Shown here in pieces: positions 1 to 64,000 of a DNA stretch of 64,000 bases (position 1 is the stretch's first letter; each line of letters starts with the position of its first letter). Made by a program: the position numbers and the translations under genes. Location of the stretch: the NCBI RefSeq assembly GCF_038502225.1, contig NC_091312.1, positions 33,169,455 to 33,233,454 of the forward strand. The letters run 5' to 3'. The notes beneath the pieces are model-generated. The model ran no database searches, was not told where the DNA came from, and saw only the letters and a program-made list of their open reading frames with translations. This stretch comes from Cherax quadricarinatus. Taxonomy: Eukaryota; Arthropoda; Malacostraca; Decapoda; Parastacidae.

Positions 1-3000
1 CTACCTCCAACAGGATACCAACCTACTACCTCCCACAGGATACCAACCTACTACCTCCCACAAGGATACCAAACTACTAACTCCCACAGGATACCAACCT
101 CCTTCCTCTCACAGGGTACCATCCTACTACCTCCCACAAAATACCAACCTACTACCTCCCAAATGATACCAACCTACTACCTCCCACAAGATACCAACCT
201 ACTACCTCTCACAGGATACCAACCTACTGCCTTCCACAGGATACCAACCTACTACCTCCCACAAGATACCCTCCTAATAACTCCCACAAGATACCAACCT
301 ACTACCTCCCACAGGATACCATCCTATAACCTCCCACAAGATACCAACCTACTTCCTCCCACAGGGTACCATCCCACTACCTCCCACAAGATACCAACCA
401 ACTACCTCCCACAAGATACCCTCCTAATAACTCCCAGAAGATACCAACCTACTTCCTCTCACAGGATACCAACCTACTGCCTCCCACAGGATACCAAACT
501 ACTACCTCCCACAAGATACCCACCTAATAACTCCCACAAGCTACCAACCTACTACCTCCCACAAGATACCCACCTACTGCCTCCCACAAGATACCAACCT
601 ACTACCTCCCACAGGATACCAACCTACTACCTCCTACAAGATACCAACCTACTACCTCCCACAAGATACCATCCTACTACCTCCCACATGATACCAACTT
701 CCTACCTTCCACATGATACCAACTTCCTACCTTCCACATGATACCAACCTACTACCTCCCACAAGATACCATCATACTACATCCCACAGACTACCAACCT
801 ACTACCTCCTACAAGATACCAACCTACTACCTCCCACAAGATACCAACCTACTACCTCCCACAATATACCAACCTACTACCTCCCACATGATACCAGCCC
901 ACTACCTCCCACAAGATACCAACCTACTACCTCCCACATGGTACCAACCTACTACCTCCCATATCATACCAACCTACTACCTCCCACATGATACCAACCT
1001 ATTACCTCCCACATCATACCAACCTACTACCTCCCACATGATACCAACCTACTACCTCCTACAGGATAACAACCTAATACCTCCCACATGATACCAACCT
1101 AATACCTCCCACATGATACCAACCTACTACCTCCCACATAATATCAACCTACTACCTCCTACAGGATGCCAGCCTACTACCTCCCACAAGATATCAACCT
1201 ACTACCTCCCACATGATACCAACCTACTAGCTATCATATGATACCAACCTACTTCCTCCCACAATATACCAACCTACTACCTCCCACATGATACCAACCT
1301 ATTACCTCCCACATTATACCAACCTACTATCTCCCACAGGATACCAACCTACTACCTCCCACAGGATACCAACCTACTACCTCCCACAGGATATCAACCT
1401 ACTACCTCCCACAGGATAACAACCTACTACCTCTCACAGGACACCAACCTACTACCTCCCACAGGATACCAACCTACTACCTCCCACAGGATACCAACCT
1501 ACTACCTCCCACAGGATACCAACCTACTACCTCCCACAGGATACCAACATTCTACCTCCCACAGGATACCAACCTACTACCTCCAACATGATACCAACCT
1601 GCTACCTCCTACAGGATACCAACCTACTACCTCACACATGATTCCAACCTACTACCTCCCACATGATACCAACCTACTACCTCCCACAGGGTACCAACCT
1701 ACTACCTCCTACAGGATACCAACCTACTACCTCCCATAAGATGCCAACCTACTACCTCCCACATGATACCAACCTTCTACCTCCCACGAGATACCAACCT
1801 TCTACCTCCCATATGATACTAACCTACTACCTCCCACATGATACCAACCTACTACCTCCCACATGATACCAACCTTCTACCTCCCACATGATACCAACCT
1901 ATTACCTTCCACATGATACCAACCTACTACCTCCCACAAGATACCAACCTACTACCTCCCACATGATACCAACCTACTACCTCCCACAAGATACCAACCT
2001 ACTACCTCCCACATGATACCAACCTACTACCTCTCACATGATACCAACCTACTACCACCCACATGGTACCAACCTACTACCTCCTACAGGATACCAACCT
2101 ACTTCCTCCCACATGATACCAACCTGCTACCTCCCACAAGATACCAACCTACTACCTCCCACAAGATACCAACCTACTACCTCCCACATGATACCAACCT
2201 ACTACCTCCTACATTATACCAACCTACTACATCCTACAGGATACCAACCTACTACCTCCCACAAGATACCAACCTACTACCTCCTACGGAATACCAACCT
2301 ACTACCTCCCACAAGATACCAACCTACTACCTCCCACAAGATACCAACCTACTACCTCCCACAAGATACCAACCTACTACCTCCCACATGATACCAACCT
2401 ACTACCTCCCATATGATACCAACCTACTACCTCCTACAGGATACCAACCTACTACCTCCCTCATGATACCAACCTACTACCTCCCACAATATACCAACCT
2501 ACTACCTCCCACAGGGTACCAACCTACTACCTCCCACATTAAACCAACCTAAAACCTCCCACAGGATACCAACCTACTACCTCCCACAGGATACCAACCT
2601 ACTACCTCCCACAGGATACCAACCTACTATCTACCACAGGATACCAACCTACTACCTCCCACAACATACCAACCTACTACCTCCCACAGGATAACAACCT
2701 ACTACCTCCCACAGGATACCAACCTACTACCTCCCACAGGATACCAACCTACTACCTCCCACAGGATACCAACCTACTACCTCCCACGGGATACCAACCT
2801 ACTACCTCCAACAGGATACCAACCTACTACCTCCCACAGGATACCAACCTACTACCTCCCAAAGGATACCAAACTACTAACTCCCACAGGATACCAACCT
2901 CCTTCCTCCCACAGGGTACCATCCTACTACCTCCCACAAAATACCAACCTACTACCTCCCAAAAGATACCGACCTACTACCTTCCACAAGATACCAACCT

Positions 3001-6000
3001 ACTACCTTTCACAGGATACCAACCTACTGCCTTCCACAGGATACCAACCTACTACCTCCCACAAGATACCCTCCTAATAACTCCCACAAGATACCAACCT
3101 ACTACCTCCCACAGGATACCATCCTACTACCTCCCACAAGATACCAACCTACTTCCTCCCACAGGGTACCATCCCACTACCTCCCACAAGATACCAACCA
3201 ACTACCTCCCACAAGATACCCTCCTAATAACTCCCAGAAGATACCAACCTACTTCCTCTCACAGGATACCAACCTACTGCCTCCCACAGGATACCAAACT
3301 ACTACCTCCCACAAGATACCCACCTAATAACTCCCACAAGCTACCAACCTCCTACCTCCCACAAGATACCCACCTACTGCCTCCCACAAGATACCAACCT
3401 ACTTCCTACCGCAGGGTACCATCCTACTACCTCCCACAAGATACCAACCTACTACCTCCCACAAGATACCATCCTACTACCTCCCACATGATACCAACTT
3501 CCTACCTTCCACATGATACCAACTTCCTACCTTCCACATGATACCAACCTACTACCTCCCACAAGATATCATCACACTACATCCCACAGACTACCAACCT
3601 ACTACCTCCTACAAGATACCAACCTACTACCTCCCACAAGATACCAACCTACTACCTCCCACAATATACCAACCTACTACCTCCCACATGATACCAGCCC
3701 ACTACCTCCCACAAGATACCAACCTACAACCTCCCACATGGTACCAACCTACTACCTCCCATATCATACCAACCTACTACCTCCCACATGATACCAACCT
3801 ATTACCTCCCACATCATACCAACCTACTACCTCCCACATGATACCAACCTACTACCTCCTACAGGATAACAACCTAATACCTCCCACATGATACCAACCT
3901 ACTACCTCCCACATGATACCAACCTACTACCTCCCACATAATATCAACCTACTACCTCCTACAGGATGCCAGCCTACTACCTACCACAAGATATCAACCT
4001 ACTACCTCCCACATGATACAAACCTACTAGCTATCATATGATACCAACCTACTTCCTCCCACAAGATACAAACCTACTACCTCCCACGTGATACCAACCT
4101 ATTACCTCCCACATGATACCAACCTACTATCTCCCACAGGATACCAACTTACTACCTCCCACAGGATACCAACCTACTACCTCCCACAGGATATCAACCT
4201 ACTACCTCCCACAGGATAACAACCTACTACCTCTCACAGGACACCAACCTACTACCTCCCACAGGATACCAACCTATTACCTCCCACAGGATACCAACCT
4301 ACTACCTCCCACAGGATACCAACCTACTACCTCCCACAGGATACCAACATTCTACCTCCCACAGGATACCAACCTACTACCTCCCACAAGATACCAACCT
4401 ACTACCTCCCACAGGATACCAACCTACTACCTCCCACAGGATGCCAACCTATTACCTCCCACAAGATACCAACCTACTTTCTCCCACAGCATACCATCCT
4501 ACTTCCTCCCACAAGATACCAACCTACTTCCACCCACAAGATACCAACCTACTACCTCCAACAAGATATCAACCTGCTACCTCTCACAGGATACCAACCT
4601 ACTACCTCCCACAAGACACCCTCCTAATAACTCCCACAAGATACCAATCTACTACCTCCCACAGGATACCATCCTACTACCTCCCAAAAGATACTAACCT
4701 ACTTCCTCCCACAGGGTACCATCCTACTAATTCGCACAAGATACCAACCTACTACCTCCCACAAGATACCCTCCTAATAACTCTCACAAGATACCAACCT
4801 ATTACCTCTCACAGGATACCAATCTACTGCCTCCCACAGGATACCAACCTACTACCTTCCACAAGATACCAACCTACTTCCTCCCACAGGGTACCATCCT
4901 ACTACTTCCCACAAGATACCAACCTACTACTTCCCACAAGATACCCTCCTAATAACTCCCACAAGATACCAACCTACTTCCTCCCACAAGATACCAACCT
5001 ACTTCCTCCCACAGGGTACCATCCTACTACCCCCACAAGATACCAACCTACTACCTCCCACAATATACCACCCTACTACCTCCCACATGATACCATCCTA
5101 CTACCTCCCACATGATAGCAACCTACTACCTCCTACAGAATATCAACCTACTACCTCCCACATGATTCCAACCTACTACCTCCCACATGATACCAACCTA
5201 CTACCTCCTACAGGATACCAACCTACTACCTCCTACAGGATGCCAACCTACTACCTCCCATAAGATGCCAACCTACTACCTCCCACATGATACCAACCTA
5301 CTACCTCCCACAAGATACCAATCTTCTACCTCCCACATGATACTAACCTACTACCTCCCACATGATACCAACCTACTACCTCCCACATGATACCAACCTA
5401 CTACCTCCCACATGATACCAACCTACTACCTCCCACATGATACCAACCTGCTACCTCCTACAGGATACCAACCTACTACCTCACACATGATACCAACCTA
5501 CTACCTCCTACAGGATACCAACCTACTACCTCCCATAAGATGCCAACCTACTACCTCCCACATGATACCAACCTACTACCTCCCACATGATACCAACCTT
5601 CTACCTCCTACATGATACCAACCTACTACCTTCCACATGATGCCAACCTACTACCTTCCACATGATGCCAACGTACTACCTCCCACAAGATACCAACCTA
5701 CTACCTCCCACATGATACCAACCTACTACCTCCCACAAGATACCAACCTACTACCTCCCACATGATACCAAACTACTACGTCTCACATGATACTAACCTA
5801 CTACCTCCCACATGGTACCAACCTACTAAATCCCACAAGATACCAACCTACTACCTCCCACAAGATACCAACCTACTACCTCCCACATGATACCAACCTA
5901 CTACCTCTCACATGATACCAACCTACTACCTCCCACATGATACCAACCTACTACCTCCCACATGATACCAACCTACTACCTCCCAGATGATACCAACCTA

Positions 6001-6522
6001 CTACCTCCCACATGATACCAACCTGCTACCTCCTACAGGATACCAACCTACTACCTCACACATGATTCCAACCTACTACCTCCCACATGATACCAACCTA
6101 CTACCTCCCACATGATACCAACCTACTACCTCCCACAAGATACCAACCTACTACCTCCCACATGATACCAACCTACTACCTCCCACAAGATACCAACCTA
6201 CTGCCTCCCACATGATACCAGCCTCCTACCTCTCACATGATACCAACCTACTACCTCCCACATGGTACCAACCTACTACCTCCTACAGGATACCAACCTA
6301 CTACCTCCCACATGATACCAACCTACTACCTCCCACAAGATACCAACCTACTACCTCCCACAAGATACCAACCTACTTCCTCCCACATGATACCAACCTA
6401 CTACCTCCTACATTATACCAACCTACTACCTCCTACAGGATACCAACCTACTACCTCCCACAAGATACCAACCTACTACCTCCTACAGGATACCAACCTA
6501 CTACCTACCACAAGATACCAAC
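1..6522. repeat. 25-bp satellite array, left block
   Basis: This is an uninterrupted head-to-tail array of a 25-bp unit, about 261 copies. The unit core reads ctactacctcccaca followed by a variable dinucleotide (tg, ag or gg) and ataccaac. Two units fill 50 bases, so the phase is easy to follow. The array is already running at base 1, so its left end lies outside the window. Units differ by scattered substitutions, and blocks of variants recur at multiples of 25 bp. Long open frames on the plus strand arise because 25 is not a multiple of 3, so every frame reads the same 75-nt cycle, which happens to lack stops. They are not evidence of a protein. The right edge is the insertion site of the LTR element. 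Confidence 0.97.
6518..6522. repeat. Target-site duplication, left copy (ccaac)
   Basis: The five bases ccaac directly precede the 5' LTR and recur directly after the 3' LTR at 12606-12610. A 4-5 bp duplication is usual for Ty3/gypsy integrases. Because the target is itself a 25-bp repeat, the duplicated bases also occur in every unit. The assignment therefore rests on the exact LTR ends, which are set by where the two LTR copies stop matching. Confidence 0.8.
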
Positions 6523-6947
6523 TGTGGCATGCAAAGAGTACGTAACCTTTATTCGGCGCATGGACACACCCTCATTTACAGGTTATCTCCCCCAACCAGC
6601 GAACCAGGTTGCTAAGAGTTGATGATGGGGCCCCATCGTTCAACTAGTGACCAGGTTCTAGCCAATAAGAAGGTGGGATTGGCAATCGCAGAGGTTATGT
6701 GGATACCGCTCTCCTGTCTGCCCTTGTCATTCCCATTCTAGAGCTGGTTGAAGCACGGTCTGCTATCTTGTGGCTTCTATTTCTGCCTTGCTTACCGTGG
6801 AGTGCACTATATTTATCACTGTACATAGTGTACATATTGCTGTTCTAAATTGGTGAAGGATAATATAAGTCTAAACTTTTTCTACTGTGTTTATTTGCTC
6901 CCATTACACCTGGGATAACAGGCCATTTGAAATCCTAGGTTGTAATA
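6523..6947 (+). repeat. 5' long terminal repeat (425 bp)
   Basis: This is identical to 12181-12605 apart from three substitutions: one near 6722 (c versus t in the 3' copy), and two in the segment around 6911-6916 (t/c and a/g). It starts with tg but ends with ta rather than the usual ca. The shared 3' end gttgtaata fixes the boundary, because the bases after it differ between the two copies. Transcription of the element should start in this LTR. Confidence 0.95.
6662..6815 (+). promoter_or_regulatory. Possible LTR promoter elements
   Basis: A CCAAT pentamer lies at 6662-6666 and a TATA-like stretch (tatattta) at 6808-6815. Both are in the plus orientation of the element, upstream of its leader. 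The spacing of about 145 bp is longer than typical. Nothing in the sequence shows where transcription starts. The same motifs occur in the 3' LTR. Confidence 0.3.
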
Positions 6948-6965
6948 TGGGTAGCCTGTCCGAGA
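6948..6965 (+). other. Likely primer-binding site region
   Basis: The bases immediately after the 5' LTR begin tgg, the complement of the cca end carried by all tRNAs, which is where a primer-binding site is expected. The following bases (gtagcctgtccgagag) do not match a tRNA 3' end that I can name. In the sense direction, ggtagc..tg.ccgag resembles the 5' end of a leucine tRNA, which would not serve as a conventional primer match. The identity of the primer is unresolved. Confidence 0.4.
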
Positions 6966-7268
6966 GCTGGACTTAGAGAAACGGTTGAGCTTAGGGTGAA
7001 GCTTGTAGCAGGAACATTGTGTAGCTTGCTGTTTCGCTTCGCTTTACAAATTTTGCGTGTCAGTTGCTTATGATCAGCCTTGCTATTGTGTGATCGTTCA
7101 ACAGCTCGCTACTAGCTTGTTCAGTGTGCTCGCTTCGCTACGGTCAATCTTGTGTGCAGTCGGCTTTGCTTGTATGCGTATTCTGCAATCGTACTGTGCA
7201 TAGCTAAGCGTGTTCTGCAAATTAACGTGTTACGTTGGGGTATTCGTACTGTGCATAGCGAATAACTT
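6966..7268 (+). other. Retrotransposon 5' leader (noncoding)
   Basis: This is untranslated leader between the primer-binding region and the Gag start. It contains a short direct repeat of cgtactgtgcatagc at 7190-7204 and again at 7245-7259, 55 bp apart. There is no convincing upstream reading frame. Packaging and dimerisation signals would be expected here by analogy with other LTR elements but cannot be recognised by eye. Confidence 0.6.
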
Positions 7269-10200
7269 ATGCCACCTAGACGAGTCAGACGCCTGGTGTC
7301 GGCATATACTTTGCATAACCTACCTAAATTGTCCCTACAGCGTTGTTGGCAAATTGCTCGTTCCATTGGCATTCCCTATAAACGCACTCTCACAGCTGCG
7401 CAACTGCGTTCACTTATTGCTGACAAACTTATTGAAGAAGAGATGGCACATCAAACTCCTCCCTCTACGGGAGCTGGGGCAAAAACTCTTATGTTCTCGC
7501 ATGAGGAAGATGATACACCTACGGAGCAAAATGGTCAGTATGGTGCAGCTGGGTTGTCTCGAGGTGAATCAGCGTCGTTGGCACTTGAGCTGGCAAAAAT
7601 CACGCTGGAGCAAACTAGGGAACAGAGAGCATTCGCAAGGGAAGAATTTGATAGGGAAAGAGAAAGGAGGCAGTTTTCGCATTCTGTAAACGATTTCAGT
7701 TTACAAAAAGCAGTACAGCTTGTTCCCCGCTTCAATGAGGCCGAACCAGAGCAATTTTTCGAAAGCTTCGAAAATCAGGCTCGAGCCTTGAGGTGGCCGG
7801 AACAGCACTGGGCAGCGTTGGTTCATACAGCATTATTGGGTAAGGCACAGGAATTTACGTCGGTATTAACTGACGCTGAATTCTCTGATTATCAAGTAGT
7901 GAAGACCACAGTGTTGGGAGCATATACATGTATCCCAGCTAAATATCGTAAGACCTTCAAATTGAACAGGCGGCAGCTTGGTCAATCCCTGGTGGACTTT
8001 GTGAGACAGCAAACCAAAGCTTTTACCAGCTGGTATAAAGCGAGTGGTGTCTCTAACTTTGAGGAGCTGGTGCAGCTTATTCTGATTGATAACCTGCTGG
8101 AGTCTGTGGGACCAGAGGTTCGTGTCTTTCTGCAGGATCGTGACTTAACCACTGCATTGGAGGCGGCCAGGTTGGCTGATACCTTCGAAACGAACCGCTC
8201 CTTGTCCGAGCGGTCCCGTCTCTCTTTTCAACAGTCTGGCGTGAGCAGAGATCGACAACATTGGAGAATGAAGTGCCAGCCGGAGGGAGAGCGTCTACGT
8301 CATCCAACTAAGTCACCTGGTGAGCCACGCTTCTCAACATATGGTCCCCCTGCGGAGAGGCAAACTACTTATGGAGCATCTCGACAACAATATCCAGAGA
8401 GGCACCAGCCAGAACGACACCACTTGCAACGTCATCAGGGAGTAAAGGGCAAGCCTGTCGTCTGCTTCAGGTGTAATAAAGTAGGTCACATCAGTTCAAA
8501 CTGCCCCCAAAAACCTCAACCCATCGGGAAAATCTCTAATATCCCTAGTAACATGTCCCCTAGAGAAGTAGAAAAAGGTATGGCCCCTTATTATTGCGAA
8601 AGTCTTATTTCCCTTCAGGAAAACTCAGAACCAACTAAAGTAAATACCTTTAGAGATACTGGAGCATATTGCTCACTTGTCAGAGAAGGAATATTACCCC
8701 TTTCAGAGAATACTTCCTTGAATTCCTCAGTTTTGTTGGAAGCCTATGGAGGAGCTATATATTCTGTTCCTTTGCATAAAATTTATGTACAGTGCAAATA
8801 TTACACTGGGTACTTGACTGTAGGTATCTCAAAAGGATTTCCCATGAAAAATGCCATGTTATTACTGGGTAATAACATTACTACTGTTACTTCGTGTCCT
8901 GAACCTATAATGATTAATGCTTCTCCAGTGTTGGCCATAACTCGGGCAACATCCCAAGGGTTGTCTGGGGAGAATGTTGACCTATCCTTGGACGACTCCG
9001 ATCTCGGAATAGCCACGTTGTTTTATGAGACACACCGGCCGGAGTCTCGTAAATCAAGTGAACAGACCCCGATCAAGCCTTCCTATTCCCAGGTTGCAGG
9101 ATTGCCAGATGTCTCTGTTTCCATGCCCGAGGGACTGTCCTTCCGGGAGGAACAACGAAAGGACCCTTCTTTAAAATTCGCTTTTCAGGCAGCCATGGGT
9201 AAATCCTCTTTGGGTCATCCAGTCAAGTATGAAGTTAAAAATGATTATTTGGTTTGCACTGAGACTGGTAAGGAGATAGAGGGCCGGCAATTATACGACA
9301 GGTTAGTGGTTCCAACCAAGTATAGACCTCAGATATTAAATATAGCTCATAATACGTCATTAGGAGGTCACTTAGGAATTACAAAAACCTTGTATAGAAT
9401 CACAAAAGAATTTTATTGGCCAAAATTAAAGAAAGATGTGAAGAATCATATTAGGTGTTGCCGAGAATGTCAGCAAGTTGGAAAACCTGGACATTCCATT
9501 AAACCTGCACCTCTCCAACCCATACCTGCTGATGGAGAACCTTTTGCAGATTTAATTATAGATTGTGTAGGTCCACTACCTAAGTCAAAGTCTGGAAATC
9601 AGTATTTATTTACAATTATGGATAAAGTAACCAGATATCCTGAAGCGATCCCAATGCGTAGTATCAATACTAAAGCTATTCTCAAAGCTTTAACAAAATT
9701 CATTTCTTGTTTTGGCATTCCTAAAACTATACAAAGTGATCAAGGTACTAACTTCACTGCCAAAGCATTTAGGGAAGTATTAACTAGGTTAGGGATAATT
9801 CACAACTTATCCACTGCCTATCACCCTCAGTCCCAAGGCGCCTTGGAAAGATTCCACCAAACATTAAAAACAATGATGAGAAGTTTTTGCATGCACTTTC
9901 CGACAGATTGGGATGAATCTCTACCGTTGTTGCTGTTCTCAGTACGAGAGACGGTGCAAGAGTCTACAGGGTATAGTCCGTTTGAGCTGATCTTTGGGCA
10001 CAATGTACGAGGTCCTCTTCGGGTGCTCAAAGAAGGATGGATGGGAGAAGACGTAAGCTCAGCACTCTACAACCCGTCTTCAAGGTTGCAGGTGGCACGT
10101 GAGTTAGCCACGGCTAACCTAAAGATAGCTCAAAGTAAGATGAAACAGAGGTATGACAGAAGTGCACAATTCCGCTCCTTCCATCCAGGAGACAAGGTGT

Positions 10201-11807
10201 TGGTGCAGGAACCTATACCTGGCCACACCTTGAAAGCTAGATTTACGGGACCTATGCAGATTGTAAGTAGATTATCTGATTTAAATTATGTGGTAGCTCC
10301 CATTGATAAAACCTCAAAAACAAAAACTTACCACATTAATCAAATCAAGGCCTTTCATACACCAGATAAAGTCCCAGTAATGACTCTGTCCTCTATCTCT
10401 GAGGACGACTCTGACTCTTTGCACTCTATCTCTGAAATTAATACTAAACTTTCAAATTCTGTCCTCCTCAAGGATCCTAGCCCGTTAATGGATGGATTAT
10501 CTGAAATACAAGCAACCAATTTAACTGAGCTTCTACAGTCATATCCTAATATTTTTTCGGATGTGCCGAAAAAATGTACGTTAGGTTACCATGATGTAGA
10601 TGTGGGAAAATCTAAACCAATTAAACTCTCCCCCTACAGAGCTAATCCTGAAAAGCAAAGGCTACTTCAGCAGGAAGTAGACTTCTTGTTAGAACATGGT
10701 TTAGTGGAGGAGTCATCTAGTCCATGGGCTTCACCGTGCATCCTAGTAAAAAAGGCTGATGGAGGGTTTCGTATGTGCACAGACTACCGTAAAGTGAACG
10801 AGGTCACAATCACAGATGCTTACCCTCTTCCTCGTCTGGATGACGTAATTGACTTTGTGGGTAAGGCTACTTTTGTGTCCAAATTAGATCTCCTTAAAGG
10901 TTACTATCAGGTACCTTTGACAGATAAGGCGAAGGAAATCTCTGCCTTCGTAATTCCAGGAGGTCATTATCAGTATACAGTTACCCCCTTCGGAATGAAA
11001 AATTCCCCCTCTTCATTCCAGAAACTCGTCCATCAGGCTATTAAAGGACTTGAAGGCACGGCAGCATACCTAGATGATATTGTTGTGGTGTCTGATACTT
11101 GGGATCAACACCTACTTAGACTTAAAGCTCTGTTTGAGACCTTTAAGAATTCCCAATTAACAGTTAATTTATCTAAATCTTCCTTTGGCCAGGCCACTGT
11201 CACTTTTCTAGGCCATGAAGTAGGTAGTGGTAATGTTGCACCTAAACTTGCTAAAGTTCTTTCGATTAAAGAATATCCAGTTCCTCATGATAGGAAATCT
11301 CTTCAACGTTTCCTAGGCATGATCGGATTTTACAGAAGATTCTGTAAGAATTTCTCAGATATTGTAGCCCCTCTTACCTCTCTTACCAGTCATAAAGTTC
11401 CCTTTAATTGGACGTCAGATTGTAACACTGCTTTTAATAAAGCAAAAAGATTATTGTGCTCTGCACCCATTCTCCTGTCTCCAGACTTCTCCAAACCTTT
11501 TTCATTACAGGTTGATGCTTGTGAGTCTGGGGTTGGGGCGGTACTATTACAAATCGGGAACAAGGAGCTGCAGCCAATCGCATATTTTTCAGCCAAGTTC
11601 CAGCCACATCAGAGAGCTTACTCTACCATTGAAAAAGAAGCCCTCGCGCTGGTAATGGCTTTGGAGCATTTCGATGTTTATGTGGGCCAGACATCGCAGG
11701 TGGTCACAGTCTACAGTGATCACAACCCGTTAGTCTATCTCCAAGCCATGAAGAATCACAACACAAGGCTTATGCGTGGACGCTCAGGCTGCAGCCCTAC
11801 AATATAA
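7269..11807 (+). CDS. Gag-Pol polyprotein (INT before RT), frameshifted near its end
   Basis: The 1,512-codon frame is the structural and enzymatic polyprotein of the LTR element. Gag fills roughly residues 1-440 and ends with a CCHC zinc knuckle (C399, C402, H407, C412; CFRCNKVGHISSNC). The protease active site is D463-T464-G465-A466. Integrase follows, with an HHCC zinc finger (H694, H701, C731, C734), the catalytic triad D765, D824, E860 (D-x58-D-x35-E), and a GPY/F-like module near G994-P995-M996. Reverse transcriptase comes after integrase, with the first catalytic Asp at D1207 and the YLDD box at 1267-1270. RNase H follows (D1416, E1455 or E1457, D1484). Gag and Pol share one frame, so no programmed frameshift is needed. 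The start is the first ATG of the open frame, after a 321-bp leader. The frame leaves the family pattern around codon 1504 and stops at 11805-11807. Reverse transcription and integration of the element's own RNA are the inferred roles. Confidence 0.93.
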   Translation: MPPRRVRRLVSAYTLHNLPKLSLQRCWQIARSIGIPYKRTLTAAQLRSLIADKLIEEEMAHQTPPSTGAGAKTLMFSHEEDDTPTEQNGQYGAAGLSRGESASLALELAKITLEQTREQRAFAREEFDRERERRQFSHSVNDFSLQKAVQLVPRFNEAEPEQFFESFENQARALRWPEQHWAALVHTALLGKAQEFTSVLTDAEFSDYQVVKTTVLGAYTCIPAKYRKTFKLNRRQLGQSLVDFVRQQTKAFTSWYKASGVSNFEELVQLILIDNLLESVGPEVRVFLQDRDLTTALEAARLADTFETNRSLSERSRLSFQQSGVSRDRQHWRMKCQPEGERLRHPTKSPGEPRFSTYGPPAERQTTYGASRQQYPERHQPERHHLQRHQGVKGKPVVCFRCNKVGHISSNCPQKPQPIGKISNIPSNMSPREVEKGMAPYYCESLISLQENSEPTKVNTFRDTGAYCSLVREGILPLSENTSLNSSVLLEAYGGAIYSVPLHKIYVQCKYYTGYLTVGISKGFPMKNAMLLLGNNITTVTSCPEPIMINASPVLAITRATSQGLSGENVDLSLDDSDLGIATLFYETHRPESRKSSEQTPIKPSYSQVAGLPDVSVSMPEGLSFREEQRKDPSLKFAFQAAMGKSSLGHPVKYEVKNDYLVCTETGKEIEGRQLYDRLVVPTKYRPQILNIAHNTSLGGHLGITKTLYRITKEFYWPKLKKDVKNHIRCCRECQQVGKPGHSIKPAPLQPIPADGEPFADLIIDCVGPLPKSKSGNQYLFTIMDKVTRYPEAIPMRSINTKAILKALTKFISCFGIPKTIQSDQGTNFTAKAFREVLTRLGIIHNLSTAYHPQSQGALERFHQTLKTMMRSFCMHFPTDWDESLPLLLFSVRETVQESTGYSPFELIFGHNVRGPLRVLKEGWMGEDVSSALYNPSSRLQVARELATANLKIAQSKMKQRYDRSAQFRSFHPGDKVLVQEPIPGHTLKARFTGPMQIVSRLSDLNYVVAPIDKTSKTKTYHINQIKAFHTPDKVPVMTLSSISEDDSDSLHSISEINTKLSNSVLLKDPSPLMDGLSEIQATNLTELLQSYPNIFSDVPKKCTLGYHDVDVGKSKPIKLSPYRANPEKQRLLQQEVDFLLEHGLVEESSSPWASPCILVKKADGGFRMCTDYRKVNEVTITDAYPLPRLDDVIDFVGKATFVSKLDLLKGYYQVPLTDKAKEISAFVIPGGHYQYTVTPFGMKNSPSSFQKLVHQAIKGLEGTAAYLDDIVVVSDTWDQHLLRLKALFETFKNSQLTVNLSKSSFGQATVTFLGHEVGSGNVAPKLAKVLSIKEYPVPHDRKSLQRFLGMIGFYRRFCKNFSDIVAPLTSLTSHKVPFNWTSDCNTAFNKAKRLLCSAPILLSPDFSKPFSLQVDACESGVGAVLLQIGNKELQPIAYFSAKFQPHQRAYSTIEKEALALVMALEHFDVYVGQTSQVVTVYSDHNPLVYLQAMKNHNTRLMRGRSGCSPTI

Positions 11808-11866
11808 AAATTAATTATATTGCCTGCAAAGAAAATGTGTTGGCAGACTCTTTGTCAAGAGTCTAG
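11777..11866 (+). pseudogene. Out-of-frame C-terminal tail of RNase H
   Basis: From about 11777 the recognisable RNase H C-terminus continues in a different plus-strand frame from the main Gag-Pol frame, through an ADSLSR motif to a tag stop at 11864-11866. This ADSLSR (A-D-x-L-S-R) motif is the usual end of gypsy-type RNase H/Pol proteins. The frames are consistent with loss of a single base around 11775-11779. About 30 codons are affected. It could be a real inactivating mutation or a homopolymer-type sequencing error at a t run. Confidence 0.8.
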
Positions 11867-12168
11867 TTTAATATTTTATTTAGGTTAGGATGTATTTGTG
11901 GTAACCCCCTTTCAAGCTCTTTTTTTTATCCCCTGATGTGGGGGTTTTTTTTAGTGAGGGGATACGGGCTACCGTCCGCTTGTATCTTGGACCTATGTTG
12001 GCCTATCTGACTGCTGTCTCACTCTGAGTTTAGGGTTTGGCTTTTGGTCACTAGGAAAGCTGAGCTCTATCTAAGAGTTGGATGGTGGAGAGGATAGGCG
12101 GTCCCATTATTTTGTGCCATGGCGGCACGGTTACCACTGGGAGGTGGCAGCCTAATCCTGAGCCTTCT
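11867..12168 (+). other. Retrotransposon 3' noncoding region
   Basis: This stretch lies between the end of Pol and the polypurine tract and has no convincing reading frame. It carries a short inverted repeat, atcccct near 11929 and aggggat about 20 bases later, around two runs of T. This could form a small hairpin in the RNA. No env gene or chromodomain is seen. Confidence 0.7.
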
Positions 12169-12180
12169 CGGGGGTGGGGG
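12169..12180 (+). other. Polypurine-like tract
   Basis: A G-rich run (cgggggtggggg) directly abuts the first base of the 3' LTR, which is where the plus-strand primer of reverse transcription is expected. It is interrupted by one T and has no A, so it is an unusual, G-only version of a polypurine tract. Confidence 0.65.
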
Positions 12181-12605
12181 TGTGGCATGCAAAGAGTACG
12201 TAACCTTTATTCGGCGCATGGACACACCCTCATTTACAGGTTATCTCCCCCAACCAGCGAACCAGGTTGCTAAGAGTTGATGATGGGGCCCCATCGTTCA
12301 ACTAGTGACCAGGTTCTAGCCAATAAGAAGGTGGGATTGGCAATCGCAGAGGTTATGTGGATACCGCTCTCCTGTCTGCTCTTGTCATTCCCATTCTAGA
12401 GCTGGTTGAAGCACGGTCTGCTATCTTGTGGCTTCTATTTCTGCCTTGCTTACCGTGGAGTGCACTATATTTATCACTGTACATAGTGTACATATTGCTG
12501 TTCTAAATTGGTGAAGGATAATATAAGTCTAAACTTTTTCTACTGTGTTTATTTGCTCCCATTACACCCGGGGTAACAGGCCATTTGAAATCCTAGGTTG
12601 TAATA
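12181..12605 (+). repeat. 3' long terminal repeat (425 bp)
   Basis: This is the second LTR copy, 422 of 425 bases identical to 6523-6947 by direct comparison. It ends in gttgtaata, and the satellite resumes at once with ccaacctactacc. A short open frame crossing the polypurine tract and the start of this LTR has no coding features. Confidence 0.95.
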
Positions 12606-12610
12606 CCAAC
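12606..12610. repeat. Target-site duplication, right copy (ccaac)
   Basis: These five bases match 6518-6522 on the other side of the element and mark the integration footprint. Removing the element plus one copy restores a normal 25-bp unit junction. Confidence 0.8.
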
Positions 12611-15600
12611 CTACTACCTCCCACAAGATACCAACCTACTACCTCCCACAAGATACCAACCTACTACCTCCCACAAGATACCAACCTACTACCTCCCACA
12701 TGATACCAACCTCCTACCTCCCATATGATACCAACCTACTACCTCCCACATGATACCAACCTACTACCTCCCACATGATACCAACCTACTACCTCCCACA
12801 TGATACCAACCTACTACCTTCCACATGATACCAACCTACTACCTCCAACATGATACCAACCTGCTACCTCCTACAGGATACCAACCTACTACCTCACACA
12901 TGATTCCAACCTACTACCTCCCACATGATACCAACCTACTACCTCCCACAGGGTACCAACCTACTACCTCCTACAGGATACCAACCTACTACCTCCCATA
13001 AGATGCCAACCTACTACCTCCCACATGATACCAACATTCTACCTCCCACGAGATACCAACCTTCTACCTCCCACATGATACTAACCTACTACCTCCCACA
13101 TGATACCAACCTACTACCTCCCACATGATACCAACCTTCTACCTCCCACATGATACCAACCTACTACCTTCCACATGATACCAACCTACTACCTCCCACA
13201 AGATACCAACCTACTACCTCCCACATGATACAAACCTACTACCTCCCACAAGATACCAACCTACTAAATCCCACATGATACCAACCTACTACCTCTCACA
13301 TGATACCAACCTACTACCTCCCACATGGTACCAACCTACTACCTCCTACAGGATACCAACCTACTACCTCCCACATGATACCAACCTGCTACCTCCCACA
13401 AGATACCAACCTACTACCTCCCACAAGATACCAACCTACTACCTCCCACATGATACCAACCTACTACCTCCTACATTATACCAACCTACTACCTCCTACA
13501 GGATACCAACCTACTACCTCCCACAAGATACCAACCTACTACCTCCTACGGGATACCAACCTACTACCTCCCACAAGATACCAACCTACTACCTCCCACA
13601 AGATACCAACCTACTACCTCCCACAAGATACCAACCTACTACCTCCCACATGATACCAACCTACTACCTCCCATATGATACCAACCTACTACCTCCTACA
13701 GGATACCAACCTACTACCTCCCTCATGATACCAACCTACTACCTCCCACATGATACCAACCTACTACCTCCCACATGATACCAACCTACTACCTCCCACA
13801 TGATACTAACCTACTACCTCCTACAGGATACCAACCTACTACCTCCTACATGAAACCAACCTACTACCTCCCAAAAGATACCAACCTACTACCTCCTACA
13901 GGATACCAACCTACTACCTCCTACAGGATACCAACCTACTACCTCCCACAAGATACCAACCTACTACCTCCTACATGATACCAACCTACTACCTCCCACA
14001 AGATACCAACCTACTACCTCATTCATTATACCAACCTACTACCTCCTACAGAATACCAACCTACTACCTCCCACAAGATACCAACCTACTACCTCCTACA
14101 GGATACCAACCTACTACCTCCCACAAGATACCAACCTACTACCTCCCACAAGATACCAACCTACTACCTCCTACATGATACCAACCTACTACCTCCCACA
14201 AGATACCAACCTACTACCTCCCATGTGATATCAACCTACTACCTACCACATGATACCAACCTTCTACCTCCCACAAGATATCAACCTACTACCTCCCACA
14301 TGATACCAACCTGCTACCTCCCACATGATACCAAGCTACTACCTCCCACAAGATACCAACCTACTACCTCCCACATGATACCAACCTACTACCTCCCACA
14401 TGATACCAATCTACTACCTCCCACAAGATACCATCCTACTACCTCCTACATGATACCAACCTACTACCTCCCACATGATACCAACCTACTACCTCCCACA
14501 AGATACCAGCCTACTACCTCCCACATGATACCAACCTACTACCTCCCACATGATACCAACCTACTACCTCCCACATGATACCAACCTACTACCTCCTACA
14601 GGATACCAACCTACTACCTCCCACATGATTCCAACCTACTACCTCCCACATGATAACCTACTACCTCCCACAGGATACCAGCCTACTACCTCCTACAGGA
14701 TACCAACCTACTACCTCCCATAAGATGCCAACCTACTACCTCCCACATGATACCAACCTACTACCTCCCACAAGATACCAACCTTCTACCTCCCACATGA
14801 TACTAACCTACTACCTCCCACATGATACCATCCTACTACCTCCCACATGATAGCAACCTACTACCTCCTACAGAATACCAACCTACTACCTCCCTCATGA
14901 TTCCAACCTACTATCTCCCACATGATACCAACCTACTACCTCCTACAGGATACCAACCTACTACCTCCTACAGGATGCCAACCTACTACCTCCCATAAGA
15001 TGCCAACCTACTACCTCCCACATGATACCAACCTACTACCTCCCACAAGATACCAATCTTCTACCTCCCACATGATACTAACCTACTCCCTCCCACATGA
15101 TACCAACCTACTACCTCCCACATGATACCAACCTACTACCTCCCACATGATACCAACCTACTACCTCCCACATGATACCAACCTGCTACCTCCTACAGGA
15201 TACCAACCTACTACCTCACACATGATACCAACCTACTACCTCCTACAGGATACCAACCTACTACCTCCCATAAGATGCCAACCTACTACCTCCCACATGA
15301 TACCAACCTACTACCTCCCAAGTGATACCAACCTTCTACCTCCTACATGATACCAACCTACTACCTTCCACATGATACCAACCTACTACCTCCCACATGA
15401 TACCAACGTACTACCTCCCACAAGATACCAACCTACTACCTCCCACATGATACCAACCTACTACCTCCCACAAGATACCAACCTACTGCCTCCCACATGA
15501 TACCAACCTACTACCTCTCACATGATACTAACCTACTACCTCCCACATGGTACCAACCTACTACCTCCCACAAGATACCAACCTACTTCCTCCCACATGA

Positions 15601-18600
15601 TACCAACCTACTACCTCCTACATTATACCAACCTACTACCTCCTACAGGATACCAACCTACTACCTCCCACAAGATACCAACCTACTACCTCCTACAGGA
15701 TACCAACCTACTTCCTACCACAAGATACCAACCAACTACCTCCCACAAGATACCAACCTACTACCTCCCACAAGATACCAACCTACTACCTCCCACATGA
15801 TACCAACCTCCTACCTCCCATATGATACCAACCTACTACCTCCTACAGGATACCAACCTACTACCTCCCACAAGATACCAACCTACTACCTCCCACATGA
15901 TACCAACCTCCTACCTCCCATATGATACCAACCTCCTACCTCCCATATGATACCAACCTACTACCTCCCACATGATACTAACCTACTACCTCCCACATGA
16001 TACCAACCTACTACCTCCCACATGATACCAACCTTCTACCTCCCACATGATACCAACCTACTACCTCCAACATGATACCAACCTGCTACCTCCTACAGGA
16101 TACCAACCTACTACCTCACACATGATTCCAACCTACTACCTCCCACATGATACCAACCTACTACCTCCCACAGGGTACCAACCTACTACCTCCTACAGGA
16201 TACCAACGTACTACCTCCCATAAGATGGCAACCTACTACCTCCCACATGATACCAACCTTCTACCTCCCACGAGATACCAACCTTCTACCTCCCACATGA
16301 TACTAACCTACTACCTCCCACATGATACCAACCTACTACCTCCCACATGATACCAACCTTCTACCTCCCACATGATACCAACCTATTACCTTCCACATGA
16401 TACCACCCTACTACCTCCCACAAGATACCAACCTACTACCTCCCACATGATACCAACCTACTACCTCCCACAAGATACCAACCTACTACCTCCCACATGA
16501 TACCAACCTACTACCTCTCACATGATACCAACCTACTACCTCCCACATGGTACCAACCTACTACCTCCTACAGGATACCAACCTACTACCTCCCACATGA
16601 TACCAACCTGCTACCTCCCACAAGATACCAACCTACTACCTCCCACAAGATACCAACCTACTACCTCCCACATGATACCAACCTACTACCTCCTACATTA
16701 TACCAACCTACTACCTCCTACAGGATACCAACCTACTACCTCCCACAAGATACCAACCTACTACCTCCTACGGGATACCAACCTACTACCTCCCACAAGA
16801 TACCAACCTACTACCTCCCACAAGATACCAACCTACTACCTCCCACAAGATACCAACCTACTACCTCCCACATGATACCAACCTATTACCTCCCATATGA
16901 TACCAACCTACTACCTCCTACAGGATACCAACCTACTACCTCCCTCATGATACCAACCTACTACCTCCCACATGATACCAACCTACTACCTCCCACATGA
17001 TACCAACCTACTACCTCCCACATGATACTAACCTACTACCTCCTACAGGATACCAACCTACTACCTCCTACATGATACCAACCTACTACCTCCCACAAGA
17101 TACCAACCTACTACCTCCTACAGGATACCAACCTACTACCTCCTACAGGATACCAACCTACTACCTCCCACAAGATACCAACCTACTACCTCCTACATGA
17201 TACCAACCTACTACCTCCCACAAGATACCAACCTACTACCTCCTACATTATACCAACCTACTACCTCCTACAGAATACCAACCTACTACCTCCCACAAGA
17301 TACCAACCTACTACCTCCTACAGGATACCAACCTACTACCTCCCACAAGATACCAACCTACTACCTCCCACAAGATACCAACCTACTACCTCCTACATGA
17401 TACCAACCTACTACCTCCCACAAGATACCAACCTACTACCTCCCATGTGATATCAACCTACTACCTCCCACATGATACCAACCTTCTACCTCCCACAAGA
17501 TATCAACCTACTACCTCCCACATGATACCAACCTGCTACCTCCCACATGATACCAACCTACTACCTCCCACAAGATACCAACCTACTACCTCCCACATGA
17601 TACCAACCTACAACCTCCCACATGATACCAATCTACTACCTCCCACAAGATACCATCCTACTACCTCCTACATGATACCAACCTACTACCTCCCACATGA
17701 TACCAACCTACTACCCCCCACAAGATACCAGCCTACTACCTCCCACATGATACCAACCTACTACCTCCCTCATGATACCAACCTACTACCTCCCACATGA
17801 TACCAACCTACTACCTCCTACAGGATACCAACCTACTACCTCCCACATGATTCCAACCTACTACCTCCCACATGATAACAACCTACTACCTCCCACAGGA
17901 TACCAGCCTACTACCTCCTACAGGACACCAACCTACTACCTCCCATAAGATGCCAACCTACTACCTCCCACATGATACCAACCTACTACCTCCCACAAAA
18001 TACCAACCTTCTACCTCCCACATGATACTAACCTACTACCTCCCACATGATACCATCCTACTACCTCCCACATGATAGCAACCTACTACCTCCTACAGAA
18101 TACCAACCTACTACCTCCCACATGATTCCAACCTACTATCTCCCACATGATACCAACCTACTACCTCCTACAGGATACCAACCTACTACCTCCTACAGGA
18201 TGCCAACCTACTACCTCCCATAAGATGCCAACCTACTACCTCCCACATGATACCAACCTACTACTTCCCACAAAATACCAATCTTCTACCTCCCACATGA
18301 TACTAACCTACTACCTCCCACATGATACCAACCTACTACCTCCCACATGATACCAACCTACTACCTCCCACATGATACCAACCTACTACCTCCCACATGA
18401 TACCAACCTGCTACCTCCTACAGGATACCAACCTACTACCTTACACATGATACCAACCTACTACCACCTACAGGATACCAACCTACTACCTCCCATAAGA
18501 TGCCAACCTACTACCTCCCACATGATACCAACCTACTACCTCCCACATGATACCAACCTTCTACCTCCTACATGATACCAACCTACTACCTTCCACATGA

Positions 18601-21600
18601 TACCAACCTACTACCTCCCACATGATACCAACGTACTACCTCCCACAAGATACCAACCTACTACCTCCCACATGATACCAACCTACTACCTCCCACAAGA
18701 TACCAACCTACTACCTCCCACATGATACCAACCTACTACCTCTCACATGATACCAACCTACTACCTCCCACATGGTACCAACCTACTACCTCCCACAAGA
18801 TACCAACCTACTACCTCCCACAAGATACCAACCTACTACCTCCCACATCATACCAACCTACTACCTCTCACATCATACCAACCTACTACCTCCCACATGA
18901 TACCAACCTACTACCTCCCACATGATACCAACCTACTACCTCCCACATGATACCAACCTACTACCTCCCACATGATACCAACCTGCTACCTCCTACAGGA
19001 TACCAACCTACTACCTCACACATGATTCCAACCTACTACCTCCCACATGATACCAACCTACTACCTCCCACATGATACCAACCTACTACCTCCCACAAGA
19101 TACCAACCTACTACGTCCTGATACCAACCTACTACTCCCACAAGATACCAACGTACTACCTCCCACATGATACCTACTACCTCTCACATGATACCAACCT
19201 ACTACCTCCCACATGGTACCAACCTACTACCTCCTACAGGATACCAACCTACTACCTCCCACATGATACCAACCTACTACCTCCCACAAGATACCAACCT
19301 ACTACCTCCTACATTATACCAACCTACTACCTCCTACAGGATACCAACCTACTACCTCGCACAAGATACCAACCTACTACCTCCTACAGGATACCAACCT
19401 ACTACCTCCCACAAGATACCAACCTACTACCTCCCACAAGATACCAACCTACTACCTCCCACAAGATACCAACCTACTACCTCCCACATGATACCAACCT
19501 ACTACCTCCCATATGATACCAACCTACTACCTCCCACATGATACTAACCTATTACCTCCCACATGATACCAACCTACTACCTCCCACATGATACCAACCT
19601 ACTACCTCCCACATGATACCAACCTACTACCTCCAACATGATACCAACCTGCTACCTCCTACAGGATACCAACCTACTACCTCACACATGATTCCAACCT
19701 ACTACCTCCCATATGATACCAACCTACTACCTCCCACAGGATACCAACCTTCTACCTCCTACAGGATACCAACCTACTACCTCCCATAAGATGCCAACCT
19801 ACTACCTCCCACATGATACCAACCTTCTACCTCCCACAAGATACCAAGCTTCTACCTCCCACATGATACTAACCTACTACCTCCCACATGATACCAACCT
19901 ACTACCTCCCACATGATACCAACCTTCTACCTCCCACATGATACCAGCCTACTACCTTCCACATGATACCAACCTACTACCTCCCACATGATACCAACCT
20001 ACTACCTCCCACAAGATATCAACCTACTACCTCCCACATGATACCAACCTACTACCTCCCACAAGATACCAACCTACTACCTCCCACATGATACCAACCT
20101 ACTACCTCTCACATGATACCAACCTACTACCTCCCACATGGTACCAACCTACTACCTCCTACAGGATACCAACCAACTACCTCCCACATGATACCAACCT
20201 ACTACCTCCCACAAGATACCAACCTACTACCTCCCACAAGGAACCAACCTACTACCTCCCACATGATACCAACCTACTACCTCCTACATTATACAAACCT
20301 ACTACCGCCTACAGGATACCAACCTACTACCTCCCACAAGATACCAACCTACTACCTCCTACAGGATACCAACCTACTACCTCCCACAAGATACCAACCT
20401 ACTACCTCCCACAAGATACCAACCTACTACCTCCCACAAGATACCAACCTACTACCTCCCACATGATACCAACCTACTACCTCCCATATGATACCAACTT
20501 ACTACCTCCTACAGGATACCAACCTACTACCTCCCTCATGATACCAACCTACTACGTCCCACATGATACCAACCTACTACCTCCCACAAGATACCAACCT
20601 ACTACCTCCCACAAGATACCAACCTACTACCTCCCACATGATACCAACCTACTACCTCTCACATGATACCAACCTACTACCTCCCACATGGTACAAACCT
20701 ACTACCTCCCACAAGATACCAACCTACTACCTCCCACAAGATTCCAACCTACTACCTCCCACATGATACCAACCTACTACCTCTCACATGATACCAACCT
20801 ACTACCTCCCACATGATACCAACCTACTACCTCCCACATGATACCAACCTACTACCTCCCACATGATACCAACCCACTACCTCCCACATGATACCAACCT
20901 GCTACCTCCTACAGGATACCAACCTACTACATCACACATGATTCCAACCTACTACCTCCCACAAGATACCAACCTACTACCTCCCACATGATACCAACCT
21001 ACTACCTCCCACAAGATACCAGCCTACTACCTCCCACATGATACCAACCTACTACCTCTCACATGATACCAACCTACTACCTCCCACATGGTACCAACCT
21101 ACTACCTCCTACAGGATACCATCCTACTACCTCCCACATGATACCAACCTACTACCTCCCACAAGATACCAACCTACTACCTCCTACATTATACCAACCT
21201 ACTACCTCCTACAGGATACCAACCTACTACCTCGCACAAGATACCAACCTACTACCTCCTACAGGATACCAACCTACTACCTCCCACAAGATACCAACCT
21301 ACTACCTCCCACAAGATACCAACCTACTACCTCCCACAAGATACCAACCTACTACCTCCCACATGATACCAACCTACTACCTCCCATATGATACCAACCT
21401 ACTACCTCCCACATGATACTAACCTATTACCTCCCACATGATACCAACCTACTACCTCCCACATGATACCAACCTACTACCTCCCACATGATACCAACCT
21501 ACTACCTTCCACATGATACCAACCTACTACCTCCCACATGATACCAACCTACTACCTCCCACAAGATACCAACCTACTACCTCCCACATGATACCAACCT

Positions 21601-22620
21601 AGTACCTCCCACAAGATACCAACCTACTACCTCCCACATGATACCAACCTACTACCTCTCACATGATACCAACCTACTACCTCCCACATGGTACCAACCT
21701 ACTACCTCCTACAGGATACCAACCAACTACCTCCCACATGATGCCAACCTACTACCTCCCACAAGATACCAACCTACTACCTCCCACAAGATACCAACCT
21801 ACTACCTCCCACATGATACCAACCTACTACCTCCTACATTATACAAACCTACTACCGCCTACAGGATACCAACCTACTACCTCCCACAAGATACCAACCT
21901 ACTACCTCCTACAGGATACCAACCTACTACCTCCCACAAGATACCAACCTACTACCTCCCACAAGATACCAACCTACTACCTCCCACATGATACCAACCT
22001 ACTACCTCCCATATGATACCAACTTACTACCTCCTACAGGATACCAACCTACTACCTCCCTCATGATACCAACCTACTACGTCCCACATGATACCAACCT
22101 ACTACCTCCCACATGATACCAACCTACTACCTCCCACATGATACTAACCTACTACCTCCTACAGGATACCAACCTACTACCTCCCACATGATACCAACCT
22201 ACTACCTCCCACAAGATACCAACCTACTACCTCCCTCCTGATACCAACCTACTACCTCCTACATGATACCAACCTACTACCTCCCACAAGATACCAACCT
22301 ACTACCTCCTACAGGATACCAACCTACTACCTCCTACAGGATACCAACCTACTACCTCCTACAGGATACCAACCTACTACCTCCTACAGGATACCAACCT
22401 AGTACCTCCTACAGGATACCAACCTACTACTTCCTACAGGATACCAACCTACTACCTCCTACAGGATACCAACCTACTACCTCCCACAGGATACCAACCT
22501 ACTAACTCCCACATGATACCAACCTAGTACCTTCTACAGGATACCAACCTACTACCTCCTACAGGATACCAACCTAGTACCTCCTACAGGATACCAACCT
22601 ACTACCTCCTACAGGATCCC
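12606..22620. repeat. 25-bp satellite array, right block
   Basis: This continues the 25-bp satellite on the other side of the LTR element, with about 400 more units. Variant patterns repeat on a larger scale. About 12710-15580 and 15930-18805 are near copies offset by 3,222-3,225 bp (129 units, with a 3-bp deletion at about 14652 accounting for the difference). Segments near 20088-20550 and 21638-22076 are related at about 1,525-1,550 bp. One disrupted stretch with shortened units sits at 19110-19190. The last units (22260-22620) are dominated by the ctacagg variant, and the array ends abruptly at about 22620. Confidence 0.97.
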
Positions 22621-23259
22621 GTCACAAGAGTCAACAAAACCCAGGTTAAGGACTTACGAACATCGTTCAGTTGTTTACCTAAACTTCTATAGAAATTTGA
22701 TAAAATAAAAATGACAAAACTCTGGATTAACTTGGAAAATTAAAACTTATAACGAAAACAATGAGTTAAAGAACTAAGGGAAATTATGTGCATAATACTT
22801 TTCCTTGAAACAATTGGTAATTACGTAGGATATATACACTGAGAAATTTATATGTGCTGAGACTGTACTTTATCCGTGTTTTATAGTTTATATTATTTTC
22901 ATCCGGTCGTGAGAGGGTTACATGCAGCCTTAGTCACACTAGTGTAGTCGATATATATTAAACCTCATTAACCAGTCTTATAATTAGCACCTTAAAATTG
23001 CCATTATACTTTTTCGTACAGGTTGCAAGTTACGCCACTTTCTTTCATTTTTAACTTACAAACTCGTGAGGTCTTATTTATATGATGTGGTGACCATCTT
23101 CGCGAATTAACAGAGTTAACATTTTTACCATCAAAATTTCGTGTACTTTTTTCTTCCGTTAGATAAAATACATGAATAAGCAACAGAACCAATTTGTGTC
23201 GCGCACAAACATGGCAAGACTTCCATTATGGTTTGTAATGATAGAAAATTGAATAAGAC
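22621..23259. other. AT-rich non-repetitive spacer, no gene recognised
   Basis: This is about 640 bp of AT-rich sequence between two satellites. Only short open frames occur (for example minus strand 23004-23192), with no recognisable motif. I looked here on the minus strand for the missing last exon of the fucose mutarotase gene and saw no match. It may be intronic or intergenic. Confidence 0.6.
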
Positions 23260-26200
23260 AGACTGAAGAACTGAACACCTTCTGTTAAGACCGAGGGACT
23301 GATCACTTACTGTCAAGACTGAGGGACTGATCACTTACTATCAAGGCTGAGGGACTGATCACTTACTGTCAAGACTGACGGACTGATCACTTACTGTCAA
23401 GACTGAGGGACTGATCACTTACTATCAAGGCTGACGGACTGATCACTTACTGTCAAGACTGAGGGACTGATCACTTACTGTCAAGACTGAGGGACTGATC
23501 ACTTACTATCAAGGCTGAGGGACTGATCACTTACTGTCAAGACTGACGGACTGATCACTTACTGTCAAGACTGAGGGACTGATCACTTACTGTCAAGACT
23601 GACGGACTGATCACTTACTATCAAGACCGAGGGACTGATCACTTACTATCAAGACTGACGGACTGATCACTTACTATCAAGACTGACGGACTGATCACTT
23701 ACTATTAAGACTGACGGACTGATCACTTACTATCAAGACTGACGGACTGATCACTTACTGTCAAGACTGAGGGACTGATCACTTACTGTCAAGACTGAGG
23801 GACTGATCACTTACTATCAAGACTGACGGACTGATCACTTACTATCAAGACTGACGGACTGATCACTTACTGTCAAGACTGAGGGACTGATCACTTACTA
23901 TCAAGACTGAGGGACTGATCACTTACTATCAAGACTGACGGACTGATCACTTACTGTCAAGACTGACGGACTGATCACTTACTGTCAAGACTGAGGGACT
24001 GATCACTTACTGTCAAGACTGAGGGACTGATCACTTACTATCAAGACTGACGGACTGATCACTTACTATCAAGACTGAGGGACTGATCACTTACTGTCAA
24101 GACTGAGGGACTGATCACTTACTATCAAGACTGACGGACTGATCACTTACTGTCAAGACTGAGGGACTGATCACTTATTATCAAGACTGAGGGACTGATC
24201 ACTTACTGTCAAGACTGACGGACTGATCACTTACTGTCAAGACTGACGGACTGATCACTTACTGTCAAGACTGAGGGACTGATCACTTACTGTCAAGACT
24301 GAGGGACTGATCACTTACTATCAAGACTGAGGGACTGATCACTTACTATCAAGACTGAGGGACTGATCACTTACTGTCAAGACTGAGGGACTGATCACTT
24401 ACTATCAAGACTGACGGACTGATCACTTACTGTCAAGACTGAGGGACTGATCACTTACTATCAAGGCTCAGGGGCTGATCACTTATTATCAAGACTGACG
24501 GACTGATCACTTACTGTCAAGACTGAGGGACTGATCACTTACTGTCAAGACTGAGGGACTGATCACTTACTATCAAGGCTCAGGGGCTGATCACTTATTA
24601 TCAAGACTGAGGTACTGATCACTTACTGTCATGACTGAGGGACTGATCACTTACTGTCATGACTGAGGGACTGATTACTTACTGTCAAGGCTCAGGGGCT
24701 GATCACTTACTATGAAGACTGAGGGACTGATCACTTATTATCAAGACTGAGGGACTGATCACTTACTGTCATGACTGAGGGACTGATCACTTACTGTCAA
24801 GACTGAGGGACTGATCACTTACTGTCAAGACTGAGGGACTGATCACTTACTATCAAGGCTCAGGGGCTGATCACTTACTATGAAGACTGAGGGACTGATC
24901 ACTTATTATCAAGACTGAAGGACTGATCACTTACTGTCATGACTGAGGGACTGATCACTTACTGTCAAGACTGAGGGACTGATCACTTACTATCAAGGCT
25001 CAGGGGCTGATCACTTATTATCAAGACTGAGGTACTGATCACTTACTGTCATGACTGAGGGACTGATCACTTACTGTCATGACTGAGGGACTGATCACTT
25101 ACTGTCAAGGCTCAGGGGCTGATCACTTACTATGAAGACTGAGGGACTGATCACTTATTATCAAGACTGAGGGACTGATCACTTACTGTCATGACTGAGG
25201 GACTGATCACTTACTGTCAAGACTGAGGGACTGATCACTTACTATCAAGGCTCAGGGGCTGATCACTTACTATGAAGACTGAGGGACTGATCACTTATTA
25301 TCAAGACTGAGGGACTGATCACTTACTGTCATGACTGAGGGACTGATCACTTACTGTCAAGACTGAGGGACTGATCATTTACTATCAAGGCTCAGGGGCT
25401 GATCACTTACTATGAAGACTGAGGGACTGATCACTTATTATCAAGACTGAGGGACTGATCACTTACTGTCATGACTGAGGGACTGATCACTTACTGTCAA
25501 GACTGAGGGACTGATCACTTACTATCAAGGCTCAGGGGCTGATCACTTACTGTCATGACTGAGGGACTGATCACTTACTGTCATGACTGAGGGACTGATC
25601 ACTTACTATCAAGACTGAGGGACTGATCACTTACTATCAAGACTGAGGGACTGATCACTTACTGTCATGACTGAGGGACTGATCACTTACTATCAAGACT
25701 GAGGGACTGATCACTTACTATCAAGGCTGAGGGACTGATCACTTACTATCAAGACTGAGGGACTGATCACTTACTGTCAAGACTGAGGGATTGATCACTT
25801 ACTGTCAACACTGAGGGACTGATCACTTACTATCAAGGCTGAGGGACTGATCACTTACTATCAAGACTGAGGGACTGATCACTTACTGTCAAGACTGAGG
25901 GACTGATCACTTACTATCAAGGCTCAGGGGCTGATCACTTACTATGAAGACTGAGGGACTGATCACTTATTATCAAGACTGAGGGACTGATCACTTACTG
26001 TCATGACTGAGGGACTGATCACTTACTGTCAAGACTGAGGGACTGATCATTTACTATCAAGGCTAAGGGGCTGATCACTTACTATGAAGACTGAGGGACT
26101 GATCACTTATTATCAAGACTGAGGGACTGATCACTTACTGTCATGACTGAGGGACTGATCACTTACTGTCAAGACTGAGGGACTGATCACTTACTATCAA

Positions 26201-29200
26201 GGCTCAGGGGCTGATCACTTACTGTCATGACTGAGGGACTGATCACTTACTGTCATGACTGAGGGACTGATCACTTACTATCAAGACTGAGGGACTGATC
26301 ACTTACTATCAAGACTGAGGGACTGATCACTTACTGTCATGACTGAGGGACTGATCACTTACTATCAAGACTGAGGGACTGATCACTTACTATCAAGACT
26401 GAGGGACTGATCACTTACTATCAAGGCTGAGGGACTGATCACTTACTATCAAGACTGAGGGACTGATCACTTACTGTCAAGACTGAGGGATTGATCACTT
26501 ACTGTCAACACTGAGGGACTGATCACTTACTATCAAGGCTGAGGGACTGATCACTTACTATCAAGACTGAGGGACTGATCACTTACTGTCATGATTGAGG
26601 GACTGATCACTTACTATCAAGACTGAGGGACTGATCACTTACTATCAAGACTGAGGGACTGATCACTTATTATCAAGGCTGAGGGACTGATCACTTACTA
26701 TCAAGACTGAGGGACTGATGAATTACTGTCAAGACTGAGGGACTGATCACTTACTGTCAAGACTGAGGGACTGATCACTTACTATCAAGGCTCAGGGGCT
26801 GATCACTTATTATCAAGACTGAGGGACCGATCACTTACTATCAAGGCTCAGGGGCTTATCACTTACTGTCATGACTGAGGGACTGATCACTTACTATCAA
26901 GACAGAGGGACTGATCAATTACTGTCATGACTGAGGGACTGATCACTTGCTATCAAGACTGAGGGACTGATCACTTACTATCAAGACTGAGGGACTGATC
27001 ACTTACTATCAAGACTGAGGGACTGATCACTTACTGTCATGACTGAGGGACTGATCACTTACTATCAAGACTGAGGGACTGATCACTTACTATCAAGACT
27101 GAGCGACTGATCATTTACTATCAAGGCTGAGGGACTGATCACTTACTATCAAGACTGAGGGACTGATCACTTACTGTCAAGACTGAGGGACTGATCACTT
27201 ACTGTCAAGACTGAGGGACTGATCACTTACTATCAAGGCTGAGGGACTGATCACTTACTATCAAGACTGAGGGACTGATCACTTACTGTCATGATTGATG
27301 GACTGATCACTTACTATCAAGACTGAGGGACTGATCACTTACTATCAAGTCTGAGGGACTGATCACTTACTATCAAGGCTGAGGGACTGATCACTTACTA
27401 TCAAGACTGAGGGACTGATCACTTACTGTCATGATTGAGGGACTGATCACTTACTATCAAGACTGAGGGACTGATCACTTACTATCAAGACTGAGGGACT
27501 GATCACTTATTATCAAGGCTGAGGGACTGATCACTTACTATCAAGACTGAGGGACTGATGAATTACTGTCAAGACTGAGGGACTGATCACTTACTGTCAA
27601 GACTGAGGGACTGATCACTTACTATCAAGGCTCAGGGGCTGATCACTTATTATCAAGACTGAGGGACCGATCACTTACTATCAAGACTGAGGGACTGATC
27701 ACTTACTGTCATGACTGAGGGACTGATCACTTACTATCAAGACTGAGGGACTGATCACTTACTGTCATGACTGAGGGACTTATCACTTACTATCAAGACT
27801 GAGGGACTGATCACTTACTATCAAGACTGAGGGACTGATCACTTACTATCAAGGCTCAGGGGCTGATCACTTATTATCAAGACTGAGGGACCGATCACTT
27901 ACTATCAAGGCTCAGGGGCTTATCACTTACAGTCATGACTGAGGGACTGATCACTTACTATCAAGACAGAGGGACTGATCAATTACTGTCATGACTGAGG
28001 GACTGATCACTTACTATAAAGACTGAGGGACTGATCACTTACTATCAAGACTGAGGGACTGATCACTTACTATCAAGACTGAGGGACTGATCACTTACTG
28101 TCATGACTGAGGGACTGATCACTTACTATCAAGACTGAGGGACTGATCACTTACTATCAAGACTGAGCGACTGATCATTTACTATCAAGGCTGAGGGACT
28201 GATCACTTACTATCAAGACTGAGGGACTGATCACTTACTGTCAAGACTGAGGGACTGATCACTTACTGTCAAGACTGAGGGACTGATCACTTACTATCAA
28301 GGCTGAGGGACTGATCACTTACTATCAAGACTGAGGGACTGATCACTTACTGTCATGATTGAGGGACTGATCACTTACTATCAAGACTGAGGGACTGATC
28401 ACTTACTATCAAGACTGAGGGACTGATCACTTACTATCAAGGCTGAGGGACTGATCACTTACTATCAAGACTGAGGGACGGATGAATTACTGTCAAGACT
28501 GAGGGACTGATCACTTACTGTCAAGACTGAGGGACTGATCACTTACTATCAAGACTGAGGGACTGATCACTTACTATCAAGACTGAGGGACTGATCACTT
28601 ACTATCAAGGCTGAGGGACTGATCACTTACTATCAAGACTGAGGGACGGATGAATTACTGTCAAGACTGAGGGACTGATCACTTACTGTCAAGACTGAGG
28701 GACTGATCACTTACTATCAAGACTGACGGACTGATCACTTACTATTAAGACTGACGGACTGATCACTTACTATCAAGACTGACGGACTGATCACTTACTG
28801 TCAAGACTGAGGGACTGATCACTTACTGTCAAGACTGAGGGACTGATCACTTACTATCAAGACTGACGGACTGATCACTTACTATCAAGACTGACGGACT
28901 GATCACTTACTGTCAAGACTGAGGGACTGATCACTTACTATCAAGACTGAGGGACTGATCACTTACTATCAAGACTGACGGACTGATCACTTACTGTCAA
29001 GACTGACGGACTGATCACTTACTGTCAAGACTGAGGGACTGATCACTTACTGTCAAGAATGAGGGACTGATCACTTACTATCAAGACTGACGGACTGATC
29101 ACTTACTATCAAGACTGAGGGACTGATCACTTACTGTCAAGACTGAGGGACTGATCACTTACTATCAAGACTGACGGACTGATCACTTACTGTCAAGACT

Positions 29201-32200
29201 GAGGGACTGATCACTTACTATCAAGACTGAGGGACTGATCACTTACTATCAAGACTGACGGACTGATCACTTACTGTCAAGACTGAGGGACTGATCACTT
29301 ACTGTCAAGACTGAGGGACTGATCACTTACTGTCAAGACTGAGGGACTGATCACTTACTATCAAGACTGAGGGACTGATCACTTACTATCAAGACTGAGG
29401 GACTGATCACTTACTGTCAAGACTGAGGGACTGATCACTTACTATCAAGACTGACGGACTGATCACTTACTGTCAAGACTGAGGGACTGATCACTTACTA
29501 TCAAGGCTCAGGGGCTGATCACTTATTATCAAGACTGACGGACTGATCACTTACTGTCAAGACTGAGGGACTGATCACTTACTGTCAAGACTGAGGGACT
29601 GATCACTTACTATCAAGGCTCAGGGGCTGATCACTTATTATCAAGACTGAGGTACTGATCACTTACTGTCATGACTGAGGGACTGATCACTTACTGTCAT
29701 GACTGAGGGACTGATTACTTACTGTCAAGGCTCAGGGGCTGATCACTTACTATGAAGACTGAGGGACTGATCACTTATTATCAAGACTGAGGGACTGATC
29801 ACTTACTGTCATGACTGAGGGACTGATCACTTACTGTCAAGACTGAGGGACTGATCACTTACTGTCAAGACTGAGGGACTGATCACTTACTATCAAGGCT
29901 CAGGGGCTGATCACTTACTATGAAGACTGAGGGACTGATCACTTATTATCAAGACTGAAGGACTGATCACTTACTGTCATGACTGAGGGACTGATCACTT
30001 ACTGTCAAGACTGAGGGACTGATCACTTACTATCAAGGCTCAGGGGCTGATCACTTATTATCAAGACTGAGGTACTGATCACTTACTGTCATGACTGAGG
30101 GACTGATCACTTACTGTCATGACTGAGGGACTGATCACTTACTGTCAAGGCTCAGGGGCTGATCACTTACTATGAAGACTGAGGGACTGATCACTTATTA
30201 TCAAGACTGAGGGACTGATCACTTACTGTCATGACTGAGGGACTGATCACTTACTGTCAAGACTGAGGGACTGATCACTTACTATCAAGGCTCAGGGGCT
30301 GATCACTTACTATGAAGACTGAGGGACTGATCACTTATTATCAAGACTGAGGGACTGATCACTTACTGTCATGACTGAGGGACTGATCACTTACTGTCAA
30401 GACTGAGGGACTGATCATTTACTATCAAGGCTCAGGGGCTGATCACTTACTATGAAGACTGAGGGACTGATCACTTATTATCAAGACTGAGGGACTGATC
30501 ACTTACTGTCATGACTGAGGGACTGATCACTTACTGTCAAGACTGAGGGACTGATCACTTACTATCAAGGCTCAGGGGCTGATCACTTACTGTCATGACT
30601 GAGGGACTGATCACTTACTGTCATGACTGAGGGACTGATCACTTACTATCAAGACTGAGGGACTGATCACTTACTATCAAGACTGAGGGACTGATCACTT
30701 ACTGTCATGACTGAGGGACTGATCACTTACTATCAAGACTGAGGGACTGATCACTTACTATCAAGGCTGAGGGACTGATCACTTACTATCAAGACTGAGG
30801 GACTGATCACTTACTGTCAAGACTGAGGGATTGATCACTTACTGTCAACACTGAGGGACTGATCACTTACTATCAAGGCTGAGGGACTGATCACTTACTA
30901 TCAAGACTGAGGGACTGATCACTTACTGTCAAGACTGAGGGACTGATCACTTACTATCAAGGCTCAGGGGCTGATCACTTACTATGAAGACTGAGGGACT
31001 GATCACTTATTATCAAGACTGAGGGACTGATCACTTACTGTCATGACTGAGGGACTGATCACTTACTGTCAAGACTGAGGGACTGATCATTTACTATCAA
31101 GGCTCAGGGGCTGATCACTTACTATGAAGACTGAGGGACTGATCACTTATTATCAAGACTGAGGGACTGATCACTTACTGTCATGACTGAGGGACTGATC
31201 ACTTACTGTCAAGACTGAGGGACTGATCACTTACTATCAAGGCTCAGGGGCTGATCACTTACTGTCATGACTGAGGGACTGATCACTTACTGTCATGACT
31301 GAGGGACTGATCACTTACTATCAAGACTGAGGGACTGATCACTTACTATCAAGACTGAGGGACTGATCACTTACTGTCATGACTGAGGGACTGATCACTT
31401 ACTATCAAGACTGAGGGACTGATCACTTACTATCAAGACTGAGGGACTGATCACTTACTATCAAGGCTGAGGGACTGATCACTTACTATCAAGACTGAGG
31501 GACTGATCACTTACTGTCAAGACTGAGGGATTGATCACTTACTGTCAACACTGAGGGACTGATCACTTACTATCAAGGCTGAGGGACTGATCACTTACTA
31601 TCAAGACTGAGGGACTGATCACTTACTGTCATGATTGAGGGACTGATCACTTACTATCAAGACTGAGGGACTGATCACTTACTATCAAGACTGAGGGACT
31701 GATCACTTATTATCAAGGCTGAGGGACTGATCACTTACTATCAAGACTGAGGGACTGATGAATTACTGTCAAGACTGAGGGACTGATCACTTACTGTCAA
31801 GACTGAGGGACTGATCACTTACTATCAAGGCTCAGGGGCTGATCACTTATTATCAAGACTGAGGGACCGATCACTTACTATCAAGGCTCAGGGGCTTATC
31901 ACTTACTGTCATGACTGAGGGACTGATCACTTACTATCAAGACAGAGGGACTGATCAATTACTGTCATGACTGAGGGACTGATCACTTGCTATCAAGACT
32001 GAGGGACTGATCACTTACTATCAAGACTGAGGGACTGATCACTTACTATCAAGACTGAGGGACTGATCACTTACTGTCATGACTGAGGGACTGATCACTT
32101 ACTATCAAGACTGAGGGACTGATCACTTACTATCAAGACTGAGCGACTGATCATTTACTATCAAGGCTGAGGGACTGATCACTTACTATCAAGACTGAGG

Positions 32201-35200
32201 GACTGATCACTTACTGTCAAGACTGAGGGACTGATCACTTACTGTCAAGACTGAGGGACTGATCACTTACTATCAAGGCTGAGGGACTGATCACTTACTA
32301 TCAAGACTGAGGGACTGATCACTTACTGTCATGATTGATGGACTGATCACTTACTATCAAGACTGAGGGACTGATCACTTACTATCAAGTCTGAGGGACT
32401 GATCACTTACTATCAAGGCTGAGGGACTGATCACTTACTATCAAGACTGAGGGACTGATCACTTACTGTCATGATTGAGGGACTGATCACTTACTATCAA
32501 GACTGAGGGACTGATCACTTACTATCAAGACTGAGGGACTGATCACTTATTATCAAGGCTGAGGGACTGATCACTTACTATCAAGACTGAGGGACTGATG
32601 AATTACTGTCAAGACTGAGGGACTGATCACTTACTGTCAAGACTGAGGGACTGATCACTTACTATCAAGGCTCAGGGGCTGATCACTTATTATCAAGACT
32701 GAGGGACCGATCACTTACTATCAAGACTGAGGGACTGATCACTTACTGTCATGACTGAGGGACTGATCACTTACTATCAAGACTGAGGGACTGATCACTT
32801 ACTGTCATGACTGAGGGACTTATCACTTACTATCAAGACTGAGGGACTGATCACTTACTATCAAGACTGAGGGACTGATCACTTACTATCAAGGCTCAGG
32901 GGCTGATCATTTATTATCAAGACTGAGGGACCGATCACTTACTATCAAGGCTCAGGGGCTTATCACTTACAGTCATGACTGAGGGACTGATCACTTACTA
33001 TCAAGACAGAGGGACTGATCAATTACTGTCATGACTGAGGGACTGATCACTTACTATAAAGACTGAGGGACTGATCACTTACTATCAAGACTGAGGGACT
33101 GATCACTTACTATCAAGACTGAGGGACTGATCACTTACTGTCATGACTGAGGGACTGATCACTTACTATCAAGACTGAGGGACTGATCACTTACTATCAA
33201 GACTGAGCGACTGATCATTTACTATCAAGGCTGAGGGACTGATCACTTACTATCAAGACTGAGGGACTGATCACTTACTGTCAAGACTGAGGGACTGATC
33301 ACTTACTGTCAAGACTGAGGGACTGATCACTTACTATCAAGGCTGAGGGACTGATCACTTACTATCAAGACTGAGGGACTGATCACTTACTGTCATGATT
33401 GAGGGACTGATCACTTACTATCAAGACTGAGGGACTGATCACTTACTATCAAGACTGAGGGACTGATCACTTACTATCAAGGCTGAGGGACTGATCACTT
33501 ACTATCAAGACTGAGGGACGGATGAATTACTGTCAAGACTGAGGGACTGATCACTTACTGTCAAGACTGAGGGACTGATCACTTACTATCAAGGCTCAGG
33601 GGCTGATCACTTATTATCAAGACTGAGGGACTGATCACTTACTATCAAGACTGAGGGACTGATCACTTACTGTCATGACTGAGGGACTGATCACTTACTA
33701 TCAAGACTGAGGGACTGATCACTTACTGTCATGACTGAGGGACTGATCACTTGCTATCAAGACTGAGGGACTGATCACTTACTATCAAGACTGAGGGACT
33801 GATCACTTACTATCAAGGCTGAGGGACTGTTCACTTACTATCAAGACTGAGGGACTGATCACTTACTGTCAAGACTGAGGGACTGATCACTTACTGTCAA
33901 GACTGAGGGACTGTTCACTTACTATCAAGGCTCAGGGGCTGATCACTTATTATCAAGACTGAGGGACTGATCACTTACTATCAAGGCTGAGGGACTGATC
34001 ACTTATTATCAAGACTGAGGGACTGATCACTTACTATTAAGGCTCAGGGGCTGATCACTTATTATCAAGACTGAAGGACTGATCACTTACTATCAAGACC
34101 GAGGGACTGATCACTTACTATCAAGACTGAGGGACTGATCACTTACTATCAAGGCTGAGGGACTGATCACTTACTATCAAGGCTGAGGGACTGATCACTT
34201 ACTATCAAGGCTGAGGGATTGATCGCTTACTATCAAGGCTGAGGGGCTGATCACTTACTGTCAAGGCTGAGGGACTGATCACTTACTATCAAGGCTATGG
34301 AACTGATCACTTACTATCAAGGCTGAGGGACTGATCGCTTACTGTCAAGGTTGAGGGACTGATCACTTACTATCAAGACTGAGGAACTGATCACTTACTG
34401 TTAAGACTGAGGGACTGATCACTTACTGTCAAGACTGAGGGACTGATCACTTACTATCAAGGCTCAGGGGCTGATCACTTATTATCAAGACTGAGGGACT
34501 GATCACTTACTATCAAGACCGAGGGACTGATCACTTACTATCAAGACTGAGGGACTGATCACTTACTATCAAGACTGAGGGACTGATCACTTACTATCAA
34601 GACTGAGGGACTGATCACTTACTATCAAGACTGAGGGACTTATCACTTACTGTCATGACTGAGGGACTGATCACTTACTATCAAGGCTCAGGGGCTGATC
34701 ATTTACTGTCATGACTGAGGGACTGATCACTTACTCTCAAGACTGAAGGACTGATCACTTACTGTCATGACTGAGGGACTGATCACTTACTATCAAGACT
34801 GAGGGACTGATCACTTACTATCAAGACTGAGGGACTGATCACTTACTATCAAGACTGAGGGACTGATCACTTACTGTCATGACTGAGGGACTGATCACTT
34901 ACTATCAAGACTGAGGGACTGATCACTTACTATCAAGACTGAGGGACTGATCATTTACTATCAAGGCTGAGGGACTGATCACTTACTATCAAGACTGAGG
35001 GACTGATCACTTACTGTCAAGACTGAGGGATTGATCACTTACTGTCCAGACTGAGGGACTGATCACTTACTATCAAGACTGAGGGACTGATCACTTACTA
35101 TCAAGACTGAGGGACTGATCACTTACTATCAAGGCTGAGGGACTGATCACTTACTATCAAGACTGAGGGACTGATGAATTACTGTCAAGACTGAGGGACT

Positions 35201-38200
35201 GATCACTTACTGTCAAGACTGAGGGACTGATCACTTACTATCAAGGCTCAGGGGCTGATCACTTATTATCAAGACTGAGGGACTGATCACTTACTATCAA
35301 GACTGAGGGACTGATCACTTACTGTCATGACTGAGGGACTGATCACTTACTATCAAGACTGAGGGACTGATCACTTACTGTCATGACTGAGGGACTGATC
35401 ACTTTATATCAAGACTGAGGGACTGATCACTTTCTATCAAGACTGAGGGACTGATCACTTACTATCAAGGCTGATGGACTGATCACTTACTATCAAGACT
35501 GAGGGACTGATCACTTACTGTCAAGACTGAGGGACTGATCACTTACTGTCAAGACTGAGGGACTGATCACTTACTATCAAGGCTCAGGGGCTGATCACTT
35601 ATTATCAAGACTGAGGGACTGATCACTTACTATCAAGGCTGAGGGACTGATCACTTACTATTAAGGCTCAGGGGCTGATCACTTACTATCAAGACTGAGC
35701 GACTGATCATTTACTATCAAGGCTGAGGGACTGATCACTTACTATCAAGACTGAGGGACTGATCACTTACTGTCAAGACTGAGGGACTGATCACTTACTG
35801 TCAAGACTGAGGGACTGATCACTTACTATCAAGGCTGAGGGACTGATCACTTACTATCAAGACTGAGGGACTGATCACTTACTGTCATGATTGAGGGACT
35901 GATCACTTACTATCAAGACTGAGGGACTGATCACTTACTATCAAGACTGAGGGACTGATCACTTACTATTAAGGCTCAGGGGCTGATCACTTACTATCAA
36001 GACTGAGGGACTGATCACTTACTATCAAGACCGAGGGACTGATCACTTACTATCAAGGCTGAGGGACTGATCACTTACTATCAAGGCTGAGGGACTGATC
36101 ACTTACTGTCAAGGCTGAGGGATTGATCGCTTACTATCAAGGCTGAGGGGCTGATCACTTACTGTCAATGCTGAGGGACTGATCACTTACTATCAAGGCT
36201 AAGGAACTGATCACTTACTATCAAGGATGAGGGACTGATCGCTTACTATCAAGGCTGAGGGGCTGATCACTTACTGTCAAGGTTGAGGGACTGATCACTT
36301 ACTATCAAGGCTGAAGAACTGATCATTTACTATCAAGGCTGAGGGACTGATCACTTACTATCAAGACTGAGGGACTGATCACTTACTATCAAGGCTGAGG
36401 GACTAATCACTTACTATCAAGGCTGAGGGACTGATCACTTACTATCAAGACCGAGGGACTGATCACTTACTATCAAGACTGAGGGACTGATCACTTACTA
36501 TCAAGGCTGAGGGACTGATCACTTACTATCAAGGCTGAGGGACTGATCACTTACTATCAAGGCTGAGGGATTGATCGCTTACTATCAAGGCTGAGGGGCT
36601 GATCACTTACTGTCAAGGCTGAGGGACTGATCACTTACTATCAAGGCTGAGGAACTGATCACTTACTATCAAGGCTGAGGGACTGATCGCTTACTATCAA
36701 GGCTGAGGGGCTGATCACTTACTGTCAAGGTTGAGGGACTGATCACTTACTATCAAGGCTGAAGAACTGATCATTTACTATCAAGGCTGAGGGACTGATC
36801 GCTTACTATCAAGGCTGAGGAGCTGATCACTTACTATCAAGGCTGAGGGACTGATCACTTGCTATCAAGGCTGAGGGACTGATCACTTTCTATCATGGCT
36901 GAGGAGCTGATCACTTACTATCAAGGCTGAGGGACTGATCACTTACTATCAAGGCTGATGAACTGACCACTTACTATCAAGGCTGATGAACTGATCACTT
37001 ACTATCAAGGCTGAGGGACTAATCACTTACTATCAAGGCAGATGAACTGACCACTTACTATCAACGCTGAGGGACTAATCACTTACTATCAAGGCTGATG
37101 AACTGACCACTTACTATCAAGGCTGATGAACTGACCACTTATTATCAAGGCTGAGGGACTGATCACTTATTATCAAGATTGAGGGACTGATCACTTACTA
37201 TTAAGGCTCAGGGGCTGATCACGTATTATCAAGACTGAGGGACTGATCACTTACTATCAATACTGAGGGACTGATCACTTACTATCAAGACTGAGGGACT
37301 GATCACTTACTATCAAGACTGAGTGACTGACCACTTACTATCAAGGCTGAGGGACTGATCACTTACTATCAAGACTGAGGGACTGATCATTTACTATCAA
37401 GACTGAGGGACTGATCACTTACTATCTAGACTGAGGGACTGATCATTTACTATCAAGGCTGAGGGACTGATCACTTACTATCAAGACTGAGGGACTGATC
37501 ACTTACTATCAAGGCTGAGGGACTGATCACTTACTATCAAGGCTGAGGGACTGATCACTTACTATCAAGGCTGAGGGACTGATCACTTACTATCAAGACT
37601 GAGGGACTGATCATTTACTATCAAGGCTGAGGGACTGATCACTTACTATCAAGACTGAGGGACTGATCACTTACTATCAAGACTGAGGGACTGATCACTT
37701 ACTATCAAGGCTGAGGGACTGATCACTTACTATCAAGACTGAGGGACTGATCACTTACTATCAAGGATGAGGGACTGATCACTTACTATTAAGGCTCAGG
37801 GGCTGATCACGTATTATCAAGACTGAGGGGCTGATCACTTACTGTCAAGGTTGAGGGACTGATCACTTACTATCAAGGCTGAAGAACTGATCATTTACTA
37901 TGAAGGCTGAGGGACTGATCGCTTACTATCAAGGCTGAGGAGCTGATCACTTACTATCAAGACTGAGGGACTGATCACTTACTATCAAGACTGAGGGACT
38001 GATCACTTACTATCAAGGCTGAGGGACTGATCACTTACTATCAAGACCGAGGGACTGATCACTTACTATCAAAACTGAGAGACTGATCACTTACTATCAA
38101 GGCTGAGGGGCTGATCACTTACTGTCAAGGCTGAGAGACTGATCACTTACTATCAAGGCTAAGGAACTGATCTCTTACTATCAAGACTGAGGGACTGATC

Positions 38201-39450
38201 GCTTACTATCAAGGCTGAGGGGCTGATCACTTACTGTCAAGGTTGAGGGACTGATCACTTACTATCAAGGCTGAAGAACTGATCATTTACTATCAAGGCT
38301 GAGGGACTGATCACTTACTATCAAGGCTGAAGAACTGATCATTTACTATCAAGGCTGAGGGACTGATCACTTACTATCAAGACTGAGGGACTGATCATTT
38401 ACTATCAAGGCTGAGGGACTGATCACTTACTATCAACACTGAGGGACTGATCACTTACTATCAAGACTGAGGGACTGATCACTTACTATCAAGGCCGAGG
38501 GACTGATCACTTACTATCAAGGCTGAGGGACTGATCACTTACTATCAAGGCTGAGGGACTGATCGCTTACTATCAAGACTGAGGGACTGATCACTTACTA
38601 TCAAGACTGAGGGACTGATCGCTTACTATCAAGGCTGAGGGACTGATCACTTACTATCAAGACTGAGGGACTGATCACTTACTATCAAGGCTGAGGAACT
38701 GATCACTTACTATCAAGGCTGATGGACTGATCGCTTACTATCAAGGCTGAGGGGCTGATCACTTACTGTCAAGGTTGAGGGACTGATCACTTACTATCAA
38801 GGCTGAAGAACTGATCATTTACTATCAAGGCTGAGGGACTGATCGCTTACTATCAAGGCTGAGGGACTGATCACTTACTATCAAGGCTGAGGGACTGATC
38901 ACTTTCTATCAAGGCTGAGGAGCTGATCACTTACTATCAAGGCTGAGGGACTGATCACTTACTATCAAGGCTGATGAACTGACCACTTACTATCAAGGCT
39001 GATGAACTGATCACTTACTATCAAGGCTGAGGGACTGATCATTTACTATCAAGGCTCAGGGACTGATCACCTCCTATGAAGGCCGTGGGACTGATCACCT
39101 ACTGCTAAAGCTGAGTGACTGATCACATACTATCAAGGCTGAGGAGCTGATCACTTACTATCAAGGCTGAGGAGCTGATCACTTACTATCAAGGCTGAGG
39201 GACTGATCACTTACTATCAATGCTGAGGGACTGATCACTTAGTATCAAGGCTGAGGGACTGATCACTTACTATCAAGGCTGAGGGACTGATCACTTACTA
39301 TCAAGGCTGAGGGACTGATCACTTACTATCAAGGCTGAGGAACTGATCACCTCCTATGAAGCCTCAAGGACTGGGCAGCTCCTATGAAGGCCGAGGGACT
39401 GATCACCTACTGGTAAAGGTGATCAGCCCCACAGGGACTGATCACCTCAA
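23260..39450. repeat. 28-bp satellite array
   Basis: About 577 tandem copies of a 28-bp unit. The core is gagggactgatcacttact followed by atcaa or gtcaa and gact or ggct. Nearly every unit has the palindrome tgatca. The first unit (about 23260-23287) is degenerate, and units near the right end (about 39060-39450) are also worn. Variant types (gactgacgg, ggctcagggg, gtcatgactg, tatgaagact) are arranged in ordered blocks. A 4.9-kb stretch starting near 23660 is repeated almost exactly 5,040 bp further on. No host coding sequence is seen within. Confidence 0.97.
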
Positions 39451-39779
39451 GTTTACTCTGTACTTCTCCGTAGTGAATCGAGAAAGTCACCAGTTTTGAA
39501 AACGTCATAAGTAAAGATGCTGAGGTGTTACATATGTGTTTAATTGTTACATTTTCTCCGAGGACCAGAGTCCTTCTATTTGATCAATCAAAGTTGTAGC
39601 TTCCATTCCCCGGTCTGCACTACCTCTCATGTCTACTTTCTTTCTTTTTTTTGCCGATTTTCTTAACTTTGCATCTGCTAATCTCTGTGTTCTGTAGAAA
39701 TATTCTTTTAACCTTCAATTGTCTTCTCCAGTGTCGATTCCCTTCATTAATTTTGCATAATCTGCTTATAAAGAAAGGA
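39451..39779. other. Non-repetitive DNA, nothing recognised
   Basis: This is the first unique sequence to the right of the 28-bp satellite. It has no reading frame of note and no match to the expected end of the fucose mutarotase protein on the minus strand. It may belong to the same decayed LINE as the next feature, since the neighbouring sequence is also AT-rich and stop-laden. Confidence 0.4.
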
Positions 39780-39955
39780 AAGGAATTATCTGTTGTGTCA
39801 TATTATCTGCATCCTGTATGAAGAGTAGTATTGATGTAAGCACTGACCCATGTTGGACCTCACTCGTCATGTTTGCCCATCCTGAAATACCCTCCAAGAC
39901 CACCACTGTTTTCTCTCCGTATTTATTTAGCGATCCCTTGTAATATTTTTGCCTG
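39780..39955 (-). mobile_element. Decayed LINE reverse transcriptase fragment
   Basis: Read on the minus strand, 39780-39955 gives a stretch resembling the central motif of non-LTR reverse transcriptases, where the sequence W-x-x-V-T-S-G-V-P-Q-G-S-V-L is usual. Here it reads GWANMTSEVQHGSVLTS, with several substitutions. Catalytic residues downstream are lost or unrecognisable. It is an old fragment of a jockey/CR1-type LINE. The family assignment is tentative. Confidence 0.5.
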
Positions 39956-40660
39956 TTCCTATAATTTGTGGATCATTACCTAATGCTATTTACTATTCAT
40001 TAATATGTCGTTCACATAGCCTTCATTTGCTAAGGAATAAAAATTTATATATAAAAACTAATTGAGGCTCATTAATATATGTATAGAAAATCTGGTTTAA
40101 AAATGTGAGAAAAATACCAACTTTTTTCAAAAGAATTTTATTCCGACTTTCTAGCAAACACAACAGAGAAGAACCATCGTCACAGCCTCTCATATACTGC
40201 ATTACTTGCTTTTAATTACTCATTAAAATCAACACATAGCAATAAAATTTTTATAATTAAACATTCTCAGGGATGTGATTGTCTTGTGTCAAGAACTTCA
40301 AAGCGACTTGGTGAATGCTGACCAATTTATACAATTAAAAAAAATCAGATAATTCATAGTGCCACAGGTTTCTGATGCTACATTATCATAGTGAGTGAGT
40401 CCACTCAGATTTCTTTTCTTTACTCCTCTGTATGGTGTCTTACGCCTTGTATGTTGTCTTGCTTCTTGGCTATTATGTTGGTCTTTGTTTATTGTCTGGC
40501 TCTTTGTTTGTTACTTTGCTCCTTGTCTACTGTTTTGCTCCTTGTCTGTCGTGTCTGCACCCCCTGGAAGCTAACACACGCCTCGCTTGAGCAAGATGTT
40601 AGCGTAGGGAGCAGTCTCGCTGAAAGTACAAATTACAAATTTTAGTCTACATCATTATTA
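39956..40660. other. AT-rich intronic or intergenic DNA
   Basis: This is about 700 bp without a recognised gene or repeat. The only longer open frame (plus strand 40391-40645) is a low-complexity, Leu/Cys-rich translation of pyrimidine-rich DNA and has no family features. If the fucose mutarotase gene is intact, this lies in its last intron. Confidence 0.4.
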
Positions 40661-40828
40661 TTACGTTGTAGGCGGGAGCGCTAAACCCGTAGAGGTCGTA
40701 CAGCGCCTTGGAAAATGGGAGGTAATCAAGGTCGATGCAAGGAAGACAAGATCAGGTCTAATTTCTTTTATCAAGATCCTCTCGCCAGCATCAATGAACC
40801 TACCCTGAAGGACGTATGCAACACGGTG
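40661..40828 (+). mobile_element. SINE-like interspersed repeat
   Basis: The block beginning ggcgggagcgctaaacccg, with gtacagcgcc shortly after and ccagcatcaatgaacct near its end, resembles an interspersed repeat that I recall as extremely common in decapod genomes. A more diverged copy occurs at 58300-58440 in this window. It lies about 70 bp downstream (in gene direction) of the splice donor of the 40896-41071 exon, on the opposite strand to the gene. Internal promoter boxes were not identified, so 'SINE' is a working label. Confidence 0.6.
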
Positions 40829-40895
40829 TAAGTTTCTCGGATTGTGCAGTGACCATAATATATCTAATTTACATAGGAATCAAGTGTATGCCTAC

Positions 40896-41071
40896 CCAGT
40901 CTGTATGATAGCGTAGGCCTTCTTGGCCTTCTCGTAGAACTCGAAGCGTTCCACCATCTTGAGGGTGACGGCTGGAGGCTGGTGTTTGTTGCAGATCCTG
41001 GAGTACTCCTCCCAGATGCTCAACTTCATCCCCTTGGCCTTGTCTGCATCAGTCATGTCCATCAGCTGAAC
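40896..41071 (-). CDS. FUOM: Fucose mutarotase, penultimate(?) coding exon
   Basis: This 176-bp exon is preceded by an ag acceptor (41072-41073) and followed by a gt donor (40894-40895). It encodes the C-terminal half of the FucU/RbsD-type sugar mutarotase fold. The key block is RFEFYEKAKKAYAIIQTG, which matches the conserved segment of animal fucose mutarotase; the family then continues into E-T-A-L-Y-G-N, which is not in this exon. Animal fucose mutarotase interconverts the alpha and beta anomers of L-fucose in the cytosol and feeds the fucose salvage pathway. The exon begins in phase 0 and ends after two bases of a Gly codon. If the donor were not used, translation would stop at the tag straight after Gly. 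The final 15-20 codons were not found in the window. Exon identity is clear; whether the gene is intact is not. Confidence 0.85.
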
Positions 41072-41744
41072 CTGAGTGGTCGTAGCATGTTAACTGTCTC
41101 AGAAGAATACAATATTATGGCTGAAATAATAACGTATCTGGAACAATACATTGGTTGGAACAAAAATACTCTAGTTGGAACAATACTGTAGCAACAAAAA
41201 TCACGTCTTCCAGTTTTAATTTAAAAAAGTGTTAATTTTAAATAATATAATTTAAAAAATTTAGACACTAATAAATATTTCTAAAGGAGATAAGGTCAAA
41301 TATATACACATGACTACACTTTATTTTATATAATCACAATAATATCGTTAATTTTATTGCAAAAATATAGTTACATTCTGTTGAAATGTTATAATTTCTG
41401 AGAACTTTAGATACAGATTAATGACTAAATATTTTTTACTAAAATATATAAATAAATATTTACATGTAATATCCGCCTGATTAAACAACAGTCCGATGTA
41501 TGCTATCAACAGCACCTATTATATGCACTGAGAGGTGTATATATTTATGCCGCTGGGTGAGTACCCAAGGGCATGAATGACTGTTTCACTCACTGGTGGT
41601 CACCAGGGCCATGAGTGACCTCTCTCGCTCATTGGATAATCATCAGAACGATAAACGACCCTTGTTACTGGTTGATCACTAGGACCATGAACGATCACTC
41701 TCACTGCATGATAACTTGAACTACGCATGACAACACTCACTCAC
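41072..41744 (-). other. Fucose mutarotase intron (673 bp)
   Basis: The intron lies between the two recognised exons, with a gtgagtgag donor on the minus strand at 41744 and a cactcag acceptor ending at 41072. Both adjoining exon ends are in phase 0 and the encoded peptides join smoothly relative to the family, so no coding exon appears to be missing between them. Most of it is very AT-rich. Its donor-proximal end contains the degenerate repeat described separately. Confidence 0.8.
41545..41730. repeat. Degenerate tandem repeat of about 37-40 bp in the intron
   Basis: Roughly four to five diverged copies of a phrase built on ccatgaatgac, then pyrimidine-rich bases, then cactggttgatcacca occur in succession. 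Examples begin near 41569 (gggcatgaatgac), 41608 (gggccatgagtgac), 41647 and 41681 (ggaccatgaacgatc). Copies are far less alike than in the large satellites. Confidence 0.55.
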
Positions 41745-41890
41745 CGGGTGGTCGTCGTAAGCATCCAGGGGCATGAAAGTGAGCATGGCATCCAGAAGTT
41801 CAGGGATGCTGAGGCCATCTGCTCGGTATTCCTTGGGTCCTCCCTCGCTGCTGCAAATGCTGTGGGTCGGGAAGTTGATGTCGGCCAGCA
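41745..41890 (-). CDS. FUOM: Fucose mutarotase, internal coding exon
   Basis: This 146-bp exon has an acceptor (ccgtgcacag, ending at 41891) with a good pyrimidine tract upstream, and a strong donor (gtgagtgag from 41744). It starts in phase 1 and ends in phase 0. The peptide includes LADINFPTHSIC, then YRADGLSIPELLDAML and PLDAYDDHP. This matches in order the LADLNFP, RADGLGIPQLLEAVL and PLDTY blocks of vertebrate FUOM. It supplies the middle of the sugar-binding fold. The preceding exon, which should carry the start codon and the conserved HGDE segment, was not recognised on the minus strand at higher coordinates. No in-frame stop or frameshift is present in either exon, which argues for a functional gene. 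Confidence 0.88.
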
Positions 41891-43278
41891 CTGTGCACGG
41901 AGAAAGAGACATCGTTAAATATGGTGAGAAAGAATCTTTATCATTAGGTGGCTCGCCCTTCCAATACAGAGAATAATTACTGAAGATGGTGCAAGTTGTG
42001 ACGAAGTAATTGAAGATGATCAGTCTCTCAGTTCTGACAGCTTGTGTTTAATCTTGATAAATCAAGAATCCAATAATTATTTTCTGTATTGAATTCATAA
42101 AGCCACAGGTTAGCGAGACGTCTCCACAGTGATGATAACCAAATGTGCTACAAGTGTCTCATTCATCAACTTGTTGGTTTTGTAAACCATTAATGTAAAA
42201 TTACTGGGAGAAATTATTCTTTGTTAAGTAATTTCACAGTTTAATATGGAAGAAAAGCATACCGAGGACTTCCTAAAATATACTAAGTAAAACCTGCGTC
42301 TAGTTCATCATTACTAGTTTTATCTTTAACATGTTCATTCATCTTATATTTATAATAAAAACCACGAAAAGAAAACCTCATTGAATGTTTGAGTTATCAG
42401 GTTTAAAACTTATTAACTATATGAAGGCATTAAAATATACATGTACAATATCAGTCAAGAATATTTAATCAATATTACACAAATTTAAGTAAACTCTAAG
42501 TGTATATAAAGTGACATAGGCACTGGGATGGGCTGTCTGGGAGAGTGTGTCTTGGATGAGTGTGTCCTGGAGTGCCTGAGATGAGTAAATGCGTGAGTGT
42601 ACTGGAGTGTGAATATCTGGGAGGTGTGTGTGTGCATGTACTGGACACTTCATGGTGACCAGCAGGAAGGCAGCGTCACTGGCTGCTCCTCTCTATCACC
42701 TTCATGACAGATGCTGGAGGCAAGGTGGCCACTAGTTCTCACCTGTGGCTGGGTTTTGCCACATTCATGACGTCAGTTTGTGCTGAGGTCACGGCAGGTC
42801 AGTGAGTATTGCTTCAGTTCATGTCTGAGTCCTGGTTCACACGCACTGATAATGTAAACACTGAAAGGAACCTTTCACTGGACCCCGCGAGAGTGATTGC
42901 TTGGTCCACTTCGTCACGCATTGTTTAGTTGATAATCATGACCTTAGGCGAGGTTATTTGATTATCATAACGTAACGCGGAGAGAAAACAGTGACGCAGC
43001 AGTGGGAGGTTAATACGTAAGGTAGACACGCTGGGGTTCCCTAAATTCTGGGCGTATTTGATCTGGTGACGGTGCGTGCGGAGGCAGGCGAGGCGCCCAG
43101 CCTTCCAGAGCGGGAGAGAAAGTCCAGGAGAGAAAGAATAGAGAGCTTAGATGTAGCTACGTAAAGAACATGAGATGAGAAGGATTGTAGATTTTAAATT
43201 TTGCCATTAAAATGCGGTTTGATAATTTTGGAGTTTCTACGTCAATTCTTTTATTTTTATGGATTTTTTTTTCAATAA
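41891..43278. other. Intronic or upstream DNA of the fucose mutarotase gene
   Basis: This is about 1.4 kb with no further exon identified. The stretch 42700-43110 is less AT-rich than its surroundings, and a minus-strand splice-donor-like cacag/gtgagaac occurs near 42750. Joining it to the 41890 acceptor would put the known exon out of frame, so it is not accepted as exon 1. A noncoding first exon in this area cannot be excluded. Confidence 0.4.
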
Positions 43279-43415
43279 GTCGGCCGTCTCCCACCGAGGC
43301 AGGGTGACCCAAAAAAGAAAGAAAATCCCCAAAAAGAAAACACTTTCATCATCATTCAACACTTTCACCACACTCCACATTATCACTGTTTTAACAGAGG
43401 TGCTTAGATTACAGC
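43279..43415 (-). mobile_element. Interspersed repeat (cctcggtgggagac type)
   Basis: Sequence gtctcccaccgaggcagg followed by gtgaccca, A-rich bases and cactttcatcatcattcaa is a familiar decapod interspersed repeat, given here in reverse orientation by its usual representation. A second, related copy occurs at 62645-62735. The class of the element is not known to me, and it has no coding capacity. Confidence 0.6.
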
Positions 43416-43734
43416 AGTTTAGAAGCATACACATATAAAGATACACAACGTATCCCTCCAAACTGCCAATATCCCAACTAAATCTTTTATACCATGAAAC
43501 GCACAACCTATACTGATCATTCAGTCTAAGACTTGCAGAGGCTCGATCCTCCGTCCTCTGATCACCACCCGGACGTTGAGTAAATCATTTTTTTAAGTAA
43601 GATTTATTGTAAGACATGAAATATATTAACTTGGCACATATAATGTTCATTTCAATGGTCTATAAGGAAAAATTAAAGCAACTTAAAGCCCGACCATTAA
43701 AGCAGCTGTGATTGCAACTTACAAGATATTCAAG
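43416..43734. other. Non-repetitive AT-rich DNA
   Basis: About 320 bp between two interspersed fragments. No exon, RNA gene or repeat is recognised. Confidence 0.4.
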
Positions 43735-43990
43735 TACAATAACATCTGACTAAACATGTCAAGAAACTGGAGGAGGTGCAAAGGTTGGCAACGAGATTAG
43801 TCCCAGGTGTACACAGGCTGACCTGTGAGGGAACACATGCGAGGGAAGACAACATGTGACTGTAGATAGAAGACGAGTATCACGATAAACCAATAAACAT
43901 GTTAGAAACATGTTTCTTGAGTGCAACCACACCAACACAGCTACGCAAAGTTAATACACAGTTTCAAGAGAAAACTTAGGGAACACAGAT
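43735..43990 (+). mobile_element. Decayed LINE fragment (C-terminal RT region)
   Basis: One plus-strand frame reads KKLEEVQRLATRLVPGVH, close to the LEkVQRrATrLVPgL segment found in the C-terminal region of CR1/jockey-type LINE polyproteins. Stops appear soon afterwards, so this is a remnant. The right boundary is uncertain. Confidence 0.5.
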
Positions 43991-44190
43991 ATGCTTGTGG
44001 AGGGACGACACTAGCAACACATGCACGGTCGATCGTAACACCTGTAACTACCTGAAGTAAGAGCAGTTATCAGAGAAGTAGACCCACGTAGCGGACTCTC
44101 TTTGCGATCTCAATTACTAACACCATTTTATAAAACTCTGAATCTCTCAGTATTTCCAAGAGTTAAGTGAAACTGATCTTACCTAAAATT
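43991..44190. other. Short unique spacer before the 20-bp array
   Basis: This is unique sequence running into the 20-bp array. No feature is recognised, and no match to the fucose mutarotase N-terminal exon was seen on the minus strand. Confidence 0.35.
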
Positions 44191-44670
44191 TCGCATGTGA
44201 CCTCACCCGCTCGAAGGTGACCTCACCCTCTCGAAGGTGACCTCACCCGCTCGCAGGTGACCTCACCCGCTCGAAGGTGACCTCACCCTCTCGCAGTTGA
44301 CCTCACCCGCTCGAAGGTGACCTCACCCGCTCGAAGGTGACCTCACCCGCTCGCAGTTGACCTCACCCGCTCGAAGGTGACCTCACCCGCTCGAAGGTGA
44401 CCTCACCCGCTCGAAGGTGACCTCACCCGCTCGCAGTTGACCTCACCCGCTCGTAAGTGACCTCACCCGCTCGCAGGTGACCTCACCCGCTCGTAAGTGA
44501 CCTCACCCGCTCGCAGTTGACCTCACCCACTCGCAAGTGACCTCACCCGCTCGCAGGTGACCTCACCCGCTCGTAAGTGACCTCACCCGCTCGCAGGTGA
44601 CCTCATCCGCTCGCAGGTGACCTCATCCGCTAGTCAGTGAGGTCACTCGCACGTAAGTGAGGTCACCTGC
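44191..44670. repeat. 20-bp tandem array
   Basis: About 24 copies of gtgacctcacccgctcgaag with variants at the last five bases (cgaag, cgcag, cgtaa). Three units fill 60 bases exactly. The last two units invert part of the motif (agtgaggtcac), so the right edge contains short palindromic combinations of gtgacctcac and gtgaggtcac. Confidence 0.95.
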
Positions 44671-44796
44671 AGACCACGCTGAACTGTACACATCAGGGAC
44701 ATCATCTCGGCTACTACAATAAATTGATAAAATGGCAAGTATATTCTACTTATCATTTTAGCAATTTATAAGTGATTAAGACGCACGTCCATCACT
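44671..44796. other. Short spacer
   Basis: About 125 bp of unique sequence between two arrays. It contains an imperfect palindrome near 44719-44768 (aattgataaaatggcaagta against acttatcattttagcaattt). Confidence 0.5.
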
Positions 44797-46165
44797 TAGG
44801 TAGCTGTGTCTTACCCGCACCTAGGAGCTGCACGGGTGTCTTACCCGCACCTAGGAGCTGCACGGGTGTCTTACCCGCACCTAGGAGCTACACGGGTGTC
44901 TTACCCGCACCTAGGAGCTACACGGGTGTCTTACCCGCACCTAGGAGCTACACGGGTGTCTTACCCGCACCTAGGAGCTACACGGGTGTCTTACCCGCAC
45001 CTAGGAGCTACACGGGTGTCTTACCCGCACCTAGGAGTTGCACGGGTGTCTTACCCGCACCTAGGAGCTGCACGGGTGTCTTACCCGCACCTAGGAGCTA
45101 CACGGGTGTCTTACCCGCCCTAGGAGCTACACGGGTGTCTTACCCGCACCTAGGAGCTGCATGGGTGTCTTTCCCGCACCTAGGAGATACACGGGTATCT
45201 TACCCGCACCTAGGAGCTGCACAGGTCTCTTACCCGCACCTAGGAGCTGCACAGGTGTCTTACCCGCACCTAGGAGCTACACGGGTGTCTTACCCGCACC
45301 TAGGAGCTGCACGGGTGTATTACCCGCACCTGGGAGCTGCACGGGTGTATTACTCTCACATGGAAGCTACACGGGTGTCTTACCCGCACCCAGGAACTCC
45401 ACTGGTGTCTTACCCTCACCTAGGAGCTGCACTGGTGTCTTTCCCGCACCTAGGAGATGCACGGGTATCTTACCCGCACCTAGGAGCTGCACAGGTGTCT
45501 TACCCTCACCTAAGAGCTGAACAGGCGTCTTACCCGCACATAGCAGCTGCACAGGTGTCTTACCCGCACCTAAGAGCTGCACAGGCGTCTTACCCGCACA
45601 TAGCAGCTGCACAGGCGTCTTACCCGAACATAGCAGCTGCACAGGTGTCTTACCCGCACCTAGGAACTGCACAGGTATCTTACCCGCACCTACCAGCTGC
45701 ACAGGTGTCTTACACGCACTTAGCAGCTGCAGAGGTGTTTTACCCGCACCTAGAAGCTGCACAGGTGTCTTACCCGCACCGAGCAGCTGCACAGGGGTTT
45801 TACCCGCACATAGCAGCTGCACAGGTGTTTTACCAGCACGTAGCAGCTGCACAGGTGTCTTACCCGCACCTAGCAGCTGCACAGGTGTCTCACCCGCACA
45901 TAGCAGTTGCACAGGTGTCTTACCCGCACCAAGCAGCTGCACAGGTGTCTTACCCGCACCTAGGAGCTGCACAGGTGTTTACCAGCACCTAGCAGCTGCA
46001 CAGGTGTCTTACCAGCACCTAGCAGCTGCACAAGTGACTTACCAGCACCTAGCAGCTGCACAGGTGTCTTACCCGCACCTAGCAGCTGCACAGGTGTCTT
46101 ACCCGCACCTAGCAGCTGCACAGGTGTCTTACCCGCACCTAGCAGCTGCACAGGTGACTTACCCA
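44797..46165. repeat. 30-bp tandem array
   Basis: About 45 copies of a 30-bp unit whose core is gtgtcttacccgcaccta followed by ggagctgcacgg or gcagctgcacag. The left third is dominated by the ggagct(a/g)cacggg variant and the right part by gcagctgcacagg, in which each unit contains the palindrome cagctg. One-base deletions near 45118 and 45980 shift the phase. Because 30 is a multiple of 3, long open frames appear on both strands (for example 44772-45992 plus and 45367-45972 minus). They have no initiation context or family features and are treated as artefacts. Confidence 0.96.
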
Positions 46166-46227
46166 TTAACATTTAACGTAATAATTTCAAGAGCAGATAT
46201 CATGGAACGCAAAACACCAGGATTCCA
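46166..46227. other. Short spacer between arrays
   Basis: About 60 bp of unique DNA between the 30-bp and 28-bp arrays. Confidence 0.6.
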
Positions 46228-49200
46228 CTGGGCCGGGCTCTTGATAGATGACAGGCTGGGCCGGGCTCTTGATAGATGACAGGCTGGGTCAGGCTCTTGA
46301 TAGATGACAGGCTGGGTCAGGCTCTTGATAGATGACAGGCTGGGTCAGGCTCTTGATAGATGACAGGCTGGGTCAGGCTCTTGATAGATGACAGGTTGGG
46401 CAGGCTCTTGATAGATGACAGGCTGGGTCAGGCTCTTGATAGATGACAGGCTGGGTCAGGCTCTTGATAGATGACAGGCTGGGTCAGGCTCTTGATAGAT
46501 GACAGGCTGGGTCAGGCTCTTGATAGATGACAGGTTGGGCCGGGCTCTTGATAGATGACAGGCTGGGTCAGGCTCTTGATAGATGACAGGTTGGGCAGGC
46601 TCTTGATAGATGACAGGCTGGGTCAGGCTCTTGATAGATGACAGGCTGGGTCAGGCTCTTGATAGATGACAGGCTGGGTCAGGCTCTTGATAGATGAAAG
46701 GCTGGGTCAGGCTCTTGATAGATGACAGGTTGGGCAGGCTCTTGATAGATGACAGGCTGGGTCAGGCTCTTGATAGATGACAGGTTGGGCCGGGCTCTTG
46801 ATAGATGACAGGTTGGGCAGGCTCTTGATAGATGACAGGCTGGGTCAGGCTCTTGATAGATGACAGGTTGGGCAGGCTCTTGATAGATGACAGGTTGGGC
46901 CGGGCTCTTGATAGATGACAGGCTGGGTCAGGCTCTTGATAGATGACAGGCTGGGTCAGGCTCTTGATAGATGACAGGCTGGGTCAGGCTCTTGATGGAT
47001 GACAGGCTGGGTCAGGCTCTTGATAGATGACAGGTTGGGCCGGGCTCTTGATAGATGACAGGCTGGGTCAGGCTCTTGATAGATGACAGGCTGGGTCAGG
47101 CTCTTGAAAGATGACAGGTTGGGCCGGGCTCTTGATAGATGACAGGCTGGGTCAGGCTCTTGATAGATGACAGGCTGGGTCAGGCTCTTGATAGATGACA
47201 GGTTGGGCCGGGCTCTTGATAGATGACAGGTTGGGTCGGACTCTTGATAGATGACAGGCTGGGCCAGGCTCTTGATAGATGACAGGCTGGGTCAGACTCT
47301 TAATAGATGACAGGTTGGGCCGGGCTATTGATAGATGACAGGCTGGGTCAGGCTCTTGATAGATGACAGGCTGGGTCAGGCTCTTGATAGATGACAGGTT
47401 GGGCCGGGCTATTGATAGATGACAGGCTGGGCCAGGCTCTTGATAGATGACAGGTTGGGCCGGGCTCTTGATAGATGACAGGCTGGGCCAGGCTCTTGAT
47501 AGATGACATGTTGGGCCGGGCTCTTGATAGATGACAGGCTGGTCCAGGCTCCTGATATATGACAGGCTGGGCCAGGCTCTTGATAGATGACAGGCTGTGT
47601 CAGGATCTTTATAGATGGCAGGCTGGGCCAGGCTCTTGATAGATGACATGTTGGGCCGGGCTCTTGATAGATGACAGGCTGGGCCAGGCTCTTGATAGAT
47701 GACAGGTTGGGCCGAGCTCTTGATAGATGACAGGCTGGGCCAGGCTCTTGATAGATGACAGGCTGGGCCAGGCTCCTTATAGATGACAGGCTGGATCAGG
47801 CTCTTGATAGATGACAGGCTGGGCCAGGTTCTTGATAGATGACAGGCTGGGCCAGGCTCTTGATAGATGACAGGCTGGGCAAGGCTGTTTATAGATGACA
47901 GGCTGGGTCAGGCTCTTGATGGATGACAGGCTGGGCCAGGCTCTTTATAGATGACAGGCTGGGCCAGGCTCTTGATAGATGACAGGCTGGGCCAGGCTCT
48001 TGATAGATGACAGACTGGTCCAGGCTCTTGATATATGACAGGCTGGGCCAGGCTCTTGATAGATGACAGGCTGTGTCAGGCTCTTTATAGATGGCAGGCT
48101 GGGCCAGGCTCTTTATAGATGACAGGCTGGGTCAGGCTCTTGATAGATGACAGGCTGGGCCAGGCTCTTTATAGATGACAGGCTGGGCCAGGCTCTTTAT
48201 AGATGACAGGCTGGATCAGGCTCTTGATAGATGACAGGCTGGGCCAGGATCTTGATAGATGACAGGCTGGGCCAGGCCCTTGATAGATGACAGGCTGATC
48301 CAGGCTCTTGATAGATGACAGGCTGGGTCAGGCTCTTGATAGATGACAGGCTTGGCCAGGCTTTTGATAGATGACAGGCTGGGTCAGGCTCTTTATAGAT
48401 GACAGGCTGGGCCAGGCTCTTGATAGATGACAGGTTGGGCAAGGCTCTTGATAGATGACAGGCTGGGTCAGGCTCTTGATAGATGACAGGCTGGGCCAGG
48501 CTCTTGATAGATGACAGGCTGGGCAAGGCTCATAATAGATGACAGGCTGGGTCAGGCTCTTGATAGATGATAGGCTGAACCAGGCTCTTGATAGATGACA
48601 GGCTGGGTGAGGCTCTTGATAGATGACAGGCTGGGCCAAGCTTTTGATAGATGACAGGCTGGGTGAGGCTCTTGATAGATGACAGGCTGGGCCAGGCTCT
48701 TTATGGATGATAGGCAGGGCCAGGCTCTTGATAGATGACAGGCTGGGCCAGGCTCTTCATAGATGACAGGCTAGGCCAGGTTCTTGGTAAATGACAGGCT
48801 GGGTCAGGCTCTTGATAGACGACAGGCTGCGACAGGCTCTTGATAGACGACAGGCTGGGCCAGGCTTTTGATACATGACAGGCTGGGCCAGGCTCTTAAT
48901 AGATGACAGGCTGGGTCAGGCTCTTGATAGATGACAGGCTAGGCCAGGTTCTTGGTAAATGACAGGCTGGGTCAGGCTCTTGATAGATGGCAGGCTAGGC
49001 CAGGCTCTTGATAGATGACAGGCTGGGCCAGGCTCTTGATAGATGACAGCCTGAGCCAGGCTCTTGATAGATGACAGGCTGGGTCAGGCTCTTGATAGAT
49101 GACAGGCTGGGCCAGGCTCTTCATAGATGACAGGCTGGGCCAGGCTCTTGATAGATGACAGGCTGGGTCAGGCTCTTGATAGATGACAGGCTGGGCCAGG

Positions 49201-50330
49201 CTCTTGGTAGATGACAGGCTTAGTCATGCTCTTGATATATGATAGGCTGGGCCAGGCTCATGAAAGATGACAGGCTGGCCCAGGCTCTTGATAGATGACA
49301 GGGCCAGGCTCCTGATAGATGAGAGGCTTGGCCAGGCTCTTTATAGATGACAGTCTTGGCCAGGCTCTTGATAGATGACAGGCTGGGCCAGGCTCTTGAT
49401 AGATGACAGGCTGGGTCACGCTCTTGATAGATGACAGGCTGGGCCAGGCTCTTGATAGATGACAGGCTGGGCCAGGTTCCTGATGGATGAGAGGCTGGGC
49501 CAGGCTCTTGATAGATGACAGGCTGGGTCAGGTTCTTGATACAGGACAGACTGGGCCAGGCTCCTGATTGATGATAAGTTTTGCCAGGCTCTTGATAGAT
49601 GACAGGCTGGGATAGGCTCTTGATAGATGACAGGCTGGGCCAGGCTCTTGATAGATGACAGGCTGGGTCAGGCTCTTGATAGATGGCAGCTGGGCTAGGC
49701 TCTTAGTAGATGACAGGCTGGGCCAGGCTCTTGATAGATGACAGGCTGAGTCAGGCTCTTGATAGTGACAGGCTGGGCCAGGCTCTTGATAGATGTCAGG
49801 CTGAGTCAGGCTCTTGATAGTGACAGGCTGCGCCAGGCAATGATAGATAACAGGCTGGGTCAGGCTCTTGATAGATGACAGGCTGGGTCAGACTCTTTAT
49901 AGATGACATGCTGGGCCAGGCTCTTGATAGATGACAGGCTGGGCCAGGCTCTTGATAGATGACAGGCTGGGTCAGGCTCTTGATAGATGACAGGCTGGGT
50001 CAGGCTCTTGATAGATGACAGGCTGGGTCAGGCTCTTGAGAGATGACAGGCTGGATAAGGCTCTTGATAGATGACAGGCTGTGTCAGGTTCTTGATGGAT
50101 GACAGGCTGGATCAGGCTCTTGATAGATGATAGGGCCAGGCTCTTGATAGATGACAGGCTGGGCCAGGTTCTTGATAGATAACAGGCTGGGTCAAGCTCT
50201 TGATTGATGACAGGCTAGGCCTGGCCCTTGATAGATGACAGGCTGGGCTAAGCTCTTGATAGATGACAGGTTGGGCCAATCTCTTGATAGATGACAGGCT
50301 GGGCCAGTCTCTTGATAAATCACAGGCTGC
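46228..50330. repeat. 28-bp tandem array, ctcttgatagatgaca type
   Basis: About 146 copies of a 28-bp unit with core ctcttgatagatgaca preceded by ggctgggtcag or ggctgggccag. From 46228 to about 47500 the gggtca form dominates, mixed with shorter 27-bp ggttgggcag units. From about 47500 gggcca becomes common. Units grow more irregular between 49200 and 50330. It is unrelated in sequence to the other 28-bp satellite at 23260-39450. Minus-strand open frames here are by-products of periodicity. Confidence 0.95.
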
Positions 50331-52289
50331 TCCAGGCTGCTGATAGATGACAGGCTGGGACTGGCCCTTGATAAATGACAGGCTAGGCCAGGCTGCTGAT
50401 AGATGACAAGCTAGGCCAGGCTGCTGATAGATGACAAGCCAGGCCAGGCTGCTAATAGATGACAGGCTAGGCCAGGCTTCTGATAGATGACAGGCTAGGC
50501 CAGGCTGCTGATAGATGACAGGCGAGGCCACGCTGCTGATAGATGACAGGCTAGGCCAGGTTGCTGATAGATGACAGGCTAGGCCAGGCTGCTGACAGAT
50601 GACAGACTAGGCCAGGCTGCTGATAGATGACAAACTAGGCCAGGCTGCTGATAGATGACAGGCTAGGCGAGGCTGCTGATAGATGACAGGCTAGGCCAGG
50701 CTGCTGATAGATGACAGGCTAGACCAGGCTGCTGATATATGACAGGCTAGGCCAGGCTGCTGATAGATGAGAGACTAGGCGAGGCTGCTCATAGATGACA
50801 AGCTAGGCCAGGCTGCTGATAGATGACAGGCTAGGCCAGGCTGCTGATAGATGACAAGCTAAGCCAGGCTTCTGATAGATGACAGGCTAAGCCAGGCTGC
50901 TGATAAATGACAGGCTAGGCCAGGCTGCTGGTAGATGACAGGCTAGGCCAGGCTGCTGATAGATGACAAGCTAGACCAGCTTGCTGGTAGATGACAGGCT
51001 AGTCCAGGCTGCTGATAGATGACAGGCTAGGCCAGGCTTCTGATAGATGACAGGCTAGGCCAGGCTGCTGATAGATGACAGGCTAGGCCAGGCTGCTGAT
51101 AGATGACAGGCTAGGCCAGGCTGCTGATAGATGACAAGCTAGGCCAGGCTGCTGATAGATGACAGGCTAGGCCAGGCTGCTGATAGATAACAAGCTAGGC
51201 CAGGCTGCTGATAGATGACAGGCTAGGCCAGGCTGCTGATAGATGACAGGCTAGGCCAGGCTGCTGATAGATAACAAGCTAGGCCAGGCTGCTGATAGAT
51301 GACAGGCTAGGCCAGTCTGCTGATAGATGACAGGCTAGGCCAGGCTGCTGATAGATGACAAGTTAGGCCAGGCTGCTGATAGATAACAAGCTAGGCCAGG
51401 CTGCTGATAGATGACAGGCTAGGCCAGGCTGCTGATAGATGACAGGCTAGGCCAGGCTGCTGATAGATAACAAGCTAGGCCAGGCTGCTGATAGATGACA
51501 GGCTAGGCCAGTCTGCTGATAGATGACAGGCTAGGCCAGGCTGCTGATAGATGACAAGTTAGGCCAGGCTGCTGATAGATGACAGGCTAGGCCAGGCTGC
51601 TGATAGATGACAGACTAGGCCAGGCTGCTGATAGATGACAGGCTAAGCCAGGCTGTTGATAGATGACAAGCTAGGCCATCCTGCTGATAGATGATAGGCT
51701 AGGCCAGGCTGCTGATAGATGACAGACTAGGCCAGGCTGCTGATAGATGACAGGCTAAGCCAGGCTGTTGATAGATGACAAGCTAGGCCATCCTTCTGAT
51801 AGATGACAGGCTAGGCCAGGCTGCTGATAGGTGACAGGCTAGGCCAGGCTGCTGATAGAAGACAGGCTAGGCCAGGCTGCTGATAGATGACAAGCTAGGC
51901 CAGGCTGCTGAGAGATGACAGGCTTGGCCAGGCTGCTGATAGATGACAGGCTAAGCCAGGCTGCTGATAGATGACAAGCTAGGCGAGGCTGCTGATAGAT
52001 GACAGGCTAGGCCAGGCTGCTGATAGGTGACAGGCTAGGCCAGGCTGCTGATAGATGACAGGCTAGGGCAGGCTGCTGATAGATGACAGGCTAGGCCAGG
52101 CTGCTGATAGATGACAGGCTAGGCCAGGCTGCTGATAGATGACAGGCTAGGCCAGGCTGCTGATAGATGACAAGCTAGGCCAAGCTGCTGATAGATTACA
52201 GGCTAGGCCAGGCTGCTGATAGATGACAAGCTAGGCCAGGCGGCTGATAGATGACAAGCTAGGCCAGGCTGCTGATAGATGACAGGCTA
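50331..52289. repeat. 28-bp tandem array, ctgctgatagatgaca type
   Basis: About 70 copies of a unit differing from its left neighbour at three sites: ggctaggccagg in place of ggctgggtcagg, and ctgctgata in place of ctcttgata. The two families meet without a spacer at about 50150-50330, where mixed units occur. The array ends cleanly at about 52289. Confidence 0.95.
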
Positions 52290-52382
52290 GGAGAAGAGGA
52301 CCTGATAGCGATCAGTGAAGAGGCGGGGCCAAGAGCTGAGTCTCGTCCCCTGCAACCACAATTAGGTGAGTACACAAGGAGA
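52290..52382 (+). mobile_element. Interspersed repeat fragment (LINE 3' end-like)
   Basis: The stretch gatcagtgaagaggcggggc through cccctgcaaccacaattagg to gtgagtaca resembles sequence that I recall as very frequent in decapod genomes, associated with LINE 3' regions. It is short and noncoding. Confidence 0.5.
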
Positions 52383-52700
52383 AGTTAAGGAAAATAAACC
52401 TGATTACACAGGAGGGATAGCAGGACATGGTAACGATATAAAAAATACTGAGAGGAGTTGACAAAGTGGCTAGGGAAAGAATGTTTCAGAGACGAGACAC
52501 AACAACAAGGGGTCACAACTGGAAGTTGAAAACACATATGAGTCACAGGGATGTTAGGAAGTATTTCTTCAGTCATAGGCTTGTCAAGAAGTGGAACAAT
52601 GTGGAGAGTAATGCAGTGGAAGCAGGATCCATACACAGCTTTAAAAAGAGATACAATAGTGTTCAAATTAATTGTTACAGGAGTAAGTTTTGTGATTATC
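52383..52700 (+). mobile_element. LINE fragment, C-terminal tail of reverse transcriptase ORF
   Basis: The plus-strand frame from 52466 reads RERMFQRRDTTTRGHNWKLK, then RKYFFSHRLVKKWNNVES and SIHSFKKRYN. This is the R-x-x-FF-x-x-R-x-V-x-x-WN ... S-x-x-x-FK pattern at the end of CR1/jockey-like LINE polyproteins. The part before 52466 continues the similarity in other frames, so frameshifts have accumulated. It is a 5'-truncated, inactive copy flanked directly by two tandem arrays. Confidence 0.65.
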
Positions 52701-52828
52701 TCATAATATGTCCTAATCTCCAGCTTAATGTAGTTTGTTTTTCTTTCTTTTCATACGACTTTGTTACTGACTTCTGGCAACTGAAGAAGCTTCAGACGTG
52801 ATCACTGAGGATGATCCTATAATGATGG
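52701..52828. other. Short unique spacer
   Basis: This is the 3' remainder of the LINE fragment or adjacent unique DNA, leading into the 37-bp array. A phrase gatcactgaggatgatc occurs just before the array. Confidence 0.5.
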
Positions 52829-55800
52829 TGATGGTTGTACCCAGCACTGCTACTCCACTCCAGTGTGATGGTTGTACCCAGCACTGCTACTCCACTCCAG
52901 TGTGATGGTTGTACCCAGCACTGCTACTCCACTCCAGTGTGATGGTTGTACCCAGCACTGCTACTCCACTCCAGTGTGATGGTTGTACCCAGCACTGCTA
53001 CTCCACTCCAGTGTGATGGTTGTACCCAGCACTGCTACTCCACTCCAGTGTGATGGTTGTACCCAGCACTGCTACTCCACTCCAGTGTGATGGTTGTACC
53101 CAGCACTGCTACTCCACTCCAGTGTGATGGTTGTACCCAGCACTGCTACTCCACTCCAGTGTGATGGTTGTACCCAGCACTGCTACTCCACTCCAGTGTG
53201 ATGGTTGTACCCAGCACTGCTACTCCACTCCAGTGTGATGGTTGTACCCAGCACTGCTACTCCACTCCAGTGTGATGGTTGTACCCAGCACTGCTACTCC
53301 ACTCCAGTGTGATGGTTGTACCCAGCACTGCTACTCCACTCCAGTGTGATGGTTGTACCCAGCACTGCTACTCCACTCCAGTGTGATGGTTGTACCCAGC
53401 ACTGCTACTCCACTCCAGTGTGATGGTTGTACCCAGCACTGCTACTCCACTCCAGTGTGATGGTTGTACCCAGCACTGCTACTCCACTCCAGTGTGATGG
53501 TTGTACCCAGCACTGCTACTCCACTCCAGTGTGATGGTTGTACCCAGCACTACTACTCCACTCCAGTGCTCCACTCCAGTGTGATGGTTGTACCCAGCAC
53601 TGCTACTCCACTCCAGTGTGATGGTTGTACCCAGCACTGCTACTCCACTCCAGTGTGATGGTTGTACCCAGCACTGCTACTCCACTCCAGTGTGATGTAC
53701 CCAGCTACTGTACTCCAGCCCAGCACTGCTACTCCACTCCAGTGTGATGGTTGTACTGCTACTCCACTCCAGTGTGATGGTTGTACCCAGCACTGCTACT
53801 CCACTCCAGTGTGATGGTTGTACCCAGCACTGCTACTCCACTCCAGTGTGATGGTTGTACCCAGCACTGCTACTCCACTCCAGTGTGATGGTTGTACCCA
53901 GCACTGCTACTCCACTCCAGTGTGATGGTTGTACCCAGCACTGCTACTCCACTCCAGTGTGATGGTTGTACCCAGCACTGCTACTCCACTCCAGTGTGAT
54001 GGTTGTACCCAGCACTGCTACTCCACTCCAGTGTGATGGTTGTACCCAGCACTCCACTCCAGCTACTCCACTCCAGTGTGATGGTTGTACCCAGCACTGC
54101 TACTCCACTCCAGTGTGATGGTTGTACCCAGCACTGCTACTCCACTCCAGTGTGATAGTTGTAACCAGCACTGCTACTCCACTCCAGTGTGATGGTTGTA
54201 CCCAGCACTGCTACTCCACTCCAGTGTGATGGTTGTACCCAGCACTGCTACTCCAGCACTGCTACTCCACTCCAGTGTGATGGTAGTACCCAGCACTGCT
54301 ACTCAACTCCAGTGTGATGGTTGTACAAAGCACTGCTACTCCACTCCAGTGTGATGGTTGTACCAAGCACTGCTACTCCACTCCAGTGTGATGGTAGTAC
54401 CCAGCACTGCTACTCCACTCCAGTGTGATGGTAGTACCCAGCACTGCTACCCAGCACTGCTACTCCACTCCAGTGTGATGGTTGTACCCAGCACTGCTAC
54501 TCCACTCCAGTGTGATGGTTGTACCCAGCACTGCTACTCCACTCCAGTGTGATGGTTGTACCCAGCACTGCTACTCTACACTCCAGTGTGATGGTTGTAC
54601 CCAGCACTGCTACTCCACTCCAGTGTGATGGTTACCCAGCACTACCCAGCACTGCTACTCCACTCCAGTGTGATGGTTGTACCAAGCACTGCTACTCCAC
54701 TCCAGTGTGATGGTTGTACCCAGCACTGCTACTCCACTCCAGTGTGATGGTTGTACCCAGCACTGCTACTCCACTCCCCAACACTGCTACTCCACTCCAG
54801 TGTGATGGTTGTACCCAGCACTGCTACTCCACTCCAGTGTGATGGTTGTACCCAGCACTGCTACTCCACTCCAGTGTGATGGTAGTACCCAGCACTGCTA
54901 CTCCACTCCAGTGTGATGGTTGTACCCAGCACTGCTACTCCACTCCAGTGTGATGGTAGTACCCAGCACTGCTACTCCACTCCAGTGCTCCACTCCAGTG
55001 TGATGGTTGTACCCAGCACTGCTACTCCACTCCAGTGTGATGGTTGTACCCAGCACTGCTACTCCACTCCAGTGTGATGGTTGTACCCAGCACTGCTACT
55101 CCACTCCAGTGTGATGGTTGTACCCAGCACTGCTACTCCACTCCAGTGTGATGGTTGTACCCAGCACTGCTACTCCACTCCAGTGTGATGGTTGTACCCA
55201 GCACTGCTACTCCACTCCAGTGTGATGGTTGTACCCAGCACTGCTACTCCACTCCAGTGTGATGGTAGTACCCAGCACTGCTACTCCACTCCAGTGTGAT
55301 GGTTGTACCCAGCACTGCTACTCCACTCCAGTGTGATGGTACCCAGCACTGCTACCCACTCCAGTGTGATGGTTGTACCCAGCACTGCTACTCCACTCCA
55401 CTGTGATGGTTGTACCCAGCACTGCTACTCCACTCCAGTGTGATGGTAGTACCCAGCACTGCTACTCCACTCCAGTGTGATGGTTGTACCCAGCACTGCT
55501 ACTCCACTCCAGTGTGATGGTTGTACCCAGCACTGCTACTCCACTCCAGTGTGATGGTAGTACCCAGCACTGCTACTCCACTCCAGTGTGATGGTTGTAC
55601 CCACTCCAGCACTGCTACTCCACTCCAGTGTGATGGTTGTACCCAGCACTGCTACTCCACTCCAGTGTGATGGTTGTACCCAGCACTGCTACTCCACTCC
55701 AGTGTGATGGTAGTACCCAGCACTGCTACTCCACTCCAGTGTGATGGTTGTACCCAGCACTGCTACTCCACTCCAGTGTGATGGTTGTACCCAGCACTGC

Positions 55801-58278
55801 TACTCCACTCCAGTGAATGGTTTTACCAAGCACTGCTACTACACTCCAGTGTGATGGTAGTACCCAGCACTGCTACTCCACTCCAGTGTGATGGTTGTAC
55901 CCAGCACTGCTACTCCACTCCAGCGTGATGGTGTACCCAGCACTGGTGTGTACCCAGCACTGCTACTCCACTCCAGTGTGATGGTTGTACCCAGCACTGC
56001 TACTCCACTCCAGTGTGATGGTTGTACCCAGCACTGCTACTCCACTCCAGTGTGATGGTTGTACCCAGCACTGCTACTCCACTCCAGTGTGATGGTTGTA
56101 CCCAGCACTGCTACTCCACTCCAGTGTGATGGTTGTACCCAGCACTGCTACTCCACTCCAGTGTGATGGTAGTACCCAGCACTGCTACTCCACTCCAGTG
56201 TGATGGTTGTACCCAGCACTGCTACTCCACTCCAGTGTGATGGTAGTACCCAGCACTGCTACTCCACTCCAGTGTGATGGTTGTACCCAGCACTGCTACT
56301 CTGCTACTCCAGTGTGATGGTTGTACCCAGCACTGCTACTCCACTCCAGTGTGATGGTTGTACCCAGCACTGCTACCCAGCACTCCACTCCAGTGTGATG
56401 GTAGTACCCAGCACTGCTACTCCACTCCAGTGTGATGGTTGTACCCAGCACTGCTACTCCACTCCAGTGTGATGGTTGTACCCAGCACTGCTACTCCACT
56501 CCAGTGTGATGGTTGTACCCAGCACTGCTACTCCACTCCAGTGTGATGGTTGTACCCAGCACTGCTACTCCACTCCAGTGTGATGGTTGTACCCAGCACT
56601 GCTACTCCACTCCAGTGTGATGGTTGTACCCAGCACTGCTACTCCACTCCAGTGTGATGGTTGTACCCAGCACTGCTACTCCACTCCAGTGTGATGGTTG
56701 TACCCAGCACTGCTACTCCACTCCAGTGTGATGGTTGTACCCAGCACTGCTACTCCACTCCAGTGTGATGGTTGTACCCAGCACTGCTACTCCACTCCAG
56801 TGTGATGATACCCAGCACTGCTACTCCACTCCAGTGTGATGGTTGTACCCAGCACTGCTACTCCACTCCAGTGTGATGGTTGTACCCAGCACTGCTACTC
56901 CACTCCAGTGTGATGGTTGTACCCAGCACTGCTACTCCACTCCAGTGTGATGGTAGTACCCAGCACTGCTACTCCACTCCAGTGTGATGGTTGTACCCAA
57001 CAATGCTACTCCACTCCAGTGTGATGGTTGTACCCAGCACTGCTACTCCACTCCAGTGTGATGGTAGTACCCAACACTGCTACTCCACTCCAGTGTGATG
57101 GTTGTACCCAGCACTGCTACTCCACTCCAGTGTGATGGTAGTACCCAACAATGCTAATCCACTCCAGTGTGATGGTTGTACCCAGCACTGCTACTCCACT
57201 CCAGTGTGATGGTAGTACCCAGCATTGCTACTCCACTCCAGTGTGATGGTTGTACCCAGCACTGCTACTCCACTCCAGTGTGATGGTAGTATCCAGCACT
57301 GCTACCCCACTCCAGTGTGATGGTTGTACCCAGCACTGCTACCCCACTCCAGTGTGATGGTTGTACCCAGCACTGCTACTCCACTCCAGTGTGATGGTAG
57401 TACCCAGCACTGCTACCCCACTCCAGTGTGATGGTAGTACCCAGCACTGCTACTCCACTCCAGTGTGATGGTTGTACCCAGCACTGCTACTCCACTCCAG
57501 TGTGATGGTAGTACCCAGCATTGCTACTCCACTCCAGTGTGATGGTTGTACCCAGCACTGCTACTCCACTCCAGTGTGATGGTAGTACCCAGCACTGCTA
57601 CCCCACTCCAGTGTGATGGTTGTACCCAGCACTGCTACTCCACTCCTGTGTGATGGTAGTACCCAGCACTGCTACCCCACTCCAGTGTGATGGTTGTACC
57701 CAGCACTGCTACTCCACTCCAGTGTGATGGTAGTACCCAGCACTGCTACTCCACTCCAGTGTGATGGTTGTACCCAGCACTGCTACTCCACTCCAGTGTG
57801 ATGGTTGTACCCAGCACTGCTACTCCACTCCAGTGTGATGGTAGTACCCAGCACTGCTACTCCACTCCAGTGTGATGGTTGTACCCAGCACTGCTATTCC
57901 ACTCCAGTGTGATGGTTGTACCCAGCACTGCTACTCCACTCCAGTGTGATGGTTGTACCCAGCACTGCTACTCCACTCCAGTGTGATGGTAGTACCCAGC
58001 ACTGCTACCCCACTCCAGTGTGATGGTAGTACCCAGCACTGCTACCCCACTCCAGTGTGATGGTAGTACCCAGCACTGCTACCCCACTCCAGTGTGATGG
58101 TAGTACCCAGCACTGCTACCCCACTCCAGTGTGATGGTTGTACCCAGCACTGCTACTCCACTCCAGTGTGATGGTTGTACCCAGCACTGCTACTCCACTC
58201 CAGTGTGATGGTTGCACCCAGCACTGCTACCCCACTCCAGTGTGATGGTTGTACCCAGCACTGCTACCCCACTCCAGT
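52829..58278. repeat. 37-bp tandem array
   Basis: About 147 copies of a 37-bp unit containing tgatggttgtacccagcact, then gctactccactccagtg. The first 700 bp is almost perfectly homogeneous. From about 53565 onward it is broken by short internal deletions and duplications, for example near 53570, 53700, 54050, 54255, 54450, 54640, 54775, 55345, 55600, 55940, 56300 and 56380. A second variant (ggtagt for ggttgt) becomes frequent and, between about 56950 and 57700, partly alternates with the first. A gctacccc variant is concentrated near the right end (57300-58278). Confidence 0.97.
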
Positions 58279-58610
58279 AGAGAGAAAAGTAGAATCAAGT
58301 TTATGGGAAGCTCAAAACCCATAAGAGTTATTCATCTTCTGGAAAAAAGTAGGAAATCAGTTCTGAATCGAGGAACGGGAGGACAGCAACAGTTTCCTGG
58401 GACAAGACGTCTTGCGCAGCATGAAGGCAGCACCGTCATACAATATAAGATCAAAGAAGAACTGAAATACCAGGTAAAAGGTCGCAGCAGAGCACTGATT
58501 CACACAGGTAATTAAATATTCTGTCGATATGATGATGGTAATTAATATAAGTTTGTGGTAAGTTCGGAGGCTGGTCGTAGTTCATCTCCAGCACGAGCAA
58601 GAGAAAGTAA
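58279..58610. other. Unique spacer holding a diverged SINE-like repeat
   Basis: About 330 bp between two arrays. The left half is the SINE-like copy listed separately. The remainder (about 58441-58610) shows nothing recognisable. An 88-codon plus-strand frame across it begins in the 37-bp array and has no domain features. Confidence 0.5.
58300..58440 (+). mobile_element. Diverged SINE-like interspersed repeat
   Basis: This aligns by eye to the element at 40661-40828: atgggaagctcaaaaccca against gcgggagcgctaaaccc, then ttctggaaaa against ccttggaaaa, and gcgcagcatgaaggcagc against tcgccagcatcaatgaac. The spacing is conserved. It is older or more mutated than the other copy. Confidence 0.5.
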
Positions 58611-61600
58611 ATGTATACATCAACCTGGCGTGCAGCGAGGACAAGGTATACATCAACCTGGCTTGCAGCGAGGACAAGGTATACATCAACCTGGCGTGCA
58701 GCGAGGACAAGGTATACATCAACCTGGCGTGCAGCGAGGACAAGGTATACATCAACCTGGCTTGCAGCGAGGACAAGGTATACATCAACCTGGCTTGCAG
58801 CGAGGACAAGGTATACATCAACCTGGCGTGCAGCAAGGACAAGGTATACATCAACCTGGCGTGCAGCAAGGACAAGGTATACATCAACCTGGCTTGCAGC
58901 GAGGACAAGGTATACATCAACCTGGCTTGCAGCGAGGACAAGGTATACATCAACCTGGCTTGCAGCGAGGACAAGGTATACATCAACCTGGCGTGCAGCA
59001 AGGACAAGGTATACATCAACCTGGCGTGCAGCAAGGACAAGGTATACATCAACCTGGCTTGCAGCGAGGACAAGGTATACATCAACCTGGCTTGCAGCGA
59101 GGACAAGGTATACATCAACCTGGCTTGCAGCGAGGACAAGGTATACATCAACCTGGCGTGCAGCGAGGACAAGGTATACATCAACCTGGCGTGCAGCGAG
59201 GACAAGGTATACATCAACCTGGCTTGCAGCGAGGACAAGGTATACATCAACCTGGCGTGCAGCAAGGACAAGGTATACATCAACCTGGCGTGCAGCGAGG
59301 ACAAGGTATACATCAACCTGGCGTGCAGCAAGGACAAGGTATACATCAACCTGGCGTGCAGCGAAGACAAGGGATACATCAACCTGGCGTGCAGCAAGGA
59401 CAAGGTATACATCAACCTGGCGTGCAGCAAGGACAAGGTATACATCAACCTGGCGTGCAGCAAGGACAAGGTATACATCAACCTGGCGTGCAGCAAGGAC
59501 AAGGTATACATCAACCTGGCGTGCAGTGAGGAGAAGGGATACATCAACCTGGCGTGCAGTGAGGAGAAGGGATACATCAACCTGGCGTGCAGTGAGGAGA
59601 AGGGATACATCAACCTGGCGTGCAGTGAGAAGGGATACATCAACCTGGCGTGCAGTGAGGAGAAGGGATACATCAACCTGGCGTGCAGTGAGGAGAAGGG
59701 ATACATCAACCTGGCGTGCAGTGAGGAGAAGGGATACATCAACCTTGCGTGTAGTGAGGAGAAGGGATACATCAACCTGGCGTGCAGCAAGGACAAGGTA
59801 TACATCAACCAGGCGTGCAGCAAGGACAAGGGATACATCAACCAGGCGTGCAGCAAGCACAAGGTATACATCAACCAGGCGTGCAGCAAGGACAAGGGAT
59901 ACATCAACCTGGCGTGTAGCAAGGACAAGGGATACATCAACCTGGCGTGCAGCAAATACAAGGGATACATCAACCTGGCGTGCAGCAAGGACAAGGTATA
60001 CATCAACCTGGCGTGCAGCAAGGACAAGGTATACATCAACCTGGCGTGTAGTGAGGAGAAGGGATACATCAACCTGGCGTGCAGTTAGGAGAAGGGATAC
60101 ATCAACCTTGCGTGTAGTGAGGAGAAGGGATACATCAACCTGGCGTGCAGCAAGGACAAGGTATACATCAACCAGGCGTGCAGCAAGGACAAGGGATACA
60201 TCAACCAGGCGTGCAGCAAGGACAAGGTATACATCAACCAGGCGTGCAGCAAGGACAAGGGATACATCAACCTGGCGTGCAGCAAGGACAAGGGATACAT
60301 CAACCTGGCGTGCAGCAAATACAAGGGATACATCAACCTGGCGTGCAGCAAGGACAAGGTATACATCAACCTGGCGTGCAGCAAGGACAAGGGATACATC
60401 AACCTGGCGTGCAGTTAGGAGAAGGGATACATCAACCTGGCGTGCAGCAAGGACAAGGTATACATCAACCTGGCGTGAAGTCAGGAGAAGGGATACATCA
60501 ACCTGGCGTGCAGCAAGAACAAGGTATACATCAACCTGGCGTGCAGTGAGGAGAAGGGATACATCAACCTGGCGTGCAGCAAGGACAAGGTATACATCAA
60601 CCTGGCGTGTAGTGAGGAGAAGGGATGCATCAACCTGGCGTGCAGCGAGGACAAGGTATACATCAACCTGGCGTGCAGTGAGGAGAAGGGATACATCAAC
60701 CTAACGTGCAGTGAGGAGAAGGGATACATCAACCTGGCGTGCAGCAAGGACAAGGTATACATCAACCTGGCGTGTAGTGAGGAGAAGGGATACATCAACC
60801 TGGCGTGCAGTTAGGAGAAGGGATACATCAACCTTGCGTGTAGTGAGGAGAAGGGATACATCAACCTGGCGTGCAGCAAGGACAAGGTATACATCAACCA
60901 GGCGTGCAGCAAGGACAAGGGATACATCAACCAGGCATGCAGCAAGGACAAGGTATACATCAACCAGGCGTGCAGCAAGGACAAGGGATACATCAACCTG
61001 GCGTGCAGCAAGGACAAGGGATACATCAACCTGGCGTGCAGCAAATACAAGGGATACATCAACCTGGCATGCAGCAAGGACAAGGTATACATCAACCTGG
61101 CGTGCAGCAAGGACAAGGTATACATCAACCTGGCGTGCAGTGAGGAGAAGGGATACATCAACCTGGCGTGCAGCAAGGACAAGGTATACATCAACCTGGC
61201 GTGTAGTGAGGAGAAGGGATACATCAACCTGGCGTGCAGCAAGGACAAGGTATACATCAACCTGGCGTGCAGTGAGGAGAAGGGATACATCAACCTGGCG
61301 TGCAGCAAGGACAAGGTATACATCAACCTGGCGTGTAGTGAGGAGAAGGGATGCATCAACCTGGCGTGCAGCGAGGACAAGGTATACATCAACCTGGCGT
61401 GCAGTGAGGAGAAGGGATACATCAACCTGGCGTGCAGTGAGGAGAAGGGATACATCAACTTGGCGTGTAGTGAGGAGAAGGGATACATCAACCTAGCGTG
61501 CAGCAAGGACAAGGTATAAATCAACCTGGCGTGCAGCAAGGACAAGGCATACATCAACCAGGCGTGCAGCAAGGACAAGGGATACATCAACCAGGCGGGC

Positions 61601-62624
61601 AGCAAGGACAAGGGATACATCAACCTGGCATGCATCAAATACAAGGGATACATCAACCTGGCATGCAGCAAGGACAAGGTATACATCAACCTGGCGTGCA
61701 GCAAGGACAAGGGATACATCAACCAGGCGTGCAGCAAGGACAAAGGATACATCAACCTGGCGTGCAGCAAGGACAAGGTATACATCAACCTGGCGTGCAG
61801 CAAGGACAAGGTATACATCAACCTGGCGTGCAGCAAATACAAGGGATACATCAACCTGGTGTGCAGCAAGGACAAGGTATACATCAACCTGGCGTGCAGC
61901 AAGGACAAGGGATACATCAACCTGGCGTGCAGCAAGGACAAGGGATACATCAACCTTGCGTGCAGCAAGGACAAGGTATACATCAACCTGTCGTGCAGCA
62001 AGGACAAGGGATACATTAACCTGGCGTGCAGCAAGGACAAAGGTTACATCAACAAGGCGTGCAGCAAGGACAAGGGATACATCAACCTGGCGTGCAGCAA
62101 GGACAAGGTATACATCAACCAGGCGTGCAGTAAGGACAAGGTATACATCAACCTGGCGTGCAGCAAGGACAAGGTATACATCAACCTGGCGTGCAGTGAG
62201 GAGAAGGGATACATCAACCTGGCGTGTAGTGAGGAGAAGGGATACATCAACCTGGCGTGCAGTGAGAAGGGATACATCAACCTGGCGTGCATCGAAGACA
62301 AGGGATACATCAACCTGGCGTGCAGCGAAGACAAGGGATACATCAACCTGGCGTGCAGTGAGGAGAAGGGATACATCAACCTGGCGTGCAGTGAGGAGAA
62401 GGGATACATCAACCTGGCGTGCAGTGAGGAGAAGGGATACATCAACCTGGCGTGCAGTGAGGAGAAGGGATACATCAACCTGGCGTGCAGCAAGGACAAG
62501 GTATACATCAACCTGGCGTGCAGCAAGGACAAGGGATACATCAACCTGGCGTGCAGCAAGGACAAGGGATACATCAACCTGGCGTGCAGCAAGGACAAGG
62601 GATACATCAACCTGGCGTGCAGTA
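58611..62624. repeat. 33-bp tandem array
   Basis: About 122 copies of a 33-bp unit containing gcaaggacaaggtatacatc then aacctggcgtgca. Variants at the second part of the unit are gcgaggacaaggt (dominant 58611-59380), gcaaggacaagg(t/g) and gtgaggagaaggg (from 59520). Blocks recur: the junction aaccttgcgtgtagtgagg occurs at about 59741, 60104 and 60830, which is 11 and 22 units apart. Units missing 3 bases (gtgagaaggg) occur near 59626 and 62262. Because 33 is a multiple of 3, several frames on both strands stay open for hundreds of codons. They are periodicity artefacts unless expression is shown. Confidence 0.97.
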
Positions 62625-62735
62625 GTTGTTTTAATATATACGCAGTCTCCCACCGAGGTAGGATAACCCAAAAGAAAAGAAGAAACACTTTCATCGTGAC
62701 TCATTCAATCACTGTCTTGACAGAAACTTGAAGAC
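62625..62735 (-). mobile_element. Interspersed repeat (cctcggtgggagac type), second copy
   Basis: Contains gtctcccaccgaggtagga, then taacccaaaa, a purine-rich run and cactttcatcgtgactcatt, matching the element at 43279-43415 with substitutions. It begins within about 15 bp of the end of the 33-bp array. Confidence 0.6.
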
Positions 62736-62791
62736 ATCGCAGTACAGATGATCTTCGAACTGCACCAGCCCCATCCCGGCCCCCAGGTACC
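62736..62791. other. GC-rich single-copy segment, possible exon remnant
   Basis: A GC-rich 50-60 bp island lies between an interspersed repeat and the 24-bp array. Read on the minus strand, the array edge provides a pyrimidine-rich run ending in cattcag, directly followed by an open stretch including GAGMGLVQFEDHLYCDVF. No good donor follows (gtttct is weak), and all three minus frames are open over this length. The protein family is not recognised. It may be an exon fragment, a repeat end or chance. Confidence 0.25.
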
Positions 62792-63821
62792 TGAATATGA
62801 CACATGTGAATGAGATGAATATGACACATGTGAATGAGATGAATATGACACATGTGAATGAGATGAATATGACACATGTGAATGAGATGAATATGACACA
62901 TGTGAATGAGATGAATGAATGAGATGAATATGACACATGTGAATGAGATGAATATGACACATATGAATGAGATGAATATGACACATGTGAATGAGATGAA
63001 TATGACACATATGAATGAGATGAATATGACACATGCGAATGAGATGAATATGGCACATATGAATGAGATGAATATGACACATGCGAATGAGATGAATATG
63101 ACACATGCGAATGAGATGAATATGACACATGCGAATGAGATGAATATGACACATGTGAATGAGATGAATATGACACATGTGAATGAGATGAATATGACAC
63201 ATGTGAATGAGATGAATATGACACATATGAATGAGATGAATATGACACATGTGAATGAGATGAATATGACACATATGAATGAGATGAATATGACACATAT
63301 GAATGAGATGAATATGATATGAATGAGATGACACATGTGAATGAATGAGACACATGTGAATATGACACATGTGAATGAGATGAATATGACACATGTGAAT
63401 GAGATGAATATGACACATGTGAATGAGATGAATATGACACATGTGAATGAGATGAATATGACACATGTGAATGAGATGAATATGACACATGTGAATGAGA
63501 TGAATATGACACATATGAATGAGATGAATATGACACATATGAATGAGATGAATATGACACATGTGAATGAGATGAATATGACACATATGAATGAGATGAA
63601 TATGACACATGTGAATGAGATGAATATGACACATATGAATGAGATGAATATGACACATGCGAATGAGATGAATATGGCACATATGAATGAGATGAATATG
63701 ACACATGCGAATGAGATGAATATGACACATGCGAATGAGATGAATATGACACATGCGAATGAGATGAATATGACACATGTGAATGAGATGAATATGACAC
63801 ATGTGAATGAGATGAATGAGA
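62792..63821. repeat. 24-bp tandem array
   Basis: About 43 copies of a 24-bp unit containing gaatatgacacatgtgaatg then agat. Each standard unit carries the 8-bp palindrome cacatgtg; variants are acatatg and acatgcg. A disordered junction lies at 63310-63365, after which the array restarts. A pattern with the single ggcacatat unit near 63052 recurs near 63676, 26 units later. The 24-bp length keeps frames open on both strands, giving simple 8-residue repeats with no sign of being genes. Confidence 0.96.
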
Positions 63822-63935
63822 CGGATAAGATACATGAAATTATTCTCTGTATTAGTCTGATGATGCTTCTGGTTGACGAAAGTTTTCAACAATAAAGACA
63901 GCCAAGTGTTGCACATGTGTCTTATTCACCCAAAT
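63822..63935 (+). mobile_element. Interspersed repeat 3' end with polyadenylation-like signal
   Basis: The segment from ctgatgatgcttctggttga through gacgaaagttttcaacaataaagaca to gttgcacatgtgtcttattc resembles a recurrent decapod interspersed sequence with an internal aataaa. It carries the same cacatgtg palindrome as the adjacent 24-bp array. I suspect a Penelope-like or related retroelement end but cannot name the family from this piece. Confidence 0.45.
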
Positions 63936-64000
63936 TTAGATATACTTTTTTTTATGATTATAATTGTATTGGGAAACAAAAGCCGGCTGTGTTATCCTGT
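63936..64000. other. Unique AT-rich sequence at window end
   Basis: The last 65 bases are AT-rich and contain no recognised feature. The sequence continues past the window. Confidence 0.4.

Follow-up and report, generated by a model that had tools for sequence, protein, structure and literature searches.

A complete integrase-first Ty3/Gypsy retrotransposon of probable Gmr1 type in the redclaw crayfish Cherax quadricarinatus

Element Structure and Insertion Site

The window (the whole 64,000-nt stretch of DNA that was analysed) carries at positions 6523-12605 one complete LTR retrotransposon of 6083 bp (Table 1). The two LTRs, each of 425 bp, were identical at 422 of 425 positions with all three differences being transitions, in keeping with the young copy proposed in the first-pass annotation of this DNA. 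Comparison of the flanks identified a 5-bp target-site duplication, CCAAC, on both sides of the element. One and the same 25-bp minisatellite flanks the element 5' and 3', and when the phase of this array was followed the two flanks overlapped by exactly the five bases of the duplication, so the 6083-bp element represents one insertion. The LTRs, the target-site duplication and the polypurine tract are additions to the first-pass annotation. No primer tRNA was assigned to the putative primer-binding site, although a TGG adjoins the 5' LTR. The LTRs end in AATA rather than the usual CA, both in the window copy and in 24 of the 25 other copies that could be matched to the 3' end.

Table 1. Features of the element, in window coordinates.
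Feature	Position	Strand	Evidence
5' target-site duplication, CCAAC	6518..6522	.	Flanks compared, in phase with 25-bp array
5' LTR, 425 bp, TGTGG...AATA	6523..6947	+	422/425 identical to 3' LTR; match begins at first LTR base in 8/8 fetched 5' ends
5' leader; TGG right after LTR could begin primer-binding site	6948..7268	+	Sequence
Single Gag-Pol frame, 1512 aa	7269..11807	+	Open frame; in-frame stop just 5' at 7263
Gag, SCAN-like capsid part (PF02023), aa 225-310	7941..8198	+	E 4.1e-6; 26.9 bits against cut-off of 27 (0.1 bit under)
Gag, CCHC zinc knuckle, aa 399-412	8463..8504	+	Pfam search and motif
Protease motif DTGA, aa 463-466	8655..8666	+	Motif; matching segment in 105/120 relatives (best 120 of 1697)
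Integrase zinc-binding domain (PF17921), HHCC 694-734	9309..9482	+	E 9.8e-21
Integrase catalytic core (PF00665 match)	9561..9827	+	E 3.9e-16; D765 and D824 inside, E860 just beyond
Integrase C-terminal domain (PF22938)	10248..10349	+	E 2.3e-5; 24.8 bits, cut-off 27 (2.2 bits under)
Reverse transcriptase (PF00078, RVT_1), YLDD at aa 1267	10746..11222	+	E 8.5e-33
RNase H (PF17917)	11484..11777	+	E 5.0e-29
RNase H C-terminal end, in another frame in the window copy, ending LADSLSRV-stop	11778..11866	+	Sequence; RT frame reaches this end in 26/29 other copies
Polypurine-tract-like run adjoining 3' LTR	12170..12180	+	Sequence
3' LTR, 425 bp	12181..12605	+	Same 3' border in 24/25 other copies matching to end; 25th one base short
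3' target-site duplication, CCAAC	12606..12610	.	Flanks compared

Domain Order of the Gag-Pol Frame

Along the Gag-Pol frame, which was searched against Pfam in pieces, the domains were found in the order Gag, protease, integrase, reverse transcriptase (RT) and RNase H. The protease piece matched no Pfam family, and the protease call therefore rests on the DTGA motif and on the matching segment in most of the best 120 relatives. Within the integrase, 35 residues separate D824 from E860, giving a DD35E signature. The protease, integrase and RT motifs (DTGA at 463, HHCC at 694-734, D765/D824/E860, YLDD at 1267) all lie exactly where the first-pass annotation had placed them. Its description of a single frame with protease, integrase, RT and RNase H was right in the order and needs one correction, since the last stretch of RNase H, to 11866, lies in another frame. 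The RT frame stops short of the RNase H end in three of 29 other copies as well. With its RNase H end frame-shifted, the window copy is probably not autonomous as it stands. The approximately 310 bases between 11866 and the 3' LTR contained no long frame in any of the six frames, thus there is no second integrase and the usual place of the integrase is empty.

Membership of Ty1/Copia was considered and rejected: the order protease-integrase-RT-RNase H fits that group, but the RT does not, as it matches RVT_1 (copia RTs being covered by a Pfam model of their own) and is best matched among solved structures by the RT of Ty3. For both enzymes the closest solved structures were those of Ty3 of yeast (E 9.1e-77 for RT and 9.4e-40 for integrase; PDB 7q5b and 4ol8, both Ty3 entries). 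Searches against NCBIfam gave four transposase matches for the integrase, all under the cut-off, and zero matches for the RT. Ty3 itself has the ordinary order, with RT at residues 615-974 and integrase at 1085-1453 of the polyprotein, whereas the crayfish element has the integrase first.

Host Genome and Sequence Environment

COX1 from the last contig of the genome, translated with the invertebrate mitochondrial code, matched Cherax quadricarinatus COX1 at 100% identity across 447 aa, with the next match at 93% (Engaeus). The probable decapod host suggested from the letters alone was thus correct, and it is very likely the redclaw crayfish or a very near relative. COX1 gave 95 matches in the genome, of which some 20 were almost complete and many lay on large contigs; mitochondrial pseudogenes are apparently abundant in this genome, and COX1 pseudogenes in Cherax quadricarinatus are reportedly, going by a title, the topic of a paper.

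Minisatellite arrays whose units measure about 20-37 bp make up most of the window and lie at 1-6522, 12603-22617, 23260-39411 (a 28-bp-like unit) and in several stretches between 44191 and 63817. A preference of the element for tandem-repeat targets was examined but not shown. The window copy is embedded in an array of a 25-bp minisatellite, and tandem repeats made up half or more of the 3' flank in 11 of 25 other copies. Among 40 random 333-bp stretches of the genome, however, 10 reached the same proportion (2 of the 40 consisted of N alone; Fisher p = 0.17, Mann-Whitney p = 0.085), and the genome is tandem-repeat-rich anyway.

Many of 150 scored RVT_1 matches in the genome shared one common score and 1246-aa frames. 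Eight pieces of this group were fetched and none matched the Gypsy domains of the window, so the group is probably a non-LTR element.

Copies of the Element in the Crayfish Genome

The 2190-bp block from integrase to RT was used as a query against the window's own genome (3.95 Gb, 7334 contigs). All 40 scored matches, the window's own included, covered the block from end to end, so the integrase-first order is not due to chance. These 40 were scored from 2693 first-look candidates; 40 is a lower bound on the family and 2693 is not a copy number. Thirty loci, including that of the window, were extracted together with 1500 bases of flank at either end; integrase lay upstream of RT in every one, and they were 99.59-100% identical to the window over the 2190 bp. 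The canonical order was not seen among these loci.

The borders of the element were also repeated among copies. In 25 of the 29 other copies the match reached the 3' end of the element and then passed into differing flanks, while in the remaining four it ended earlier within the element. Among eight other copies with fetched 5' ends, LTR pairs differed by 0-3 mismatches and an exact 5-bp target-site duplication was present in six. Of the two exceptions, one was off by one base, and the other (L026, L054) was preceded at its 5' LTR by another copy's internal 3' end with its purine run, so that these two elements share an LTR. The integrase-first order is a property of the family, and is neither a nest nor an accident of assembly.

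Protein Relatives

Residues 590-1512 were used to search for related proteins, resulting in 1697 proteins under the threshold among 7972 scored candidates, of which the best 120 were used. Most of these covered 89-99% of the query at 47-52% identity, with two outliers (P0001, 45% over 86%; P0041, 38% over 75%). Integrase was upstream of RT in all of the best 120 relatives listed, P0041 being a double model with the order IN-RT-IN-RT. Named sources among them were sea urchin, sea cucumber, sawfish, bony fishes, newt and pearl oyster. No relatives were found in the viral contigs searched, and no sequence labelled Gmr1 was among the matches of the collections searched.

These identities bear on whether the crayfish recently acquired a Gmr1 element by horizontal transfer from a fish, echinoderm or mollusc. 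In favour of a transfer, the family is young and has many copies, but none of the best 120 of the 1697 relatives exceeded 52% identity over the integrase-RT-RNase H region, and the highest values for single domains among them were 68.75% (integrase core), 64.3% (RNase H) and 59.1% (RT). We consider a recent transfer very improbable.

Fourteen loci from prokaryote assemblies were also compared. Two (L001, L002) were integrase-first, six (L003-L008) had RT before the zinc and core domains of integrase, three (L009, L010, L012) had RT before one integrase part only, and three (L011, L013, L014) had no integrase match. L010 additionally had a stray upstream match to the C-terminal part of integrase and L012 a second RT downstream. 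L001 and L002, together with the proteins P0035, P0047 and P0104, are integrase-first Gypsy elements filed under a Heimdallarchaeota assembly and Thiodiazotropha assemblies; the Gypsy loci in prokaryote assemblies are presumably eukaryotic contamination.

Canonical protein references were the best 120 of 4751 proteins found with L006. They were mostly fused gene models, with RT-IN-RT-IN the commonest pattern (70/120) and a single RT-IN unit in just one. Nine of the 119 counted, which fell into 20 patterns, start with an integrase match, leaving their order less clean than that of Ty3 or the loci.

Phylogeny of Reverse Transcriptase and Integrase

The main trees combined 20 and 24 proteins picked by hand from the two sets of 120 with L001, Ty3 and four canonical loci. 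No usable row was obtained for P0041 in RT or for P0177 in integrase. None of the rows was labelled Gmr1, Mag, CsRn1, Mdg3, Athila or copia, and the integrase-first relatives stand in for a Gmr1 set. In the main RT tree the window and 20 integrase-first rows were separated from 29 canonical rows with support of 100/100, and in the main integrase tree the window grouped with 20 integrase-first rows at 100/99; when P0041 was counted in, the split from 28 canonical rows dropped to 90/74. An earlier quick tree with other choices of rows had also placed the window with the integrase-first rows, at 99 for RT and, for integrase, at 99 without P0041 and 85 with it. The joint grouping of RT and integrase that the first-pass annotation had named as support for one shared origin is thus found, with these relatives in the place of Gmr1 references.

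Ordinary Gypsy elements from the crayfish genome itself were sought with the RT of L006, and 100 matches were scored of 21218 candidates. They fell mostly into two groups by frame length, of about 1418 and 1311 aa, and the one member fetched from each (L107, L108) had RT and RNase H followed by integrase. In extended trees, to which L107 and L108 were added and from which P0041 and ten canonical rows were dropped, the window and 20 integrase-first rows were again on one side (RT 100/100, integrase 100/99). Both L107 and L108 fell outside the integrase-first clade, L108 being drawn nearer to it in RT without support (47/25). Since this one crayfish genome contains Gypsy elements of both orders, the order depends on the lineage of the element and not on the host.

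The position of the window inside the clade differed between trees. The integrase trees placed it outside the other integrase-first rows (95/82 in the main tree, 90/65 in the extended tree). In RT its position was open in the main tree, and the extended tree nested it with 14 relatives to the exclusion of six bony-fish rows (95/81).

That the ordinary order was rearranged separately within arthropods, one of two outcomes envisaged in the first-pass annotation, could be read from that outer position in the integrase trees and from the length of the window branch (0.67 in RT, 0.47 in integrase). It is nevertheless very unlikely, as both RT and integrase are placed among the integrase-first elements at full or almost full support, and neither of the two crayfish elements of ordinary order that were tested joins them with support. 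The other outcome, a broad distribution, is the one supported. As both domains lie within the integrase-first clade, a single change of order suffices on both trees, and one inherited Gmr1-type rearrangement, not a new one, appears to account for the order. Hardly credible is a nest or recombinant of two elements, in which a piece of integrase had landed ahead of a piece of RT. Only the departure from ordinary Gypsy order speaks for it, and against it stand the one uninterrupted frame, the one LTR pair, the one target-site duplication, the presence of the block in each of the 40 genome matches scored and the placement of RT and integrase in the same clade; the chimera that had been raised as a possible objection is accordingly not what the locus contains.

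Identity of the Element and Comparison with Described Gmr1 Elements

Taken together, we consider it very probable (roughly 0.95) that the element is complete, was inserted recently and belongs to a Gmr1-type Ty3/Gypsy family with many copies in the redclaw crayfish, a family that has inherited its integrase-first order. The name Gmr1 is based on the shared order, the SCAN-bearing Gag and the description in the literature, the relatives that were compared bearing no Gmr1 label.

Occurrence of Gmr1 in an arthropod, which the first-pass annotation had taken to be significant, was already in print. In the portions of PMC3587641 (2013) available to us, four Gmr1-related elements are reported from decapods (hydrothermal shrimps, a spider crab and a prawn) and are termed the first Gmr1-like elements in protostomes, and a shrimp integrase fragment is said to resemble a Gmr1-like element of sea bream. 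The Gmr1 affinity reported there concerns the RT of GyRex4, Gychoro2, GyMaja1 and GyLiva4 and the integrase of GyRex5. These resemble the crayfish element in host order and Gypsy type, a likeness drawn from description and not from sequence. The shrimp RT and integrase fragments, however, are separate and do not overlap, so that their order is not visible, whereas the crayfish element is complete with LTRs and target-site duplication. As far as the available text of each source goes, Gmr1 is one of five Gypsy clades that occur across several phyla (PMC8556966), a Gmr1 family occurs in an annelid (PMC8220671), the C-terminal part of the Gmr1-like Gag capsid is similar to SCAN (PMC4592553), and the Gmr1 clade is mentioned in three further papers (PMC4131045, PMC6238403, PMC2774666). 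No description of a complete decapod Gmr1 element was found in the literature searched, from which subscription papers mostly fell outside, and the word Gmr1 was absent from the main texts examined on decapod and crayfish repeats.

By description (PMC3587641 and PMC8220671, in the parts available), a Gypsy-type Pol with the integrase ahead of RT, as here, is also found in Gmr1 of Atlantic cod and in the deuterostome group of Goodwin and Poulter 2002. In size the crayfish element (6083 bp, LTR 425 bp, Gag-Pol 1512 aa) is within the range given in the accessible text of PMC11117352 for Gmr of tetraodontiform fish (6058-6465 bp, LTR 337-518 bp, Gag-Pol 1506-1634 aa), but it comes from another host and the frame of the window copy stops before the RNase H end. 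The crayfish element is very probably a further case of the Gmr1 type.

Mobility and Significance

The family would move in the same way as other LTR retrotransposons, and may still do so. RNA driven from the LTR would give a Gag capsid with a SCAN-like part and a single Gag-Pol polyprotein that is probably cut by its own protease. Reverse transcription would be primed beside the 5' LTR and at the polypurine tract, and the DD35E integrase would insert the product with a 5-bp staggered cut. The sole unusual point in this scheme would be the place of integrase between protease and RT, an order presumably passed down from the common ancestor of the integrase-first clade.

Whether the crayfish family could be an early-branching Gmr1 lineage of parastacid crayfish, apart from the sampled deuterostome and mollusc lineages and still mobile, is a more speculative matter, and we hold it to be a tentative and rather doubtful reading. 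If true, it could help to place the single origin of the integrase-first order earlier than the split between protostomes and deuterostomes. As a young and complete decapod element, the present copy has its value in showing the integrase-first order directly. That Gypsy elements of both orders occur together in one crayfish genome ties the order to lineage; the element is otherwise ordinary.
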